Assembly (NCBI GenBank): GCA_039028635.1
Contig: JBCCHV010000001.1
Location: 124,001 to 188,000, forward strand
Direction: 5' to 3'
Length of the DNA stretch: 64,000 nt
From: Acidobacteriota bacterium
Lineage (GTDB): Bacteria > Acidobacteriota > Thermoanaerobaculia > Multivoradales > JBCCEF01
Shown here: in pieces, positions 1 through 64,000 of the stretch
Layout of the letters: each line of letters opens with the position of its first letter
Position numbering within the stretch: position 1 is the stretch's first letter
Translations under genes and position numbers: made by a program
Notes under the pieces: generated by a model
The model's database searches: none
The model's input: the letters and a program-made list of their open reading frames with translations, nothing else
Told to the model about the DNA's origin: nothing

Positions 1-326
1 TCGTCGGTGGGTTGCCAACCGAAGTCCTCGTACCAGCTCTGCACCGCGTCACGAGTTGCGCTGTCGCCGATCGGCGCCGGTAGGTCTCGACCTTGGCGCA
101 GAGCGAGGCCATCGCTCTCCAGAAAGCGCGCCACCCCCCGCACCACCGGAAACGCCAGGCCGGCGGCAGCGCTGATCAGGGCAGCGCTGGTCTCCGGCGG
201 GCGCTGGCGGAAGGCCTCGGCGGTGAGGTGCTCCGCGAAGGCGTCCGCTGGCACCGCCTGAAGGCGGTCGCCGGTGTAGGGACAGCGCGCGAGGCTGGCG
301 AGCTCCTGCAGAGGGCTTTGGTTCAT
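1..326 (-). CDS. Class I SAM-dependent methyltransferase, N-terminal part (runs off the window)
   Basis: This leftward open frame starts at an ATG (complement of 324-326) and continues past base 1, so only about 108 residues are visible. The protein begins MNQSPLQELASLARCPYTGD, which looks like a Trm112-like zinc/transition segment, although only one Cys is present. It ends in a VQSWYEDFGWQ stretch like those that precede the methyltransferase fold in many SAM-dependent methyltransferases. The SAM-binding motif itself lies outside the window, so the family call is inference. The substrate is unknown. No neighbour on the same strand is visible. Confidence 0.5.
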   Translation of the reverse strand, partial: MNQSPLQELASLARCPYTGDRLQAVPADAFAEHLTAEAFRQRPPETSAALISAAAGLAFPVVRGVARFLESDGLALRQGRDLPAPIGDSATRDAVQSWYEDFGWQPTD

Positions 327-428
327 CGCAGGGCGGCAAGATAGCAGCTCCCGAGGCGGGCAGTCATATACTGAATCGAGGTCGTCCCGGGTCCGAGAGG
401 GGCGCGTAGCCCGTCTCGAAATATTCTT

Positions 429-478
429 CTAGCAGGTCTGGAAAGGACGCGAAGCGGACTTTTTCAGCAGGCTGCTAG
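429..478. repeat. Imperfect hairpin, REP-like CTAGCAG...CTGCTAG element
   Basis: CTAGCAG at 429-435 is complementary to CTGCTAG at 472-478. The inner arms (CTG with CAG, AAA with TTT) continue the pairing with bulges. A related sequence occurs once more at 17892-17911. Two dispersed copies suggest a small interspersed or terminator-like repeat. It lies in the otherwise empty 327-511 leader before the FHA regulator. Confidence 0.35.
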
Positions 479-511
479 CGAGGGCGTCCCCAATCGGGAG
501 GGTTGGACTGC

Positions 512-2305
512 ATGTATCGCATCGTCGTTTTCGCTCCAGACGGGGTCAAGCGATTTCCCGTGACTCGGCGGGAGCTGGTGCTGGGGAGCGATGCCGCCTG
601 CGACGTCGCCTTGCCCTACACCGGCGTCGCCCAGCAGCACGCCCGCCTGAGGCTCGATGGGGACGGGGTCGTGATCGAGGACCTCGGCGCCCGCAAGGGC
701 GTTTTCGTGAATGGCGAGAAAGTTCGCAAGGCACGCCTCGAGGAGCTCGAGGAAGTGCGCCTTGGAGGATTGACGCTGCTGCTCGAGGAGGTCCAGCCGG
801 AGGAACCGGAGGAGGAGACGCCGGCGGTCGAGGAAGAGGAATCGGAGGAGTGCTCGATCTCCGCCGAGCGCATGGTGGATCATTTGGCGCGGCTCAGCCA
901 ATGGGTGCTCGAAGATGTCGAGAGCCGCGTCACGCTCGAGTCGCTGCTGCAGGAGATCCTGGCGGACTTCGGTGGTGGTGCCGTCATGCTGCTTCACGGT
1001 GAGCTCGCCAAGGCGGGCATCAAGCTGCTGGTGGCGAGCGATGACCAATGGCTGACCGGCGGAGAAGAGCTGGTCGACCAGATTCTCGAGCGCTCCCTGC
1101 CGGAACCGCACAGCGGGGGGGTCTTCACCGGCACCCTCGAAAAGCGTCCGACCTGGATCTGCCACCACTCCTTCCGCGCCGTCGAGCGTTCCTACACGCT
1201 GGTGTTCGCGATCCCCGACTACGAGCCGGAGGAGTGGAGCCCGGTGGCGGCTCTGCGCGCCCTCGGCGAGCTCGTCATCCTCGGTCTGGTACACCACGTC
1301 GGCTGGTTCGAGCCCATCCTGCCGGGGCGCCGCGAGCAACCCGACCTGATTCTCGACCCCAGCCTGGTGGCCGGTGAGTCGATGGCCATGAAGCGCGTGC
1401 TCGAACGGCTGCGGGGCGCCGTCGATCCGCCGATTCACGTTCTGCTGCGGGGCGAGGCCGGGGTCGGCAAGGAGGCCCTGGCGCGCACTCTCCACATCTC
1501 GAGCTCTCGACGCGATGGTCCGCTGGTGGTGGCGACCTGCGCCGGCGCGAACGCCACCCAGATCGAGGCCGATCTCTTTGGGGCCGAGATTCGTGGCAAG
1601 GAAGGTCCCGTCCGACGCGAGGGCAAGCTGATGCTGGCGGACGGCGGGACGCTGTTTCTCGACGACGTGGAGAGCCTGCCGATCGAGCTGCAGGCGCGGC
1701 TGGTGCGCTTTCTGCGCTCGGGCGTCGTCGAGCCGGCCGGCAGCGAGCAAGCCACCAAGGTCGACGTCCGCCTGGTGGCCTCGAGTCGCGGTCCCCTCGA
1801 GCCCTTCGTCGCCCGCGACCAGTTCCGCGTCGACCTGGCCTACCGTCTGTCCCAGTCGGCGATCGACGTACCGGCCCTCCGCGAGCGCCGGGCCGACCTG
1901 CCGCTGCTCATTCAGACCAGCATCAACCGCTTCTGCCACGAGACCGGCAAACGCATGCAAGGCATCACCGTCAAGGCGATGTCGGCCCTCTTGGCCTACG
2001 ACTATCCGGGCAACCTGCCGGATCTCGAGAATGTCGTACGGCAGCTCGTCTACATGTGCCCGGTCGGGCAGCCGGCGGACGTCAACCTGCTGCCCGAGAA
2101 GGTCCGACGAAGCTCCGTGAGCATGCCGACGACGGCCGACATCTCGGACCTCAATCTCGAGCGTCTGGTGTCCCAGACCGAGGAATCGGCGATTCGCGAA
2201 GCCTTGCGCCGCACCGCCGAGAACAAGTCCCAGGCGGCCCGCCTGCTCGGCCTTTCCCGCAACGGCTTGAGCGCCAAGATGAAGCGCTTCGGGCTCGAAG
2301 ACTAG
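512..2305 (+). CDS. FHA domain / GAF-like / AAA+ (sigma-54-activator-type) / Fis-HTH regulator
   Basis: This is a 597-residue cytoplasmic regulator. Residues 1-95 form an FHA phosphothreonine-binding domain. Residues 120-280 look GAF-like. Residues 295-500 form an AAA+ domain with Walker A GEAGVGKE, Walker B GTLFLDD and the arginine-finger segment FRVDLAYRLS. The last 50 residues are a Fis-type helix-turn-helix. In true sigma-54 activators a GAFTGA loop follows the LFG motif. Here the sequence reads GAEIRGKEGPVRREG, so the sigma-54-contacting loop is missing. I chose the ATG at 512 because GGGAGGG (496-502) sits 9 bases upstream; a TTG at 503 is possible. The NtrY-like kinase gene follows 37 bases later, but this protein has no receiver domain, so input through the FHA domain is more likely. 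Confidence 0.85.
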   Translation: MYRIVVFAPDGVKRFPVTRRELVLGSDAACDVALPYTGVAQQHARLRLDGDGVVIEDLGARKGVFVNGEKVRKARLEELEEVRLGGLTLLLEEVQPEEPEEETPAVEEEESEECSISAERMVDHLARLSQWVLEDVESRVTLESLLQEILADFGGGAVMLLHGELAKAGIKLLVASDDQWLTGGEELVDQILERSLPEPHSGGVFTGTLEKRPTWICHHSFRAVERSYTLVFAIPDYEPEEWSPVAALRALGELVILGLVHHVGWFEPILPGRREQPDLILDPSLVAGESMAMKRVLERLRGAVDPPIHVLLRGEAGVGKEALARTLHISSSRRDGPLVVATCAGANATQIEADLFGAEIRGKEGPVRREGKLMLADGGTLFLDDVESLPIELQARLVRFLRSGVVEPAGSEQATKVDVRLVASSRGPLEPFVARDQFRVDLAYRLSQSAIDVPALRERRADLPLLIQTSINRFCHETGKRMQGITVKAMSALLAYDYPGNLPDLENVVRQLVYMCPVGQPADVNLLPEKVRRSSVSMPTTADISDLNLERLVSQTEESAIREALRRTAENKSQAARLLGLSRNGLSAKMKRFGLED

Positions 2306-2342
2306 GCCGCTCCGGTCGTTCCGCAGAAGCGCTCGACAACCC

Positions 2343-5300
2343 ATGCCAAAGCCCCCCCTTGGCCGACGGCCGCCCGCAGACGTCGGCGGTGAGGGTGACG
2401 CCGACAAGGCCGCCAGTCGTCCTCCGGTGGCGGCGGCAGTGAGCCGGCCGGGGCGCTCCCTGGGGGCCGTCTTCCTCCTGCTGGCGGCGCTGGCGGCACC
2501 CGCCTTGGAGCAGGCCTGGTGGCCGGCCGTCGGACTCGCCGCGTTCGCAATCGGTGCAGCCATCCTCTTGCCGCCGGGGCGCCAACGCTGGACGGTGGTG
2601 CTACCGCTGGCCGTCGCGGCCGCGGCGCTCCTCTGGGGCGACTACGAAGCGCAGCGCTTCGATCTCACCTCGACGGCGGGCCAGGAGAGGGCGGCGCGCG
2701 CCTACCGTCATCTGTGGGGCGATCTCGAGGCGGCGGCGCGAGTCACCGCGACTCGCTTGCCGCCGGATCGGGAAGACCATGTCGGCAACTTCGATCGTTT
2801 GAGCGAGGCGGCGATCGGCGACTTGACCGTCGCGCTGGTCGATCCCGACGGGACGCCCCGTGAGTGGTTCGGTCCGGGCTTGCTCCACGACCTGACGGCA
2901 TCGGATCTGCCGCCATCCGGTCCGACCTTCGCGGCCGGTTTTCGCTCCGTCACCCTGGCCTACGTCCTGCCGCTGGACGACAGCCGCCGGCCCTGGCGTA
3001 TGGTCTCGGCGCGCACGGACCCGGTCGATCGCCTGCCCTTTGGCGCCGGCGTCGCCGGGCCGCTGCGCTGGTCGCTGATCGACCAGGCCGACGAGGCTCA
3101 CCCGGAAAGCCATCAGATCTCCGTCGCGGGATATCCCACTCTGGTGGTGCGGACCCTCTCCGGCCCGCGACCGCAGCCCTGGCGGTCTCTTTCCTGGTGG
3201 GCCCTGGGGGTCGCCTTGCTCGGCCTGTGCTGGTTGCGTCGCCCGCAGTCGGTGCAGACCGCGGTGCTCGCCGCCGGCGGCGTCGCCGCCTGGGGTTGGG
3301 CTCTCGCCGCGAGCCCTCCGGAGATCGCCCTCGCGGCCTTCGCCGCGGCCCTCGCCGCTTGGGCTGGAAGCGGTCGCCTGGGGGCGGTACTGCCGCTGGC
3401 CGGCATCACCGCCGCTGCCACCTTCGGCGCCGCCCTCGGACTGCAATGGGCCGGTGGCTCGGACCCCTCACCGGACGCTGTTCTGCCCCTCGCCGTCGGG
3501 CGCCTCACCTTGACCCTGGTGGCCTTTGCCGGGCTGCGACTGATTCGCCCGCGTGCCGGAGCCGCCGGCGGCGTCGGAGGATTGATCGGCGGGGCCGTCC
3601 TGCTCGTCGGTGCGGCCCTGCAGGACTTTCTGCCGGTCGCGCTGCTGGCCCTGGTGTTGGGCACGATGCTGCTCGCTCGCTGGCTGGCTCGTGGCTCGTT
3701 GTCGGCGGGAACCGGTCGCGCCCTGCTGACCCTCTCGCTGGCCGCCGCGGTGGCAGCCCTCGCCTGGGGGAGCGCGCAGCGGCTGAGCCTGCGGCAGGAG
3801 CTCAAACAGTGGGCGGTGGATTGGGGACAGGACGGCGCTGCCGCCCAGGCGTTGGCCTGGTCCCGCGAAGTCTCGGCGGCCTTCGAAGGCGAGAGCTTCG
3901 AGGCTTTCCTGGCGCGCTCACCGGAGGATCTGGAGCGCCAGGATCTCGCCCTGGCGCTGTGGCAGGACTCGCCCTTGGCGCGCCTCGGAACCCTCTCGGC
4001 GCTGCAGGTCGAGCCCTTCGAAGGGCCGCCTTCGACTTTCGGTTTCGGCCTCTCCGTCGATGGCGACCCCAGCGATCCCGCCCTGCGCCAGGGAGCGGAG
4101 GCGGCCGACGAGATCACTCTGACCTATCGCGGCGAGCCCTGGGGCTGCGCCCGCTTCCGCTTGTGGGTCGGGCCGGCCTTCGGCCTTTCGTCGGAGCGTG
4201 ACCCGAATCTCGAGGGAACGCTCCTGCGCTCGGCGTCCGAAACCGTCTCTCAACTTCCCGCTGGAGCCGAGCTCGAGAGCGCCGTGGTGGTCGGTGATGC
4301 CGGCGAGCAACCATCGGGCGATGCCGGCTTTCGCCTCGACTACCAGGGCAGCCCCTGGCACTGGCGGCTGGCGGTGGGGCCGGCGGAGGTTCTCCGCCTG
4401 CCGGTGCTGGGCGTGGGCCGCGCCTTGCTGCGCGCCGGGTCCTTCGTTCTCGGGGTGTTGCTGGTGGCCGGCATCGTCGCTGCCCTCGCCGTCCCCCTGA
4501 CCCTGCCTCCGGGGTCCCTCGCTGCCGCCCTTCAGCGCGTGCTGCGGTCCTACTCGAAACGCCTGGTCCTGGTCTACACGCTGCTACTGCTACTGCCCCT
4601 GATCGTTCTCGACCTGCTGCTTCTCGCCACCGTCGAGCGCCGCCTGGTGGGCGAGCAGCAGCGGCGCGGACTGCTCGCCTTGGAGACCGCCGAAGGCATG
4701 GTGCGGGAGCTGCTCTCCACGCCCCAGCCGGGCTTCGGCATCGATCCTTCCTTCGCCGACGAGCGCATGAAGGAGATCGCGGCCACGGTGCGCAACGATG
4801 TCAACCTTTACTGGCGTAATCGGGTGTATGCGTCCAGTCGCAGCGAGCTCTACGCTGCCGGGCTGCTGCCGGCCCGTATTCCGGGTGATATTCATCACCT
4901 CTTCGAGCAGGGCAGTGAGGTGCGCTCGCGGGTGACCGCTGCCGGCGCCACTTCTTACCTGGAGCTCTATGCCGCCGTTCGGGTGCCCGGCAGCCGGGCG
5001 TCCGGTGGCTTCGTGCTCGCCATGCCTTTGCTCGCCGAGCAGAAGGAGGTGGCCCGCGAGCTCGCCGATCACCGCCGGCAGGTGGCCGTCATCACGGCGG
5101 CCTTGTGCGCCCTCCTGATCACCGTCGGGTCGCGTCTGGCGCGCAACTTCACGACTCCCCTGACGGAGCTGGTCGAGGGCACGCGGCGGATCGCGGCGGG
5201 GGAAGAGTCCCTCGGCCTGGCCCCGCGGGAGCTCGAGCTCGCCTCCCTGGTCGAGGCCGTCGACGAGATGGCCGGCAAGATCGCCGAGGGGCGGGCCAAG

Positions 5301-6371
5301 CTGATCCGCGAAAAACAGGTGGTGGATCGGATGGTGGAGAACATCACCGCCGGTATCGTCTCGGTGGATCGCGAGGGTCGGGTGATGATGCGCAACCGGG
5401 TCGCTTCGGACCTTCTCCGATTGGAGATCGGCGACCCGCTACGGGAGGCGTTCCGCGACCGTGAGGCGATGGCGCCGCTGCGGGCGTTCTTGGCGCGCGT
5501 CCGCGATCGGGCGATGCAGGAGACGGTCGAGCTGCCGGCAGCCGGCGAACAGGCCACCGAGGGTGGCCGCGAATGGAACCTGGTGTGGGTGCCGTTGCCG
5601 GGCGAGCGCGAGCCGGCGGCCTTGCTGGTGGTCGAGGACATCACCGAGACGCTGCAGGGGCAACGGCTGGCGGCCTGGGCCGAGATGGCCCGCATCATCG
5701 CCCACGAGATCAAGAACCCGCTGACGCCCATCCGGCTCAATGTCGAGCACATGCAGCAAGTCTGGGGCGATGGCCGGGCGGGGCGCTTCGAAGCGGTGTT
5801 CGAGCGCTGCACCAGCAACGTCTTGGCGCAGGTCGCGGAGCTGCAGCAGATCGCGTCCGAGTTCTCGACCTACAGCTCGATTCTGCAGATCGATCCGCAG
5901 CTTCAGGACTTGCGGGAGGCGATGGCGGACCTCGTCGGCCCCTATGTCACGGCGCCGCCGGAAGGGGTCGAGGTGAGCTTCGTCGGCCCGTCCGGAGACC
6001 TGATGGCCCGCTTCGATCGCAAGCTTCTCGGGCGAGCGATTCGCAACCTGATCGAGAATGCGCTGCGGGCCAGCGCCGGCGGTGGGGTGGTGACCGTCGA
6101 GCTGGCGTCGCGCCTCCAGGAGGCCAAGATCGCGGTGCGCGACAGCGGCCCCGGCGTGCCCACGGAAGACCTCGGAAGGATCTTCGACCCCTACTTCTCG
6201 ACCCACGATTCGGGGACCGGACTCGGCCTGCCGATCGCGCGCCGCGTGGTGCGCGAGCACGGGGGCTCGATCCAGGCCCGCAATCGCAGCGCAGGCGGGC
6301 TCGAAGTGGTGATTACAATACCCCTCGGATGGCGCGAGGCCGAGGGGGCGGACCCGGATTCGGTTTCCTGA
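2343..6371 (+). CDS. NtrY-like membrane sensor histidine kinase, very large
   Basis: The product is a 1342-residue histidine kinase. It has several membrane segments in the first 470 residues, an extracytoplasmic region, two more hydrophobic segments near residues 690-760, a second sensor region and a last membrane helix near 910. Then come HAMP (about 925-980), PAS (about 985-1060), HisKA and HATPase domains. The H-box is RIIAHEIKNPLTPIRLN with His at about residue 1121. The N-box is NLIENALRAS, and the G-boxes are DSGPGVP and GTGLGLPIARR. This order and the H-box match the NtrY group. Most NtrY proteins have about 700 residues, so the extra multi-pass N-terminal half is unusual. It probably works with the preceding FHA/AAA+ regulator, although no receiver domain is encoded nearby. 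Confidence 0.88.
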   Translation: MPKPPLGRRPPADVGGEGDADKAASRPPVAAAVSRPGRSLGAVFLLLAALAAPALEQAWWPAVGLAAFAIGAAILLPPGRQRWTVVLPLAVAAAALLWGDYEAQRFDLTSTAGQERAARAYRHLWGDLEAAARVTATRLPPDREDHVGNFDRLSEAAIGDLTVALVDPDGTPREWFGPGLLHDLTASDLPPSGPTFAAGFRSVTLAYVLPLDDSRRPWRMVSARTDPVDRLPFGAGVAGPLRWSLIDQADEAHPESHQISVAGYPTLVVRTLSGPRPQPWRSLSWWALGVALLGLCWLRRPQSVQTAVLAAGGVAAWGWALAASPPEIALAAFAAALAAWAGSGRLGAVLPLAGITAAATFGAALGLQWAGGSDPSPDAVLPLAVGRLTLTLVAFAGLRLIRPRAGAAGGVGGLIGGAVLLVGAALQDFLPVALLALVLGTMLLARWLARGSLSAGTGRALLTLSLAAAVAALAWGSAQRLSLRQELKQWAVDWGQDGAAAQALAWSREVSAAFEGESFEAFLARSPEDLERQDLALALWQDSPLARLGTLSALQVEPFEGPPSTFGFGLSVDGDPSDPALRQGAEAADEITLTYRGEPWGCARFRLWVGPAFGLSSERDPNLEGTLLRSASETVSQLPAGAELESAVVVGDAGEQPSGDAGFRLDYQGSPWHWRLAVGPAEVLRLPVLGVGRALLRAGSFVLGVLLVAGIVAALAVPLTLPPGSLAAALQRVLRSYSKRLVLVYTLLLLLPLIVLDLLLLATVERRLVGEQQRRGLLALETAEGMVRELLSTPQPGFGIDPSFADERMKEIAATVRNDVNLYWRNRVYASSRSELYAAGLLPARIPGDIHHLFEQGSEVRSRVTAAGATSYLELYAAVRVPGSRASGGFVLAMPLLAEQKEVARELADHRRQVAVITAALCALLITVGSRLARNFTTPLTELVEGTRRIAAGEESLGLAPRELELASLVEAVDEMAGKIAEGRAKLIREKQVVDRMVENITAGIVSVDREGRVMMRNRVASDLLRLEIGDPLREAFRDREAMAPLRAFLARVRDRAMQETVELPAAGEQATEGGREWNLVWVPLPGEREPAALLVVEDITETLQGQRLAAWAEMARIIAHEIKNPLTPIRLNVEHMQQVWGDGRAGRFEAVFERCTSNVLAQVAELQQIASEFSTYSSILQIDPQLQDLREAMADLVGPYVTAPPEGVEVSFVGPSGDLMARFDRKLLGRAIRNLIENALRASAGGGVVTVELASRLQEAKIAVRDSGPGVPTEDLGRIFDPYFSTHDSGTGLGLPIARRVVREHGGSIQARNRSAGGLEVVITIPLGWREAEGADPDSVS

Positions 6372-6439
6372 CCCCTCGCTTTGCCGGTCGTCCGACGGAA
6401 TCAATTGTGGTTTCTTTTTCTTCGAGGTCTTTCACCGGC

Positions 6440-7963
6440 ATGTTTCGAGCGCCGATTCGCCATCTTCCCCGTCCCTTGAAGGGCGCGCCGAGTCACTTCC
6501 CGAGGCTCGCCGCCATGCTCCTGCTGGTGGCCTGCTCGTGGGCCTGTGGCGGCGCGGCGGAACGGCCGATCAAGGCGGCCGGCTCGGTGCTCTGGATCGA
6601 ACCCGCGACGGTTTCTTCCCTCGATCCCGAGCGCGTCGACCAGCTACGCCAGGCCGGCATTCGAGAGCTCTTCCTGGAAGGCGCCGAGATGCGCTGGGAG
6701 GGCTCCCAGCCGACGCTGACGGGAGAGCCGGTCCCGCGTTCGCTACCGCGAGCCCCCGTGACCTTGGTGATCCGCGGCCCCTGGCCGCGGGCGCTGGCCG
6801 ATGACGCCGAGGTCGCCGCCGCCGGTTTGGACGCCGCCCTCGACCGCCTGCGCCTACAGGCCGAAGGGCAGGGAATTCTTCCGGTCGGGTTCCATTTCGC
6901 GCCGGCAGCCGGTGAGCCCTATTCGCTGGCGTCGCTGGCGGCGGTGCTCTCCGCCCGGCAGGGCACCGACCTCTTTCTCTCGATCGAGATTCCGCCCCGC
7001 ACCCTGGGTACGGACGAGGCCGCCGAGGCGGTGCGGGCGGCGGACTTCGTGGTCGCCAACCTGCTCGGTCAGCGACCGGAGGAGGCGGAGCGTCCGGAGG
7101 CCTGGCGCAGCGCCGACGCCGACGCAGCCGTCGCCGCCCTCGAAGCCCTCGGAGCGCGCTACCTGGTCGGGGTGGTGACCCTGGGGGCGGCCTACCGACT
7201 CGGGGGCGACGGCGAACGGGTGGCGATGACCACCCAGGCTTCGCCCAAGGACCTGGTGCGTCACCGGGCCCTCGAGCGAACCCGGGCGCGGCTCCTCGAG
7301 GGCTGGGATCGTCGCGTGCTCGGTGCTCGGGCGGTCCGAGCCACCGAGCTCGCCGGCTGGAAGTTGGCCAAGGGCGAGAAGGTCGAGGCGATCCAGCTCC
7401 TGCCGGTGCACCTGATCGATCTGCGAGATCGACTGCGTTTCGACAACCTGTCGGGCTATCTCGGCGAGTCCTACTATCGCTTGCCGCGCACCGGCGAAGG
7501 TCTCTCCCTGGCGGTGGCCGACCTGGTCGACGCCCTCACCGGGGTGACCACCGAGCCCCACCTCGAGATCTCCATTCCACAGCGCCAGACGAGCGGTGAA
7601 ACGGTGGCTTTTCGCGTCTGGTTGCGCAATCTCAGCGAGCGCTCGACGGACGTTGCTTTCTATGACCAGAACTATGTCGAGGTGACGGTCGAGGGCGGGG
7701 TGGTGGTGGATGTCGCCCCCGGCGAGTTCGAGCGCTACGCCTTCGAGCAGGATGGCCTGCCGATCCGCAACATGCGCGCCCTGCGCTCGGCCAATGGCGT
7801 CAAGCTCTTCGTGCCCATCGTCGAGGGCGGTGACGCCGTGCGCAGTGGCACCATTCTGGTGCGTGGCCGGCCCGGTCGCCCGCCGGCCCTGATCGTCGGC
7901 GGGCGCTTCCTGCTCCCCGGCGGCGGCGAGATGACCCTCGCCCGGCGCGCCGTCGCCCAGTAG
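6440..7963 (+). CDS. Exported lipoprotein of unknown function
   Basis: This 507-residue protein has a basic N-terminus, a hydrophobic core (LAAMLLLVACSWACGG) and Cys residues placed as for a lipobox, so it is probably membrane anchored. The rest looks like a mixed alpha/beta fold with stretches such as LWIEPATVSSLDPERVDQLRQ and GILPVGFHFAP, which could be a TIM-barrel hydrolase-like fold. A C-terminal beta-rich region follows. I do not recognise a family. The frame is open upstream into the kinase gene, but the ATG at 6440 is the first start after the kinase stop and gives a proper signal sequence; an internal ATG near 6515 is the alternative. It lies 68 bases downstream of the kinase and could be cotranscribed. 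Confidence 0.6.
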   Translation: MFRAPIRHLPRPLKGAPSHFPRLAAMLLLVACSWACGGAAERPIKAAGSVLWIEPATVSSLDPERVDQLRQAGIRELFLEGAEMRWEGSQPTLTGEPVPRSLPRAPVTLVIRGPWPRALADDAEVAAAGLDAALDRLRLQAEGQGILPVGFHFAPAAGEPYSLASLAAVLSARQGTDLFLSIEIPPRTLGTDEAAEAVRAADFVVANLLGQRPEEAERPEAWRSADADAAVAALEALGARYLVGVVTLGAAYRLGGDGERVAMTTQASPKDLVRHRALERTRARLLEGWDRRVLGARAVRATELAGWKLAKGEKVEAIQLLPVHLIDLRDRLRFDNLSGYLGESYYRLPRTGEGLSLAVADLVDALTGVTTEPHLEISIPQRQTSGETVAFRVWLRNLSERSTDVAFYDQNYVEVTVEGGVVVDVAPGEFERYAFEQDGLPIRNMRALRSANGVKLFVPIVEGGDAVRSGTILVRGRPGRPPALIVGGRFLLPGGGEMTLARRAVAQ

Positions 7964-7982
7964 CAAGCGGGTCTGCGATCCC

Positions 7983-9572
7983 TCAGAGGTAGCCCAGGCT
8001 GCGCAGCAGGTCCCGCTGCTCGTCCGTCAGCTCCTCCTTGGCGCGCTCGTCGAGGGCCCGGCGGTGACGCACCAGCTGGCGCTCGAGGCGACGCTCGAGG
8101 ACCTCGCCATCGCTGCCGCCATCGCCACCGGCGAGCTCGTCGGGAGAGCGCGTCAGGTCGACCGTTTGGCGCCGCCTGATGTTGGCGTAGTCCTGCCAGA
8201 GCACCTTCACCGGCCAGCGATAGCCGGCCAGGCCGACGATCTCCTCCGGTTGGGTGGGGGAGAGGCCATAGCTCCACCATTCGTCGCTCGGCGGGCACTC
8301 GGACGGCTTCTCCCAGCAGGGTCGCAGAGAGCGACCGGTGATGCCCGGTGGGCTGGCCAGCTCGAGGAGGTCGAGGAGGGTCGGCGTCAGGTCCGCGGAG
8401 AGGGCGGAACGGTCGGTGATCCGCCGGCCCGCCGGAATCGCCGGGCCGCGCAGCAGAAAGAGAGTGCGGAGCTGGTCCTGGTAAACGAATGGCGCGTGGC
8501 CGACCATGCCGAGGCGATAGAGCGCTTCGCCGTGATCGGAGGTCAGCACCCAGAGGGTCTTCGAGCTGTCGCCGAGGGCCCTCGAGAGGCGGCCCAACTG
8601 CTGGTCGACGAAGGCGACCTCGTGGCGGTACTCGGTGATCGCTTCGGCTTTCGATTGGCCGAGGCGGCGGCCGCGGAAGATCAGATCGACTTCGACGGCC
8701 TCGTCGCCGGGGTTCGAAAGGACCAGCGACCAGCTCGGCTCGAGGCGAATCTCCTCGCCCGGGCCGGGGGGCGGGACGGCACCGGTCCAGGGCGCCAGGT
8801 TTTCCGGCACCAGGAGCTCCAGCACCAGGTAGCTCGCCGTCGGTTGCGGAGGCGGCAGGGCGCGGAAGGTCACCTGATGCTCCCCTGGAGGCAGCGGGAA
8901 CACCACCGAAAAGTGTTCCTTCGAGGCCAGGTCCCAGGTGCCGAGAGGGGCGCCCTCGAGGTCGAGGGCGAGATCCGGTGGGCTGTGCCGGCGACGATAG
9001 GGCTCGTGGGGATCGGAGAGATGGACCCAGAGGAAAATTGGCCGGTCTCCCTGCTCGGCGATCCAGCTCTCGGCGAGGTCGAGGACCTCGTCGCCGTAGC
9101 GATAGGGACGCGGATGGGCGAAGCGGTCGTCGTAGGTTTCGAACCCCTGGTCGAGGCCGAACTGACGGCCGAGCACACCCAGAGAAGGAAAGGCAGCCGT
9201 GCGATAGCCGGCTTCGCGCAGGACCTCGGCCAGCGTGGTCAGGCTTTCCGGAACCGTGTCACCGTTGGCCATGACGCCGTTGTCGAGGGGCGCCGTTCCG
9301 GTGAACAGGCTGGTGTGGGCCGGCAAGGTCAAGGGCACCGGAGTGTGGGCCTGCTCGAACAGCAGGCCCTGACGGGCGAAGCTGGCCAGCTCGGGCGTGG
9401 TGTCGACGGTGGGATCGAACAGGCTGGTGAACTCGACGTTCAGGGTGTCGAAGGTCACCACCACGACGCGCGAGTAGCGTGGGTGAACGCCTTCCGAGCT
9501 GCAGGCGAGAAACGCCAGAGATGCCAGGAGAATGGTCGCCAGCGGTCGCGCGCGGAGAATTCGAGGCCACAT
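7983..9572 (-). CDS. Sulfatase-like alkaline phosphatase superfamily hydrolase, lipoprotein
   Basis: The 529-residue product begins MWPRILRARP, followed by a hydrophobic stretch and LAFLACSS, a good lipobox. The metal-site start VVVVTFDTLN, the segment TLPAHTSLFTG and the HLSDPHEPY and TSDHGE motifs place it in the sulfatase/phosphodiesterase branch. In formylglycine-dependent sulfatases a Cys or Ser begins the CxPSR motif; here Thr of TLPAH takes that position, so phosphoester hydrolysis or a degenerate site is more likely than sulfate release. The start is the ATG at 9572. The frame remains open upstream, but that extension has no signal sequence and overlaps the leader of the divergent peptidase. 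The stop-to-stop distance to the convergent lipoprotein gene is about 20 bases. Confidence 0.8.
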   Translation of the reverse strand: MWPRILRARPLATILLASLAFLACSSEGVHPRYSRVVVVTFDTLNVEFTSLFDPTVDTTPELASFARQGLLFEQAHTPVPLTLPAHTSLFTGTAPLDNGVMANGDTVPESLTTLAEVLREAGYRTAAFPSLGVLGRQFGLDQGFETYDDRFAHPRPYRYGDEVLDLAESWIAEQGDRPIFLWVHLSDPHEPYRRRHSPPDLALDLEGAPLGTWDLASKEHFSVVFPLPPGEHQVTFRALPPPQPTASYLVLELLVPENLAPWTGAVPPPGPGEEIRLEPSWSLVLSNPGDEAVEVDLIFRGRRLGQSKAEAITEYRHEVAFVDQQLGRLSRALGDSSKTLWVLTSDHGEALYRLGMVGHAPFVYQDQLRTLFLLRGPAIPAGRRITDRSALSADLTPTLLDLLELASPPGITGRSLRPCWEKPSECPPSDEWWSYGLSPTQPEEIVGLAGYRWPVKVLWQDYANIRRRQTVDLTRSPDELAGGDGGSDGEVLERRLERQLVRHRRALDERAKEELTDEQRDLLRSLGYL

Positions 9573-9669
9573 GTCGAAGATCCTAACGCCGGGAAGAGTA
9601 GAATGCGTCGACATCTCGAGGAACGAGGGACGACGACGTGAACTCAACGGAGAAGGAGGAGGAAGGCCC

Positions 9670-11754
9670 ATGCTGGCGAATGAATTACCGAGACGGAGGG
9701 GGCTGGGAATCCTACTCGTGGCCGTGCTCGCGATGAGCGGCCCGGCGATGGCGGCAGAACGTGCGATCACGGCGGAAGATATCGACGCCCTGCGGAGCGT
9801 CAACGCGGCCGAGATCTCACCGGACGGCACCCGGATCGCATACACCGTGTCGATCCCCCGCAATCCCTTCGAAGAGGACAATGGTCCGGCCTGGAGCGAG
9901 CTCCACGTGATCGGCTCAGATGGCGTCAGTCGGCCCTTCATCACCGGCGAGGTCAACGTCCAGGACATCTCTTGGACTCCCTTCGGCGACGCCATCGCCT
10001 TCCGCTCGAAGCGCGACGGCGACGACCACACGGCGGTCTACCGCATCGCCCTCGGCGGCGGCGAAGCCCGGCGCATCGCCGCCCATGAAACGGCGATCAC
10101 CTCCTACAGCTTCAGCCCGGACGGCAAGCGCCTGGCCTATCTCGCCAAAGACGCCGAGGACAAGGACAAGAAGGATCTCGCCGAAAAGGGCTTCGATGCC
10201 GAAGTCTTCGAAGAGGATGATCGCTGGGTCAAGGTCTGGATCCACACCATCGACGGAGACGAGGAAGCGCGCGCCCTCGAGCTCGATGGCTCCGCTTCGG
10301 AGCTCCACTGGGCACCGATCGGCAACCAGATTGCCGTTGCCCTGGCGCCGAGCTCGCGCATCGACGACCACTACATGCTGCGCAAGATCAAGGTGGTCGA
10401 CAGCCAGAGCAGCGAGGTGCTCGGCGAGATCGACAACGAGGGCAAGCTCGGGGAGGTGGCCTGGAACCCGACGGCGACCCATCTCGCGATGATCTCGGCG
10501 GTCGACAAGCACGATCCCCGGGAAGGTCGTTTGATGGTCGCCGAGGCCAGCGGCGGCAAGCCCTCGGACGTCTTGCCGCACTATCCGGGTCACGTGCGCG
10601 ACATCCAGTGGATCGACCCGGAGCGCATTCTTTTCCTCGGCGGTGAAGGGGTTCAGACCAGCTTTGGCCGGGTGGCCTTCAACGGTCACGCCCATCGCGA
10701 TTTGCTGGGCGCCGCCGGCCGACCGGCCTGGACCAGCTTCAGCGTCTCCTCCGGCGGCGGCCAGGTGGCCTTCGTGGGCCAGTCGCCGCAGCACCCGGCG
10801 GAGCTCTTCCGCTGGGCCGTCCGCGAGGCCGAGCCGACGCGCCTGACGCACAGCAATCCGGTGCTCGAAGAGATTCGCCTCGCTCCTCAGGAGGTGGTCG
10901 AGTTCGCGGCCCGCGATGGCCTCGAGCTGGAGGCGATTCTGATCCGTCCCCTCGACGAGCAGAAGGGCACCCGCTACCCCTTGATCCTCAGCGTTCACGG
11001 CGGTCCCGAGTCCCACCACGACAACGGTTGGCTGACGACCTATTCGAGCCCTGGCCAGCTCGGTGCCGCCCACGGCTATGCGGTGCTCTACGTCAACTAC
11101 CGTGGCAGCACCGGCCGCGGTCTCGAGTTCTCGAAGCTCAGCCAGGCGGATCCCGGCGGCAAGGAGTTCGACGATCTGGTCGACGCGGTCGAGCACCTGA
11201 TCGCCGAGGGCCTGGTGGACCGTGAGCGGGTGGGCATCACCGGCGGCTCCTACGGCGGCTACGCTTCCGCCTGGGGAGCGACCAAGCTGACCGAGCATTT
11301 CGCCGCCAGCGTCATGTTCGTCGGCATCTCGGAGAAGATCGCCAAGTCGGGCACCACCGATATCCCCAACGAGGAGTATTTGGTCCACGCCCGTCGCTGG
11401 CCGTGGGAGAAGTGGGACTTCATGGTCGAGCGCAGCCCGGTGGCCTACGTCGAGCAGGCGCGCACCCCGATCCTCATCCTGCACGGCGCCGAGGACCCGC
11501 GGGTCCACCCCAGTCAGTCGTTGATTCTGTACCGCTACTTCAAGATGGTGGGCAAGACTCCGGCGCGCCTGATCTGGTATCCGGGCGAGGGCCACGGCAA
11601 TCGCAAAGCCGCGGCCCGGATGGACTACAACCGCCGCATGATGCGCTGGTTCGACCACTACCTGAAGGGGGAGGGCGGCGATCCGCCGCCGGCGGAGCTC
11701 GACTGGAGCGCCCACCAGGAGGCCGACGACGCGGCTGAGGAAGGCGCCGAGTGA
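9670..11754 (+). CDS. S9 family prolyl oligopeptidase / dipeptidyl aminopeptidase-like peptidase, exported
   Basis: The 694-residue protein has an N-terminal signal peptide (hydrophobic run ending AMAAER), a beta-propeller region with WD40-like SPDGTRIAY and SPDGKRLAY repeats, and a C-terminal alpha/beta hydrolase domain. The nucleophile lies in GGSYGGYAS (Ser about 527), the acid in LHGAEDPRVH (Asp about 609) and the base in PGEGHGN (His about 642). This is the full S9 triad. A strong purine-rich ribosome site (GGAGAAGGAGGAGGAAGG) sits before the ATG at 9670. The stop overlaps the GTG of the OPT transporter gene by four bases, so peptide hydrolysis outside the cytoplasm and oligopeptide uptake are probably translated together. 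Confidence 0.92.
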   Translation: MLANELPRRRGLGILLVAVLAMSGPAMAAERAITAEDIDALRSVNAAEISPDGTRIAYTVSIPRNPFEEDNGPAWSELHVIGSDGVSRPFITGEVNVQDISWTPFGDAIAFRSKRDGDDHTAVYRIALGGGEARRIAAHETAITSYSFSPDGKRLAYLAKDAEDKDKKDLAEKGFDAEVFEEDDRWVKVWIHTIDGDEEARALELDGSASELHWAPIGNQIAVALAPSSRIDDHYMLRKIKVVDSQSSEVLGEIDNEGKLGEVAWNPTATHLAMISAVDKHDPREGRLMVAEASGGKPSDVLPHYPGHVRDIQWIDPERILFLGGEGVQTSFGRVAFNGHAHRDLLGAAGRPAWTSFSVSSGGGQVAFVGQSPQHPAELFRWAVREAEPTRLTHSNPVLEEIRLAPQEVVEFAARDGLELEAILIRPLDEQKGTRYPLILSVHGGPESHHDNGWLTTYSSPGQLGAAHGYAVLYVNYRGSTGRGLEFSKLSQADPGGKEFDDLVDAVEHLIAEGLVDRERVGITGGSYGGYASAWGATKLTEHFAASVMFVGISEKIAKSGTTDIPNEEYLVHARRWPWEKWDFMVERSPVAYVEQARTPILILHGAEDPRVHPSQSLILYRYFKMVGKTPARLIWYPGEGHGNRKAAARMDYNRRMMRWFDHYLKGEGGDPPPAELDWSAHQEADDAAEEGAE

Positions 11755-13685
11755 GCAACGGCGAGCAACAGAAGAAGCCCTTCGCGCCGTATTTCTCGGC
11801 CGACGAGAGCCCTGCCGAGCTGACCTTCAAGGCGGTGCTGGCGGGCATCCTCTTCGGTGTGCTGTTCGGCGCCGCCAACGCCTACCTGGGACTCAAGGTC
11901 GGGCTGACCATCTCGACCTCGATTCCGGTGGCGGTGGTCACCGTTGCCGCCTTCCGAACCCTCGGCAAGGCGGGAGTCAAGACCAGCCTGCTCGAGGCCA
12001 ACCTGTCGCAGACCGTCGGCTCGGCTTCGAGCTCCGTCGCCAGCGGCGTGATCTTCACCCTGCCGGCGCTGTTCCTCTGGGGGCTGGCTCCGTCGCTGCT
12101 GCAGATGACCACCTTGGCCCTCGCCGGCGGCCTGATCGGGATCCTGTTCATGATCCCGTTGCGACGCTTCCTGATCGAGCGCGAGCACGGCAAGCTGCCC
12201 TATCCCGAGGGCACCGCCTGTGCCGAGGTCCTGCAGGCCACGGAAAGCGGCGGAGGGCGCGCCAAGAACGTCTTCTTGGGGCTCGCCGTCGGCGCCTTCT
12301 TCAAGGCCATCTTGGGCTGGATGAAGGCCCTTCCGGGCGATCTCGAGGTCCATATTCCATTCCTCAAGAAGGGCCAGCTCGGCACCGAAGTGTCGGCGGC
12401 CCTGCTCGGCGTCGGCTACATTCTCGGCGTGCGGGTGGCCTCCATCATGGTCGGCGGCGGCCTCCTCGCCTGGCTGGTGATCATCCCGATCATCGCCACC
12501 TGGGGTGAGGGCCGAGGCGCGCCCTTCTATCCCGAAACGGTGCTCACCATCTCGGAGATGAGCGCCGGCCAGATCTGGAACCGTTACGTGCGCTATATCG
12601 GTGCCGGGGCGGTGGCGGCGGCCGGCATCATCACCTTGATCCGCAGCATCCCGACCATGATCGAGAGCTTCAAGGTCGGCACTCGGCAGCTCCGCCAGCG
12701 CCTCGACGCCAGCGGCGTGGCGCAGGCGATTCCGCGCACCAGCCGCGACCTGCCGCTGCCGGTGGTGGGAATCGGCGTGGCCGCCGTCGCGCTGGTGCTG
12801 ACGGTGATCCCGGAGGCCTTCGGTGCGATCGAAGGCCTTGCTCCGCGCGCCGTTGCCACCGTCCTGGTGGTCATCTTCGCCTTCTTCTTCGTCACCGTGT
12901 CGTCGCGCATCGTCGGCCTGGTCGGCGTCACCTCGAATCCGACCAGCGGCATGACCATCGCCACCTTGCTCGGCACGGCGGGGATCTTTCTCGCCCTCGG
13001 CTGGACCGACGATGCCGGCAAGATGGCCGCCCTGACGGTCGGCTCGGTGGTCGCCATCGCCGCCTCCATCGCGGGCGATACGTCGCAGGACCTGAAGACC
13101 GGCTTCATCCTCGGAGCCACTCCCCGAACCCAGCAGATGGGAGAGCTGGTGGGAGTCCTCAGCTCGGCTTTCTTCGTCTGTCTGACGGTGATGATGCTGG
13201 GCCAGGTCTACGGTTTCGGCTCGGCCGAGCTGGCGGCGCCCCAGGCGACCCTGATGAAGCTGGTGATCGACGGCGTCCTCGAGCAGGCCTTGCCCTGGGG
13301 GCTGGTCGGCATCGGCGTGTTGATCGCCATCGCCGCCGAGCTCTGCCGGATTCCGAGCCTGCCCTTCGCGGTCGGCGTCTATCTGCCCGTTTCGACCATG
13401 GTGCCGGTGTTCCTCGGCGGTGCTCTGCGCTGGTTCCTGGCTCGCCGCGGCGTCGACGAGAAGGGCCGCGATCGCGGCGTCCTGTTCGGTTCCGGCCTGG
13501 TCGGTGGCGAAGGTCTGATGGGAGTCGGAATCGCGGGCATGGCGGCCTTTGCGGCAAGCCGTGGGGAGCGTCCCTGGAGTCTCGGCGCGGAATGGGCGGG
13601 AGCTGCCGGACCGTGGCTCTCGGCGGTGCTTTTCGCCGGCCTGCTGTGGTTCTTCGCCCGCCTCTGCCGCAGCCGGGAGGAGTAA
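11751..13685 (+). CDS. OPT family oligopeptide transporter
   Basis: The 644-residue integral membrane protein has about 14-16 hydrophobic helices. Family signs include AELTFKAVLAGILFGVLFGA near the N-terminus, the NAYLGLKVGLTISTSIPVAV segment and the PYPEGTACAEVL motif in the cytoplasmic loop. These match the prokaryotic OPT group that imports oligopeptides or metal chelates, probably proton coupled. It starts with GTG inside the four-base GTGA overlap with the S9 peptidase stop, so translational coupling is likely. The glutamine cyclotransferase gene follows 4 bases after the stop, completing a three-gene peptide-use operon. Confidence 0.92.
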   Translation: MSNGEQQKKPFAPYFSADESPAELTFKAVLAGILFGVLFGAANAYLGLKVGLTISTSIPVAVVTVAAFRTLGKAGVKTSLLEANLSQTVGSASSSVASGVIFTLPALFLWGLAPSLLQMTTLALAGGLIGILFMIPLRRFLIEREHGKLPYPEGTACAEVLQATESGGGRAKNVFLGLAVGAFFKAILGWMKALPGDLEVHIPFLKKGQLGTEVSAALLGVGYILGVRVASIMVGGGLLAWLVIIPIIATWGEGRGAPFYPETVLTISEMSAGQIWNRYVRYIGAGAVAAAGIITLIRSIPTMIESFKVGTRQLRQRLDASGVAQAIPRTSRDLPLPVVGIGVAAVALVLTVIPEAFGAIEGLAPRAVATVLVVIFAFFFVTVSSRIVGLVGVTSNPTSGMTIATLLGTAGIFLALGWTDDAGKMAALTVGSVVAIAASIAGDTSQDLKTGFILGATPRTQQMGELVGVLSSAFFVCLTVMMLGQVYGFGSAELAAPQATLMKLVIDGVLEQALPWGLVGIGVLIAIAAELCRIPSLPFAVGVYLPVSTMVPVFLGGALRWFLARRGVDEKGRDRGVLFGSGLVGGEGLMGVGIAGMAAFAASRGERPWSLGAEWAGAAGPWLSAVLFAGLLWFFARLCRSREE

Positions 13686-13689
13686 ACCC

Positions 13690-14481
13690 GTGATCGCCGG
13701 GGGAGGGCCGATCGGCCGCCGGCTGGCGGCCCTCGCCGCCAGCCTGATGGCCTTCGCCTGCGCTGCTCCGGCGGCTCAAGGGGCGGCGGTGCGCGAAGCC
13801 TATGTCGAAGTGCTCGAGGTGTTTCCCCACGACGAGCAGGCCTTCACCCAAGGCCTCGAGTGGTACGACGGCGCCTTGCTCGAGTCCACCGGCCAGTTCG
13901 GCGAATCGAGCCTGCGGCGAGTCGAGATCTCGAGCGGCGAGGTCGAGAAACGGCGAGAGGTCGATTCTCGGTACTTCGCCGAAGGCCTGACCCGCGTCGG
14001 GGATCGCCTCATTCAGCTCACCTGGCAGGCCGGTGAGGCGTTGGTCTACGACGCCGAGTCCCTGGCACCGCGCGGCCGCCTCGACTACCGCGGCGAGGGC
14101 TGGGGCCTGTGTTTCGATGGCGAGCGGCTGGTGATGAGCGATGGCTCGTCTCAGTTGACCTTCCGCGACCCCGAGACCTTCGCCGAGCTTTCGACCCTCG
14201 AGGTCACCCTGCGCGGCCGCCCGCTGCGCAATCTCAACGAGCTCGAGTGCGTTCACGGCGAGGTCTACGCCAATGTTTTCGGCAGCGACGTCATCGTGGC
14301 GATCGACCCGCTCAGTGGTCGGGTCACCCAGATGGTGGACGCCTCCGGATTGCTGCCGCCCTCCGAAGCGCGGCATGCCGATGTCCTCAATGGCATTGCC
14401 TGGGACCCGGTGGGGGAACGCTTTCTGGTCACCGGCAAGAACTGGCCCAAGCTCTTCGCTGTGCGCTTCGTCGAGCGCTGA
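13690..14481 (+). CDS. Glutaminyl-peptide cyclotransferase (glutamine cyclotransferase family, beta-propeller)
   Basis: The protein of 263 residues has a signal peptide (AALAASLMAFACAAPAAQG) and a five-bladed beta-propeller typical of plant/bacterial-type QC. Diagnostic stretches are FTQGLEW, LLESTGQFGESSL, GWGLCFDG, LNELECVHGEVYANVF and LNGIAWDP. It would convert N-terminal Gln of peptides to pyroglutamate in the periplasm. I use the GTG at 13690, four bases after the transporter stop; the frame is open further upstream, but that part overlaps the transporter and has no signal sequence. Its place behind a peptidase and a peptide transporter fits a peptide-processing role. Confidence 0.85.
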   Translation: MIAGGGPIGRRLAALAASLMAFACAAPAAQGAAVREAYVEVLEVFPHDEQAFTQGLEWYDGALLESTGQFGESSLRRVEISSGEVEKRREVDSRYFAEGLTRVGDRLIQLTWQAGEALVYDAESLAPRGRLDYRGEGWGLCFDGERLVMSDGSSQLTFRDPETFAELSTLEVTLRGRPLRNLNELECVHGEVYANVFGSDVIVAIDPLSGRVTQMVDASGLLPPSEARHADVLNGIAWDPVGERFLVTGKNWPKLFAVRFVER

Positions 14482-14620
14482 CGTTTCAGCCGCCTCCCTT
14501 GGTTCCAGGACTGCGGGATCGATACACTGAGGACTTGAACATCCGAACTCTCGCCGCTTGCCGAGGCAGCCGGCGATGGCAGCAGATTTCCTTCGTTCCT
14601 GGTCAATGACGGGAGAAACC

Positions 14621-15631
14621 ATGAGTGAAAAGGTTTGGCACGTTTCGGTGCAGGGCCAGCAGCAGGGTCCGATGAGCGCCGATGAGATCGTCGCCGGAAT
14701 TCAAGCCGGTCGCTTCGACCGCAACTGTCACGTCTTCATGCAGGGAATGGCCAACTGGGAGCCGATCTCGACTCGCGCCGAGTTCGCCGGCGCCTTCGGC
14801 GCCGCGCCGGCACCGCCACCGCCGCCGAGCCCGGGCAGTGCTCACGAGATCGACTACGAGATTTTCGGCGAGGAGATGCAGTACGTCGAGGTCACCCTCG
14901 ACCCTCAGGAGGCCTGCATCGCCGAGGCCGGTGCCTTTATGTACATGGACGATGGCATCGAGATGGAGACCATCTTCGGCGATGGCTCGGGGCAAAACGC
15001 CGGTGGCGGCCTGATGGGCAAGCTGATGGGGGCCGGCAAGCGAGTGCTGACCGGAGAGTCCCTGTTCATGACCATCTTCGGCAACCAGGGACATGGGCGC
15101 AAGAAGGTCGCCTTCGCGTCGCCCTACCCGGGCAGCATCGTACCCCTCGACCTGCGGCAACACGGTGGACGGATCCTGTGTCAGAAGGATGCCTTCCTGT
15201 GCGCTGCCAAGGGGATCTCGGTCGGTATCGCCCTCAACCGCAAGCTCGGTGCCGGACTCTTCGGAGGTGAGGGCTTCATTCTTCAGAAGCTCGAGGGCGA
15301 CGGCTACGCCTTCGTCCATGCCGGCGGCGCCATCATGGAGCGAGAGCTCGGTGCGGGAGAATCGCTGCGCGTCGATACCGGCTGCCTGGTGGCCTTCCAG
15401 CAGACGGTCAACTACGACATCCAGATGGTCAAGGGCATCAAGACCGCGATCTTCGGCGGCGAAGGCTTGTTCTTCGCCACCCTGAGCGGCCCCGGCAAAG
15501 TCTGGCTGCAGTCGTTGCCCTTCAGCCGGCTGGCCGGTCGGGTGCTGTCGGCGGCGCCGGGCCTCGGCAAGAGCCGCAAGGGTGAAGGCTCGGCCCTCGG
15601 CGGTCTTGGCGAGATGTTGATGGGCGATTAG
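14621..15631 (+). CDS. GYF-like domain fused to AIM24/TIGR00266 family protein
   Basis: The 336-residue protein starts with a GYF_2-type module ([18 protein letters not shown] through [10 protein letters not shown]), then a Pro-rich linker, then an AIM24 domain. The latter has [12 protein letters not shown], a glycine-rich stretch ([20 protein letters not shown]), [17 protein letters not shown] and VDTGCLVAF, as in TIGR00266 proteins. Its biochemical function is unknown; AIM24 proteins are beta-sandwich, membrane-associated proteins. The ATG at 14621 follows GGGAGAA at a good distance; an in-frame ATG at 14606 is less likely. It appears monocistronic. Confidence 0.85.
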
Positions 15632-15655
15632 CGGCGGGCGAGGCCCAAATGCAAA

Positions 15656-15690
15656 AAGGCCGGAGCGGCGCGTCGGCGCACTCCGGCCTT
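15656..15690 (-). terminator. Intrinsic terminator (leftward), possibly bidirectional
   Basis: A perfect 10-bp stem, AAGGCCGGAG with CTCCGGCCTT, encloses a 15-base GC-rich loop. On the minus strand the stem runs into CCTTTTTGC, a short U-tract, so it should end the leftward 97-codon gene at 15719. It also lies 25 bases after the AIM24 gene and may serve both directions. Confidence 0.75.
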
Positions 15691-15718
15691 GCCTCTTCGA
15701 GGTGGTTCTGGCTTCGTC

Positions 15719-16012
15719 TCAGCCGACCGGCGCCTCGACCTTCAGCATGCGCCCCCAAGCCACCCGGAGGTTCTCCGGAAGATCGAGCTCGGCGAAGATC
15801 TCCCGCACCTGGTCGCGGCTGACGTAGGTCCAGATGTCGTCCCACTGGGCGTAGCGGAGGAGGTGGGAAATGGCCCAGGCGCGCTGATCGTCAGGGCCTT
15901 CGGCCAGGATGGTCTCGAGCTCGGCCTTCATGACCTCGCGGTCCGGAAAGAAATAGAGCGGCTCGTCTTGCACGGTCTCACCGGTAGCGGGTGATTTCCC
16001 AGAGGCTTCCAT
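15719..16012 (-). CDS. Small conserved-looking cytoplasmic protein of unknown function
   Basis: The 97-residue product starts MEASGKSPATGETVQDEPLY and contains FFPDREVMKAELETILAEG, WAISHLLRYAQWDDIW and VREIFAELDLPENLRVAW. It is predicted mainly helical and soluble. The frame continues upstream, but that part crosses the tRNA-Gly gene and cannot be coding, so the ATG at 16012 is used. It is a single gene followed by an intrinsic terminator 29 bases after the stop. I do not recognise the family. Confidence 0.65.
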   Translation of the reverse strand: MEASGKSPATGETVQDEPLYFFPDREVMKAELETILAEGPDDQRAWAISHLLRYAQWDDIWTYVSRDQVREIFAELDLPENLRVAWGRMLKVEAPVG

Positions 16013-16138
16013 AACGTTTTCAGTATAGCGGTCCTGGGGCGTTTGGCAAGCTCCCGAATTGCGGTGTTGCTCCGGCCCTTCGGTGGTTGCTTGACCCTCC
16101 GCCGCGGGTCGGCTAGATTCCTCGGGTCGGTTTGACAG

Positions 16139-16214
16139 GCGGGCATAACTCAGTTGGTAGAGTGCAAGCTTCCCAAGCTTGATGTCGCGGGTTCGAGTCC
16201 CGTTGCCCGCTCCA
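16139..16214 (+). tRNA. tRNA-Gly (anticodon CCC)
   Basis: The acceptor GCGGGCA pairs with TGCCCGC, followed by discriminator T and an encoded CCA at 16212-16214. The anticodon stem CAAGC/GCTTG holds the loop TTCCCAA, giving anticodon CCC, which reads GGG. The T-arm has GGTTCGAGTCC. All four arms fold. Confidence 0.96.
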
Positions 16215-16339
16215 CCCGATGTACGAGTCGAGCAGGGCGACCAGGACGGTCGCGAGCTACCTCCCAACCGTGAGAGACCGCTGTCGGCGGCATTGGCCTC
16301 GAGGCCGCTGTCGCGAGCGGCAGGCCGAAAGGGCTGAGC

Positions 16340-16786
16340 ATGTCGATTTTTCGCCGCGACCAGGAGTCCGCTCCTTCTCCCCAGCCGAGCGCTCCGCGTT
16401 CCTCCACCGTTTCCAGCACCGTCAGCAACGCGGCCTCCGTGGTGGCTCCGGGCACCCGCATGGCGGGCAAGATCTCCGGCGCGACCCGCCTTCAGGTGGA
16501 TGGCGAGCTCGAGGGTGAGATCCATCTCGACGCGGAGGTGGTGGTCGGGGCGGCTGGCAAAGTCGACGGCCAGATCACGGGGCGTTCGGTGCTCGTTGCA
16601 GGCCGGGTGGTGGGCAATATTCAAGGGCTCGAGCGCATCGAGGTCCAGGCCTCCGGCAAGGTCGAGGGAGATCTGTCGGCGCCGCGGGTGGTGATTGCCG
16701 AGGGGGCTTTCTTCAAGGGCAGCGTCGAGATGGGGAGCAAGCAGGGGAGTCCACGGAAGCAGGGCGCGAAAGGGGCGGCACCATGA
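16340..16786 (+). CDS. Bactofilin (polymer-forming cytoskeletal protein)
   Basis: The 148-residue protein has a flexible Ser/Pro-rich N-terminal tail and then a right-handed beta-helix core made of short repeats. Examples are [50 protein letters not shown] and [17 protein letters not shown]. This is the bactofilin (PF04519) pattern; these proteins polymerise without nucleotide and scaffold cell-wall or membrane proteins. The start ATG is at 16340. The stop overlaps the ATG of alanine dehydrogenase by four bases (ATGA), an unusual pairing. Confidence 0.92.
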
Positions 16787-17895
16787 AGATCGGAATTCCG
16801 AGTGAGGTCAAGGATCACGAGTATCGGGTGGGCATGACGCCAGCCGGCGTTCACGCCCTGGTCGCCGACGGCCACGAGCTCATGGTGCAGGTCGGAGCCG
16901 GCGACGGCAGTGGATTCGGAGACGACGAGTATCGCGAGGTCGGGGCGACCTTGATCGAGGAAGCCGACGAGGTCTGGCAACGGTCCGAGATGATCATCAA
17001 GGTCAAGGAGCCGGTGCCGTCGGAGTTTCATCGCATGGTGACCGGGCAGCTCCTCTTCACCTACCTCCACCTCGCCCCCCTGCCGGAGCTCACCGATGTG
17101 CTGCTGCAGCGCCAGGTGGCGGGGGTCGCCTACGAGACGATCACCGACCGCAATGGCCATTTGCCGCTGCTCACCCCGATGTCCGAAGTGGCAGGACGGA
17201 TGTCCGTCCTGGCCGGCGCCAGCTTTCTTCAGAAGCCCTTCGGCGGTCGCGGAACCCTGCTACCGGGCGTTCCCGGCGTGCCGCCCGGCGATGTGGTGAT
17301 CATCGGCGGGGGAATCGTCGGCCTCAACGCCGCCAAGATGGCCCTCGGCCTCGGTGCGCGGGTGACGGTCCTCGAGATGAGCCTCGATCGTGCCCGCTTC
17401 CTCGACAACATCTTCCATGGCGAGGTCACCACCCTGGCGAGCAATCCCCACAACCTGATGGGAGCCCTGGGGCGTGCCGACTTGCTGATCGGAGCGGTGC
17501 TGATCCCCGGGCGAGCGGCTCCCAAGCTGGTGACCCGCGAGATGCTGTCCTTGATGAAGAAGGGGTCGGTGGTGGTCGACGTCGCCGTCGATCAGGGCGG
17601 TTGCTTCGAGACCACCCGGCCGACCACCCATTCGGATCCGGTGTTCGAGGTCGACGGGGTGGTTCACTACTGTGTCGCCAACATGCCGGGAGCGGTGCCG
17701 CGGACTTCGACCATCGCCCTCAACAACGCCACGCTGCCCTATGCGCGAGCCCTCGCCAGCCAGGGCATCCACGACGCCGTGATGCGCGATCCGGGCCTGG
17801 CCGAAGGGGTCAACACCTACCAAGGGCAAATCACCTGTGCGCCGGTCGCCGAGTCCCAGGGCCGGCCCTTCAAGCCCTTGGCGGACCTTCTCTAG
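16783..17895 (+). CDS. ald: Alanine dehydrogenase
   Basis: This 370-residue protein matches the normal Ald length. It begins [20 protein letters not shown], the conserved pyruvate-site segment. It continues with [19 protein letters not shown], the NAD-binding [18 protein letters not shown] and [15 protein letters not shown] near the substrate site. It should interconvert L-alanine and pyruvate plus ammonium with NAD. It starts within the bactofilin stop (ATGA overlap), so translation is coupled. It ends in TAG inside a CTAGCAG repeat. Confidence 0.96.
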
Positions 17896-17911
17896 CAGGC
17901 TGGTGAAAGGG
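17892..17911. repeat. Second copy of the CTAGCAGG...TGAAA interspersed motif
   Basis: CTAGCAGGCTGGTGAAAGGG overlaps the ald stop codon. It matches the reverse complement of 461-478 at about 16 of the first 18 positions. With only two copies visible, the family assignment is tentative. Confidence 0.3.
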
Positions 17912-17915
17912 CGCC

Positions 17916-17936
17916 TCGCCGGTTCTTCGCCGGCGA
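17916..17936. terminator. Hairpin between the convergent genes ald and rluD
   Basis: TCGCCGG and CCGGCGA form a 7-bp stem around the loop TTCTTCG. It lies between the ald stop (17895) and the rluD stop (17989). There is no U-tract, so it is only a candidate terminator. Confidence 0.35.
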
Positions 17937-17988
17937 TCCCTGATGGTGGGCTCGCAGGAGTCTGCAGTCAGGGACTTTCAGGCGCTCT

Positions 17989-18975
17989 CTAGGGCGGGGC
18001 CGGCAGCTCTCTTCCGGCGAGATCGCGCCAGAGCTCCCTCAGATCGTCCGGCAGGGGGGCTTCGAAGCTCACCGGGCGGCCGTCTCGAGGGTGATCGAAG
18101 GTCAGACGGAAAGCGTGGAGCGCCGGTCGGGGAAACTGCCGCAGGAGCTTCTGCCGACGTCCTCGCACCTCACGCCAACGATTCTCGCCATAGACCGGAT
18201 CCCCAACCAGGGGAAACCGACCGTGCTTGAAGTGGACTCGGATCTGGTGGGTGCGCCCGGTCTCCAAGTCGATCGCCGCGACGCTCGCCGGCGGCTCCCG
18301 GTCGAGGGTTCGAAAGTGGGTCCGGGAGGGGCGACCGCCGGCATCGACGGCCATTTCCTTGCGGCGGCTGCGGTGGCGGGCAATCGGCTCGTCGAAGCGA
18401 CCGGAGTCCGGCAGGTTGCCGTAGACCACGGCGAGATAGGTCTTTTCGACCCGTCGCTCGGCAAAGGCCGAGGTCAGGTGGCGGTAGGCGAGATCACTCT
18501 TCGCCACCACCAGGATGCCGCTGGTGTCGCGGTCCAAGCGATGCACGATTCCGGGCCTGCCGACGCCACCGATACCGGCCAGGGCGGGGTACTCGTGGAG
18601 CAGGAAGTTGCACAGAGTGCCGTGGTGATGGCCGGCTCCCGGGTGGACGATCTGGCCCGCCGGCTTGTCGAGGAGCAGCAGGTCATCGTCCTCGTGGATG
18701 CGGTGCAAGAGCCCCGGCTCGGGAACCACGCGGTCGTCCCGCGGCGGTGGGATCCGGCAGCTCAGCCGCTCGCCCCCCTGCAGCGAGAAGGAGGAGCGGG
18801 ACGGACGACCGTTCACGGTCAGCTCGCCACTCGCGATCCAGCCCTGGACGCGGTTGCGAGGCAGATCGAGATGGGCCGCGGCGTGGCGGTCGAGGCGTTC
18901 GCCGCTGGCCGCCGGCGGAACCGTCCAGGAAACCGCCGTCGGCTCGCCGGTGGTCTCAGCCCCCGGTGGGCTCAC
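17989..18975 (-). CDS. rluD: 23S rRNA pseudouridine synthase, RluD family
   Basis: The 328-residue protein has an N-terminal S4 RNA-binding domain (GERLDRHAAAHLDLPRNRVQ and GELTVNGRPS) and an RluA/RluD catalytic domain. The motif HRLDRDTSGILVVAKS contains the catalytic Asp. DLETGRTHQIRVHFKH and PLVGDP are further family motifs. RluD makes pseudouridines in helix 69 of 23S rRNA; exact positions here are inferred from the family. The GTG at 18975 overlaps the end of lspA by 20 bases, so the genes are cotranscribed. A start further in is possible. Confidence 0.9.
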   Translation of the reverse strand: MSPPGAETTGEPTAVSWTVPPAASGERLDRHAAAHLDLPRNRVQGWIASGELTVNGRPSRSSFSLQGGERLSCRIPPPRDDRVVPEPGLLHRIHEDDDLLLLDKPAGQIVHPGAGHHHGTLCNFLLHEYPALAGIGGVGRPGIVHRLDRDTSGILVVAKSDLAYRHLTSAFAERRVEKTYLAVVYGNLPDSGRFDEPIARHRSRRKEMAVDAGGRPSRTHFRTLDREPPASVAAIDLETGRTHQIRVHFKHGRFPLVGDPVYGENRWREVRGRRQKLLRQFPRPALHAFRLTFDHPRDGRPVSFEAPLPDDLRELWRDLAGRELPAPP

Positions 18976-19471
18976 GGGAACGGAAGGAGTCGATCACCAT
19001 CAGCGCGATGCCGACGGTGATGGCGCTGTCGGCAACGTTGAAGGAAGGCCAGTGATGGCTGCCGACATAGAAGTCGAGGAAATCCGTCACCGCGCCGCTC
19101 ACCAGGCGATCGATCAGATTGCCGATGGCGCCGCCGAGGATCAGCGCCAGGGAGGCGAGCAGGAGACGAGCACGTGCCGGGGTGAGCACGAAGTAGGTGC
19201 CGATGGCGCCGAGGGCGACGAGGCCGAGACCGGTGAGCAGCCAAGAGGTCTCGCCGGCCTCCGGACGAGCGAACAGGCCGAAGGCGGCGCCGGTATTGCG
19301 GACGTGGGTGAGGTCGAAGAAGCCGCTGATCACGGTGCGCGATTCACCGAGATCGAAGGAACGCTCGATCAGGCCCTTGGTCCAGCGGTCGAGGCCGACG
19401 ATGGCCGCTGTGATGAGGAGAAAAGCGAGCTTCGAGCCGCGGGCCGAAGTGGATGCAGGGGTCTCGGTCAT
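18956..19471 (-). CDS. lspA: Lipoprotein signal peptidase (signal peptidase II)
   Basis: The 171-residue membrane protein has four transmembrane segments. The catalytic aspartates lie in the motifs LGGAIGNLIDRL and FNVADSAITVG, the standard SPase II pair. RNTGAAFGLF is also conserved. It cleaves prolipoprotein signal peptides after lipidation, consistent with the several lipoproteins in this window. The ATG at 19471 (MTETPAS) gives the usual length; the frame extends 29 codons upstream without support. It sits between thiE and rluD in a leftward operon. Confidence 0.95.
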   Translation of the reverse strand: MTETPASTSARGSKLAFLLITAAIVGLDRWTKGLIERSFDLGESRTVISGFFDLTHVRNTGAAFGLFARPEAGETSWLLTGLGLVALGAIGTYFVLTPARARLLLASLALILGGAIGNLIDRLVSGAVTDFLDFYVGSHHWPSFNVADSAITVGIALMVIDSFRSREPTGG

Positions 19472-19493
19472 GGCGCTGGCGATGTTACCTCGT

Positions 19494-20123
19494 TTATCGC
19501 CCCGGGAACCGATCCTCGTGAGCCGCTGAAGAAGGCCAAAGGCGCTCGAATTCAGCAATCAGCGACGGCAGCTCGCGAGGGTCCTGGAAGGTCGAGATTC
19601 CGGCGACGCCGTAGGCGCCGCAATCGGCGACGGCCGCCAGCCGGGCCGCCGTGATGCCGCCCAGGGCGAGCACCGGAAGACCTTCTTCGACGGCCTGGCG
19701 CAATCCCTCGAGGCCGGGGATGGTGTCGGTCGTGGTCTTGGAAAGGGGCGGAAACACCGGCCCGAAGACGACGAAGTCGATGCCCGCATCGCGGGCGGTG
19801 GCGACCTCGCCCGGATGGTGGGTGCTGGCGCCGAAGATCAGGCCCTGGCCAAAGCGCTCGCGCAGGGCGCTCGCCGGCAAGGCGCGCTGGGGCAGGTGGA
19901 CGCCCGCGGCACCCAAGGTCAGGACGAGATCGATCCGACCGTTGACGAACAGCCGAGGCGAGCGGCCCAGGGCGCGTTTCCCGAGAGCGAGGAGAGAGCG
20001 GTCGTCGAGGTCCTTCTCGCGTAGTTGGAGGGCCTCGATTCGGTTGCCTTCGAGCAGGTCGAGCCAGGACTCGAAGTCGCCGGGCAGGGTCTTGCGGTGG
20101 CTGATCGCGAGGGTGCGTGGCAC
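19494..20123 (-). CDS. thiE: Thiamine-phosphate synthase / TenI-like protein
   Basis: The 209-residue TIM-barrel protein has LQLREKDLDDRSL, LFVNGRIDLVLTLGAAGVHL, FGASTHHPGEVATARDAG, FVVFGPVFPPLSK and LALGGITAARL. These are the phosphate- and pyrophosphate-binding segments of ThiE, which joins the pyrimidine and thiazole halves of thiamine. Some TenI isomerases share this pattern, and no other thiamine gene is present to decide. The GTG at 20123 gives the usual ThiE length. The long upstream open frame overlaps other genes and is not coding. Confidence 0.82.
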   Translation of the reverse strand: MPRTLAISHRKTLPGDFESWLDLLEGNRIEALQLREKDLDDRSLLALGKRALGRSPRLFVNGRIDLVLTLGAAGVHLPQRALPASALRERFGQGLIFGASTHHPGEVATARDAGIDFVVFGPVFPPLSKTTTDTIPGLEGLRQAVEEGLPVLALGGITAARLAAVADCGAYGVAGISTFQDPRELPSLIAEFERLWPSSAAHEDRFPGR

Positions 20124-20143
20124 TCCGCGCCGCGAGCCGTCGG

Positions 20144-20407
20144 TCAAGGGGTGTGAGAGCCGCGCAGGCGGCGCCGGCGTTCGAGAAGGGTCTTGAGGTC
20201 GTGCAGAACCCACAGCAGGTGGATAAGACCGAAGCCGGTGATGGCACCGCGCAGGGCGGGGCTGAGAAGAACGTCCCGGAGGGCGGCGGGACCGAGCTGC
20301 AGTACCAAGCGATCCCAACCCGAGTTCCAGGGGGCAACCACCAGGAAGATTCCCGCCTCGGCGCAATAGATCATGAAGAAAACGAGGAAGAACAGGTCGG
20401 ATCGCAT
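20144..20407 (-). CDS. Small inner-membrane protein of unknown function
   Basis: The 87-residue protein has a first membrane segment at LFFLVFFMIYCAEAGIFLVV, a second near LRGAITGFGLIHLLWVL and a basic tail ERRRRLRG that should be cytoplasmic. It lies 20 bases upstream of thiE on the same strand and probably heads the thiE-lspA-rluD transcript. I do not recognise a named family. Confidence 0.6.
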   Translation of the reverse strand: MRSDLFFLVFFMIYCAEAGIFLVVAPWNSGWDRLVLQLGPAALRDVLLSPALRGAITGFGLIHLLWVLHDLKTLLERRRRLRGSHTP

Positions 20408-20416
20408 GAAGACCGG

Positions 20417-20422
20417 ATTCTA
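20417..20422 (-). promoter_or_regulatory. Possible -10 box for the thiE-lspA-rluD operon
   Basis: TAGAAT on the minus strand (one mismatch to TATAAT) ends only nine bases before the ATG at 20407. If used, the transcript leader would be about three bases, close to leaderless. No good -35 is seen at 16-18 bases. Weak evidence. Confidence 0.25.
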
Positions 20423-20479
20423 GCCCGGATCTCTCACCGGCCTGAAGACCCGGAGCCCTGAGGCGCCGAAAAGCGAAAA

Positions 20480-20503
20480 GGGCCCCTCCCGAGGGAGGAG
20501 CCC
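20480..20503 (-). terminator. Intrinsic terminator after the DUF6600-like gene
   Basis: On the minus strand GGGCTCCTCCC and GGGAGGGGCCC form an 11-bp stem with one mismatch around a TCG loop, followed directly by TTTTCGCTTTT. This is a standard intrinsic terminator, 42 bases after the stop at 20545. Confidence 0.85.
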
Positions 20504-20544
20504 ATCGCGCCTGGGGTTGGGACCCGCGTGGCAGCCGTACCGTC

Positions 20545-22917
20545 CTAGTTGCGCGGCTTGCGAGGCCGCGACTTGCTGCTCGAGGAGCTCTTCTTGCCCG
20601 AAGAGCCGCTGCTGCTGCGCGCCTTGCTGCCACTTCGGTTCCCGGAGGAGCGCGACGGCGAGCTGGCGCGCGGCGCCGAACGCCGAGGGCTGGTGCGCGG
20701 CTTGGCGCTGGGCGCCGAGCGGGGAGCCGAGGCGCGCGGTTTGCTCGAGCGCGGCGCCTGAGTCCGCGGCGTTTGGGTGCGCGGTGCCTTGGATCGCGGC
20801 GCCTGAGTGCGGGGCGCCCGATTGCGCGGCGCCGGCGCGCTGGTGCGCGGCTTGGGCGCCGAGCGCGGTGCGCTGGTGCGTGGCTTGGCCGGCGTCGAGC
20901 GCGGTGCCCTGGTGCGTGGCTTGGCCGGCGTCGAGCGTGGTGCGCTGGTGCGCGGTGCGCTGCGCGGGGTTGCGGCCCGCGGCTTGGCGTCGGGCTGCAC
21001 CCGCGGCCGCGGGGTGGCCCGCGGGGTGACGCTCTGCGACCGGCGCTCCGGCGCTCGCGGCTTGGTGCGCGGTGCGCTGGAGCGCGGCGTCGAGGTTCGC
21101 GGCGCCGGTTTGCTGCGCGGACGATCGGCCCGTGGTGCAGCGCTGCGCGGGCTCGGCTTGCTCCTCGGCACGTCGGCTCGCGGCGCGCTGCGGGGCGTCA
21201 CGCTCCTCGGCTTGGCGGCGCGCGGTGCGCGATCCGATTCCACCCGCGGTTTGCCGGCTCGCGGCAGATCCGCTCGCGGTGCGCTGCGGGGCGTCACGCC
21301 CTGCGGATTGCCGGCGCGCGGCTTGGCGGCTCGCGGCGCGCCGTCGACGACTCCACCGCCGCGGGTCACGCCGGTCACGTTGCGCGGCGCGGTGTCGGCC
21401 TTGGGACCACCATCGGTGGTGTAGCGCGGCTTGCGACGCTCCGCCGTGCGGGGACTGGTGGTGACGCCCACGGAGGCCGCCCGAGGACGATCCGGTCGCA
21501 CGTCGGCGAGGCTCGGAGCCAGCGGCGTGCCGGCGAGACGCCTCTCTCCGCCGTCCTTCACCAGGACGCGCCTTTTGACGTCGTCCGGCAGGGCGTCGCG
21601 GCGCGCCACGAAGGGCGTGACGTCCGGGAGATCGGCGCGCAGATCACCGCTCGGCCGGGTGCGCAGAACGCGCATCACCTCGCGCGGCTCGTTCCAGCGT
21701 TCCGGCGTGATGCGGCGCGTATCGGTGGTCAGGATGCCGCGCGGCACGTCGCGCTTGCCGTAGCGGCGATGCCAGTCACGGCCGTGGACGTAGTGGCGGC
21801 GGTAGTGGCGCGACCCGAAGTAGCGGCTCGGGCAGAAGGTCCAGTAGCGATAGTAGTCATAGTGACCGCCGGCCCAGCCGTAGAGGCCGAAGCGGAATCC
21901 GCGATGGCGACGGTAGTGGTGGGTGTAGTGACCGACCGGCACCCAGGCCGTGTGACTCGGTCCGAAGTACCAGTAGACCCAGGCCGGTGCGAAGCGATAG
22001 CCCGGATACCAGACCCAGCCGTGGTGACGGTGGCGGCTCCAGGAACCGTAGTGGTAGGGCACCCATCCCCACGGCTCGCCGGAGACCCAGGTGAGCCCTA
22101 GGGAGGTGCTGCGCCAGTGGCCCTGCCAGTATGGGCGCCAATCGACGGCGACACGGGGACGCCAGGCGCGTCGCCCTTCCACTTCCAGCCAGTCGCCGTG
22201 ATCGTCGAGGGGCGCGGCGGCATAGCGCAGGGAGTCGTCGACGTAGGAGCTGTCCGGCACCTCCTCCGCCAGGCGGTCGCCCCAACGCTCCAGGCTGTCG
22301 CGGCGATCCGCCAGCTCAAGGGAAGCGCGCGGTAGGGAGGCACCCTCGACCAAGCCCTGCTCACCGGCTTGCACCGTCAGGTTGCCGCGTGCGGTGATCA
22401 GTTGGACCTCGCCGGAGCGCACCACGACGGCGGTCCAATCGCCCCCGTCGCTGGTGATTCTGTAGGAGCCGAAGTCGTTGATCAGAATCTCGGCATTGGG
22501 CGTTCTCAGGCGCGGCAGCTCTTCGCCCAGAGACTCTTCCGTCACCACCAACTGAGCGTTGCCGTAGCGCAGCTCGATCTCGGTGATGGTGTCCTTGGCC
22601 TCGGGGGAGTAGGCGAGGTGCTCGAAGGTGGCTTCGGAATCGCCGTCGAGACGCAACAGATTGCCGTCCGAGAGGAGGACTTCGGCCCGGCCGCGGGGCG
22701 CGACCCACAGGCGGTCGCCGACGAGCAGCGGTTGATTGACCTCGGCCTGCTCGCGGTCGCCCTGGTCCGGTGGGATCAGAGTCGCCGATCCTTCGAGGGT
22801 CCGCAGATAGCTGTAGGTGCCGTCGTAGCCGACCACCTCTTGATCGTCGAGGCCTTCCTGCGCACCGACGAAGGTGGGAAGCAGCGAGAGGAGCAAGAGG
22901 GTGACGATTCGTTTCAT
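20545..22917 (-). CDS. FecR-like / DUF6600-like exported protein with long Pro-Arg-Ser/Thr repeat tail
   Basis: The 790-residue protein has a signal peptide (MKRIVTLLLLSLLPTFVGAQ) and a FecR-like beta region (about 30-200). A Trp/Tyr/His-rich segment (about 240-390) contains RVAVDWRPYWQGHW, WGWVPYHYGSWSRH and WVWYPGYRFAPAWVYWYFG, as in DUF6600 proteins. From about residue 480 to the end it is low complexity: units such as TPRSAPR, KPRTSAPR and APRTQ repeat dozens of times, ending in a Ser/Lys-rich stretch. The tail is extremely basic and probably unstructured; binding to anionic envelope polymers or nucleic acid is a guess. The function is not known. It is monocistronic with its own terminator. 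Confidence 0.8.
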   Translation of the reverse strand: MKRIVTLLLLSLLPTFVGAQEGLDDQEVVGYDGTYSYLRTLEGSATLIPPDQGDREQAEVNQPLLVGDRLWVAPRGRAEVLLSDGNLLRLDGDSEATFEHLAYSPEAKDTITEIELRYGNAQLVVTEESLGEELPRLRTPNAEILINDFGSYRITSDGGDWTAVVVRSGEVQLITARGNLTVQAGEQGLVEGASLPRASLELADRRDSLERWGDRLAEEVPDSSYVDDSLRYAAAPLDDHGDWLEVEGRRAWRPRVAVDWRPYWQGHWRSTSLGLTWVSGEPWGWVPYHYGSWSRHRHHGWVWYPGYRFAPAWVYWYFGPSHTAWVPVGHYTHHYRRHRGFRFGLYGWAGGHYDYYRYWTFCPSRYFGSRHYRRHYVHGRDWHRRYGKRDVPRGILTTDTRRITPERWNEPREVMRVLRTRPSGDLRADLPDVTPFVARRDALPDDVKRRVLVKDGGERRLAGTPLAPSLADVRPDRPRAASVGVTTSPRTAERRKPRYTTDGGPKADTAPRNVTGVTRGGGVVDGAPRAAKPRAGNPQGVTPRSAPRADLPRAGKPRVESDRAPRAAKPRSVTPRSAPRADVPRSKPSPRSAAPRADRPRSKPAPRTSTPRSSAPRTKPRAPERRSQSVTPRATPRPRVQPDAKPRAATPRSAPRTSAPRSTPAKPRTRAPRSTPAKPRTSAPRSAPKPRTSAPAPRNRAPRTQAPRSKAPRTQTPRTQAPRSSKPRASAPRSAPSAKPRTSPRRSAPRASSPSRSSGNRSGSKARSSSGSSGKKSSSSSKSRPRKPRN

Positions 22918-23048
22918 GTGGGCCGTTCCTTCCTCCCGGATCGATTCGGGATCATTCTAGCGCCCGTCGAGCGGAGAAGAGCGCCTACCCTGGATTACAG
23001 CAAGGATCCTGCCAGCTTCGAGAGCCCCCGTTATTGCAGGATCTTCGC

Positions 23049-23054
23049 TATAAT
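23049..23054 (+). promoter_or_regulatory. Candidate -10 box (TATAAT) upstream of the cyclic-nucleotide-binding gene
   Basis: A perfect TATAAT stands out in this GC-rich sequence, 118 bases before the GTG at 23172. No convincing -35 is present at the right distance (CCCCGT occupies the place). It is the only promoter-like site seen between the divergent genes at 22917 and 23172. Confidence 0.35.
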
Positions 23055-23171
23055 TCCGACACCAACCCATTGCCGAGGTGTCCCCCACCGGAGGCGGCGC
23101 CGTCCTCGCTCGAGTCGGCCGAGAAGGTTCGCGTCGGTTGGTGTTAGGGAGGGCCGGCGGAAGGGTGTTTT

Positions 23172-23300
23172 GTGGTTTTCAAGGGGCTATTCAGGACCGG
23201 CTCGGAGGGCAAGGGGAAGGGACGCAAGGCGGCCGATTCCAAACCCACCGAGGCGGAGTTGACGATCGAAGACCTGATCGTTCTCGAACGTTACGAGTAG
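23172..23300 (+). pseudogene. 5' segment of the cyclic-nucleotide-binding gene, ended by an in-frame TAG
   Basis: A GTG at 23172 preceded by GGAAGG opens a frame reading MVFKGLFRTGSEGKGKGRKA and then TEAELTIEDLIVLERYE, before TAG at 23298-23300. After the TAG the same frame continues without another stop to 24068, reading AEARLLDRTKAHSGDLHARL and LADVLGQLKKLDRAAAEF. The sequence on both sides looks like one helical N-terminal domain. GAG to TAG would be a single-base change. It may be a true nonsense mutation, an assembly error or readthrough. Confidence 0.6.
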
Positions 23301-23420
23301 GCCGAGGCTCGCCTGCTCGACCGCACCAAAGCTCATTCCGGCGATCTGCACGCGCGCCTTAAGCTGGCGGATGTTCTCGGGCAACTCAAGAAGCTCGACC
23401 GGGCCGCCGCCGAGTTCATC

Positions 23421-24068
23421 TTGGTAGCCGACGACTACGCCCGTGAGGGATTGATCGACAAGGCCATCGCGGTGGTGTCTCGCGCTCTCAAGGTGGCTCC
23501 CCTGGACGAGGGGCTACGCCATCGAGCGATGGCCTTTCGCGAAGCCAAGCGACTCGAGCACAAACGCGAAGCGGCCATCGAAGGCTTGCGCGCCGGTCGC
23601 ATGTCGGCGACTGCCGCCGACACCTGGATCCTGCAGCTTCCCAGGATCTGGCGCTACCTGGTGACCAGCGACTTGGTCCTGCGGCTGGAAGCCGACCAAA
23701 TTCGTCAGCTTTTCGCGTCCTGCGTGATCGAACGATTCCGGCCGGGTACCATCTTGGTGGAGAAAGGATCTCGCGTCGCCGAGCTCTTCATCGTGGTTTC
23801 GGGCGTTCTCGAAGTTCGGGTGCCGGGGTCCAACGCGGCCCTCCGCACGCTGGGTTCCCGCGATATCCTCGGTGAGCGGGCGCTGTTCGAGCAGCAGCCC
23901 TGGCCGGCGTCCTATCACGTCACTGAAAAGCTGGTGCTCTTGCGACTCGATCGCGCTGGCCTCGAAGCTGCTCTGCAGGGCAACAGCGATCCTCGCGGCT
24001 TCCTGCTGCTATTGCGCGAGCAGCGCAACGACCAGCAGGTCGAAGCCCTGGTAAAGTCCGTAGGCTGA
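23421..24068 (+). CDS. Cyclic-nucleotide-binding domain protein (intact 3' part of the interrupted gene)
   Basis: If translation restarts, TTG at 23421 gives 215 residues; the frame itself is open from 23301. The first part is TPR-like (DDYAREGLIDKAIAVVSRAL). The C-terminal 120 residues form a CRP-type cyclic-nucleotide or effector-binding beta-roll: FRPGTILVEKGSRVAELFIV, SGVLEVRVPG and DILGERALFEQQPWPASYHV. There is no DNA-binding HTH after it, so it is not a CRP transcription factor. The whole gene before damage would start at 23172 and give about 298 codons. It lies 44 bases before def on the same strand. Confidence 0.7.
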   Translation: MVADDYAREGLIDKAIAVVSRALKVAPLDEGLRHRAMAFREAKRLEHKREAAIEGLRAGRMSATAADTWILQLPRIWRYLVTSDLVLRLEADQIRQLFASCVIERFRPGTILVEKGSRVAELFIVVSGVLEVRVPGSNAALRTLGSRDILGERALFEQQPWPASYHVTEKLVLLRLDRAGLEAALQGNSDPRGFLLLLREQRNDQQVEALVKSVG

Positions 24069-24112
24069 ATCGCGGTCCGCCAAGGGCGGTCGCGCTGCGA
24101 GGAGAGCTGCCG

Positions 24113-24640
24113 TTGGCCGTCCTGCCCATTCGACTCATTCCCGACCCCGTTCTGCGCCAGAAGTGCCATCCGGTCGAGGTCTTCGATACTGGCCTGGAGC
24201 GCTTTGCTCAGGACATGGTCGAGACCATGCACGCCGCCCCGGGAATCGGTCTGGCAGCGCCCCAGGTCGGTGATCTGAGGCGACTCGTCGTGGTCGACCT
24301 TTCGGTGGGGGACGATCCGGACCAGCTCAAGGTTTTCGTCAACCCGGTGATCCACGATCCCGAGGGCCAGGATTCGGAGCTCGAGGGCTGCCTCTCGATT
24401 CCGGAGCTCACCGAGAAGGTCAAACGGCCCGAGAAGCTACGCTTGGCGTATCAGGACCTCTCCGGGCGGCCCCAGGAGCTCGCCGCCGACGGCTGGTTGG
24501 CGCGCGCCATCTGCCACGAGGTCGATCACCTCGACGGCGTGCTGTTCATCGATCACTTGCGCGGTTTGCGCCGAGAACGAACGCGGCGGCAGCTCAAGAA
24601 GCTGCTCAAACGACGACAAGAGGAGCTTTCCGAGTCATGA
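24113..24640 (+). CDS. def: Peptide deformylase
   Basis: The 175-residue protein removes formyl from N-terminal Met of new proteins. All three metal-site motifs are present: GIGLAAPQVG, EGCLSIPE (Cys ligand) and HEVDHLDG (HExxH). It starts with TTG at 24113 (MAVLPIRLIPDPVLRQ), the only start that keeps the conserved N-terminus; GAGGAGAG lies upstream. The stop overlaps the ATG of the next gene by four bases (ATGA). Confidence 0.96.
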   Translation: MAVLPIRLIPDPVLRQKCHPVEVFDTGLERFAQDMVETMHAAPGIGLAAPQVGDLRRLVVVDLSVGDDPDQLKVFVNPVIHDPEGQDSELEGCLSIPELTEKVKRPEKLRLAYQDLSGRPQELAADGWLARAICHEVDHLDGVLFIDHLRGLRRERTRRQLKKLLKRRQEELSES

Positions 24641-25200
24641 GGCGGATAGGAAGAGCGTTCTGGCTGGGAATCGCGGGGTCGTTGATCATCGCCGTGCTGA
24701 CGGCCTGTGGCGGCGGTGGCGGCGGGGGAGGCGGTCCGACGGCACCACCGCCGCCACCGATGGGCATCGTCTACACCGGGGCGACGGGAGGTGGAGCAGG
24801 CTTCACCTTGACCCAGGCGAGCGTCACGGCGACCACCCTGACCCTCGACCTGCAGGCCAATGGCGTCACCGATCTCTACGGTGTCGCCCTCGATCTGCAG
24901 TTCCCGTCTCAGCTCTTCAACTTCGTGTCGGCGACGGAGCAGCCCTTCCTCGGCCAGAGCGGCGCCGTGGCGACCACCCTGCAGGCGACGGAAGCTTCTC
25001 CCGGGGTCCTGGTGGTCGGCTTCAGCCGCCTCGGCCAGGTCGCTGGCGTGTCCGGCACGGGGGCCTTGGTGAGGATTCAGTTCCAGGCCATCGCCAGCGG
25101 TTCCGGCGGCTTCGCCTATGCCGACAACCAGGCGTTCTCACCGAACGACACCCTCGGCGGCCTGAGCTGGCAGGGTGGTTCGGTGCAGGTCAACCTCTAG
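24637..25200 (+). CDS. Lipoprotein with cohesin-like beta-sandwich domain
   Basis: The 187-residue protein has a signal sequence ending in the lipobox LTAC, followed by a run of nine glycines and a Pro-rich linker. The rest resembles a cohesin/carbohydrate-binding-like beta sandwich: LTLDLQANGVTDLYGVALDL, QFPSQLFNFV and LVRIQFQAIASGSGGF. It is probably on the cell surface or periplasmic membrane. It is translationally coupled to def, which is probably positional only. Function unknown. Confidence 0.65.
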   Translation: MRRIGRAFWLGIAGSLIIAVLTACGGGGGGGGGPTAPPPPPMGIVYTGATGGGAGFTLTQASVTATTLTLDLQANGVTDLYGVALDLQFPSQLFNFVSATEQPFLGQSGAVATTLQATEASPGVLVVGFSRLGQVAGVSGTGALVRIQFQAIASGSGGFAYADNQAFSPNDTLGGLSWQGGSVQVNL

Positions 25201-25257
25201 TCCTTCCTACTCAGCGGATAATTCGGCGAAAGGCCCCAGATCCCGCGGCCGTGCTTC

Positions 25258-25281
25258 CCCCGGACCCTTGCGGGCCCGGGG
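25258..25281. terminator. Strong GC hairpin between convergent genes
   Basis: CCCCGGACCC and GGGCCCGGGG pair around TTGC with one A-C mismatch. It lies between the convergent stops at 25200 and 25353. There is no U-tract, so the terminator call is tentative. Confidence 0.4.
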
Positions 25282-25352
25282 AGAGGCTGTGCGGCTCATC
25301 CGCAACGGACGAGGCCGCCGTTGCCGGTCGCTGAACTCAGCGAAAGAGCGGG

Positions 25353-25670
25353 TTAGCCACAGTTGTCGAGACAGTTCGCCCAGTAGCACTCGGAACAGCA
25401 GCCGCCGCCGCCGACGCACCAGTTGAAGCTGCACCAGATGTGGGGCTCCGGCCAGCACGACACGCTGCAGACGCAGACGAAGCTCTGCTGGTCTCCCTTC
25501 GACTTCTCGACGGCGCGGTCGCTGGCTCCGTCGACCTCCTGCTGGAGCTCCTGGATGAAGGTTTCGGTGGCTGGGTCGGTGTCGGCCTTGTCCGCCGGGG
25601 CGGCGGACACGACGACCGTGAAGGCACAGGTGATGAGCAGGGCGAGGACGAAGATCAGATGCCGCTTCAT
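25353..25670 (-). CDS. Small exported Cys-rich protein
   Basis: The 105-residue product has a Sec signal peptide (MKRHLIFVLALLITCAFTVV to VSAAPADKA), an acidic helical linker (TFIQELQQEVDGASDRAVEK) and a C-terminal region of about 40 residues with ten cysteines. The latter includes FVCVCSVSCW, WCSFNWCVGGGGCC, ECYW and NCLDNCG. The start ATG at 25670 has GAAGGAGAAG upstream; the longer frame has no support. The organisation (leader, acidic spacer, Cys/Gly/Trp-rich core) could be a disulfide-rich secreted peptide or a modified-peptide precursor. No maturation enzyme is nearby. I recognise no family. Confidence 0.6.
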   Translation of the reverse strand: MKRHLIFVLALLITCAFTVVVSAAPADKADTDPATETFIQELQQEVDGASDRAVEKSKGDQQSFVCVCSVSCWPEPHIWCSFNWCVGGGGCCSECYWANCLDNCG

Positions 25671-25862
25671 GGTGCTTCTCCTTCCCGTCGGTCGAGGTTG
25701 CGTGAGCTCCTCCCAGGGCGCACTGCCCGCGTCCAGCGGACCGACGACGCTCGCGAACCATGACCGCCCTGTACTCAACAGAGCGCAAGGCGCGGCACAA
25801 CCATGACGCGGCGAGCCCACCTTCGGCGCGGTCCGTTGGCGGGGTGGCGTTTCGTCAGGGCT

Positions 25863-28496
25863 TCAGGGGCATGCTTCGATGGCGTTGGCGCGCGCCATCC
25901 AGTGCCGGGCTTCGGCGAGATCGGGGTGAGCGGGGGGCACCGACCCTTCGAGTGCGCGGACCGCCAAGCGGGCCTGGGAGCGGCCTTCGCCGTGGCGTGG
26001 GGTTCCGAGCAGAATCGACGCCAGCCGGTAGCGCGCCTTGGCGACGATGCGATGCTCCTCGCCGAGGGCTCGCCTGCCGACGTCGATGGCCTGTCGAAGG
26101 GCGTCCTCGGCGGCAGCAGGGGAGTTTCGATCGATCAGAAGTGTGCCGAGGAAGAGCTGGGTGACGGCGACATGGCCGTGATCTGGTCCGACCAGCCGCC
26201 GGTTCATCGCCAAGGCCTGGCGAATCAGGTCCTCGGCGGCCTGCAGGCGGCCTTGGGCTTGCAGCGCCCGAGCCACGCCATTGAGGCTACCGGCGACGTG
26301 CAGATGGTCGTCGCCGTGGAGCCGCCGATTCATCGCCAAGGCGGCGCGATAGCGTTCTTCGGCTTGGCGATGGTCGCCCCGACGCTCGTTCAGGTGGCCG
26401 AGGCCATAGAGGATGCGGGCCAGGCCCGGGGTATCCCCAGGATAGACGTCACGGTGGAGCTCGAGGGCTTGCAGATGGTAGTCCTCGGCAACCTCGAACT
26501 GTCCCCTCATGGAGGATAGAACGGCCAGATCCTCGAGGCCGTCGGCAACCGCCGGATGATGTGCTCCCAGAGACTCCCGGAAGATCGAGAGAGCCTGCCG
26601 CCAGAGCGCTTCGGTGGTGTCCAGATCGCCCTCGTCCCAGGTCCACTCGGCGAGGGCGCGGAGGCTCTCGGCGACTTTTGGATGGCGCTCGCCGAGCCAC
26701 TGGCGCCGCATCGCCAGGGAGCTCTTCAGCATCTCCTCGGCGGCATCGCGCTGACCTTCCCGGAGAGTCAAGGTGGCGAGGGCTTGGAGACTGTCTGCGA
26801 GCTCCGGACCGGGGTTCCCCCGGCGCCCGGCGAGGGAACGGGAGAGGTAGAGACGAGCGGTGTCGTAGCGATTCTGTTCGGTCCAGTAGATGCCGAGCTC
26901 GAGCTGGCTCTCGGCGAGCGTGTCCGACTCCGGACCTGCCAGGGCGGAGCGCAGGGCATAGGCAGCCCGCAGCCGGCGCAGGGCCTTGTCGTAGAGCGCC
27001 AGGCGGCGGTACTCGGCGCCGAGGTGGGTCATCATCGAGGCGCGCACCCGCGGTTGGTCGATGAGCTCCGCATCGACCCGTCGGGAGGCGGCGTCGAGCA
27101 TCTCCTCGCGCAGACGAGCCAGCTCGGATCCCGAGGACTCGAGGTCGTAGCGTGAGAAGAGATCCACCGTGAAGCGTTCGACGGCCTCCGCGCGCTCGCG
27201 CTCCATCGCGGCCTGATCGCGCTCGCGCAACAGCCGGCCCTGCTGCTGGAAGAGCAGCACCAAGAGCAGCACCAGCAGCAGCGAGGTGACGGCCGCCAGC
27301 GACACCAGGGCGCGGTGACGCCCGAGGAACTTGCCCAGCCGGTAGCGAGTCGACGAGGAACGTACCGAAACCGGCTCACCGGCGAGATGACGGCGGAGGT
27401 CGTCCGACAGGAGCTGAACGGTGGAGTAGCGGTGACGCGGTGCCTTGGCGAGGGTGTGGTCGAGAATGCTGTCGAGATCTCCGGCCAGGCGGCGACAGCG
27501 GCGGGCAAGCAGGCGAGCTTGGCGCCGGCTTCGTGCCTCGCCGGAGCGAGCCAACAAGCGGCTGGCGGGGATTGGATCGTCCTCGAGGATGGCTCGCTCG
27601 AGCTCGGGAGGGGTCGCCTGCGGTGGGTGGCAAGGGCGCTGGCCGGTCAGCAGCTCGTAAAGCACGACGCCCAGGGAGTAGACATCCGTCGCGGTGGTCA
27701 AGGGGTCGCCGCCGACCTGCTCCGGGCTGGCATACTCCGGAGTCATCGCCCGCAGGCCGCTGGGCAGCGCCGCCTGGCGCAGCGATTCCTGGCCGCGGAG
27801 AGGCTGGCGGTGAGTCCACCGGGCGAGACCGAAGTCGAGCAGCTTGACCACTCCGTCGGCCGTGACCAGGATGTTGCTGGGCTTGAGATCGCGGTGGATC
27901 ACCAGGCTCTGATGGGCGAAGTGCACTGCCGAACAGACCTGCCGGAAGAGCGCCAGGCGCTCCTCGACGGAGGCTTGCCGATGCTCGCAGTAGCGGTGAA
28001 TGGGCTCTCCCTGCACATGCTCCATCACCAGAAACGGCAGGCCATCGGGGGTGCTGCCGCCATCGAGCAAACGGGCGATGTTGGGGTGCTCCAGGAGGGC
28101 GAGGATCTGGCGTTCTTCGCACAGTCGGTCGACCATCTCAGGCCGAATGGCGCCCGGCAACACCACCTTCAGGGCAACCTCCTTGCGAAAGGTCTGGTCG
28201 GCCCTTTCGGCGCGGTAGACCACCCCCATGCCGCCGCGACCGATCTCGGCGATGATGCGGTAGGCGCCCAGCCGGGTGCCGCACTCGAGGGGCTCGAAGG
28301 CCTCCACCGCGACCGCCAGCGGCGGCGATTCGAGCCAGCCAGTGGCCTGTCGGTGGGCAGCCAGGAGATCCTGGACCTCGGCACCGAGGTGCGGCAGACC
28401 GGCGGTCTGATGGGCGATGAAGAGGTCGCGGTCGCCGCTCGGGTGATCGAGGGAAGCCTCGAAGATCCGCCGGGCCCGTCGCCAGGTGGTGGTCAC
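25863..28496 (-). CDS. Membrane Ser/Thr protein kinase with C-terminal TPR sensor region (module 1)
   Basis: The 877-residue kinase has a short N-terminal helical region and a Hanks-type domain (about 78-345). The glycine loop is EIGRGGMGVVY, the lysine is in EVALKVV (about 110), the catalytic loop is IHRDLKPSN (Asp about 203), then LLDFGLARW and YASPEQVG. After a juxtamembrane stretch comes one membrane helix (VTSLLLVLLLVLLF, about 415-435) and an extracytoplasmic region of 6-8 tetratricopeptide repeats (for example AEDLIRQALAMNRRLVGPDH). The GTG at 28496 overlaps the sigma factor stop (GTGA), so the two are translated together. By analogy with ECF43 systems it probably phosphorylates that sigma factor. 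The frame extends upstream but overlaps the sigma gene. Confidence 0.9.
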   Translation of the reverse strand: MTTTWRRARRIFEASLDHPSGDRDLFIAHQTAGLPHLGAEVQDLLAAHRQATGWLESPPLAVAVEAFEPLECGTRLGAYRIIAEIGRGGMGVVYRAERADQTFRKEVALKVVLPGAIRPEMVDRLCEERQILALLEHPNIARLLDGGSTPDGLPFLVMEHVQGEPIHRYCEHRQASVEERLALFRQVCSAVHFAHQSLVIHRDLKPSNILVTADGVVKLLDFGLARWTHRQPLRGQESLRQAALPSGLRAMTPEYASPEQVGGDPLTTATDVYSLGVVLYELLTGQRPCHPPQATPPELERAILEDDPIPASRLLARSGEARSRRQARLLARRCRRLAGDLDSILDHTLAKAPRHRYSTVQLLSDDLRRHLAGEPVSVRSSSTRYRLGKFLGRHRALVSLAAVTSLLLVLLLVLLFQQQGRLLRERDQAAMERERAEAVERFTVDLFSRYDLESSGSELARLREEMLDAASRRVDAELIDQPRVRASMMTHLGAEYRRLALYDKALRRLRAAYALRSALAGPESDTLAESQLELGIYWTEQNRYDTARLYLSRSLAGRRGNPGPELADSLQALATLTLREGQRDAAEEMLKSSLAMRRQWLGERHPKVAESLRALAEWTWDEGDLDTTEALWRQALSIFRESLGAHHPAVADGLEDLAVLSSMRGQFEVAEDYHLQALELHRDVYPGDTPGLARILYGLGHLNERRGDHRQAEERYRAALAMNRRLHGDDHLHVAGSLNGVARALQAQGRLQAAEDLIRQALAMNRRLVGPDHGHVAVTQLFLGTLLIDRNSPAAAEDALRQAIDVGRRALGEEHRIVAKARYRLASILLGTPRHGEGRSQARLAVRALEGSVPPAHPDLAEARHWMARANAIEACP

Positions 28497-29068
28497 GGTT
28501 CGAGGGTGGGAGCCTCGAGCTCGCGGTAGAGCCAGGCTCGGGTCCAGGCCCAACGCCGCATGACGGTGCGTTCCGTCACTCCGAGCACGACGGCCGCCTC
28601 GGCGGCCGAAAGGCCGAGGAAAAACCTCAGATCGACGAGCTGTCGCAGCTCCGGGTCGAGGCACTCGAGCCGGTCGAGGGCACGGTCCAGATCGAGCAGA
28701 GTGGCCGCGTCGCAATCGGCCTGAAAGGGCGAGGGGGTCCGCGCCGGCCGGGTGATTGGAGTGCGCTTGCTGGCCCCTTTCCAACGCGCGTGATCGATCA
28801 GGATGCGGCGAATCTGGGCCCCGGCCATGGCGAAGAACTGGCGCCGATTGTCCCACCGCAGGCCTTGCTGGTGGACCCAGCGCAGATAGAGCTCGCTCAC
28901 CAGGGCGGTCGGACGTAGGGAGTGGCCGCGAGGCTCCCGCGCCAGCAGGCGCCCGGCGATCGAGCGCAGCTCATCGAGAACGACCGGCATCAGCCGTGCC
29001 AGGGCCTCCGGACGCTGGCCATGGCAGGCGCGCAGTAGCTGGGAGATGTCCGTCGTCGGTTCGCTCAT
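28493..29068 (-). CDS. ECF-type sigma factor, TIGR02999/ECF43-like (module 1)
   Basis: The 191-residue protein has sigma region 2 (LMPVVLDELRSIAGRLLARE to FFAMAGAQIRRILIDHARWK) and region 4 (LRQLVDLRFFLGLSAAEAAV, then LGVTERTVMRRWAWTRAW). The core-binding helix normally preceded by the acidic DAED motif here reads SLRPTALVSELYL, with Thr at residue 54. This is the arrangement seen in kinase-linked ECF sigma factors. Start ATG at 29068 (MSEPTT). The stop overlaps the kinase GTG. No anti-sigma factor gene is present. Confidence 0.88.
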   Translation of the reverse strand: MSEPTTDISQLLRACHGQRPEALARLMPVVLDELRSIAGRLLAREPRGHSLRPTALVSELYLRWVHQQGLRWDNRRQFFAMAGAQIRRILIDHARWKGASKRTPITRPARTPSPFQADCDAATLLDLDRALDRLECLDPELRQLVDLRFFLGLSAAEAAVVLGVTERTVMRRWAWTRAWLYRELEAPTLEP

Positions 29069-29348
29069 CGCGGGGCACCGATCTCGGGGGAAGACCGGGA
29101 GCCGACTTCCGTCCCACGCCGGGACCGGACCCGAGACCGGTAGCTTGCTTGCTTCGTTGCTCTGTGCTGAAAGTTTTACATAGAGGACGCTCGATATCAA
29201 AGAACAGCGCAGAGGAACTGATCGACCCTGCCGGAGAAGGCGGCTTTCATCCCTCGCCGAGGGTCGGGGAACCGAGGAGTGGAAGGTAAGGGGCCCCCGA
29301 GGCCGCCGGGTGGTGAGCTTCGAGATTCTTTTTGGACGGGTATGAGGT

Positions 29349-29380
29349 CACCGGAGCCGCTGGCGCAGGTGGCTCCGGTG
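29349..29380. terminator. Perfect 10-bp hairpin after the 29388 gene
   Basis: CACCGGAGCC and GGCTCCGGTG pair around a 12-base loop, starting 8 bases beyond the leftward stop at 29388. No U-tract follows. The rest of 29069-29387 (319 bases, upstream of the sigma gene) shows no gene and no clear promoter. Confidence 0.5.
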
Positions 29381-29387
29381 GCGGAGA

Positions 29388-30086
29388 TTACTCGGCGTGA
29401 ACCCAGTCGGGGCAAGTGGGCAGGTCCGACCGCTGGCGCTCCTGGCCATCGTCCGCCAGGGTGATCATGTAGCCATGGGGCCCCTGGTAGCCGATCCCCG
29501 GGAGCTGCTGGTTGGCATGCCACGCTTCCATGTCGAAGCCGATGTCCTCGTTGGTCAAGTTCGGGGCGTAGAACATGACGTGCGGCGGAAACCAGCGCAG
29601 CTTGTCATTGGCGGCGTCGTAGGGACGGTTATAGCGCGACAGCATGTAGGCCACGCCAGGACGCTCGGGAGAAATGAAGCGGCCTTCGGCGAATCCCTGA
29701 TCGACGGCCTCGGAAATGGCCGCCGGAGTCTTGCCGGCCATCAGCTGCTCACCGAAGAAGAGAATCTTGGGGATGATGGTGCGAGCGCCCTCGCGATCGA
29801 AGCAGGTCGGCTTGATGACCCTCGGATGATCGCGGTTGACGATGCAGGTGAAGTTGTTCTCGCCCTCCTTCAGGCGCTCATAGCCGGCCCGTCGCAGGAC
29901 ATAGACGGTGGCCGCCCGGCGCAGATGCTCGGGAGCGGCGCTGAGGGCCAGAGCGGACTCGCAGGACTCCGGCAGGAGCTGCACCGGCGGCTCCTCGGGC
30001 GCCTCCGCGACGGCAGGACGAGGGACGATGAAAAGACCGGCGACGAGTCCGAGGAAGAGAAGAAGGGAGCGAACTGAAATCGGCAT
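29388..30086 (-). CDS. Exported protein of unknown function
   Basis: The 232-residue product has a signal peptide (SVRSLLLFLGLVAGLFIVPR to PAVAEAP). The mature part includes LPESCESALALSAAPEHLRR, a segment around NNFTCIVNRDHPRVIKPTCF with two cysteines, and FPPHVMFYAPNLTNEDIGFD. The ATG at 30086 has AGGAGG eight bases upstream; a TTG at 30101 is in frame but less likely. It looks like a conserved hypothetical secreted protein, with no catalytic motif I can name. It is monocistronic with a hairpin after the stop. Confidence 0.7.
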   Translation of the reverse strand: MPISVRSLLLFLGLVAGLFIVPRPAVAEAPEEPPVQLLPESCESALALSAAPEHLRRAATVYVLRRAGYERLKEGENNFTCIVNRDHPRVIKPTCFDREGARTIIPKILFFGEQLMAGKTPAAISEAVDQGFAEGRFISPERPGVAYMLSRYNRPYDAANDKLRWFPPHVMFYAPNLTNEDIGFDMEAWHANQQLPGIGYQGPHGYMITLADDGQERQRSDLPTCPDWVHAE

Positions 30087-30230
30087 GGTGAGCCTCCTCA
30101 AGGGTCCGTTGAGGTTCCAACGCTAAGCCCCTTCGAAGCCCCTCTCAAGTCCGGAAAACGACAACTTTGACCGGGATTCGTGCCAGCGATGGCAAGGCCG
30201 GGCGGCGTTGATCTCGTTCTCCTCAGCGGA

Positions 30231-30641
30231 ATGTGCTTCTTTCGTCGAGCGAGAGGGTCGACCCATCGACGCCTGAGCACCCGCGAGCGCGGGCGCCTCG
30301 GGGAGGACGCGGCGGTGCGTTGGCTGCAGGGACGGGGCTATCGCATTCTGGAGCGCAACGTCCATGTTCCCGGGGGCGAGCTCGATGTAGTGGCCCTGCA
30401 AGAGGGCACGGTTTGCTTCATCGAGGTCAAGGCGCGCCGTACTCGCAGCTTCGGTGGCGGCGTCGATGCCCTCGGCCCCGAGAAGTGCCGCCGGATCGCC
30501 CGAGCGGCGGCTTGGTGGTGTCGCCGAAGGTCCTGGACGGGCCCCTGTCGCTTCGATCTCCTGGCCCTCGATCGCGATGGTGGAAGATGGCGAATGACCT
30601 TGCTGGAGAACGCTTTCGAGGCTCCGGACAGGGGGTGGTGA
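30231..30641 (+). CDS. yraN: YraN/UPF0102 family protein, nuclease-like fold
   Basis: The 136-residue protein has the family pattern RGRLGEDAAVRWLQGRGYRI, LERNVHVPGGELDVVAL and CFIEVKARR. The E-D...E-K residues correspond to the PD-(D/E)xK nuclease core; the biological role is not established. The start is ambiguous: ATG at 30231 gives the usual N-terminus, while ATGs at 30180 and 30189 add 17 or 14 residues without similarity to the family. It lies just upstream of two tRNA genes. Confidence 0.85.
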   Translation: MCFFRRARGSTHRRLSTRERGRLGEDAAVRWLQGRGYRILERNVHVPGGELDVVALQEGTVCFIEVKARRTRSFGGGVDALGPEKCRRIARAAAWWCRRRSWTGPCRFDLLALDRDGGRWRMTLLENAFEAPDRGW

Positions 30642-30700
30642 GGAGCCCTTGAAAGGTGCTTGACAGGGCGGAAGGGGCTAGCTATCCTTTGCTTCCTCGG

Positions 30701-30775
30701 GCGGGAATAGCTCAGTGGTAGAGCACAACCTTGCCAAGGTTGGGGTCGCGGGTTCGAATCCCGTTTCCCGCTCCA
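30701..30775 (+). tRNA. tRNA-Gly (anticodon GCC)
   Basis: Acceptor GCGGGAA pairs with TTCCCGC, with discriminator T and encoded CCA. The anticodon stem CAACC/GGTTG holds TTGCCAA, giving anticodon GCC. The T-arm contains GGTTCGAATCC. Confidence 0.97.
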
Positions 30776-30911
30776 GACAATGCCGATTCTGCCCCGCGAG
30801 GGGCGTTCCTGATGGAAGGCCGCTCCGGTGAGCGGCCTTCGTGCTCTCGGCCGGTTTCGGCTCGGGAGTCGAGCAAGGACCTCGCGGGTCGCGGTCGGCG
30901 GGCGACCTCAA

Positions 30912-30986
30912 GGCGACGTAGCCAAGTGGTAAGGCAAGGGTCTGCAAAACCCTCATTCGTCGGTTCGATTCCGACCGTCGCCTCCA
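30912..30986 (+). tRNA. tRNA-Cys (anticodon GCA), integration site of the mobile element
   Basis: Acceptor GGCGACG pairs with CGTCGCC, followed by T and CCA. The anticodon stem AGGGT/ACCCT holds CTGCAAA, giving anticodon GCA. The 3' 45 bases, from the anticodon loop to the CCA, are repeated exactly at 39095-39139. The tRNA gene here is complete, so the element kept it functional by carrying a copy of the 3' part. Confidence 0.97.
30942..30986 (+). repeat. attL: 45-bp direct repeat in the tRNA-Cys 3' half
   Basis: It begins at the first base of the anticodon loop and ends with the last A of CCA. It is identical to 39095-39139 over all 45 bases, while the bases on each side differ. It marks the left junction. 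Confidence 0.95.
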
Positions 30987-31054
30987 ATTAAATTCTCCAA
31001 ATAAAGATGTTTGCGGCTCTTCTGCTGCGCTGCTGCTTGTGAGTCCCTGAGCTG

Positions 31055-31073
31055 CGGAAGCAAGACGGAAGCA
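31055..31073 (+). promoter_or_regulatory. Putative left integrase arm-type sites (two CGGAAGCA copies)
   Basis: CGGAAGCA occurs at 31055-31062 and again at 31066-31073, with 11-base spacing. The same pair in the same orientation and with the same spacing lies near the other end (38968-38986). Paired repeats at both ends suit arm-binding by the integrase N-terminal domain. Confidence 0.55.
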
Positions 31074-31472
31074 GAAGGCGCTATTTCAGCCCTCCGTTGC
31101 CGGCCTCGCGAAGCGGCGGGATTTCGGACCTCGTCTCAAATGATCCGAAGCTCTAGCCCTCCCACCGTCCAGAGAAACTGAATCGGACCTGGATCGGGTG
31201 AAGACTGGATTGGAGCATGGGCAGGGCGGATCGCCTGCACGGCGGCTTATCAGCAGCGACAACGGCCGATGGGTGAGGAGTGCTGGATATGGCTAGGTGT
31301 GTCTTCGGCGCGGCCAGCTAGGCGCGAACGAAGGCGGCAAGGCCAAGGCAGAAGTGGCGGAGTGGCGGGGGGTATGCCCAATCCCCGGCCCCCTGATAGG
31401 GCATTAAGGCGACGCCGGGGTGCCCTCGTGTGCGTACGCGGCCCGTGGAGGCCACAAGGCCAAGCCTGGCCC

Positions 31473-31670
31473 TCAGTCCAAGCCGAGAAAGCGTCGGATG
31501 GCCTCTTGGGCCAAATCCGAGGCGGAACAGTCCCGCTCGGCCGCCGCGACCTTGAGCGCTCGCTTTTCTTCAGGCTCTAGGAAGATCACCGTTCGAAGCT
31601 TTCCGCTCTTCGTCACGGTGGTTTTCCCACCCCGAGGCCCTGAGAGGGCCTTTTTCTTCTTCGTTGCCAT
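31473..31670 (-). CDS. Ribbon-helix-helix (CopG/Arc-type) DNA-binding protein
   Basis: This 65-residue basic protein begins MATKKKKALSGPRGGKTTVT. It has a beta strand LRTVIFLEPEEKRAL followed by two helices (VAAAERDCSASDLAQEAIRR), the ribbon-helix-helix pattern. It probably binds as a dimer to the palindrome at 31696-31712 just upstream and represses itself and the divergent genes. No toxin gene is adjacent, so an antitoxin role is less likely. The ATG at 31670 lies six bases after a -10-like TATAGT, so the transcript may be leaderless. Confidence 0.75.
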   Translation of the reverse strand: MATKKKKALSGPRGGKTTVTKSGKLRTVIFLEPEEKRALKVAAAERDCSASDLAQEAIRRFLGLD

Positions 31671-31676
31671 CTAATG

Positions 31677-31707
31677 ACTATACGGTCCTGTTTGACACGA
31701 TTGTCAA
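31677..31707 (-). promoter_or_regulatory. Promoter of the ribbon-helix-helix gene
   Basis: On the minus strand TTGACA (31707-31702) and TATAGT (31682-31677) are separated by 19 bases, slightly long. Transcription would start at about 31670, which is the A of the ATG. The -35 box lies inside the palindrome. Confidence 0.5.
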
Positions 31708-31712
31708 TCGTG
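31696..31712. promoter_or_regulatory. Palindromic operator between divergent promoters
   Basis: CACGATTG-T-CAATCGTG is a perfect 8-bp inverted repeat with a one-base centre. It overlaps the -35 boxes of both the leftward promoter and a rightward one (TTGACA at 31692-31697, weak -10 TAGGGT at 31715-31720, 17-base spacer). The adjacent ribbon-helix-helix protein is the likely ligand. Confidence 0.65.
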
Positions 31713-31820
31713 ACTAGGGTTGGGTCGTGAGCCCCACTGTGGAGGCTCCATAAACGAAGCGGCCCCGGCAAGTGCGGTCACACTCACCGGAGCCTAGCCA
31801 CCCATGGAGAACGAGCCCCC

Positions 31821-32270
31821 ATGAGCGACCAAAGAGAGTCTACCCCGCGCCCCCACCCTCTGCCGATGTCTTGCCGCCCTTCTGGCAGCTCTCCCGCCCG
31901 CCCGCCGCTGGCCTGGTCCGAAGACGATGGCTTTCGGGAAATCTACCTCGTTGAGTTTGACGACGAAGGCACCCGCAGGACCCTTCGCCGCCTAGCGGCA
32001 TTGGTAGTCACCCTTTACCGGGAAGGCTTTCGCACATATTCGCCCAAGGCTGAGCCCTTCATGGTGCGATCTCTGCGCGCTTTGGTCGCTGACGTGCGTC
32101 ACTTACACGGGTTTGCCGACCTCCTAGGCCGCCGAGCCGAGGAAGATGAGCTGGAGCGCTCGGAGGTTCCGCTATCAGATCTGGCCCGAGACATGGCCCC
32201 AATCTTTGGGCAGCTCGCCGACCGCCTTGAATCTGGTCTGGAAGCGGGCGGCGAACTCTTGGGATCCTGA
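31821..32270 (+). CDS. Element protein of unknown function
   Basis: The 149-residue product has a Pro/Ser-rich N-terminal tail and a helical, acidic body: FREIYLVEFDDEGTRRTLRR, LAALVVTLYREGFRTYSP, LRALVADVRHLHGFADLLG and a C-terminal LADRLESGLEAGGELLGS. No motif is recognised. It is the first rightward gene behind the operator at 31696-31712 and lies 18 bases upstream of the terminase-like gene, so it is probably part of the regulated rightward transcript. The size would fit a phage accessory protein. Confidence 0.55.
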   Translation: MSDQRESTPRPHPLPMSCRPSGSSPARPPLAWSEDDGFREIYLVEFDDEGTRRTLRRLAALVVTLYREGFRTYSPKAEPFMVRSLRALVADVRHLHGFADLLGRRAEEDELERSEVPLSDLARDMAPIFGQLADRLESGLEAGGELLGS

Positions 32271-32288
32271 TTCGGCTATCCTTGATCT

Positions 32289-32909
32289 ATGTCGCAAGAG
32301 CATGGGGCAGCCCTGCCCCGGCCCGCTTATTGGAGTCCAGAGCATGTCGTCCGAAGACTCAAGAACGGAGTCTCGGTGGCATCGATCATCCGTCAGGCGC
32401 AGCGCGACCTGGCAGGCGAGAGGGTTAGCCGCATTCCGAAAGAGAACACCTTTAGGGCGGATATTCTGAGGTGGCGAAAGGCCGACCCGGAATTCGCGGA
32501 ACGCTTCCACGCGGCGAAGTTCGCCTGTTACGCGGCCCAAGGCCGGGCCGTGGCCGGCGGCCCCCTGGGAGGGGGCAGGCCCCGGCGCTTTGATGAGTCC
32601 ATGCAAGGCAAATTCATTGCCGAGCTAGAGACTCGCGGCGGAGTCCCCGGCAGCATGAGACGAGCTGCTGAAGCGGTGGGCATCAGCCTTCGGCACGTCA
32701 TGCGCAAGCTCGACCCTCGTTGCCACTCCTATGACGAGACTTTTGCCGATCTCTATTGGGATGCGATCGGGGAGATGCAGGGAGAGGTGTTCGAGGCGGT
32801 TCTCGATGAGGCCCTTACGCCGAGGGCCCCGAGTGAAGCCCGCCGCAACTCTCTGATTCTCTGCCAGGTCGCAAGGTCTCTCATGCCACACATCTTCGGC
32901 TCTAGATAG
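32289..32909 (+). CDS. HTH protein resembling phage terminase small subunit
   Basis: The 206-residue protein has two similar helical HTH-like modules. The first contains ADILRWRKADPEFAERFHAA, a pattern common in phage terminase small subunits and related homeodomain-like proteins. The second contains RRAAEAVGISLRHVMRKLD and ETFADLYWDAIGEMQGEVFE. No large terminase is encoded. If it is a TerS, it could redirect the packaging of a helper phage, as in phage satellites. A plain DNA-binding regulator is equally possible. Confidence 0.5.
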   Translation: MSQEHGAALPRPAYWSPEHVVRRLKNGVSVASIIRQAQRDLAGERVSRIPKENTFRADILRWRKADPEFAERFHAAKFACYAAQGRAVAGGPLGGGRPRRFDESMQGKFIAELETRGGVPGSMRRAAEAVGISLRHVMRKLDPRCHSYDETFADLYWDAIGEMQGEVFEAVLDEALTPRAPSEARRNSLILCQVARSLMPHIFGSR

Positions 32910-32992
32910 TCCAGGTACTTAGTACATTGACCATCGCCCTACGCGCGTGCGTCCCTCCGTGAACATCTCCCACTCGAGGTTTTGGCTCCCTG

Positions 32993-32998
32993 TATAAT
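32993..32998 (+). promoter_or_regulatory. -10 box for the trypsin cargo gene
   Basis: A perfect TATAAT lies 45 bases before the ATG at 33043. The -35 region is poor. Its independent position suggests that the cargo gene has its own promoter. Confidence 0.4.
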
Positions 32999-33042
32999 TA
33001 GAGTCCTTACTCAATTAATGCTATTAGTCGATGGGAGGCTCT

Positions 33043-34578
33043 ATGAAGATTCCGTGCCTCAGAGCTTGGCCTGCTTTGGTCGTCCTGGTCGCGAGCGTCG
33101 GGGTCTCGGCCGATGAACCCGTTTCGGACAGCAAAGCTCTTCAACCTATCGCCGCACCGATCGTCAACGGAGTTCTGACCTCGGGACTCTCATCGGTGGC
33201 GGCGCTGATAGGGCCGGCTCAGCAGACTGGGGAGCCCGCTGCCTTCTGCTCGGGAACTCTTATCGGCTGCCAGACGGTGCTCACTGCCGCACACTGCCTT
33301 TGCCCTGGAGATACGCCCTGCGCCGTCAACCCCGCCGATGTAGACGTCTTTTTTCAGCATTCTGGTATCTACCCGGTTGAAAGTGTGTCGGTTCATCCCC
33401 AGTACCAGTTTGGCGTCGGAAAAGACCTTGCGATTCTCCGCCTGCCGTTTCCGGTAGCGGGGGTTACTCCCACGCCGATCAACACCACGGCACGCCCAGC
33501 GCTAGGTAGTGCCGGGCTGATTTCAGGCTTTGGGCGAGTCGGTGGGAACGATCCCTATACGGGCATCAAACGAGCCGGAGCCGTTGTCACGAGCACTTGC
33601 CCTCCTGGGCTCTCACCATCGAATTTGTGCTGGGATTTTCTCGCGCCAGTGGGACCTGCTGGCTTCGACTCCAGTATATGCCAGGGGGATTCAGGCGGGC
33701 CTCTATTTGTTGACTTCGGAGGTGGCCCAAGGGTGGCTGGAGTTACCTCTGGCGTGAACTCAGAGAGTTGCCTGGCACCTAGTTCTGTTTTGGACACAGA
33801 TGTTTTCGTGGACCGCGCATGGATTCAGTCGGTCGCCGGCGCCGATCTCAACACGACCACTTGCAGCAGTTTTCCTGCTGCTGGCTCTTCGCAGGCTCCC
33901 ATAGCTGCGGCTGCGGGCGTCTTGTCGCCGGCTAACGCTGAGGATCGCTACACCCTCGCCGTTCCTTCGGGCGGGCAACTACTGTGGACCACGTTGAATG
34001 GTGAAGGCCCCTTCTTGGGTGACTACGATCTCTACGTCAAGAGGGGGTCGCCACCATCCCGAACCGACTTCGATTGTTCGTCCGAGCAACAGGGGCAGTT
34101 CGAAGCGTGCGGTGTTCCAAATTTCAGCGCAGGAACCTGGCATTTCCTCGTGGACAGATCTAGCGGCACCGGCCTCTACCAAATGACCACCACTACCTAT
34201 CTAGGAAACACGACAGGCGGCAGTGAGTGCGTGCCCAATGCCCAGACTCTCTGCCTTCGGAACAGGCGCTTCCGAGTGACGGTCGATTTCCGGCAACGAG
34301 GCGCACTCTCCAAGCCGGCGACGGCAGTTCCTTTTACCGACAGCTCGGGCCTCTTTTGGTTCTTCAGTCAGGACAATTCGGAAATGCTGGTTAAAGTCCT
34401 CGATGCCTGTGTCGAGCCATTCAATCGATACTGGGTGTTTTTCGCGGCTACGACAAATGTCGAGTTCGAAGTGGTCGTCGAAGACACTCTGCGGGGTGCT
34501 GTTCGCCGTTACCCCAATCCCCAGGGAATGACAGCGCTTCCGATCCAGGATACGCAAGCTTTCGCGACTTGCCCATAG
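33043..34578 (+). CDS. Secreted trypsin-like serine protease (S1) with PPC-like and lineage-specific C-terminal domains
   Basis: The 511-residue protein has a signal peptide (MKIPCLRAWPALVVLVASVG, then VSADEP) and an S1 domain (about 40-270). The triad is complete: LTAAHC (His 84), KDLAIL (Asp 128) and GDSGGP (Ser 217). Residues about 285-390 resemble a bacterial pre-peptidase C-terminal domain (DYDLYVKRGSPPSRTDFDC, then AGTWHFLVDRSSGTGLY). The last 115 residues form a domain seen, as far as I recall, in many Acidobacteriota secreted proteins (CLRNRRFRVTVDF, GLFWFFSQDN, NRYWVFFAATTNVEFEV). GGGAGG just before the ATG at 33043 supports that start over 33031. It is cargo of the tRNA-Cys element. 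Confidence 0.9.
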   Translation: MKIPCLRAWPALVVLVASVGVSADEPVSDSKALQPIAAPIVNGVLTSGLSSVAALIGPAQQTGEPAAFCSGTLIGCQTVLTAAHCLCPGDTPCAVNPADVDVFFQHSGIYPVESVSVHPQYQFGVGKDLAILRLPFPVAGVTPTPINTTARPALGSAGLISGFGRVGGNDPYTGIKRAGAVVTSTCPPGLSPSNLCWDFLAPVGPAGFDSSICQGDSGGPLFVDFGGGPRVAGVTSGVNSESCLAPSSVLDTDVFVDRAWIQSVAGADLNTTTCSSFPAAGSSQAPIAAAAGVLSPANAEDRYTLAVPSGGQLLWTTLNGEGPFLGDYDLYVKRGSPPSRTDFDCSSEQQGQFEACGVPNFSAGTWHFLVDRSSGTGLYQMTTTTYLGNTTGGSECVPNAQTLCLRNRRFRVTVDFRQRGALSKPATAVPFTDSSGLFWFFSQDNSEMLVKVLDACVEPFNRYWVFFAATTNVEFEVVVEDTLRGAVRRYPNPQGMTALPIQDTQAFATCP

Positions 34579-34623
34579 GCGCCTTGATCGACGCCTAGAC
34601 AGATTGGGTCGCCCATGAGAAGC

Positions 34624-34663
34624 GATGCGGTGATGCAGGCCCTAGGGAACGAATCACCGCATC
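34624..34663. terminator. Hairpin between the convergent protease and ATPase genes
   Basis: GATGCGGTGAT and ATCACCGCATC form a perfect 11-bp stem with an 18-base loop, between the stops at 34578 and 34672. No U-tract is present. It could stop transcription from both sides or have another role. Confidence 0.45.
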
Positions 34664-34671
34664 ATGAACCC

Positions 34672-35799
34672 TCAGGTGAGGCACTTGATCCTCTTCAAGG
34701 CTCGACACACCGTGGACTGGGATACTCCTAGCTGCTCAGCGATCTCACGCTGTGGAAGGCCCTCGGCCGCTAGTTGCTGCGCCTGCTCGGCGATCGAGTC
34801 CTGAAGGGGCTTCCACGTCCATCCTTCTAGCTTCCCGGCCTCGCCGGCCGGCTTGGTCGAGTAGCGAGCCTCGATCTCGGCAACATCCTCTCCGAAGATG
34901 TGACGTGCCTTCGGGAACTTGAGAGTGAAACGTGCTCCCTCCTCTGGGCTGTAGTCGGCGGGCCGGGCCAACGAGATCGACAGATCCAAAACGTCCTCCC
35001 TTCGCGAGGTCCCCCGTTGGGCACCACTCTTCCCGGAGTGGTGAACGAGAAGCACGGAGAATCCTTGCCGGCGGAGCCTGAGAAGCCACGCTTGGGTGGG
35101 TGACCAGCTATCGGCCTCATTGTCCCTGACCGTCGGGAGTAGGCAACTCACGTTGTCGAGGACTACGAGCGAACCGGGCCTTAGTTGGCGTTCGATTTCT
35201 GTCCGTCCTCGCTCGGTCGAGAGGTCCGGGGGTGAGCCTTCGGGACCCTGCGCATCCCAGGAAGCGATCTGGAACATGCCTTCGCGATCGTTTTTGACGC
35301 CTTGGCTTTTCCCGAGATTTCGGAGGCGTTCTTGCATGTCCTCGGCTGGCATTTCGCCGTCAACGTAGAGAACAGGGTTGGGTTCCTCTGCGGTCCATCG
35401 TAGGAATCGGCCACCGGTAGCTATCGCCCAGCCCAGGCCGATCGAAAAGAGCGTCTTTCCGCAACCGCGAGGCGCATAGACCATGGAGAGACTCTTCTGC
35501 AGAATCAAGGGCTCAAGCAGAAAGCGCCGAGGAGGAAAGTCAAAGAGATCGAATTCGTTGGCCGTGTAGAGCTTCAACCCGCTGCGGCCTTCTCTGGCTG
35601 ACCGGCCGGAAACCTCTTCATTGGTGACCTCGACAGGAATCGTATTGGCTCCTGAATCGCCTTCGAGAATCCTCGCTGGAGGCTCGATCGGTTCGGGCAA
35701 ATGTGGCCTCTCGCGCTCGGCCTCAAAGGCGCTAAGGCTTGGGGGTAGCGCGTCAGCGAGTGTGCTGAAGTCGCACCTTGGCTTGTCGGTCCTATCCAC
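34672..35799 (-). CDS. RecA-like AAA ATPase (RepA/AAA_25 type) with C-terminal HTH
   Basis: The 375-residue protein has Walker A APRGCGKT, a sensor segment PNPVLYVDGEMPAEDMQERL, Walker B GSLVVLDNVS, and LLVHHSGKSGAQRGTS with DVLDLSISL. These match plasmid RepA-like hexameric helicases and phage AAA_25 ATPases. The C-terminus LPQREIAEQLGVSQSTVCRA is a helix-turn-helix. It probably drives element replication. I use the GTG at 35799, which overlaps the upstream stop by eight bases (GTGGATAG), the same coupling as at the next junction; an ATG at 35937 would give 46 more residues. Confidence 0.8.
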   Translation of the reverse strand: MDRTDKPRCDFSTLADALPPSLSAFEAERERPHLPEPIEPPARILEGDSGANTIPVEVTNEEVSGRSAREGRSGLKLYTANEFDLFDFPPRRFLLEPLILQKSLSMVYAPRGCGKTLFSIGLGWAIATGGRFLRWTAEEPNPVLYVDGEMPAEDMQERLRNLGKSQGVKNDREGMFQIASWDAQGPEGSPPDLSTERGRTEIERQLRPGSLVVLDNVSCLLPTVRDNEADSWSPTQAWLLRLRRQGFSVLLVHHSGKSGAQRGTSRREDVLDLSISLARPADYSPEEGARFTLKFPKARHIFGEDVAEIEARYSTKPAGEAGKLEGWTWKPLQDSIAEQAQQLAAEGLPQREIAEQLGVSQSTVCRALKRIKCLT

Positions 35800-36337
35800 T
35801 GGTCCGACCCCGGCCAACCGAATCACGAGGCTCAATCCGCACTGCGGGAACCTCCCCCAGAAGGTTGACGCCTTCGAGTTGCCGATGGTGGGAGTCCTGC
35901 CACTTCCCATCCGGGGGATACACCGCAACCCCGCCACGAGCCGAGATCTGGTCTACCTCACGCTCGCTCGAAGCTATCGTGACGGGAGTGCCCTCCCTGC
36001 GAGCACGGACGAGCCTCTCAGAGCCGTAGACGGTGGAAGGTAGAGCCTGCCCATCCGTCAGCTTCCAGCCCCCTCCGGTCGGGCTGAGCACTTGCCAGCG
36101 GGAGCCCTCGGGCTCGCCATCCCATCCAGGGATGTAGACCACTCGGCGCATGTGCTGTTCGCCAGACTCCGAGAGGTAGGCAAACCAACAGGTGGGTACT
36201 GGCTCTGAACTACGGCTCCTGGGTGAGGTAGGATGATTGGTGCCGGAGAAGACTGCCGGTTTTCCTGCAGAGTACGTTCCGCCGGGCCGTCCCGCGCTCC
36301 ATACGCGGGTCGGCGGGGCATGTTTGCACCTACTCAT
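35792..36337 (-). CDS. Element protein, degenerate primase (Toprim)-like
   Basis: The 181-residue protein begins MSRCKHAPPTRVWSAGRPGG. Its second half reads ALPSTVYGSERLVRAR, then TPVTIASSEREVDQISARGG and PPDGKWQDSHHRQLEGVNLL. That order resembles phage primases, where EGEKDADRL precedes a PGGAGKW segment. The Toprim glutamate (EGEK becomes SSER) and the DxD segment are absent, so if it is a primase relative it is inactive or eroded. The ATG overlaps the HTH gene stop (ATGAGTAG) and its own stop overlaps the ATPase GTG. Confidence in the family is low; confidence that it is coding is moderate. Confidence 0.5.
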   Translation of the reverse strand: MSRCKHAPPTRVWSAGRPGGTYSAGKPAVFSGTNHPTSPRSRSSEPVPTCWFAYLSESGEQHMRRVVYIPGWDGEPEGSRWQVLSPTGGGWKLTDGQALPSTVYGSERLVRARREGTPVTIASSEREVDQISARGGVAVYPPDGKWQDSHHRQLEGVNLLGEVPAVRIEPRDSVGRGRTSG

Positions 36338-36566
36338 TACCGCTCCCGGAAGTCCGAACCTCGCTAGTCGAGTGTGCTGTCCGTGCGTCGCTCCAGGCTT
36401 GGAGATCTTCCCTCGCGTAGAGAATCGCACGTCCATGGCGGCGATACGGCGGACCTCCACCGTCAACTCTCCATCGTTCGAGTGTGCTTCTCTTCAAGCC
36501 TAGAAAGTCGGATGCCTCCGGGGTTCGTAGAAAGGGCTTCATGTCGTTCGACACTGAATGAGCCAT
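36330..36566 (-). CDS. AlpA/excisionase-like helix-turn-helix protein
   Basis: The 78-residue protein contains LRTPEASDFLGLKRSTLERW, RVDGGGPPYRRHGRAILYAR and EDLQAWSDAR. This is the winged-HTH pattern of the AlpA/Xis (MerR-like) family, which controls integrase genes or directs excision. The ATG at 36566 has GGAG nine bases upstream; in-frame starts at 36599 and 36683 are weaker. Its stop overlaps the next ATG (ATGAGTAG). It follows the integrase and the 301-residue gene after a 252-base gap. Confidence 0.75.
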   Translation of the reverse strand: MAHSVSNDMKPFLRTPEASDFLGLKRSTLERWRVDGGGPPYRRHGRAILYAREDLQAWSDARTAHSTSEVRTSGSGNE

Positions 36567-36818
36567 GAGGGTTTCTCCAAGTCGTTCGAATGTGGTCATG
36601 CTCCAACCAGGTATATCCAGTGTCGCGACGACGCCGGATAGATGGGAGGAGGTAACCTGAGAATCACGACTCGGGATACACAACGAATCGACCGAAAGTC
36701 TTTGCTATCAGGGATTTGTGAGAGTCTCTTGGGGGGGGAAGTCGAAGTGAATCGTTCTAGAGGGGGGGGGCGAGCCAGGTCGGCGCCCTTCTCAGACCTC
36801 ATTCGTTGGGCATCGCTG
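36567..36818. other. 252-base noncoding gap with two long G tracts
   Basis: The plus strand has G8 at 36731-36738 and G9 at 36762-36770. Read on the minus strand, which is the transcript of the upstream integrase genes, this is a C-rich, G-poor stretch after the stop at 36819, the profile of a Rho loading site. Several GAATCG/GATTCG motifs occur here and in the end of the neighbouring gene (near 36683 and 36748). The promoter of the AlpA-ATPase block probably lies here, but I see no clear box. Confidence 0.35.
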
Positions 36819-37724
36819 CTACTTGATTCGGCTAACGCCTCTCGTGTTCGATCGGATTCGATCGAGCGGTAGTCCTACGGACTCCGCTGCGGCTTCTACG
36901 GCATCCTTGTATGTGGACCTAGCGGCGTAGTCTCGGACCGCGCCTTGGGGGACTCGATAAGGTCCTTTCTGTAAATTCTCAACGGTCCACTGGGGTGTTG
37001 CTTCATAGGGTGCTCCGGCCTGCTTCATCGCCAACCAGCAGAGATTCCGGGCCTGTTGTTCGACCGATCGCCTGTGTCCGGACTGTTGACCATCCCAGTG
37101 ACCGATAAACCAGAGTCTCCAGGGCTCTTCCCTGGGATCCTCTTTGGGATGCTGAGAGAGAATCGCGGGGCTAGAAGTCTCGAATGCCTCTTCAAAGGCT
37201 TGCGCGAGAGCCGTCCTCTGCTCGTCCTTCCACTGCTCAAAGGTCTTGCGATCAAGTGACGCCAACAGTGGATTTGGCAATTCGACCTCAAAGGTCCGTC
37301 GGATAGGTGGAGGCTGGAAGCGGGTATCAGCCCCAGTTAGGTAGCTGCGTTTTTCGTTCAATTCTTTTGGGGAGAAAAACTGTCCCGACGCCCGAGGGTC
37401 GAATATCCAGTAGTCGTCGTCGGCCGAGTAGCTGAGATGTTCTTCAGCCTCCTGCTTCATTTGGGCGGTATCGGGGAGATGCGAGCGCTTTGTCCACTGG
37501 GCAAACCAACCTTCGTCAAGCCGACCCCGAGGGAGCTCGTCTCCGTACTCATCCTCTCCGCGCAAGTGGGGAGGCTTTGGAAATGGAGCCTCGAGGAAGT
37601 AGCCGCTCTTTGCCTCTCTAAGGCTCTCCAGGGCCCGTGGGCTGGCTTCGTGCAGGTAGTAGAGGAACCAGCGAAGTTGGGTCCTGTCATCGAAGAGGAC
37701 CCGGCCTGCGGGCTTCTCAGCCAT
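36819..37724 (-). CDS. Element protein of unknown function, coupled to the integrase
   Basis: The 301-residue soluble protein begins MAEKPAGRVLFDDRTQLRWF and has many Trp, Pro and charged residues: FPKPPHLRGEDEYGDELPRG, YWIFDPRASGQFFSPKEL, RRTFEVELPNPLLASLDRKT and EEPWRLWFIGHWDGQQSGHR. I recognise no family. The ATG at 37724 overlaps the integrase stop by eight bases (ATGGCTGA). Being tied to int, it may act in integration control or replication, but nothing in the sequence shows this. Confidence 0.6.
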   Translation of the reverse strand: MAEKPAGRVLFDDRTQLRWFLYYLHEASPRALESLREAKSGYFLEAPFPKPPHLRGEDEYGDELPRGRLDEGWFAQWTKRSHLPDTAQMKQEAEEHLSYSADDDYWIFDPRASGQFFSPKELNEKRSYLTGADTRFQPPPIRRTFEVELPNPLLASLDRKTFEQWKDEQRTALAQAFEEAFETSSPAILSQHPKEDPREEPWRLWFIGHWDGQQSGHRRSVEQQARNLCWLAMKQAGAPYEATPQWTVENLQKGPYRVPQGAVRDYAARSTYKDAVEAAAESVGLPLDRIRSNTRGVSRIK

Positions 37725-38931
37725 GAGAACGCTTCCGACTGGCCTCTTTCTCAAAGGGGACTATTTCGGCCTCTGTGCCCCGCATTCTCGCCGCGACCTC
37801 CGCGCCGATTTGGCTCGCCGCGCGCTGTAGGACATCGCTCTCTAAGTGGGCGTACCGTTTGGTAGTCGCGGGCGTCTTGTGCCCGAGTAGACCGCCAATT
37901 ACAGGAAGCGACATGCCCGCCCCGACGGCGGCTGCCGCGTAGCTGTGGCGCAGGTCGTGAAGCCTCACGTCCTCTAGCTCCGCGGCCGAGCGGATTCGCC
38001 GCCAGCTCTTGTCGATCCCGATGAAGGGACCCTCCGGAGTGTTACCCCAGCAAACAAAGGGATTCCCATCGACTCGTGCGGCGTTTGTCAGAAGCTCCAA
38101 GGTGGGTGCGTTAAGCTGAATATCCTTCGCCCCTGTCTTGCTGTCCTGAAGTCGAAGCCGATTTCCGGGAAGGTCTACCTCATCCCAGCGAAGGCCGAGA
38201 ATTTCTCCCCGCCGAGCCCCTGTCAGAAGCAGGAGGCGAATGCACAGGATGGCGCTTGGGTGCTCAGAGTTGGAGCCTTCCGCCTCTTTGAGGGCTTCGG
38301 CTAGTCGTGAGGTTTCTTCGCCCGTGAGGTAGCGCTTTCGCGGCTCCTCCTTGTACCGGTCGATGTTCCGGGCCGGGTTCGAGCCATCAGCCCGATAGCC
38401 CCACCTCTCAGCAAGGGCAAACATTTTTCCGGCCAAGGAAGCGGCGCGGTTCGCTTGAGTTGGTGTTCCTCGGTGCTTGTCGTGCATCTTCGCGACATCG
38501 CCCCGCGTAACAGCAGCCACTTTGAGCCGGCCGAGAGACGGAATGATGACCAATCGCAAGAGCCGCTCATCGGACTGAATCGAACTCGGCTTCTTCTTAG
38601 GCCGGGCGTGGCGCTCCATATAGACTTCGGCAAGCTCCGAGACGGTGAGCCCTTCGCGGCCTTGCTTGCGCTCCTCGGCGGGATTGGCCCCTTGAGCGAT
38701 CCTGGCGAGATGGTCCCGGGCCAGTTGGCGCGCCTGAGTCGGAGTCAAATGGCCGTACCGGCCCAAGGTGTATTTGCGAGTCCTACCGCTCGCATCTCTG
38801 TACTGGATCAAGAACGCCTTGCTGCCGCTCGGCCTACAGCGCAGGCCAAACCCGCTGAGGCTCTCGTCGAAGTGGATCTCTTCCTTCTCCGGAGGTTTTA
38901 GTTGGTCAATCGCTCGCTTGGTGAGCCTCAT
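37717..38931 (-). CDS. int: Tyrosine recombinase / P4-type integrase
   Basis: The 404-residue protein has the N-terminal arm-binding DUF4102-like domain (MRLTKRAIDQLKPPEKEEIH, SGFGLRCRPSGSKAFLIQYR, then YTLGRYGHLTPTQAR), a core-binding domain (about 105-210) and a catalytic domain. The residues R-H-R-H-Y are visible in TGARRGEILGLRW, LHDLRHSYAAAAVGAG and LLGHKTPATTKRYAHL. It should recombine attP with the 3' end of tRNA-Cys. AGAGGA lies before the ATG at 38931. It is leftward from the right end of the element, and its stop overlaps the next start. Confidence 0.95.
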   Translation of the reverse strand: MRLTKRAIDQLKPPEKEEIHFDESLSGFGLRCRPSGSKAFLIQYRDASGRTRKYTLGRYGHLTPTQARQLARDHLARIAQGANPAEERKQGREGLTVSELAEVYMERHARPKKKPSSIQSDERLLRLVIIPSLGRLKVAAVTRGDVAKMHDKHRGTPTQANRAASLAGKMFALAERWGYRADGSNPARNIDRYKEEPRKRYLTGEETSRLAEALKEAEGSNSEHPSAILCIRLLLLTGARRGEILGLRWDEVDLPGNRLRLQDSKTGAKDIQLNAPTLELLTNAARVDGNPFVCWGNTPEGPFIGIDKSWRRIRSAAELEDVRLHDLRHSYAAAAVGAGMSLPVIGGLLGHKTPATTKRYAHLESDVLQRAASQIGAEVAARMRGTEAEIVPFEKEASRKRSHG

Positions 38932-38967
38932 ATTCCTCTCTTCCTAGAGCGCCCTCCGGAACCTCCG

Positions 38968-38986
38968 CGGAAGCATGGCGGAAGCA
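38968..38986 (+). promoter_or_regulatory. Putative right integrase arm-type sites (two CGGAAGCA copies)
   Basis: CGGAAGCA at 38968-38975 and 38979-38986, 11 bases apart, repeat the pair at the left end in orientation and spacing. They lie between the int start and the right repeat. The rest of 38932-39094 has no gene. Confidence 0.55.
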
Positions 38987-39094
38987 GGAGGAGTCACTCT
39001 GAGTCCAACTGCATCGCAATGTATACAAGGGAAAGTCCTGTGAAGCAAGGGTCTACGGTAGTTGGTGCAACTCAGCCATACGAAGGGAGAGAGA

Positions 39095-39139
39095 CTGCAA
39101 AACCCTCATTCGTCGGTTCGATTCCGACCGTCGCCTCCA
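39095..39139 (+). repeat. attR: 45-bp direct repeat (tRNA-Cys 3' fragment)
   Basis: It is an exact copy of 30942-30986 without the 5' half of the tRNA, so it cannot make a tRNA. It marks the right end of the element; host sequence resumes at 39140. Confidence 0.95.
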
Positions 39140-39209
39140 CCCTCTCGCATATTCAGCACGACGATCCTTCTGCGATCAGCCGCGTGATCCCGATGGAGCG
39201 CCTGGCATC

Positions 39210-39857
39210 GTGACCGCGCAGAGCTCCCATTTGGTGGTGACCCGCTTCGCGGTGCCGAGGGACCGCCCCGGGACCGCTTCCCTGTACCGGGATCCGCACT
39301 GGCTCGCCGGCCGCCACGAGCTCTTTCGGCGCTACTTCGTACCCAGTGTCGCGCCCCTCGGCGTGCCGGTGATTCTGCTGTGCGGCGAGCAGGCGGCGGC
39401 GGCGGTGGCGGAGGCGGTGGCCGATCTACCCTGGGCGCGGGTCGAGGTGCAGGACGACTGGCACGCTGGATGGCGCGGTCGGCGAAGCCAGGTGATCACC
39501 CGCCTCGACTCCGACGACGCCGTCCATCCGGAGTGGTTCGCGGCCGTTGACGAAGCGCCGGCGTCGGCGCGCATCTGCATCACCCATCGTTCTCTGCGCT
39601 ACCACCCGAGAAGCGGTCGCCTGCAGCGCTATCGGCGCCGTGAGGCCGCGCCCCTGGCGGCCTTTCGGGGCGGCTCGAACCCTTATGCCATCGACCATCG
39701 GTTCTTGGCCAGCCAGTCGGGCGTCCATACCCTACGGGGGCCCTATTTGCTGCAGGTGGTTCACGGTGGAAACGTCAAGAACCGGCCACCGAAGGCGTGG
39801 CGTCTCGATCGCTGGACGCGGCGATCGCGCTTGCGGGAATTCGGTCTCTCACCCTGA
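39210..39857 (+). CDS. Glycosyltransferase-like protein (putative rhamnosyltransferase family)
   Basis: The 215-residue protein begins MTAQSSHLVVTRFAVP and has WLAGRHELFRRYFVPSVAPL. It continues with QVITRLDSDDAVHPEWFAAV, where LDSDDA is a DxD-like sugar-nucleotide site, and FRGGSNPYAI, as in the putative rhamnosyltransferase group (PF11316). The sugar and acceptor are unknown. It starts with GTG at 39210, directly beyond the integrated element, and may have had an upstream partner before integration. Confidence 0.7.
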   Translation: MTAQSSHLVVTRFAVPRDRPGTASLYRDPHWLAGRHELFRRYFVPSVAPLGVPVILLCGEQAAAAVAEAVADLPWARVEVQDDWHAGWRGRRSQVITRLDSDDAVHPEWFAAVDEAPASARICITHRSLRYHPRSGRLQRYRRREAAPLAAFRGGSNPYAIDHRFLASQSGVHTLRGPYLLQVVHGGNVKNRPPKAWRLDRWTRRSRLREFGLSP

Positions 39858-39919
39858 AGCCGGCCGGAATTCAACGGAACGCCGGATCCGGACCCCGAAC
39901 AGGTTAGAGTCGCAACTCC

Positions 39920-41971
39920 ATGGAGCACGGCTCGACATTCCTCGCCGATCTCGCCATCGTCCTGGTGATGGCTGCGGGTATCAGCGTTGTCTTTCGCTTC
40001 CTACGCCAGCCGGTGGTCCTCGGCTACCTCCTCGCCGGTGTGGTGGTCGGTCCCCACCTGCCTCTGCATTGGGTTTCGGAAGAAGGTCAGGTCGAGGCCC
40101 TCGCCGAGTTCGGAGTCGTGCTGGTGATGTTCTCGGTGGGCCTGGAGTTCAGCTTTCGGCGCCTCGCCCGGGTGCTGCCGGCGGCGGGCCTACCGGCGGT
40201 TATTCAGATGGCGACCCTCGCCTGGCTCGGCACCTTGATCGCCCGCGCCTTCGGTTGGTCGGATCTCGAATCGATCTTCTTGGCATCCTGCCTGGCGATC
40301 TCCAGCACGATGGTGGTGGTGCGTGCCCTCGACGAGGTGAAGGTGCCGCGTGCCTCTTCGGAGCTCGCCCTAGGTATTCTGGTGACCCAGGACATCGTCG
40401 CCATCCTGCTGATTGCGGCGCTCACCGCCGTGGTCTCCGGCAGCGGGCTCGAGACCGCGGCTCTGGCATCGACGGCGGGGGAGCTGGCGCTTTTCTTGGT
40501 GGCCCTGGTGGTGGTGGGGCTGTTGCTCATTCCGGCCTTGATTCGGCGCCTCGCCAAGCTGGGGAGTGCCGAGATGATGGTGGTCACCGTCACCGGCATC
40601 GCCTTCGGCCTGGCGCTGCTCGCCGAGCGCATGGGCTACTCGGTGGCCCTCGGTGCCTTCATCGCCGGTGCGCTGGTCGCCGAGGCCGGCCAGCGGGAGC
40701 GCATCGAAGAGCTGGTGCGGCCGTTGCGCGATCTCTTTGCGGCGGTCTTCTTCGTCGCCATCGGCATGGCCGTCGATCCGCGCTCACTGATCGCCGACCT
40801 GCCCCTCGGGCTGCTGGTGGTGGCGGCGATCGTCATCGGCCAGCTGGTGAGCGTGACCTTGGGTGGCGTCCTGGCAGGCCGGGGGTTGGCCGTCTCGGTG
40901 CGGTCCGGAGCCGCTCTCGGTCAGATCGGCGAGTTCTCCTTCATCATCGCGACCCTCGGCGTCGCCTCCGGGGTGGTGCGGCCAGCGCTGTACTCGACGA
41001 TCGTCCTCGCCGCCCTGATGACCACCTTCACGACCCCCATCTCGCTGCGCTTCGCGGATCGCATTGCTTGCGCCATCGACGGTGTCCTGCCACCTCGAAT
41101 CCGCACCCTCTTGACCCTCTATGGTTCCTGGCTGGAGGCTCTCCCGGCCGGCATCAAGCGGGGCGTCCACCGTTCGCGGCCACGTCGCCTGGTGGCCGCC
41201 CTGGCCCTCGATACGGTGGTCCTGATCGCCTTGACGGTGGTGGGCAGCCTGGCCCATCGGCCGCTGGGAGCCACCGTCGCCGAGGCCGTCGGCACGGCAC
41301 CCAGGTGGGGCACCGTGGTGGTGATCGCGACGGTGGTGGTGCTGTCTCTGCCCTTCATGGCGGGAGTTCTGCGCTCGGGCCGTTCCCTCGGCCAAGAGCT
41401 CGCCGCCGTGGCTTTGCCGGCGAAGAGCGAGGGTCCCGATCTCGCCAACGCGCCGCGCCAAGCGATGACCGTCCTGCTGGGAGTGGCGGTGGTGTCCCTC
41501 GTCGCCCTGCTCTATGTGATGGCGACGCAGCCGTTCCTGCCGGTGGGATGGGGGCTGGTCGTGCTGGCGGTCACCGCCACCGGCCTAGGGATCGCCTGCT
41601 GGCGGACCTCGGGCAATCTCGACCAGCACGTGCGGGCGGGAGCCCAAGCCTTCGCCGCCGGCCTGCTCGGGAGGAGCTCCTCCGGCCGCCCCCGGGGAGC
41701 GCCGGAGATTTCCCAGCTCCTGGTCGGGCTCGGAGATCTGACGGCCCACGAGATGCAAGCCGGCAGCTACGGCATCGATCGCACCCTCGCCGAGATCAAC
41801 CTGCGTGGTCACACCGGGGCCACCGTCTTGGCGGTGCGCCGCGCGGAAGAGGTCCACAGCCTGCCCGGTGGGGACTGGACCGTCGCACCCGGCGATCTGC
41901 TCGGCCTCACCGGCTCCCACAGCGCCGTCGAAGCGGCCCGCGAGCTGCTGCGGTCGGGACCCGAACCTTGA
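39920..41971 (+). CDS. CPA2 monovalent cation:proton antiporter (KefB-like) with TrkA-C domain
   Basis: The 683-residue protein has about 12 membrane helices in the first 400 residues: LRQPVVLGYLLAGVVVGPHL, FGVVLVMFSVGLEFSFRRL, TQDIVAILLI (the QD of the ion site) and FFVAIGMAVDPRS. A further hydrophobic segment follows (about 440-560). A C-terminal TrkA-C domain (HEMQAGSYGIDRTLAEINLR to VAPGDLLGLTGSHSAVEAAR) replaces the RCK-N domain of Kef proteins. It probably exchanges K+ or Na+ for protons. It is a single gene. Confidence 0.9.
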   Translation: MEHGSTFLADLAIVLVMAAGISVVFRFLRQPVVLGYLLAGVVVGPHLPLHWVSEEGQVEALAEFGVVLVMFSVGLEFSFRRLARVLPAAGLPAVIQMATLAWLGTLIARAFGWSDLESIFLASCLAISSTMVVVRALDEVKVPRASSELALGILVTQDIVAILLIAALTAVVSGSGLETAALASTAGELALFLVALVVVGLLLIPALIRRLAKLGSAEMMVVTVTGIAFGLALLAERMGYSVALGAFIAGALVAEAGQRERIEELVRPLRDLFAAVFFVAIGMAVDPRSLIADLPLGLLVVAAIVIGQLVSVTLGGVLAGRGLAVSVRSGAALGQIGEFSFIIATLGVASGVVRPALYSTIVLAALMTTFTTPISLRFADRIACAIDGVLPPRIRTLLTLYGSWLEALPAGIKRGVHRSRPRRLVAALALDTVVLIALTVVGSLAHRPLGATVAEAVGTAPRWGTVVVIATVVVLSLPFMAGVLRSGRSLGQELAAVALPAKSEGPDLANAPRQAMTVLLGVAVVSLVALLYVMATQPFLPVGWGLVVLAVTATGLGIACWRTSGNLDQHVRAGAQAFAAGLLGRSSSGRPRGAPEISQLLVGLGDLTAHEMQAGSYGIDRTLAEINLRGHTGATVLAVRRAEEVHSLPGGDWTVAPGDLLGLTGSHSAVEAARELLRSGPEP

Positions 41972-42001
41972 GCCCAGCGCGCGGCGCTCGGAAGGTTCGG
42001 A

Positions 42002-43189
42002 TCAGGAGCTCTGAGGCGCGACGGCGACGCCGTCGTTGATCGTCGCCCCCGGGTAGAGAATGACCTCCTCACCCTCCTCCAGGCCGGTGAGAACCTCGGC
42101 GCGGTCGGCGGTTCGCTGGCCGAGGGTGGCGATTCGGCGCTGGCTTTCGCCGTCCGCGACGACGAAGACACTCCACTCCTCACCGCGCCGCACCAGGGCA
42201 CCGGTGGGGACCGTCAGAACGTTGTCCTGCTCCCAGACCACGACCTTCACCTGCACCCGAAAGCCGTCGGCGAGGCCGCGGCGGTCCTCGGTGGAGCCGG
42301 ACAGGTCGACGACCACGTTGACGCGCTGCTCTTCGACCCCGAGGGCGGAGATCTTGAGGAAGGCCGAGGGCTCGACCCGCTGCACCCGCCCGACGAGGGG
42401 CTGATCGCCGCCCCAGTCTTCGATCACCACCTCCTGACCGGGCCGAATCCGCACCGCTTCACTGGACAGGAAGTCCGCCACCAGCTCGAGGTCGGAGGCA
42501 TCGCCGAGATCGAGCAGAGGCTCGCCGGCGCGGACGGTGGCGGCGCTTTCGCGATGGCGGCGGAGGACCACACCGGTGATCGGCGAGCGAATCTCGACAA
42601 TCCCCTCATCGGCCGAGCGGCGATCGAAGCCGAGACGGGCGCGCGCGGCGGCGACTCGGGAGCGGGCGCTGGCGACGGCGTGCTCGGCGGCGCGCGCCGA
42701 GAGGGTTACCCTCTGGGCCTCCAGCTCGACCTCTTCGTAGCGTTCTTGGGAGACCACCTGATCGGCGACCAGGCGTGCGTAGCGCTCCCGCTCGTCGCGC
42801 GCGAAGGCGAGCTCCGAGGCGACCCGCTCGCGCTGAGCCTGCTGTTCCTCGAGCTCCGCCTGGGCGGCCCGCAGCTCGGCGCGGGCTTCGGCGCGAGCCC
42901 GGGCGTCGAGCGGTGTCGGCGCCGCCGGTTCGAGAGTCGCCACCACCGTCTCCTCGGCCACCACCGAATCGCCGGCTTCCAGCAAGACCCGGCGCAGACG
43001 ACCATCCACCGGCGCCGTGACCTCGTAGCGGTGACGCACCCGGGTTTCGCCCTCTTCCGCCAAGAACACCTGAAGGGGCCCGCGTTCGACGCGGGCGACG
43101 TCGACCGTTGTCGGCTGGGGTCGCAGACTCCAGACCAGGGCGACCACCGCCAGCGCCACCCCGGCCCACAGGAGATAACGAAGTTTCAT
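42002..43189 (-). CDS. HlyD/MacA-type periplasmic adaptor of an ABC efflux pump
   Basis: The 395-residue protein has an N-terminal membrane anchor (YLLWAGVALAVVALVWSL), the beta-barrel/lipoyl half-motif around RRVLLEAGDSVVAEETVVATL, a long coiled coil (RAELRAAQAELEEQQAQRER to AEHAVASARSRVAAARARL) and the second lipoyl half IRSPITGVVLRRHRES. This is the membrane-fusion design of MacA. It is the last gene of the operon with a FtsX-type permease and an ATPase, so the three form a tripartite exporter. The substrate is unknown and no outer-membrane channel gene is adjacent. Confidence 0.88.
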   Translation of the reverse strand: MKLRYLLWAGVALAVVALVWSLRPQPTTVDVARVERGPLQVFLAEEGETRVRHRYEVTAPVDGRLRRVLLEAGDSVVAEETVVATLEPAAPTPLDARARAEARAELRAAQAELEEQQAQRERVASELAFARDERERYARLVADQVVSQERYEEVELEAQRVTLSARAAEHAVASARSRVAAARARLGFDRRSADEGIVEIRSPITGVVLRRHRESAATVRAGEPLLDLGDASDLELVADFLSSEAVRIRPGQEVVIEDWGGDQPLVGRVQRVEPSAFLKISALGVEEQRVNVVVDLSGSTEDRRGLADGFRVQVKVVVWEQDNVLTVPTGALVRRGEEWSVFVVADGESQRRIATLGQRTADRAEVLTGLEEGEEVILYPGATINDGVAVAPQSS

Positions 43190-43202
43190 CGCAGGCTTCC
43201 TT

Positions 43203-45566
43203 TCATTCGCGGGTCTTGAGAGTCGCCACCAGGTCGAGCCGTCGCAGACGCCGTCGCACCAGCAGCGCAGAGACGGTCGCCGCCACCAGGACGATGATCA
43301 TCGCCCCGCCGAAGGTCGAGGGCTCGATGGCGAGCGGCAAGCGCATGAGCTCGTTGTCGAACATGGTCAGCGTCATCGCTGTCAGGGCGAAGCCGAGGAG
43401 GGCTCCGACCGGCAGCGCCAAGAAGGTGATGGCGGCGAGCTCTCCGAGGAGAATGGCGGAAATCTCGCGGCGGGTGAACCCCAGGATTCGCAAGCTGGCG
43501 AGATCCCGTTGCAGCTCCGAGAGGGTCACCCGGGCGGTGTTGTAGACCACTCCGGTGGCGATGACGGAACCGAACAAGATATTGAAGAAGATCATCACGC
43601 CGAGGTTCTCGGCGAGGGTGTTTCGGAAGCTCTCGACGGCGGCGCTGGTGAGGGCCAGGGAGGCCACCGTCGGCAGCGCCTTGACTTCGCGGAAGAGCTG
43701 ATTGCCGGCGCGTCGGTCGAAGCTCAGGTGGATTCCCGAGAGGGCCTCTTCCTCGCCGAGGAGCTGCTGCAGAGCGCCCAGCTCCATGATCGCGGAGAGG
43801 CCCATGACCTCTTCGACGACCGCCGTCACCGGCACCTCGGCGCTGGTCCGCCGGCCGGTGAGAACCTCGACCGTCAGCCGCTGGCCGGGCGCGATGGCGA
43901 GGACCTCGGCGAGCTTGGCGCTCAGGGAAAGCCCCTCGACCGGGGGTGGCTGCGGACCGGCGCCGATGTCGACCTGACGCTGTAGCTCACCGACCGCCGG
44001 CAGGCCGGTGATGGCGAGCTGACGACTGCGGGCGCCGTGGCGCAGGCGGACCGGGACGGTGCGGAAAGGTTCGGCCCGCAGGACCCCCGGCAGGCGATCG
44101 GCGGCATGCACGACGGCGGTCGATCGATCCTCGAAGAAGGTCATGGTGGCATCGTGCCGGCGAGCGGTCTCGAACTCCAGCCGGATGACCTCGTCGAGGG
44201 CGTCGAAGAAGGACGATCCGAGCACCAGAATGGCCACCGAGAGGGCCAGACCGAGGACCGCCAGGGAAGTGCGGAGGGGGCGCCGCGCCAGATGCCTCAA
44301 CACCATGCGGGCCTCCGGCGGCAGCGCCTTTTTGAGCCCGAGGCGCTCGATCCAACCGCGCCGATAGGCCACCGGCGGCTCCGGCCGCAGGGCTTCCGCC
44401 GGCGGGATTCGGACCGCACGGCGAACCGCCGAGAAGGCGCCGAAGGCGGCGGCACCGACGCTCACCAGGAGGGCCGTCCAGAGGAGCAGCGACGGCATCT
44501 CGAAGACGAAGCGGGGGAAGCGGAAATAGTCGCTGTAGAGGGCGGTCATGCCGAGCCCCAAGCGATGGCCACCGAAGATCCCGAGGACGGCGCCGACCAG
44601 GCCGACGGCGATCGCCATGGCGCCGTAGTGGAGGGCCAGCGCCAAGTTGCCATAGCCGAGGGCCTTGAGGGCGGCAATCTGGGGACGCTGCAGTGAGAGC
44701 AGGCGAGCGAAGACGATATTGAGCAGAAAGGCCGCCACCGAGAGGAAGATGATCGGCTGGATGGTGGCGAAGGAGGACAGCTCGGAGAGCTCGTTCTCGA
44801 CGAACCAGTTCGAGCTCTGGAGGGAGCGGGGAATGGCTCCTAGTCCGCCGTAGGGCTCGAGCACCCGGTCGGTGTCCGCCAGCACCGCCGGCAGCGAGGC
44901 ATCGGCGGTGAGCTGGAGGGCGACATCGTTGAAGGCACCATCGAGGTCGAAGGCGGTGGCGAGGGCTTGGCGCCCCATCCAGAGGACTCCAAAGCGCTGA
45001 TCGTCGGGCAGCAGCGCCCCAGCCGGTTGGCTGTAGACATACTCCGGCGAGAGACCGATTCCGACGATGTCGAGGCGCCGGTAGCGACCGTTGATCACCG
45101 CTGCCAGGGAGTCGCCGAGGACCAGGCGATGGGCGCTGGCGAAGGCCTCGCTGACCACCGTCTCCCGGGGTCGCGCCGGATCGGGCCAGAAACCGCGGCG
45201 CAGGAAAACCCGGTTGAGGGCCGGCTCGCCGGGGAGGGGCAGGGAGATCAGACGGCCGACGACCGGCTCGTCGAAGTCGACGACGTCGAGATTGACCTCC
45301 GCAACCACTCGCGTATCCACCTGCTGTACGCCGTCGATGGCGGCGAGCTGGTTCGCCACCCGCTGCGGAACCCGCTTCGCCTGGCCGAAGACGTCGGCGA
45401 ATCGGGTCTGATCGTAGTAGAGCTGACGGGCGCCTTCGAGGGTATGGAAGGTGCTGCCGTAGGCCACCATCATGGCGATGCCGGCTCCCACCACCAGGGC
45501 GATGGCGAGGGCCTGGGCCTTGAGGCTCCAGAGGTCACGCAGCATCTTGCGGTCGAGGGCCCTCAC
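43203..45566 (-). CDS. ABC transporter permease, double FtsX domains
   Basis: The 787-residue protein has a first membrane helix (LKAQALAIALVVGAGIAMMV), a large extracytoplasmic region, three helices near 270-390, a second such set beginning with LRTSLAVLGLALSVAILVLG, and a final trio ending LVAATVSALLVRRRLRRLD. This is the duplicated FtsX/MacB-like layout without an attached ATPase. It starts with GTG at 45566, three bases after the ATPase stop, and is 13 bases upstream of the adaptor gene. Confidence 0.9.
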   Translation of the reverse strand: MRALDRKMLRDLWSLKAQALAIALVVGAGIAMMVAYGSTFHTLEGARQLYYDQTRFADVFGQAKRVPQRVANQLAAIDGVQQVDTRVVAEVNLDVVDFDEPVVGRLISLPLPGEPALNRVFLRRGFWPDPARPRETVVSEAFASAHRLVLGDSLAAVINGRYRRLDIVGIGLSPEYVYSQPAGALLPDDQRFGVLWMGRQALATAFDLDGAFNDVALQLTADASLPAVLADTDRVLEPYGGLGAIPRSLQSSNWFVENELSELSSFATIQPIIFLSVAAFLLNIVFARLLSLQRPQIAALKALGYGNLALALHYGAMAIAVGLVGAVLGIFGGHRLGLGMTALYSDYFRFPRFVFEMPSLLLWTALLVSVGAAAFGAFSAVRRAVRIPPAEALRPEPPVAYRRGWIERLGLKKALPPEARMVLRHLARRPLRTSLAVLGLALSVAILVLGSSFFDALDEVIRLEFETARRHDATMTFFEDRSTAVVHAADRLPGVLRAEPFRTVPVRLRHGARSRQLAITGLPAVGELQRQVDIGAGPQPPPVEGLSLSAKLAEVLAIAPGQRLTVEVLTGRRTSAEVPVTAVVEEVMGLSAIMELGALQQLLGEEEALSGIHLSFDRRAGNQLFREVKALPTVASLALTSAAVESFRNTLAENLGVMIFFNILFGSVIATGVVYNTARVTLSELQRDLASLRILGFTRREISAILLGELAAITFLALPVGALLGFALTAMTLTMFDNELMRLPLAIEPSTFGGAMIIVLVAATVSALLVRRRLRRLDLVATLKTRE

Positions 45567-45569
45567 GGC

Positions 45570-46292
45570 TCACCACTCGAGGTCACCGGGCAGTGCCCGG
45601 TGAGGATTGCGGTCGATCCCGACGATGCGACCGTCGGCGAGGCGAATGACGCGGTCGGCGATCTGACCGATGGCGGCGTTGTGGGTAATCACGGCGACGG
45701 TGGTGCCGAGCTCGCGATGAATCCGGTCGATGGCTTCGAGGACCAGAATTCCGGTGGCGATGTCGAGGGCTCCCGTGGGCTCGTCGCAGAGCAGCACCTG
45801 GGGCCGCTTGGCGATCGCCCGGGCGATCGCGACGCGCTGCTGCTCGCCACCGGAGAGCTGGGCCGGGAAGTGGTCGCGGCGATCTTCGAGGCCGACCAGA
45901 CGCAAGGCCTCGGCGGGAGCCATCGGATCGACGGCGATGTCCGTCACCAGCTCGACGTTCTCCTCCGCGGTCAAACTCGGGATCAAGTTGTAGAACTGGA
46001 AGACGAAACCGACGTGCTCGCGACGATAGCGGGTGCGCTCCGCCTCGTCGGCACCGTCGAGCCGTAGGGTGCGGAATCGCACGCTACCGGAGGTCGGTAC
46101 ATCGAGGCCACCGAGGATGTTGAGGAGGGTCGATTTGCCGCTGCCGGACGGTCCCAAGAGGACGATGTACTCGGACTCCGTGAGATCGAGGTCGACCTGC
46201 GCCAAGGCGACCACCTCGACCTCGCCCATGCGGTAAATCTTGGACAGGCCGCGAGCTTCGAAGAGGGACTCCCTGGGTGAGCTTTGGATCAT
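45570..46292 (-). CDS. ABC transporter ATP-binding protein (LolD/MacB type)
   Basis: The 240-residue ATPase has Walker [10 protein letters not shown], signature LSGGEQQR, Walker [10 protein letters not shown] and the H-loop TVAVITHN. The sequence matches the MacB/LolD group that works by mechanotransmission with FtsX-type permeases. It is the first gene of the three-gene export operon and is divergent from the phosphorylase gene across a 190-base gap in which I see no clear promoter box. Confidence 0.95.
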
Positions 46293-46482
46293 CGACCCTC
46301 CCTTCGTCCTGGCACCGAAGATCGGACAATTCGGAGCCTATCGGAATCGCGACCCGGCGGTCGAGGTTTTTCGTTCGCAGGAGTGCCGCCGAGACGCTGT
46401 ACAGGCGGCCTTCGGATTGTCATGATCGGCCGACTATTGAGCCGTACCGTCGAGGTTTGTTCGCCGAGGAGCCCGAACCGTC

Positions 46483-48654
46483 ATGTCCCAGCCATTTCGA
46501 ATTCCGACCGTGCCGGCAGCCGACGTCGAGCTTCCGGAGGAAGTCTCCAAGCTTTACGACCTGGCCTACAACCTCTGGTGGACCTGGAGCCCGAAAGCCT
46601 GGAGGCTGTTCGCCCACATCGATCGCTGGGCCTGGGAGAAGTACCGGAATCCGGTCGAGATGCTGCTCAATGTCACCGCCTCCGACTGGCAGAGCCTGAT
46701 CGCCAGCGACTCTTTCATGAGCGAGTTTCGAGACACGGTGGCGGACTTCGAGGACTACATGGGAGAGCGCAACGGCACCTGGTATGACTCTCAAGGGCCA
46801 CAGGAACCGATCGCCTATTTCTCGATGGAGTATGGGCTGCATCAGTCGCTGGCGATCTATTCCGGTGGTCTCGGGGTGCTTTCCGGTGACCACAACAAGA
46901 GCGCCAGCGATCTCGGCCTACCGCTGGTGGCGGTGGGATTGCTCTACCGCTGCGGCTATTTTCGTCAGACCATCGATCCCGAAGGCCGCCAGCAGCACTT
47001 CTATCCCGAGTACGACTTCTCCCGCTTGCCGCTCCGGCTGGCCGCCGGCCAGACCCGCCGCGAGGTTCGGGTCACGGTGCCGCTGGCGGACCGCGAGGTG
47101 ACGGTGCGAGTTTGGGTCGCCCAGGTCGGTCGAGTGCCGTTGCTGCTGCTCGATACGGATGTCCCCGAGAATCCGACGGCGCTGCGCCCGATCACCAACA
47201 ATCTCTATGTCCGGGGGCGCGAGATGCGCCTGGTGCAAGAGACCGTGCTGGGGCTCGGGGGGGTGGCGGCCCTGGCGGCCCTCGGCATCTCCCCCGGAGT
47301 CTGGCACGTCAACGAGGGCCACTGTGCTCTCCTCCAGCTCGAGCGCCTGCGCCGGCTGGAGAAGGACGGCGTGGGGCCGCTGCGGGAAGCTCTCACGGAG
47401 CTGGCGCGCAACACCGTGTTCACAACCCACACACCGGTACCGGCCGGCAATGAGACCTTCGATCGCGGCCTGGCGCGGCGCTACCTCGAGCCCTTCGACG
47501 GGCTTTTCGGAATGACGACGGAGGACCTCCTCGACCTCGGCCAGAGCGGTCGTGTCGGCGACGATGCCTTCAATCTCACCGCCCTCGGCTTGCGCACCAG
47601 CGGCTACGCCAACGCGGTGAGTCGCCTGAACGCCGAGGTGACCAACGACATGTGGCGCCATCTGCGGCGCGCCGGTGATCAGTCCGAGGTCGAGATTCGG
47701 CCGATCACCAATGGTGTCCATGCACCCACCTGGGTCGGGCGCGAGATGCGTGACGTGTTGCGCCGGCACCTCGGGGAGACCTGGCAAGATCGCTTACTGC
47801 AGGAACCGGCGGTGGCCGAGGTCGCCCTGCGCGAGCTGTCCGACGCCACCCTTTGGCGGGCGCGGCAGGCGCAGAAGGAGCGCCTGGTGCACTTCGCCCG
47901 CAGCCGCTGGCGGGAGCAGCTTGCCCGCCACGGCTGCGCTCCAGCGGAGCTCGACGGGGTTTCCGACCGGCTCGATCGGGAAACTCTGCTGATCGGCTTC
48001 GCGCGCCGCTTCGCCACCTACAAGCGAGCCCGCCTGATCTTCCGCGACCTGGAGCGCTTGCGGGCCCTCCTCTGGCACCGGGAGCGCCCGGTGACCCTGC
48101 TCTTCGCCGGCAAGGCCCATCCTGCCGACATTCCAGGTCAGCGGTTGATCGAGGAGATCTTCCGCCTCGGTCAATCGCCCGAGTTTCGCGGCCGAGTGTT
48201 CTTTCTCGAGGACTACGACATGCGCGTTGGCCAGAACCTGGTGCAGGGCACCGATGTCTGGCTGAATACTCCTCGGCGGCCGATGGAAGCGAGCGGCACC
48301 AGCGGCCAGAAGGCCGCCATGAACGGGGTCCCGAACCTGTCGATTCTCGATGGCTGGTGGCCCGAGGGCTGGGACGGTAGTAACGGTTGGGCGATCGACT
48401 CGGGGGCCGTCGGGGGGAGCGACGAAGAGAACGACGCGCGCGACGCGACCGCCCTTTACGCCACCCTCGAGGAGGTGGCGGAGCGCTACTACGATCGCAC
48501 CGCGGAGGGCTACTCGCCGCGCTGGCTCGCCATGGTTCGAAACTCGATTGCGACGGTCAGCGCGCAATTCTCGAGCGATCGGATGGTGCGGGACTACGCC
48601 GTCGAAGCCTACTTGCCGGCGCTGCGAGCCCGCATCGATTCGCCGGTCTCCTGA
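46483..48654 (+). CDS. glgP: Alpha-glucan phosphorylase
   Basis: The 723-residue protein belongs to the shorter bacterial/archaeal phosphorylase group (TIGR02094-like). It has an N-terminal DUF3417 region (YDLAYNLWWTWSPKAWRLF). Further motifs are YFSMEYGLHQSLAIYSGGLG, WHVNEGHCALLQLERL and FTTHTPVPAGNETF. The pyridoxal-phosphate site is SGTSGQKAAMNGVPNLSILD, with the Lys of GQKA. It releases glucose-1-phosphate from glycogen or maltodextrin. It is convergent with malQ-glk, which handle the same substrates. Confidence 0.93.
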   Translation: MSQPFRIPTVPAADVELPEEVSKLYDLAYNLWWTWSPKAWRLFAHIDRWAWEKYRNPVEMLLNVTASDWQSLIASDSFMSEFRDTVADFEDYMGERNGTWYDSQGPQEPIAYFSMEYGLHQSLAIYSGGLGVLSGDHNKSASDLGLPLVAVGLLYRCGYFRQTIDPEGRQQHFYPEYDFSRLPLRLAAGQTRREVRVTVPLADREVTVRVWVAQVGRVPLLLLDTDVPENPTALRPITNNLYVRGREMRLVQETVLGLGGVAALAALGISPGVWHVNEGHCALLQLERLRRLEKDGVGPLREALTELARNTVFTTHTPVPAGNETFDRGLARRYLEPFDGLFGMTTEDLLDLGQSGRVGDDAFNLTALGLRTSGYANAVSRLNAEVTNDMWRHLRRAGDQSEVEIRPITNGVHAPTWVGREMRDVLRRHLGETWQDRLLQEPAVAEVALRELSDATLWRARQAQKERLVHFARSRWREQLARHGCAPAELDGVSDRLDRETLLIGFARRFATYKRARLIFRDLERLRALLWHRERPVTLLFAGKAHPADIPGQRLIEEIFRLGQSPEFRGRVFFLEDYDMRVGQNLVQGTDVWLNTPRRPMEASGTSGQKAAMNGVPNLSILDGWWPEGWDGSNGWAIDSGAVGGSDEENDARDATALYATLEEVAERYYDRTAEGYSPRWLAMVRNSIATVSAQFSSDRMVRDYAVEAYLPALRARIDSPVS

Positions 48655-48665
48655 GCCCCTCTGGG

Positions 48666-50168
48666 CTAGCCGGCGGCAGTCTCGGTCTCGGGGCCACGAT
48701 CGCTGACGGCGATCAGCTCCGCCAGCCGTTCCGCCTCGCCGGTGCCGAGGTCCTGCGGTGATAGGCGCCAGGCCCAGTTGCCGACCGCCGAGCCGGGGCG
48801 GTTCATGCGCGCCTCGGGACCCAGACCGAGGACATCCTGGGCCGGCAAGATCGCCAGCTCGGCGGGGCTGGTGTAGGCGGCACGCTGCAGGGCCGAGTGA
48901 ATCGGTCCGGGGCCGAGATAAGAGCGGGCGCGACGCTTTGCCTGGTCCCCGAGGGAGCGCCACCAGCCGACGGTGGTGTCGTTGTCGTGGGTGCCCGTGT
49001 AGACCACCGCACGGCGAGGAATGGCATGGGGCAGGTGAACGCTGCCGGGTTCATCGAAGGCGAACTGCAGCACCCGCATCGTCGGCAGGTCGAAGGACCG
49101 GCGCAGGGCTTCGACCTCGGGAGTGACCACCCCGAGGTCCTCGGCGATCAGCGGCGCAAGGCCCTCCCGGGTGCCTACAAAGGCTGTGAACAGATCCCCG
49201 CCGGGGCCGGGACGCCATTCGCCCGCTGCCGCCGACTCGGCATTCGCGGGGATGCGCCAGAAGGCTTCGAAGCCGCGGAAATGATCGAGGCGTAGAAGGT
49301 CGAAACGCTGCAGCGCGCTGGCGAGACGATCAGTCCACCAGCGAAAGCCCTCGGCACGATGTCGGTCCCAGCGGTAGAGAGGGTTGCCCCAGGTCTGGCC
49401 GCGGGGGGAGAAGTAGTCCGGCGGAACTCCGGCGACGTGGCTCGGGTGACCGTCGGCGGCGAGCTCGAACAGGTCGCGGCGCTGCCACACCTCGACGCTA
49501 TCCGCTGAACAGTAGATCGGGAGGTCACCGAGTACCTGGACGCCAGCGGCGCGAACCCGCCGTCGAAAACGGCGCCACTGCTCGAGGAAACAGCCCTGCA
49601 CGAAGCGGTGGAAGGCGATGCGGTGCCGGAGGCGGTGCCGAGTCCGGTCGAGATCTTCGCGCCGGCGATCGCGCAGCGGGTCTTCCCAGGCCGTCCAGGG
49701 AGCGCCTTCGTGGGCTTCCTTGAGGGCGGCGAAGAGACTCCAATCATCGAGCCAGGAAGCCTCCGGGGCGAGGAGCTCCTCGAACCGGACGCGCACCTCA
49801 GGGCGCTGCTCGTAGGCTTTGAAAGCGTGGCCGAGGATTCTCTCCTGGTCCTCGCGGGCGCGAGCGAAGTCGACCCTCGGCGTCGCCGGCGAGGAGGGCA
49901 GTACCGAGCGCGGCAGCAATCCGCTTTCGAACAGCTCCAGGGGCGAGATCAGCAGCGGATTGCCGGCGCGAGAAGAGTGCGCCCCGTAGGGTGAATCTCC
50001 GAATCCGGGAGGGCCTGAGGGCAGAATTTGCCAGACCGCTTGATCGGCGGCCGCCAGCCAGTCGACGAAGGCCTCGGCGGCCGGTCCGAGCTGGCCGATG
50101 GCTCCGGGCGAGGGCAGCGACGTCAAGTGCAGGAGGATGCCGCCGCGGCGGCCGGCGACGGCGCTCAT
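48666..50168 (-). CDS. malQ: 4-alpha-glucanotransferase (amylomaltase)
   Basis: The 500-residue GH77 enzyme has the start GGILLHLTSLPSPGAIGQLG, GDLPIYCSADSVEVW, the nucleophile segment LLRLDHFRGFEAFW, IAEDLGVVTPEVEALR and VYTGTHDNDTTVGWW. It moves glucan chains to form longer maltodextrins for the phosphorylase. Its ATG overlaps the glk stop by four bases (ATGA). The longer upstream frame lies inside glk and is not real. Confidence 0.95.
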   Translation of the reverse strand: MSAVAGRRGGILLHLTSLPSPGAIGQLGPAAEAFVDWLAAADQAVWQILPSGPPGFGDSPYGAHSSRAGNPLLISPLELFESGLLPRSVLPSSPATPRVDFARAREDQERILGHAFKAYEQRPEVRVRFEELLAPEASWLDDWSLFAALKEAHEGAPWTAWEDPLRDRRREDLDRTRHRLRHRIAFHRFVQGCFLEQWRRFRRRVRAAGVQVLGDLPIYCSADSVEVWQRRDLFELAADGHPSHVAGVPPDYFSPRGQTWGNPLYRWDRHRAEGFRWWTDRLASALQRFDLLRLDHFRGFEAFWRIPANAESAAAGEWRPGPGGDLFTAFVGTREGLAPLIAEDLGVVTPEVEALRRSFDLPTMRVLQFAFDEPGSVHLPHAIPRRAVVYTGTHDNDTTVGWWRSLGDQAKRRARSYLGPGPIHSALQRAAYTSPAELAILPAQDVLGLGPEARMNRPGSAVGNWAWRLSPQDLGTGEAERLAELIAVSDRGPETETAAG

Positions 50169-51142
50169 TGCATTGCGATTCGAGCCGCCCCACGGAGCGC
50201 CGTGTCTTCGGCCCGCACCACCGTCAGGGGAAGACCCCGGACGAAGTCGGAGAAGCGGCCCTTGGCGCGCCAGGCCTCGAGGAAGGTTGGCTTGCTCAGG
50301 GCCGGGATCAGCTTGGTCGGGATGCCGCCGGCGAGATAAACCCCGCCGGTGGCCAGGACGGTCAGGGCCAAGCTGCCCACGAGGGCGCCGAAAGCGCCGA
50401 GGAACAAGTTCACCGTGCGCTCCGCCACCGGGCACTCGCCGCTGCCAGCAGCACGGGCGATCTCGGCCGCGATGTCGACCTTGGGAGTGGTGAGGCGCTG
50501 TCCGAGGCTCGGCGCCACCTCGCGCCGGTGGCGCTGCGAAAGATGCTCCCAGATCGCGACGATGCCAGGACCGGAGACCACCCGCTCGATGCCGACTCGG
50601 CCGTGACGGCGGCGAAGAAAGCGCAGCAGCTCGATCTCCTCGTCGGTGCGTGCCGCAAAATCCGCATGGCCGACCTCGGAGGGCAGGATCTGCTGCCTAC
50701 CCGGCGAATCGGCCGGTGGCAGGAGTGCCAGACCAAGGCCGGTGCCGGCAGCGATCAGCAGTCGGCACCCCTCCGGCCTGCGATCCCCGGGCTGCAGAAC
50801 GGAGAGCTCAGCGGGGGCGAGATCGGCCAACCCCTCGGCGGTGGCGACGAGATCGTTGATCAGTCGGCAGCGGCCGAAGTCGAAGCGGCGGGCGATCTCA
50901 CCGCCGTCGACTTTCCAGGCGAGATTGGGGGCATGGCAGCGGTTGTCGAACACTGGTCCGGCGATTCCGAGGCAGGCGTCGGTCACGGCGGCGGGGTCGC
51001 CCTGCTCGAAAAAGGTCTCGAGGATCTCCGGGAGGCCGGCGAAGTCGGCGCTGCGGAAGGAGCGAAAGGCGAGCCGCTCGCCGGCGGCCGAGAAACAGGC
51101 CAGCCGGGCGTGCGTTCCTCCGATGTCTCCGGCCAGAATCAA
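50165..51142 (-). CDS. glk: Glucokinase
   Basis: The 325-residue ROK-unrelated Glk (PF02685) has the ATP-binding start MILAGDIGGTHARLACF. Further motifs are LGIAGPVFDNRCHAPNLAWK, GRCRLINDLVATAEG, IAAGTGLGLALL and GVYLAGGIPTKLIP. It phosphorylates free glucose released by MalQ. It is first in the glk-malQ operon; the 51143-51312 gap upstream shows no clear promoter box. Confidence 0.93.
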   Translation of the reverse strand: MILAGDIGGTHARLACFSAAGERLAFRSFRSADFAGLPEILETFFEQGDPAAVTDACLGIAGPVFDNRCHAPNLAWKVDGGEIARRFDFGRCRLINDLVATAEGLADLAPAELSVLQPGDRRPEGCRLLIAAGTGLGLALLPPADSPGRQQILPSEVGHADFAARTDEEIELLRFLRRRHGRVGIERVVSGPGIVAIWEHLSQRHRREVAPSLGQRLTTPKVDIAAEIARAAGSGECPVAERTVNLFLGAFGALVGSLALTVLATGGVYLAGGIPTKLIPALSKPTFLEAWRAKGRFSDFVRGLPLTVVRAEDTALRGAARIAMQ

Positions 51143-51312
51143 GGGTCCCCTCCCGCGATTTCGTGAAACGACTCAGTAGAACTTACCCCGGTTCCGGCCG
51201 GAGGCGGCAAGGCGACTTCCCTCGGCGCCTGCCTCGGGTCTCCGCTCAGCGTCGGGGAACTGACCGACAGGACGCCGAAGAGAGGTACCGGATGGGGTCT
51301 GCGCCTGCCGAC

Positions 51313-52665
51313 TCAGTCGACGCGAGCGGACCACTCGGCGGTGGTTCCGGACTCGAAGCCGTCCGCGAAGATCGTGCCGCCGGTGTCGAGATCCTCGCCC
51401 TGGACCACCCCCATGGGGCTGTAGCCGCTGTAGGTGGGGAAGATCTGGGAGATGTTGGGATTGCACATCCGGCGAACCAACACTTCGCTGAGGACGCGCC
51501 GATAGTCGGTGGTCACGGCGAGATCGGTGCCGTCGACCAGCTGACCGCCGGCGAGACCGGGCCAGGTACCGTGAAAGCCACCGTTGACGTTGTCGCCGAG
51601 CAACAGCATCAAATTGCCGTAGCCATGCTCGGTACCGGAGTCGGCGTTCTCGAACAGCTCGCGACCGAACTCGCTCTGCACCACCATGGTGAGGCGTTGC
51701 ATGTAGTCGCTGGTGCCGGCGCCGTCGAGGTCGGTGTAGAAGGCCGCCAGACCCCGGCTGAGCTCGTCGAACAGGTCGGCCAGATAGCCGGTGGAGCCGG
51801 TGCCCTGGTCGTCGTGGGTGTCCCAGCCGCCGAAATCGAGGGTCGCGACCTGCAGACCGAGGTCGAGCTTGATCATCTGGGCCAGCACCTTGAGCTGATC
51901 ACCGAAGTCGCCGTCGGGGTAGACGGCGCCGTTCGCCGGGGTATAGCTATCGCCGGCGTTGAGGGACACGATGTCGACCGCATCGAGGGCTTGCAAGCCG
52001 GCGTCGTGGAGCCAGGTACCGCCTTCCTGGTAGAGGGCGCGCAGCGCCGTGCGCTGGGCATGGCGCCACAACCAGGGTCCGTTGTCGACGTTGAAGGCAT
52101 CCGGATTGGCGACGTTGACGGTCTCGAGGTTGGACAACAGAGAAGCCGGTTGCAGGTCGCCGACGGCCAGGGATTGCATCACCAGGTCCGGCGGCAGGTT
52201 GCCGGCGCTGGTCAGATGACGGGTCAGCCAGCCGGTCGAGATGGTGGTGGAGCCGGGAGTCCCGAGCTCGACATACTGCATGGCGTCGAAGTGCGAGCGA
52301 TTGACCAGATTGGAAATGCCGGTCGCCTGGACGATCGCCAGGTTGCCGTCCTGAAAGAGATCGAACAGCGGGCTCGCCGAAGGGTGTAGGCCGAACTGAC
52401 CGTTGAGATTGATCGCCGCACCGCCGCCCGCCGTCGGGATGCGCAAGGTCGGTCGAGCTGCCTCGTAGTGGCCGCGATCGCTGCCGCCGATGGGTGGCAC
52501 GAGGGAGAGGCCATCGATCCCGCCGCGCAGGAAGAGCACCACCAGGATCTCCTGATTGAGGCCCGGGTCACCGAAGGCGACGGTGTTGAAACGCGAGCCG
52601 GCGAGGCCGGCGATGGCCGCCGAGCAGCCGACGAGGAATCCGCGACGAGTGATGTCAGTGCACAT
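51313..52665 (-). CDS. DUF1501 secreted protein (Tat signal)
   Basis: The 450-residue protein starts MCTDITRRGFLVGCSAAIAG, a Tat-type RR signal. It then has LNQEILVVLFLRGGIDGLSL, NLNGQFGLHPSASPLFDLF, DFGGWDTHDDQGTGSTGYLA and VVQSEFGRELFENADSGTEH. These are features of DUF1501, an alkaline-phosphatase/sulfatase-like family without an assigned reaction. GGGAGGA precedes the ATG. It is directly downstream of the DUF1800 gene (18 bases); the two families nearly always occur together in such genomes. Confidence 0.9.
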   Translation of the reverse strand: MCTDITRRGFLVGCSAAIAGLAGSRFNTVAFGDPGLNQEILVVLFLRGGIDGLSLVPPIGGSDRGHYEAARPTLRIPTAGGGAAINLNGQFGLHPSASPLFDLFQDGNLAIVQATGISNLVNRSHFDAMQYVELGTPGSTTISTGWLTRHLTSAGNLPPDLVMQSLAVGDLQPASLLSNLETVNVANPDAFNVDNGPWLWRHAQRTALRALYQEGGTWLHDAGLQALDAVDIVSLNAGDSYTPANGAVYPDGDFGDQLKVLAQMIKLDLGLQVATLDFGGWDTHDDQGTGSTGYLADLFDELSRGLAAFYTDLDGAGTSDYMQRLTMVVQSEFGRELFENADSGTEHGYGNLMLLLGDNVNGGFHGTWPGLAGGQLVDGTDLAVTTDYRRVLSEVLVRRMCNPNISQIFPTYSGYSPMGVVQGEDLDTGGTIFADGFESGTTAEWSARVD

Positions 52666-52683
52666 GGCTCGATCCTCCCGCTC

Positions 52684-54414
52684 TCAGCGCCACAGGAATG
52701 AAGGGGATTGGGCGATCACGGCAACCAGGGCACGCATTCGGCTGCGGGTGTCCTGATCGCTGTCGAGGGGCAGGTCGAAGGACGGGTTGTGTCCCTGCGC
52801 CATGAACTCGGCCAGCTTGGTGTGCTCATCCAATGGCACCGATCGGCCGAGCATGCGGTCGGTCCAAAAGTTGACCAGGGCATCGGCGGAGCGGACTCCC
52901 GCGGGTACCTGTCCGAGCAGGTCGAAGTAGAGGTTTTCGTCAGCGTCCTCCACCTGGATCAACATGTTCGGCAGGCGCCAGCTCATGACTCGAGGCGCGC
53001 TGGTATTCCAGGCGTTCTTGAAGTCCGGATAGCCGTTGGGGGGATGCCAGCCGAAGAGCGGCTGGCCGGCCTGGTAGTACTCCCAGCGAAACCAGTTGGT
53101 GGCATCGTCGTTGCGCACGAAGGGCAGGTCCCCGGCGGTCGCCCGGAAGAAGCTGACGGCGATCTCGAAGGGGCGCTTCACCTTGTCACCCCAGGTGGTG
53201 AGGAACTGCGGGCTCAGGACCACGCTACGAATCACTCGGGCGATTTGGTCGGAAGCTGCGACGTTGGCGGCGAACACCGCCGCGGCCGCGTCGACCACCG
53301 CCGCCGGCGGCTGATCGCCGAGCAGGCGACGTGCGATCTTGCCGGCGACATGGCGGGCGGTCCCCGGATGCTCGGCGATGGCGTCGAGCAAATCGTGGCC
53401 GTCCTTCATCGCCGGCTGATTGGCTGGCAGGTCCATCCCCAGCAAGTGCTTGGGATCGTGGTCGTGCCATGGGTCGTAGTAGAAGAACTCGCCGGTGTCT
53501 CCGAAGTCCGGGTCCCAATCGCGATTGCGCAAGGTCCAGCCGGTGAGGCAGCGAGCCGCCGAGATGACGTCGTCCTCGACATAGCCCCGTGGCCGCCCTT
53601 CGCCATCCCGAGGCACGCTGGCTTGCGGAATGTTGCCGAAGTAGTGCTCGGCCCCGAGGCCATGGAGCTCGAGGAGCTCGCGGGCGAAGTTCTCGTTGGC
53701 GTCCTCGAAGGAGTTCACCACGTTGTTGAGGTAGTAGAGCATCGCCGGCGAACGCGTCACCGCTTCGAGCATTTGCCGGAAGTTGCCGAAGGCATGAGCG
53801 CGGATGGCATCACGGTCGTGGCTCACCCAGAGCGGTCCGAAGGGCCACTCGTGAGCGAAGACGTTGAAGTGGTTGTGCCAGAAATCGACCATCACCTCGA
53901 AGAGCTGCCGCCGGCTGTGGATCGCGCGCAAGAAGGTCACCAGCTCGGTTTCGGTGAGCGGGCGGATCACCTCTTCCCAGGGGAGGTCGGCGGTCGCGTG
54001 CTCGGTCCAGAGCTGTTGCACGGTTTTGTCGAGGGTGGTGAAGCCGGAGCTCGCCAGGCGATTGTCGAGGGCGGAGTCGTCGATCGATCCCGGGGCGAGT
54101 TGTTGATCGACCCACGCCTCGAGGCGCTGGCTGTCGTTCCCGCCGAGGGCGTTGAAGGCGGCGACATCGCCGGGACGCGGTCCGAAGGCCAGCCGGGTGA
54201 GGGCGATGACGGCCGCCGAGGGCGGACCCGGAATGGTCGCGGGCTGTCCGGTGCTGGTGAAGAAGTCTCGCCCCAGGCGGCGGTCGAAGGCGGCCGGAGG
54301 AAGTCCTCGGGGCTGGCGGTCAGCGAGGGGAGCTGCCAGCGCGGCGAGGCGGGCGCGGCGCTCGCCGGCGCGTTTGAGGTTTTCTACGGAAGTGGAAAAG
54401 AACCGGTACGACAT
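52684..54414 (-). CDS. DUF1800 family protein
   Basis: The 576-residue protein has LTRLAFGPRPGDVAAFNA near the N-terminus, then LRAIHSRRQLFEVMVDFWHN, HFNVFAHEW, AMLYYLNNVVNSFEDANENF, ARELLELHGLGAEHY and DVISAARCLTGWTLRNRDWD, all DUF1800 landmarks. The biochemical role is unknown. The ATG at 54414 has GAAGGAGGA before it. A classical signal peptide is not obvious; export may depend on the DUF1501 partner. Confidence 0.9.
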   Translation of the reverse strand: MSYRFFSTSVENLKRAGERRARLAALAAPLADRQPRGLPPAAFDRRLGRDFFTSTGQPATIPGPPSAAVIALTRLAFGPRPGDVAAFNALGGNDSQRLEAWVDQQLAPGSIDDSALDNRLASSGFTTLDKTVQQLWTEHATADLPWEEVIRPLTETELVTFLRAIHSRRQLFEVMVDFWHNHFNVFAHEWPFGPLWVSHDRDAIRAHAFGNFRQMLEAVTRSPAMLYYLNNVVNSFEDANENFARELLELHGLGAEHYFGNIPQASVPRDGEGRPRGYVEDDVISAARCLTGWTLRNRDWDPDFGDTGEFFYYDPWHDHDPKHLLGMDLPANQPAMKDGHDLLDAIAEHPGTARHVAGKIARRLLGDQPPAAVVDAAAAVFAANVAASDQIARVIRSVVLSPQFLTTWGDKVKRPFEIAVSFFRATAGDLPFVRNDDATNWFRWEYYQAGQPLFGWHPPNGYPDFKNAWNTSAPRVMSWRLPNMLIQVEDADENLYFDLLGQVPAGVRSADALVNFWTDRMLGRSVPLDEHTKLAEFMAQGHNPSFDLPLDSDQDTRSRMRALVAVIAQSPSFLWR

Positions 54415-54585
54415 GGCAAATCCTCCTTCAGCAAGGCCCATGCCGCAGCCGGCAGGGAACCGAAAACATAAACCGATAACCACATTTTAGCGCATAGCTA
54501 CCCCTCTATGCAAGGACGCTGATCCGCCGTCCCTGACTTATCTCCGCCCGGTGGCTCGCTGAGATGGAGTTGAGGAAGCTTGCTA

Positions 54586-54605
54586 CCGGGCCCAGGAGGG
54601 CCCGG
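54586..54605 (-). terminator. Perfect CCGGGCCC/GGGCCCGG hairpin
   Basis: An 8-bp stem with an AGGA loop lies 40 bases past the leftward stop at 54645. No U-tract follows, so it is a candidate terminator for the amidohydrolase gene. Confidence 0.4.
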
Positions 54606-54644
54606 CGAAGCACAGCCGCCGCGACGAGAGAGCAGGCCCAACGA

Positions 54645-56408
54645 TCAGGCAGGATCCTTCGACGCTGGCGATCCGGCTGCGATTTCCTCGAGGGCGGCGC
54701 TGGCCCGTGGATGAAGCGGATGGAGCCGGAGGGCTTCTCGGTAGGCAGATGCCGCCGCCTGATCGCGCCCCAGGGCGCGATAGACCTCGCCCAGCAGATA
54801 GTGGGAGGAATGGTACTCGGGGTAGGTTTCGGCGTACATGCGATAGAGTTCGAGGGCGGTCTCCAAAGGCTTCGGCTCGGTCTGGAAGCCGTCGGCGCCG
54901 TAGAGGAAGCGGTAAGAGGCGAAGAACAGCGGATACTGCGCGAAGAGCTGCTCCTGCGGATGATCGCGCCGCCAGGCGTCGAAGATCGGCCGAGCCGCCG
55001 CGACGTCGCCCGCAAACAGCGCCGACTCGAGCTCCTCGACTACCGGCCCGAGGATTGCGAAGCGATCGACGAGCTGCTGGCGTCGCGCCTCGAGGTCGGA
55101 GCGCGGGTGCCAGCGGCCCGCCAACATGGTGCCGGCGGGGCGGCGCAGCCGCCCCAGGTCGGCGAGAGGATCGCCCTCGACCAGCAGCAGGTCGGCCTGC
55201 ATGCCAACCGAGATCTCACCGCTGCGGGGGCCCTGCGGCAGCCAGCGGTGGAGGAGCTCGCCGGGATTGCGGGTCGCCGTGGCGAGGGCCTGGGCCGGCG
55301 TCAGGCCGGCCTCTTCCAGCAGGAGGAGCTCGTCGTGGAGAGAGGCTCCAGGATAGACCCCGGAGGTCGATGCGTCGGTTCCCGCCAACAGCGTCACGCC
55401 GGCCTGGTGGAGCGCTGACACCAGTCGTTTTTCGATCTCGAAACGCTGGCGAACATCGGGAACCCAGGTCTCGGCGTCGCGGATGTAGCGGTTGAATCCC
55501 GGTCGCCAAGGTTGCAGCACCGCCGGATGGAGCCAGCCTGCGTCCGGTTCCTCCAACAGCGCCGCCAGATCCTCGCCCTGGCGCAGCAGACCGAGGGTCC
55601 AGGAGAGATTGGGCGTCACCGACACTCCACCGGCCGCGAGCTGGCGAGCGACGGTGTCGATCTCGGCGTCGCTCGGGGATTCCGGCAGATACCAGCGCAG
55701 TAGCTGTTGACCGTGAGCGACGTTGCTCTGGCCAGCGGCGATCAGGGTCTCGAGATCATAGTTGTTCGAGGCGTGACCGACGACCACCGTGCCGACCTCG
55801 CGTGCGGCTGCGGTGATGGCCCGTAGCTGGTCCGTGCTGAGCTGACTGTAGACCTTGACCAGATCGTAGCCAGCCTGCTTCTGCTCGCGCACTACCTGGG
55901 CAGCATCTTCCGGAGTCGTGACGCTGGTCATCGGCTCCATCCAGGGAGGGTCGCCGTCGAGGTAATCGCCGGCGGTCACCAACCGGGGGCCGAAGCGCTC
56001 ACCGCGAGCAATCTCGTCGCGCCAGCGGAGGTGACGGCCGACGCCGCGCAGGTTGACCACCGTGGTGATGCCGTAGGTGGGGTAGATGTCGAGCTCGCTG
56101 GGGTCGTCGAGATGGACGTGGCTGTCGACCAGCCCCGGAACCACATATCGACCCTCGCCGGAGATGACTTCCACTCCGTCGGGGATAGCGACCTCGTCCC
56201 GTGCTCCGAGGGCAGTGATCACCGCGCCGCGCACCAGCAGCGTCTGATCATCGAGCCAGCGGTCGTTCGGTGCCAAGACGGAGACGCCAACGAAGGCGAT
56301 GCCGGGATCTTCGACCTCGGCGCCTCTTTCGTCGGCGGGACACCCGAGGAGCAAGCCCGCCAGGGCGAGGAGCAGGAAGACTCGAGAGGGGGCGCTCGAA
56401 TTGGTCAT
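54645..56408 (-). CDS. Amidohydrolase-family lipoprotein with C-terminal TPR
   Basis: The 587-residue protein has a lipobox (LLALAGLLLGCPAD) and an amidohydrolase barrel. Metal motifs are GLVDSHVHLDD, the region around VVVGHASNNYDLETLIAAGQ and AGTDASTSGVYPG. LVEGDPLADLGRL is the usual C-terminal strand of imidazolonepropionase-like enzymes. From about residue 450, a helical extension ends in a tetratricopeptide repeat (YHSSHYLLGEVYRALGRDQA, then ASAYREALRLHPLHPRASAA). The substrate is unknown. TPR fusion to an amidohydrolase is uncommon. It is monocistronic. Confidence 0.85.
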   Translation of the reverse strand: MTNSSAPSRVFLLLALAGLLLGCPADERGAEVEDPGIAFVGVSVLAPNDRWLDDQTLLVRGAVITALGARDEVAIPDGVEVISGEGRYVVPGLVDSHVHLDDPSELDIYPTYGITTVVNLRGVGRHLRWRDEIARGERFGPRLVTAGDYLDGDPPWMEPMTSVTTPEDAAQVVREQKQAGYDLVKVYSQLSTDQLRAITAAAREVGTVVVGHASNNYDLETLIAAGQSNVAHGQQLLRWYLPESPSDAEIDTVARQLAAGGVSVTPNLSWTLGLLRQGEDLAALLEEPDAGWLHPAVLQPWRPGFNRYIRDAETWVPDVRQRFEIEKRLVSALHQAGVTLLAGTDASTSGVYPGASLHDELLLLEEAGLTPAQALATATRNPGELLHRWLPQGPRSGEISVGMQADLLLVEGDPLADLGRLRRPAGTMLAGRWHPRSDLEARRQQLVDRFAILGPVVEELESALFAGDVAAARPIFDAWRRDHPQEQLFAQYPLFFASYRFLYGADGFQTEPKPLETALELYRMYAETYPEYHSSHYLLGEVYRALGRDQAAASAYREALRLHPLHPRASAALEEIAAGSPASKDPA

Positions 56409-56510
56409 GGGCAGGCTAGTCCTTTCCGTTCAGGGTTCGCCCATCCCTTCGCCCGCCGCCGCGAGTTCAGATGCAATGAGATGGCGCCGAGGCGGTCGGC
56501 CGACTCGGGC

Positions 56511-59036
56511 TCAGGAGTCCGTCGCGATCTCCTTTCGCAGCTCGCCGCCTTCGTCGGCACGACCGGTGGCGGTCAGCAGGTCGAGGAGCTTCCGCGCGCT
56601 TTCCTGCCGGCGCAGGTGGCCCTCTGGCAACGCGGCGCGGCGGATTTCCCAGGCCCGACGGAGCAAGGGCTCGGCGGCGCCATAGTCGCCGTCGGCGAGG
56701 TAGGTCTTGCCGAGGGCGCTGACGCTGCGGGCGGTCACCATGTGATTCGCCCCAAGGGAGCGCTGGTGGATCTCCATTGCCTCTCGGTAGCGCTGCCGAG
56801 CAGCGGCGAGGTCGCCGCTCTCCTCGTGGACACCGCCCAGGTTGAGAAGGCTGTTGGCGATGCTCGGATGGTCGTCGCCGAAGAGCTCTCGGCGGATCTC
56901 CAGACCGCGTTCGTAGAGCGCCAGGGACTCCTCGTAGCGCTGCTCCCGGAGAGCGCAGAAGGCGAGGTTGCTGACCGCGCTCGCCACCGCCGGATCGAGC
57001 GGCCCGTAGACCTTCTCGCTGAGCTCGACGGAGCGTTCGAGCAGGGGGCGAGCCTTCTCCGGCCGGCCGAGGAGGAGGTGCGCCGAGCCCAGGCTCGAAT
57101 GGACTCGCGCCACCTCCGGAGTCTCGTCGCCGAGCGAGCTTTGCCAGATCGCCAGCGCCCGGCCGTAGAGGCCGACCGCTTCGTCGAGGCGATCGGACAT
57201 CGAAGCCTGAACCGCCAGACCATAGAGCGAGGCCGCGATCGCCGGATCCCCTGCCGGCAGCAGGCGTTCGCGGATCGCCAGCGCCTCGACCTCGGAGGCC
57301 TTGGCGGCGACCAGCTCGCCGCTGCGCTGCTGATAGAGCGCGACGTCGTGCAGGGTCGCCGCGATGGCGAGCTCGTCCGGGGGTATCTCGGCGCGTCGCA
57401 GGTTGAGGGCGCCTTCGGCCAGAGCCAGCGCATCGCGGTAGCGACCGAGGGTGAAGTAGACCCGCCCCACGGTGACCATCAGCGTCGCCTGCATCGAGGG
57501 CGGACCATCGAAGTGCTCCGCCAGCTCGCCGGCCCCTAGGTCGAGAAGCTCGATGGCATCGACCTGCCGGCCTTGGGTCTGCCGAGGATCGGCGGCGCTG
57601 AACAGGTCGACCAGGAACTGCGTCACCTGCTGAGCTTCGTCCCGCGCCTGCTCGGCCTGACGCTGGGACTGGCGGGCGAGCTCCGCCGCGGCGCTCGCCC
57701 GGCGGGCTTCGAAGGTCCGAGCCACCAGGCCGGCACCGAGGGCGAGGAACAGCAGCAGAGTGGCGATGGCGACCCCGCGGTGACGGCGCAGCAGCTTGGA
57801 GAAGCGATAGACGGCGCTCGGCGGTCCGGCTTCGACGGGCTCGTGCTGGAGGTGCTTCTCGAGATCGGCGGCGAGCTCGGCAGCGGATCCGTAGCGATCC
57901 TCTCGGCCGCGGGCGACGGCCCGCAGAGTGATCCAATCGAGATCCCCGGCCAGGCGACGCTTGAGCTCGGGCGGCGAGAGGTGCCGTCCGGTGGCGACCT
58001 CCAGGCGCTGATCTTCGTCGAGGCTGGCCAGGCGCTGGCTCGGCCGTGGCGGATCGTTGTTGAGGACCTGGTGCACCATGCGCACCACGCTGCCGCTGCG
58101 GCCGTCGTGGGGCGCCACCCCGACCAGCAGCTCGTAGAGCAAGATTCCCAGCGAATAGACGTCGGTGCGGGTGTCGAGGTCGTCGCTGTCGCCGGCGAGG
58201 GCCTCGGGGCTCATGTAGGCGGGGGTCCCGACCGCCAGGCCGGCGGTCATCAGGGTGGCGCCGCTCAGCGGTGAGTCGAGTGCCTTGGCGATTCCGAAGT
58301 CGATGATCTTCGGAGTCAGACGGCCGTCGACTTCCGTCACCAGCACGTTCGAGGGCTTGAGATCGCGGTGCAGCACCTGCCGCTGGTGGGCGTGCTCGAC
58401 GCCCCGACAAACGGCGATGATCAGCTCGAGACGCTCCTCGATGGTCAGCCGTCGCGCATTGGCCGCTCGGTGGATCGGCTCGCCCGGCACCCACTCCATG
58501 GCGAAGAAGGGAAAACCGTCGGCGGTGGTGCCGGCTTCGAGGATTTGCCCGACGTTGGGGTGGGACAGGCGAGCCAGGGCCTGGCGCTCGGCCTGGAAGC
58601 GGGCCCGCGAGGCCGTCCCTTGGAGGCTGTTGTGCATCACCTTGAGGGCGACCTTGCGATGCACCGGCTGGCGCTGCTCGGCGAGGTAGACCCGCCCCAT
58701 GCCGCCACTGCCGAGGGAGTCGAGGATGAAGAAGGGACCGATGCGGTCCGGCAGCTCCTCCTCGACGTCCGGTGCGGAGACCCGAGCGATGCCCGGTTCC
58801 TGCCCCTCCGGCAGCAGATCGACGGTGGTTTCGGCGGGCGCTCCACCGGCGTAGGCCGGAGCCGCGAGGAAGTCGCTCAGGTCCTCGTCGGAAGAGTCCA
58901 CCGCTTCCCAGACGCGGGACAGCAGATCCTGATCATCGCCGCACTCCGATTCCAGGAACTTGCGCCGCTCCTCCGGTTCGAGATCGAGGGCGCGATCGAT
59001 GAGGTCGTAGAAACGTTCTTCCTGCTGCTGGCTCAT
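56511..59036 (-). CDS. Membrane Ser/Thr protein kinase with C-terminal TPRs (module 2)
   Basis: The 841-residue kinase has an acidic N-terminal segment (about 1-100) and a Hanks domain with LGSGGMGRVYLAE, VALKVM (Lys about 142), LHRDLKPSN, IIDFGIAKA and TPAYMSPEAL. A membrane helix (IATLLLFLALGAGLVARTF) is followed by a coiled segment and about seven TPR motifs (for example SVELSEKVYGPLDPAVASAV). The ATG at 59036 overlaps the sigma factor stop (ATGA). Upstream frame extension lies in the sigma gene and is not used. Confidence 0.9.
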   Translation of the reverse strand: MSQQQEERFYDLIDRALDLEPEERRKFLESECGDDQDLLSRVWEAVDSSDEDLSDFLAAPAYAGGAPAETTVDLLPEGQEPGIARVSAPDVEEELPDRIGPFFILDSLGSGGMGRVYLAEQRQPVHRKVALKVMHNSLQGTASRARFQAERQALARLSHPNVGQILEAGTTADGFPFFAMEWVPGEPIHRAANARRLTIEERLELIIAVCRGVEHAHQRQVLHRDLKPSNVLVTEVDGRLTPKIIDFGIAKALDSPLSGATLMTAGLAVGTPAYMSPEALAGDSDDLDTRTDVYSLGILLYELLVGVAPHDGRSGSVVRMVHQVLNNDPPRPSQRLASLDEDQRLEVATGRHLSPPELKRRLAGDLDWITLRAVARGREDRYGSAAELAADLEKHLQHEPVEAGPPSAVYRFSKLLRRHRGVAIATLLLFLALGAGLVARTFEARRASAAAELARQSQRQAEQARDEAQQVTQFLVDLFSAADPRQTQGRQVDAIELLDLGAGELAEHFDGPPSMQATLMVTVGRVYFTLGRYRDALALAEGALNLRRAEIPPDELAIAATLHDVALYQQRSGELVAAKASEVEALAIRERLLPAGDPAIAASLYGLAVQASMSDRLDEAVGLYGRALAIWQSSLGDETPEVARVHSSLGSAHLLLGRPEKARPLLERSVELSEKVYGPLDPAVASAVSNLAFCALREQRYEESLALYERGLEIRRELFGDDHPSIANSLLNLGGVHEESGDLAAARQRYREAMEIHQRSLGANHMVTARSVSALGKTYLADGDYGAAEPLLRRAWEIRRAALPEGHLRRQESARKLLDLLTATGRADEGGELRKEIATDS

Positions 59037-59617
59037 TCGGCCGACTTCTTCCCGCTGGCGAGCTGGGCGAAGAGCCAGCGGCGGGCGACCTGCCAATCGC
59101 GCGCCACGGTAGCGCGGGACAAGCTGAGACACTCGGCGATCTCCTCGAGGCCGAAGCCTCCGAAGTAGCGCATCTCGACGAGCTGGGCCTGGCGGGGGCG
59201 GATGGCCGCCAAGCGCTCGAGGGCATCGTGCACCGCGAGCAGGCGATCATCGAGCGGCACCTCGACCTCACCGACGCTGTCGAGGGAGATCTTCTGGCTC
59301 GGATCCCAGCGTTTCTTGGCCTGCAGACGGCGGGCATGGTCGACCAGGATGCGACGCATGGCCTGGGCCGCGAACTGGAAGAACTGCGAGCGGTTGGCGA
59401 GGCGCACCGGAGCTCCGCCGAGGAGCTTGAGATAGGCCTCGTGAACCAGCGCCGTCGTCTGCAGCGTGTGATCCGAGCGCTCGCGCCGGAGATGGCTCGC
59501 GGCCAGCCGGCGCAGCTCTTCGTATACCAGCGGCAGGAGCTCGTCGAGGGCGGCCGCGTCGCCGGCACGCCAATCGGCGATCAGGCGGGTGACGTCATTC
59601 GGAGGAGGTTCGGGCAT
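59033..59617 (-). CDS. ECF-type sigma factor, TIGR02999/ECF43-like (module 2)
   Basis: The 194-residue protein has region 2 (LLPLVYEELRRLAASHLRRE; SQFFQFAAQAMRRILVDHAR) and region 4 (RQAQLVEMRYFGGFGLEEIA; LSRATVARDWQVARRWLF). The usual DAED position reads TLQTTALVHEAYLKL, with Thr 54 and 55. It is translationally coupled to the downstream kinase through ATGA. No anti-sigma gene is nearby. Confidence 0.9.
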   Translation of the reverse strand: MPEPPPNDVTRLIADWRAGDAAALDELLPLVYEELRRLAASHLRRERSDHTLQTTALVHEAYLKLLGGAPVRLANRSQFFQFAAQAMRRILVDHARRLQAKKRWDPSQKISLDSVGEVEVPLDDRLLAVHDALERLAAIRPRQAQLVEMRYFGGFGLEEIAECLSLSRATVARDWQVARRWLFAQLASGKKSAE

Positions 59618-59737
59618 CGTTCGCGGTACCGCCAGTCACGCCACGGGCGAGATCAGATCATCGCAGGTCCTGGCCACGGCCATTCTAGTGTCAGTCCCGG
59701 CCCTCCGTTTCATCGCAGTGAGCATCCCTTCCGGGCC

Positions 59738-60373
59738 TCAGTCGGAGGTCGCGCCATCGGCCATCTCGCGGTACAACCAGGCGCGCGCCTTCACCCAGTC
59801 GCGCCGCACGGTGCGGTCGGTCACGTCGAGCATGGCGGCGATCTCCTGGTCCGTCATGCCGCCGAAGTAGCGGCACTCGACGACCTGGGCGAGCCGTGGT
59901 GAGACCTCCTTGAGGCCTCCGAGGGCGCGGTCGAGGTCGACGATCCAGGCCGCCTGTTGTCCTTCGACGGAGAGGGGCACGGCATCGAGATCGACGGCGT
60001 GGCGGTCGCCGCCGCGCTTCTCGGCGTTGCGCCGGCGCGCATAGTCGGTGACCACCTGGCGCATGGCGCGAGCGGCAACAGCGTAGAAATGAACCCGATC
60101 CTGCCAGTCTTGGGAAGAGCTGCCCGCCAGCTTGAGGAAAGCCTCGTGCACAACGGCCGTGGTGTCGAGGGTCTGGGAACCTCGCCGCCCGCGGACCCGA
60201 TGCCTGGCCATCCGCCGCAGCTCGCCGTAAACCATCGGCAGAAGCTCATCGAGAGCCGATCGGTCGCCCTCTCGGAGTCGCCCCAGGAGCACGGTGACCT
60301 CGGTCGCCGTGAATTCGGTCGCCGTGAATTCGGTCACCGGATGTCCGTCAGAGGGTGTTTTCTTCGTTGCCAT
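59738..60373 (-). CDS. ECF-type sigma factor, TIGR02999/ECF43-like (module 3)
   Basis: The 211-residue protein has region 2 (LLPMVYGELRRMARHRVRGR; HFYAVAARAMRQVVTDYARR) and region 4 (LAQVVECRYFGGMTDQEIAA; VTDRTVRRDWVKARAWLY). The DAED position reads TLDTTAVVHEAFLKL, with Thr 71 and 72. The N-terminus has a short tandem TEFTA repeat encoded by 15-bp DNA units. Start ATG at 60373 (MATKKTPSDG). It is divergent from kinase 3 with a 229-base gap; unlike the other two, it is not overlapped by its kinase. Confidence 0.9.
   Translation of the reverse strand: MATKKTPSDGHPVTEFTATEFTATEVTVLLGRLREGDRSALDELLPMVYGELRRMARHRVRGRRGSQTLDTTAVVHEAFLKLAGSSSQDWQDRVHFYAVAARAMRQVVTDYARRRNAEKRGGDRHAVDLDAVPLSVEGQQAAWIVDLDRALGGLKEVSPRLAQVVECRYFGGMTDQEIAAMLDVTDRTVRRDWVKARAWLYREMADGATSD
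60294..60338. repeat. Three 15-bp tandem repeats in the sigma factor N-terminus
   Basis: The units are GTGACCTCGGTCGCC, GTGAATTCGGTCGCC and GTGAATTCGGTCACC on the plus strand. They encode TEFTA-like units in the protein. Being a multiple of three, copy number can change without a frameshift. Confidence 0.75.
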
Positions 60374-60602
60374 GGATGAACGCCTGTGGCCTCGAGGCCG
60401 GCATACGTACATACTATCCGCTGCCTGAGCCAAAGCTGAACCGCGCTCGCAAGCCTATCCCGACCCACTCCCCAGCGCTCCGCTGCCAGGGTCCGTTCGT
60501 CTGCCAGCGGCAGCATTCCTTCACCAGCGATCCGATGGCAGCCTGCGACCGACTCACCACCCCCTCAACGCCTCTTCCGCCCCGAGCCGATAGAGTGGAT
60601 CG

Positions 60603-63092
60603 GTGGATGCGAGTCGACCATCGGAGCGCTGGCGGCGGACTGAAGCGGCTCTCGATCTGCTGCTCGATCTGCCGCCCGCGAAGCGCGAGAGAAAGCTGCG
60701 GGAGATCGCCGCTCAGGACTCGGCTCTCGAGCGCGAGCTGCGTTCTTTGATCGCCTACCTCGAGCCCGCCCGGGACCCCTTGGAGGAGGGCGTCGCGGGC
60801 TCGGCAGTCGCCCTGCTTCAAGGGCTCGAGGCAGAGGTCGAAGGGGAGCGGGCAGGGCGCCATGGCGAGCTCGGCCCCTACACCCTGGGTGAGCTGCTCG
60901 CCGTCGGCGGCATGGGGCGGGTTTACCGGGCCCATCGTCGCGATGGGCTGTTCGAGCGCGAGGTCGCCGTCAAGGTGATGCGGTGGGAAATCCCCGACCC
61001 CTCGCTGCGGGCTCGCTTCGACCAGGAGAGAAGGATCCTGGCCCGTCTCCAGCACCCTGCCGTGGCCCAGCTCATCGATGGTGGGGTGACCGCCGACGGG
61101 CTGCCGTACCTGGTGATGGAGCTGGTGGTTGGCGAGCCGCTGGATCTCTATTGTCGCCGCCTCGGATTCTCGCCGAGGGAGCGTCTCGAGCTCCTGCTGC
61201 CGATCGTCGATGCCGTCGCCTATGCCCATCGGCAGCTGGTGGTCCATCGCGATCTCAAGCCGGGCAATGTCCTGGTCGATGCGGCCGGCCGCGCCAAGCT
61301 GCTCGACTTCGGGGTCGCCAAGCTGGTCGAGCCGAGCGCCGAGACCGCACTTGCGGCCGGTTTGACGATCACCGGGTCGGGCCCCTACACGCCGGCCTTC
61401 GCCTCGCCCGAGCAGCTCGCCGGCAAGGCCGTCGGCACGGCCAGTGACGTCTATTCCCTGGGGGCGGTGGTCTATCTGTTGGTGACCGATGTCAGCCCGT
61501 TTCCGCCCCTTGAGCCGGGGCAAGTCGACCCTCGCCTCGAAGGCCGGCTACCGGTACCCCCTTCTCGGGTCTCGCCTCGACTGCCGGGGCCCCTCGCCCA
61601 GGATCTCGACGCCATCGTTCTCAAGGCGATGCGGCCCGAGGCCGAGGAACGCTACAGCGGCGTCGATGGTCTGGCGACGGATATCCGCCACCTGCTCGGC
61701 GGGCGAGCTGTCGAGGCGGTGGCGCCGACGCTTCGCTATCGCCTGCGCAAGCTGATTCGCCGCAACCCGATGATCTCCGCCTTGGTCAGCGCAGTGGTGC
61801 TCGCCATCGCCCTGGGTATCCTCGCTTCTTCCCACCAGGCCCGCCTCGCCCGCCAGGAGCGCGACCGAGCGGTTCGCATGGCCGACTTCGCCTTCGATGT
61901 TCTGCGCCTGGGGGACCCGCGGGGCACCGGCGCCACCCAGCTACCCGCCAAGGAGCTATTGGTCAACGCCGCCGCGGCCGCCGAGAATCTCGCCGACTCC
62001 GACCTCCGAGGCCAGGCCCTGACGGTGGTCGGCGAAGGTCTCTCGAACCTCTATGCCCATGGCGAGGCGGCGGAGGTCTGGTCGCGGGCCTCGGCGGCCT
62101 ATGGCTATCCGGACCTCGCTCACCCGCAGGTCGCCGAGGTCTTGCGGCGCGGGGCCCTCGCCTGGGCGGAGTCGGGGAATCAACCGCGGGCCCTCGAGAT
62201 CAACCGCCAGGCGCTCGCCGCGGCGCGCCTCGAAGGCTTCGCCCCGGGAGCGGAGCTGGCCCCCTTCCTCTTCGACCGCGCCTACCTCATTCTGCGTTTC
62301 GAGGCCAAGAGCTCACCCCGCCGAGAGGAGGCCGAGAGTCTGCTCGAGGAAGCCGTCGAGCTCCAGCGGCGCGACCTTCCGTCGACTCGCGCCGCCCTGG
62401 CCTCATCCCTCCATTTGCTGGGCAGGCTGCGCTTCGACCAAGGATTCGGCGACACCTCGGCAACCGCCGGCGAGGTGGTGCAGGAGGGCCTCGACCTGAT
62501 GGCGGAAGCGGCGGAGATCCGTCGCCAACTGCCGACCGACCAGGCCGGAGCCCTGGTCGAATCGCTCAGTGACCGCGGCCTCGTGCTCGACGTACTCGGA
62601 CGCCATCAGGAAGCGCTCGAAACCCTCGAGGAGGCCCTCGACTATGGTCGCCGCTGGATCGATCCATCGCATCCGATCCTGCTGACCGTCGGCGCCAACC
62701 TCGGGGCGATCTACTTCGACGCCGGACGTTTCGAAGATGCCCAGCGAGTGCTGCAGGCGGCGGCCTCCGGATGGCAGAGCAGCGGCACGGCGCCGCCGGC
62801 CGGGCTGCTGCACTGGCAGGGTCAGACAGCGGCGGCGTTGGGCCGGCAACCGGAGGCCGAGGCTTTGGCTCGCCGGGCCTTGGCGAGCGCCGGGGAAGAG
62901 GGCCCGAGACGCTGCCAGGTGGCTCTCGGTCTGGGAGATATCCTGCTGCGCGCCGGCCAGCGCGCCGAGGCCCGGCGCCTGCTCAGCCAGACCCTCCCCG
63001 TCTGCGAAGCCGCCGAAGGGGCGGACAGCCGCCAAGCGGCTCGGGTACGATCGAGTCTTCGAGCCATCGCCGCCGAGGAAACGCCCCCGTGA
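60603..63092 (+). CDS. Membrane Ser/Thr protein kinase with C-terminal TPR-like region (module 3)
   Basis: The 829-residue kinase has an N-terminal helical segment and a Hanks domain with GELLAVGGMGRVYRAH, VAVKVM (Lys about 124), VHRDLKPGNVL, LLDFGVAKL and AFASPEQLAG. A membrane helix (MISALVSAVVLAIALGILAS, about 395) is followed by TPR-like helices (AESGNQPRALEINRQALAAA; ALVESLSDRGLVLDVLGRHQ). It starts with GTG at 60603. The divergent sigma factor at 60373 is its probable target. No obvious promoter pair is visible in the 60374-60602 gap. The stop overlaps the next start by one base (TGATG). Confidence 0.88.
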   Translation: MDASRPSERWRRTEAALDLLLDLPPAKRERKLREIAAQDSALERELRSLIAYLEPARDPLEEGVAGSAVALLQGLEAEVEGERAGRHGELGPYTLGELLAVGGMGRVYRAHRRDGLFEREVAVKVMRWEIPDPSLRARFDQERRILARLQHPAVAQLIDGGVTADGLPYLVMELVVGEPLDLYCRRLGFSPRERLELLLPIVDAVAYAHRQLVVHRDLKPGNVLVDAAGRAKLLDFGVAKLVEPSAETALAAGLTITGSGPYTPAFASPEQLAGKAVGTASDVYSLGAVVYLLVTDVSPFPPLEPGQVDPRLEGRLPVPPSRVSPRLPGPLAQDLDAIVLKAMRPEAEERYSGVDGLATDIRHLLGGRAVEAVAPTLRYRLRKLIRRNPMISALVSAVVLAIALGILASSHQARLARQERDRAVRMADFAFDVLRLGDPRGTGATQLPAKELLVNAAAAAENLADSDLRGQALTVVGEGLSNLYAHGEAAEVWSRASAAYGYPDLAHPQVAEVLRRGALAWAESGNQPRALEINRQALAAARLEGFAPGAELAPFLFDRAYLILRFEAKSSPRREEAESLLEEAVELQRRDLPSTRAALASSLHLLGRLRFDQGFGDTSATAGEVVQEGLDLMAEAAEIRRQLPTDQAGALVESLSDRGLVLDVLGRHQEALETLEEALDYGRRWIDPSHPILLTVGANLGAIYFDAGRFEDAQRVLQAAASGWQSSGTAPPAGLLHWQGQTAAALGRQPEAEALARRALASAGEEGPRRCQVALGLGDILLRAGQRAEARRLLSQTLPVCEAAEGADSRQAARVRSSLRAIAAEETPP

Positions 63093-63334
63093 TGACGAAG
63101 ATCGCCGAACTGGTAGCCAGTGTTTTGACGGCCCTGGGCCTCGCCGCCCTCGGTTTCGCCATGTGGCGCTGGACCGAGATTCCCTGGAGCTGGCCTGAGG
63201 AGACGCCTTCGTGGGTGGCGGAAGGTCTCCGAAGCCTGTGGGGGCGGGTCGCCGGGAGTACGCTCCTGGTGATCGGCCTGCTGATGTTCTGGGGCAGCTT
63301 CCGGAAACCCTATCGCTTCGAAGACGACGACTGA
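63092..63334 (+). CDS. Small inner-membrane protein coupled to kinase 3
   Basis: The 80-residue protein has two membrane segments (IAELVASVLTALGLAALGFA and VAGSTLLVIGLLMFWGSF), a Trp-rich loop (WRWTEIPWSWPEETPSW) and an acidic tail (RFEDDD). It starts at the ATG in TGATG at the kinase stop; a GTG at 63089 is possible. Coupling suggests a link with the kinase, but I recognise no family. Confidence 0.65.
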   Translation: MTKIAELVASVLTALGLAALGFAMWRWTEIPWSWPEETPSWVAEGLRSLWGRVAGSTLLVIGLLMFWGSFRKPYRFEDDD

Positions 63335-63387
63335 CCCTGGTCTGGTGGCGGGAGATCGACGGACAGATCCTCGTTGTAGAGTCAAGC

Positions 63388-63972
63388 ATGGCTCGATTTT
63401 GGCGAGAGATTCGCTGGCTGACGCTGGTGGCGCTGCTCTGCACGACCCCTGGTCTGGCCTCAGAGCGGCCTGAGGCTTGGGCCGAGGCGATGCCTCTCGC
63501 GGGGGCCCCGAATCTTCACCGAGTCAGCGCAACCCTCTACCGCAGCGCCCAGCCTTCGGCGGAAGGCATGGCGAACCTCGAGAATCTGGGCGTCGCCACG
63601 GTGGTCAATCTGCGTTCCTTCTCCTCTGATCGAGACGAGCTCGAAGGTACCGGCCTGGCCTACGAGCACATCTACATGAAGGCCTGGCACCCGGAGCGCA
63701 AAGAGGTGGTGCGCTTCCTCCGCATCGTGACCAACGCCAGGCGAACACCGGTGCTCGTGCACTGCAAGCACGGCGCCGATCGCACCGGCACGATGGTGGC
63801 CCTCTACCGCATCGTGGTCGAAGGTTGGAGCAAAGAGGAGGCCCTGAAGGAGATGACCACCGGCGGTTTCGGCTTTCATCGCATCTGGTCGAACCTGCCG
63901 CGCTGGATCGAGAAGCTCGACATCGAGGCCCTGCGGCAAGAGCTCGATCTTCCGTCTGTAGCCCATCCCTAG
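63388..63972 (+). CDS. Exported dual-specificity / tyrosine phosphatase-like protein
   Basis: The 194-residue protein has a signal peptide (IRWLTLVALLCTTPGLASER) and a cysteine-phosphatase domain. It includes NLHRVSATLYRSAQPSAEGM and LENLGVATVVNLRSF. The P-loop LVHCKHGADRTGTMV contains the CX5R motif (Cys about 126, Arg about 132), and the general-acid loop is near YMKAWHP. It resembles bacterial DSP/cyclin-phosphatase-like enzymes. The signal peptide places it outside the cytoplasm, so it should not dephosphorylate the cytoplasmic kinase 3 domain. The ATG at 63388 is chosen for the signal sequence; upstream frame has none. Confidence 0.85.
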   Translation: MARFWREIRWLTLVALLCTTPGLASERPEAWAEAMPLAGAPNLHRVSATLYRSAQPSAEGMANLENLGVATVVNLRSFSSDRDELEGTGLAYEHIYMKAWHPERKEVVRFLRIVTNARRTPVLVHCKHGADRTGTMVALYRIVVEGWSKEEALKEMTTGGFGFHRIWSNLPRWIEKLDIEALRQELDLPSVAHP

Positions 63973-64000
63973 AGCGGCCTTCTCACCGCGGCTCTCGGCG

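Follow-up and report, generated by a model that had tools for sequence, protein, structure and literature searches.

Most of what is known about phage satellites comes from a few well-studied groups, and our literature search found no paper naming both phage satellites and Acidobacteria. The phage-inducible chromosomal minimalist islands (PICMI) of the Vibrionaceae are satellites that need alpA, int and iolg for excision (PMC10803314). AH14b from Pseudomonas sp. ANT_H14, an induced satellite, carries int, a gene of 318 aa, alpA, a primase and a helicase (PMC4936722). For P4-like satellites, the core has been listed as psu, sid, delta, epsilon and alpha, and pseudogenised core genes are common (PMC8628076). 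Finally, the neighbours of the GIsul2 integrase include alpA and repA/C (PMC9376610).

Insertion at tRNA-Cys and the empty site

The window, which is the whole 64,000-nucleotide stretch of DNA analysed here, contains an ~8.2-kb element whose inserted DNA, 30987-39139, measures 8.15 kb. It is a tRNA-Cys integrative element, that is, foreign, self-inserting DNA, delimited by the following features:

30912-30986, plus strand: tRNA-Cys(GCA), the target gene, intact at the left end (ARAGORN; Rfam RF00005)
30942-30986, plus strand: attL core, 45 bp, exact repeat
39095-39139, plus strand: attR core, 45 bp, exact repeat

The first-pass annotation, made from the letters of this DNA, had reported that the 3' 45 bases of the tRNA are exactly repeated between different flanks, from the anticodon loop onward. 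Sequence comparison bore this out: the two 45-mers are identical with no mismatch, their outer flanks are unrelated on either side, and the repeat extends from two bases ahead of the GCA anticodon through the encoded CCA. No further copy exists anywhere in the 6.3-Mb genome. Chance does not account for a perfect 45-bp duplicate of a tRNA 3' end next to an integrase. The GC content between the att cores is 59.9%, against 66.9% for the window. The Rfam scan returned two tRNAs and no other match, and a search for arm-site repeats near the integrase and the left end gave nothing convincing.

The first-pass annotation had also proposed looking for an empty site in related genomes, and one was found in the only congener searched (genome G001). 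There, the tRNA-Gly is the same, the tRNA-Cys after it is identical and free of any element, and directly after that comes a homologue of the 39210-39857 gene that lies right of the element (71% identity over 530 bp from 39288). This empty site shows that 30987-39139 is an insertion and that integration re-created a complete tRNA. Together with the att repeats, it establishes insertion at tRNA-Cys with a 45-bp core. Border repeats of the tRNA 3' end, an integrase inside near one border and an empty site, three features of the class of tRNA-integrated elements with tyrosine integrases, were found. Conservation of the segment in distant relatives with no empty site, which the first-pass annotation had named as evidence against an element, was not seen: the ORFs of 301 and 206 aa have no convincing relatives in 197 genomes.

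The core is identical in four other genomes of the order (L024, L025, L027 and L028), so the target is widely available. In a genome from another family of the order (G042), next after an intact tRNA-Cys come an HTH_17 homologue, a helicase of the AAA_25 family that has a DnaB N-terminal domain, and a terminase-like gene, the latter named from a weak Pfam match (0.005) and also by eye from its sequence. On a separate contig of this genome, a related integrase adjoins a tRNA-Cys 3' fragment with the same start, TCTGCAAAACC. These two contigs probably carry the two ends of a single element, the link between them being inferred.

Three other genomes of the order have an intact tRNA-Cys and a tRNA-Cys 3' fragment (L081, 1951-2025 and 5863-5916; L082, 1801-1875 and 4470-4514; L083, 9994-10068 and 8203-8253, respectively). 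The fragments lie 1.8-3.9 kb from the intact gene with no integrase match between, and the one in L082 starts at the same base as in the window's element. They are possibly integrase-less remnants or passengers.

Gene content of the element

Leftward from attR, five genes follow one another, with gene starts in the element being our choices:

37717-38931, minus strand: P4-type tyrosine integrase, 404 aa (Pfam, PHROGs)
36819-37724, minus strand: 301-aa orphan ORF in the slot of PICMI iolg; its ATG overlaps the int stop by 8 nt
36330-36599, minus strand: AlpA-type HTH_17 regulator/excisionase (Pfam HTH_17, 1.5e-11; phrog_66 excisionase, 1.2e-10)
35792-36337, minus strand: decayed CHC2/Toprim primase-like ORF (29% identity, E=2e-15, to the N-terminal part of a primase-helicase at locus L193 of the congener)
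34672-35799, minus strand: RepA-type AAA_25 helicase with a C-terminal HTH (Pfam AAA_25, 6e-26; HTH_23)

The integrase, already described as complete and of P4 type in the first-pass annotation, has the Pfam domains Arm-DNA-bind_3, Phage_int_SAM_3/central and Phage_integrase, and its translation shows the R..K..HxxR..H..Y residues. Homologues in the same order are up to 53-54% identical. Another integrase of this type, interrupted and read in two frames, is present in the genome that the window comes from (L192, 8541-9640 on G000:C3).

The 301-aa ORF has no usable relatives in 197 genomes, viral contigs, genome contigs, plasmids or PDB sequences, and its AlphaFold model is of low confidence. 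The single match in the 197 genomes is doubtful (8.4e-4, three stops). As none of the ORFs that occupy this slot in related loci resembles it by phmmer, the name iolg is an analogy of position only. Regarding the HTH_17 gene, its start was placed at 36599 (the longest ORF begins at 36683); for the helicase, the GTG at 35799 was chosen as likelier (longest ORF from 35937). The helicase profile matches RSF1010 RepA (1g8y) at 2.7e-8.

The slot of the primase-like ORF holds a Toprim primase in several related loci. Here, the zinc-finger cysteines are missing and ASSEREVD stands where the L193 relative has VEGEKDAE. Judged from these losses in the zinc finger and the catalytic motif, the protein is probably inactive as a primase, and the element may therefore be decaying.

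The left half carries four further genes:

31473-31670, minus strand: ribbon-helix-helix protein, 65 aa (Pfam Antitox_RHH, 1.2e-4, under the curated cut-off)
31821-32270, plus strand: 149-aa integrase-associated protein (33 homologous places besides the window's own)
32289-32909, plus strand: 206-aa HTH-like protein, candidate terminase small subunit (TerS)
33031-34578, plus strand: secreted trypsin-like serine protease with PPC domain, read as cargo (Pfam Trypsin, 2.2e-20; PPC, 5e-9)

In the same order, at least 14 of the 33 other places of the 149-aa family have an integrase no more than 10 kb away, among the integrase matches listed. A 44% identical homologue of the ribbon-helix-helix protein stands beside another integrase in genome G006 (L189), together with a homologue of the 149-aa protein. 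The congener has the 149-aa family twice (L185, 1932-2648; L186, 674-1396), ~70% identical, each copy paired with an ORF of 92-95 aa in chromosomal surroundings with no integrase detected.

The 206-aa ORF matches the terminase small subunit profile phrog_4044 weakly yet significantly (1.2e-5), over only 64 of 180 profile positions, and Pfam Sf6_terminase under the cut-off (0.007). Its AlphaFold model is uninformative (pLDDT 41). No useful relatives were found in 197 genomes, viral contigs, phages or the PDB, and the gene has no homologue elsewhere in its own genome.

The catalytic triad of the protease is intact by motif, with TAAHC (H88), DLA (D132) and GDSGGP (S221), and we read its N-terminus as signal-like. 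Other places in the order have full-length homologues (~44% identity). Of these, L196 was examined and has ordinary chromosomal genes for neighbours, so the element's protease reads as acquired cargo. For a defence function, PADLOC gave weak matches only, which carry no weight.

Pfam, PHROGs, NCBIfam and PADLOC revealed no relaxase, conjugation or virion structural gene in the element, nor was a coupling protein or T4SS gene found there. In this respect the first-pass annotation was right, although it missed the TerS-like ORF; its description of the element as non-autonomous holds as far as profiles show. Capsid, virion protease, portal and TerL genes of the cfPICI type are absent from the element by Pfam and PHROGs. 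Among the P4-like core genes, psu, delta, epsilon and alpha gave no Pfam match, and sid has no Pfam model. The DUF3987 and DUF5906 primase of PICMI is likewise absent from the element, which has the decayed Toprim-like ORF only.

The helicase module in other phyla

Genome contigs were scanned with the helicase alignment, giving 251 relatives, from which 80 loci were fetched. These belong mainly to Proteobacteria, and also to Nitrospirae, Chlamydiae, Verrucomicrobia, Dependentiae and others. In 48 of these 80 loci, a tyrosine integrase is encoded upstream of the helicase on the same strand, at a distance of 1.1-4.3 kb (62 of the 80 have at least 5 kb of upstream DNA). An ORF, never resembling the 301-aa one by phmmer, often follows or overlaps int, and a Toprim primase stands just upstream of the helicase in some loci. 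Downstream cargo is varied, with no frequent family among 112 ORFs.

In Herbaspirillum (L159), genes for capsid, S78 protease, portal, TerS, TerL and connectors lie downstream of the helicase module, a gene content that marks the locus as a satellite resembling capsid-forming PICIs (cfPICI). In three loci (L134, L138 and L073), the same module occurs with relaxase-like genes, named by reading L073 by eye and by tblastn to L073, with no profile. L073 itself (7680-13875, genome G008), a probable mobilisable element, has a fusion of a primase-polymerase-like part with AAA_25, together with HTH_17 and the relaxase-like protein. The congener's locus L193 (773-8746 on G001:C6) carries an integrase, a HicA-like ORF, an HTH gene, a CHC2/Toprim-DUF3631 primase, a ParB-like gene, TerS and TerL; it is another satellite-like element or a prophage remnant.

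The first-pass annotation knew of no described relative with this gene set. For the backbone this does not hold: int, overlapping gene, AlpA-type HTH, primase-like gene and RepA-type helicase form a widespread module, in the order seen in PICMI, AH14b and L159. What is unmatched in relatives is the particular orphan set, the 301-aa int-overlapping ORF and the 206-aa TerS-like ORF. The locus is a real mobile element, not wholly new in kind.

Lifestyle and comparison with described elements

With modest confidence, we favor a small integrative element of phage-satellite type that depends on a helper phage. Consistent with this are the att repeats, the intact integrase, the empty site in the congener, the lower GC and the lack of a relaxase or conjugation gene. 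The gene order as in PICMI and AH14b, the helicase placed downstream of an integrase on its own strand in 48 of 80 loci and the capsid genes of L159 point the same way. The significant TerS match and the terminase-bearing tRNA-Cys element of G042 argue in particular for dependence on a helper, and L193 shows TerS with TerL in the congener. Against it stand the partial TerS match, the uninformative model of that protein, the lack of a homologue of its gene elsewhere in the genome, the lost catalytic residues of the primase-like ORF and the same module found elsewhere with relaxase-like genes or with only other cargo.

On this reading, the integrase inserted a circle into the anticodon-loop/T-arm half of tRNA-Cys, restoring the tRNA 3' end. 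Going by gene order and homology, excision would be carried out by Int with the AlpA-type protein, perhaps with the int-overlapping ORF, as in PICMI (PMC10803314). Replication of the circle would fall to the RepA-type helicase, aided by a primase that is decayed or borrowed; the 206-aa TerS-like protein might direct the packaging machinery of the putative helper phage to the element, and the secreted protease would be cargo for the host. Since it encodes neither a capsid nor a large terminase, the element would need a helper phage.

The losses in the primase-like ORF and the two orphan core genes are also what one would expect of a formerly mobile island, now decaying, kept for its cargo and with no present route from cell to cell. 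We regard this as unlikely, as the element retains an intact integrase, HTH_17 gene, helicase and pair of att sites, its two att cores match at every base, and pseudogenised core genes are common in P4-like satellites (PMC8628076). The RSF1010 RepA type of the helicase, its relatives beside genes read as relaxase-like by eye and tblastn, not by profile, and the alpA and repA/C of GIsul2 (PMC9376610) would suit a reduced integrative mobilisable element that has lost its relaxase and is transferred by a conjugative element, via an unrecognised oriT or in trans. Given the TerS-like gene and the lack of any relaxase, coupling protein or T4SS gene, this appears distinctly improbable. A larger prophage with its structural genes deleted would account for the phage-type integrase and the TerS-like gene, but the two att sites are intact, as is the compact backbone with its satellite gene order, and related modules occur in many phyla, which makes such a remnant very improbable indeed.

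Beyond this locus, the series int, overlapping gene, AlpA, Toprim primase and RepA-type helicase might define a cross-phylum class of helper-dependent satellites, most of them lacking capsid and relaxase genes among the first downstream genes, with the window's element as a minimal tRNA-Cys member having its own TerS and a secreted protease. We offer this tentatively and hold it to be somewhat doubtful. The element, complete and with its site unoccupied in a congener, lends itself to testing, and the helicase module that it shares with other loci is a marker for satellite-like islands in poorly studied phyla.

Regarding described systems, the element resembles GIsul2 in its integrase, AlpA and RepA, by description and not by sequence, whereas GIsul2 has resistance cargo, transfer-related genes and guaA as target. 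With cfPICI and PICI it shares int, AlpA, a replication module and perhaps a packaging-redirection gene in its TerS-like ORF, its int and AlpA-type regulator fitting their pairing of int with an AlpA-type or Stl-type regulator, and its helicase family also occurs in the cfPICI-like L159. It differs in lacking capsid, protease, portal and TerL, and its TerS is a weakly matching candidate. AH14b has the same order of int, ~300-aa gene, alpA, primase and helicase, a likeness of gene order and not of compared proteins; it is larger (16.8 kb), and its 318-aa gene is HflK/C-like, with no known kinship to the 301-aa ORF. PICMI target fis, not tRNA-Cys, have the DUF3987/DUF5906 primase where the window's element has a RepA-type helicase, and lack the TerS-like gene and protease cargo found here. 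Like PICMI, however, the element is small and free of capsid genes, combines int (PF00589) with HTH_17 (PF12728), which along with PF05930 is one of the two AlpA profiles used for PICMI, and is built from int, an int-overlapping gene, an AlpA-type regulator and then a replication gene.
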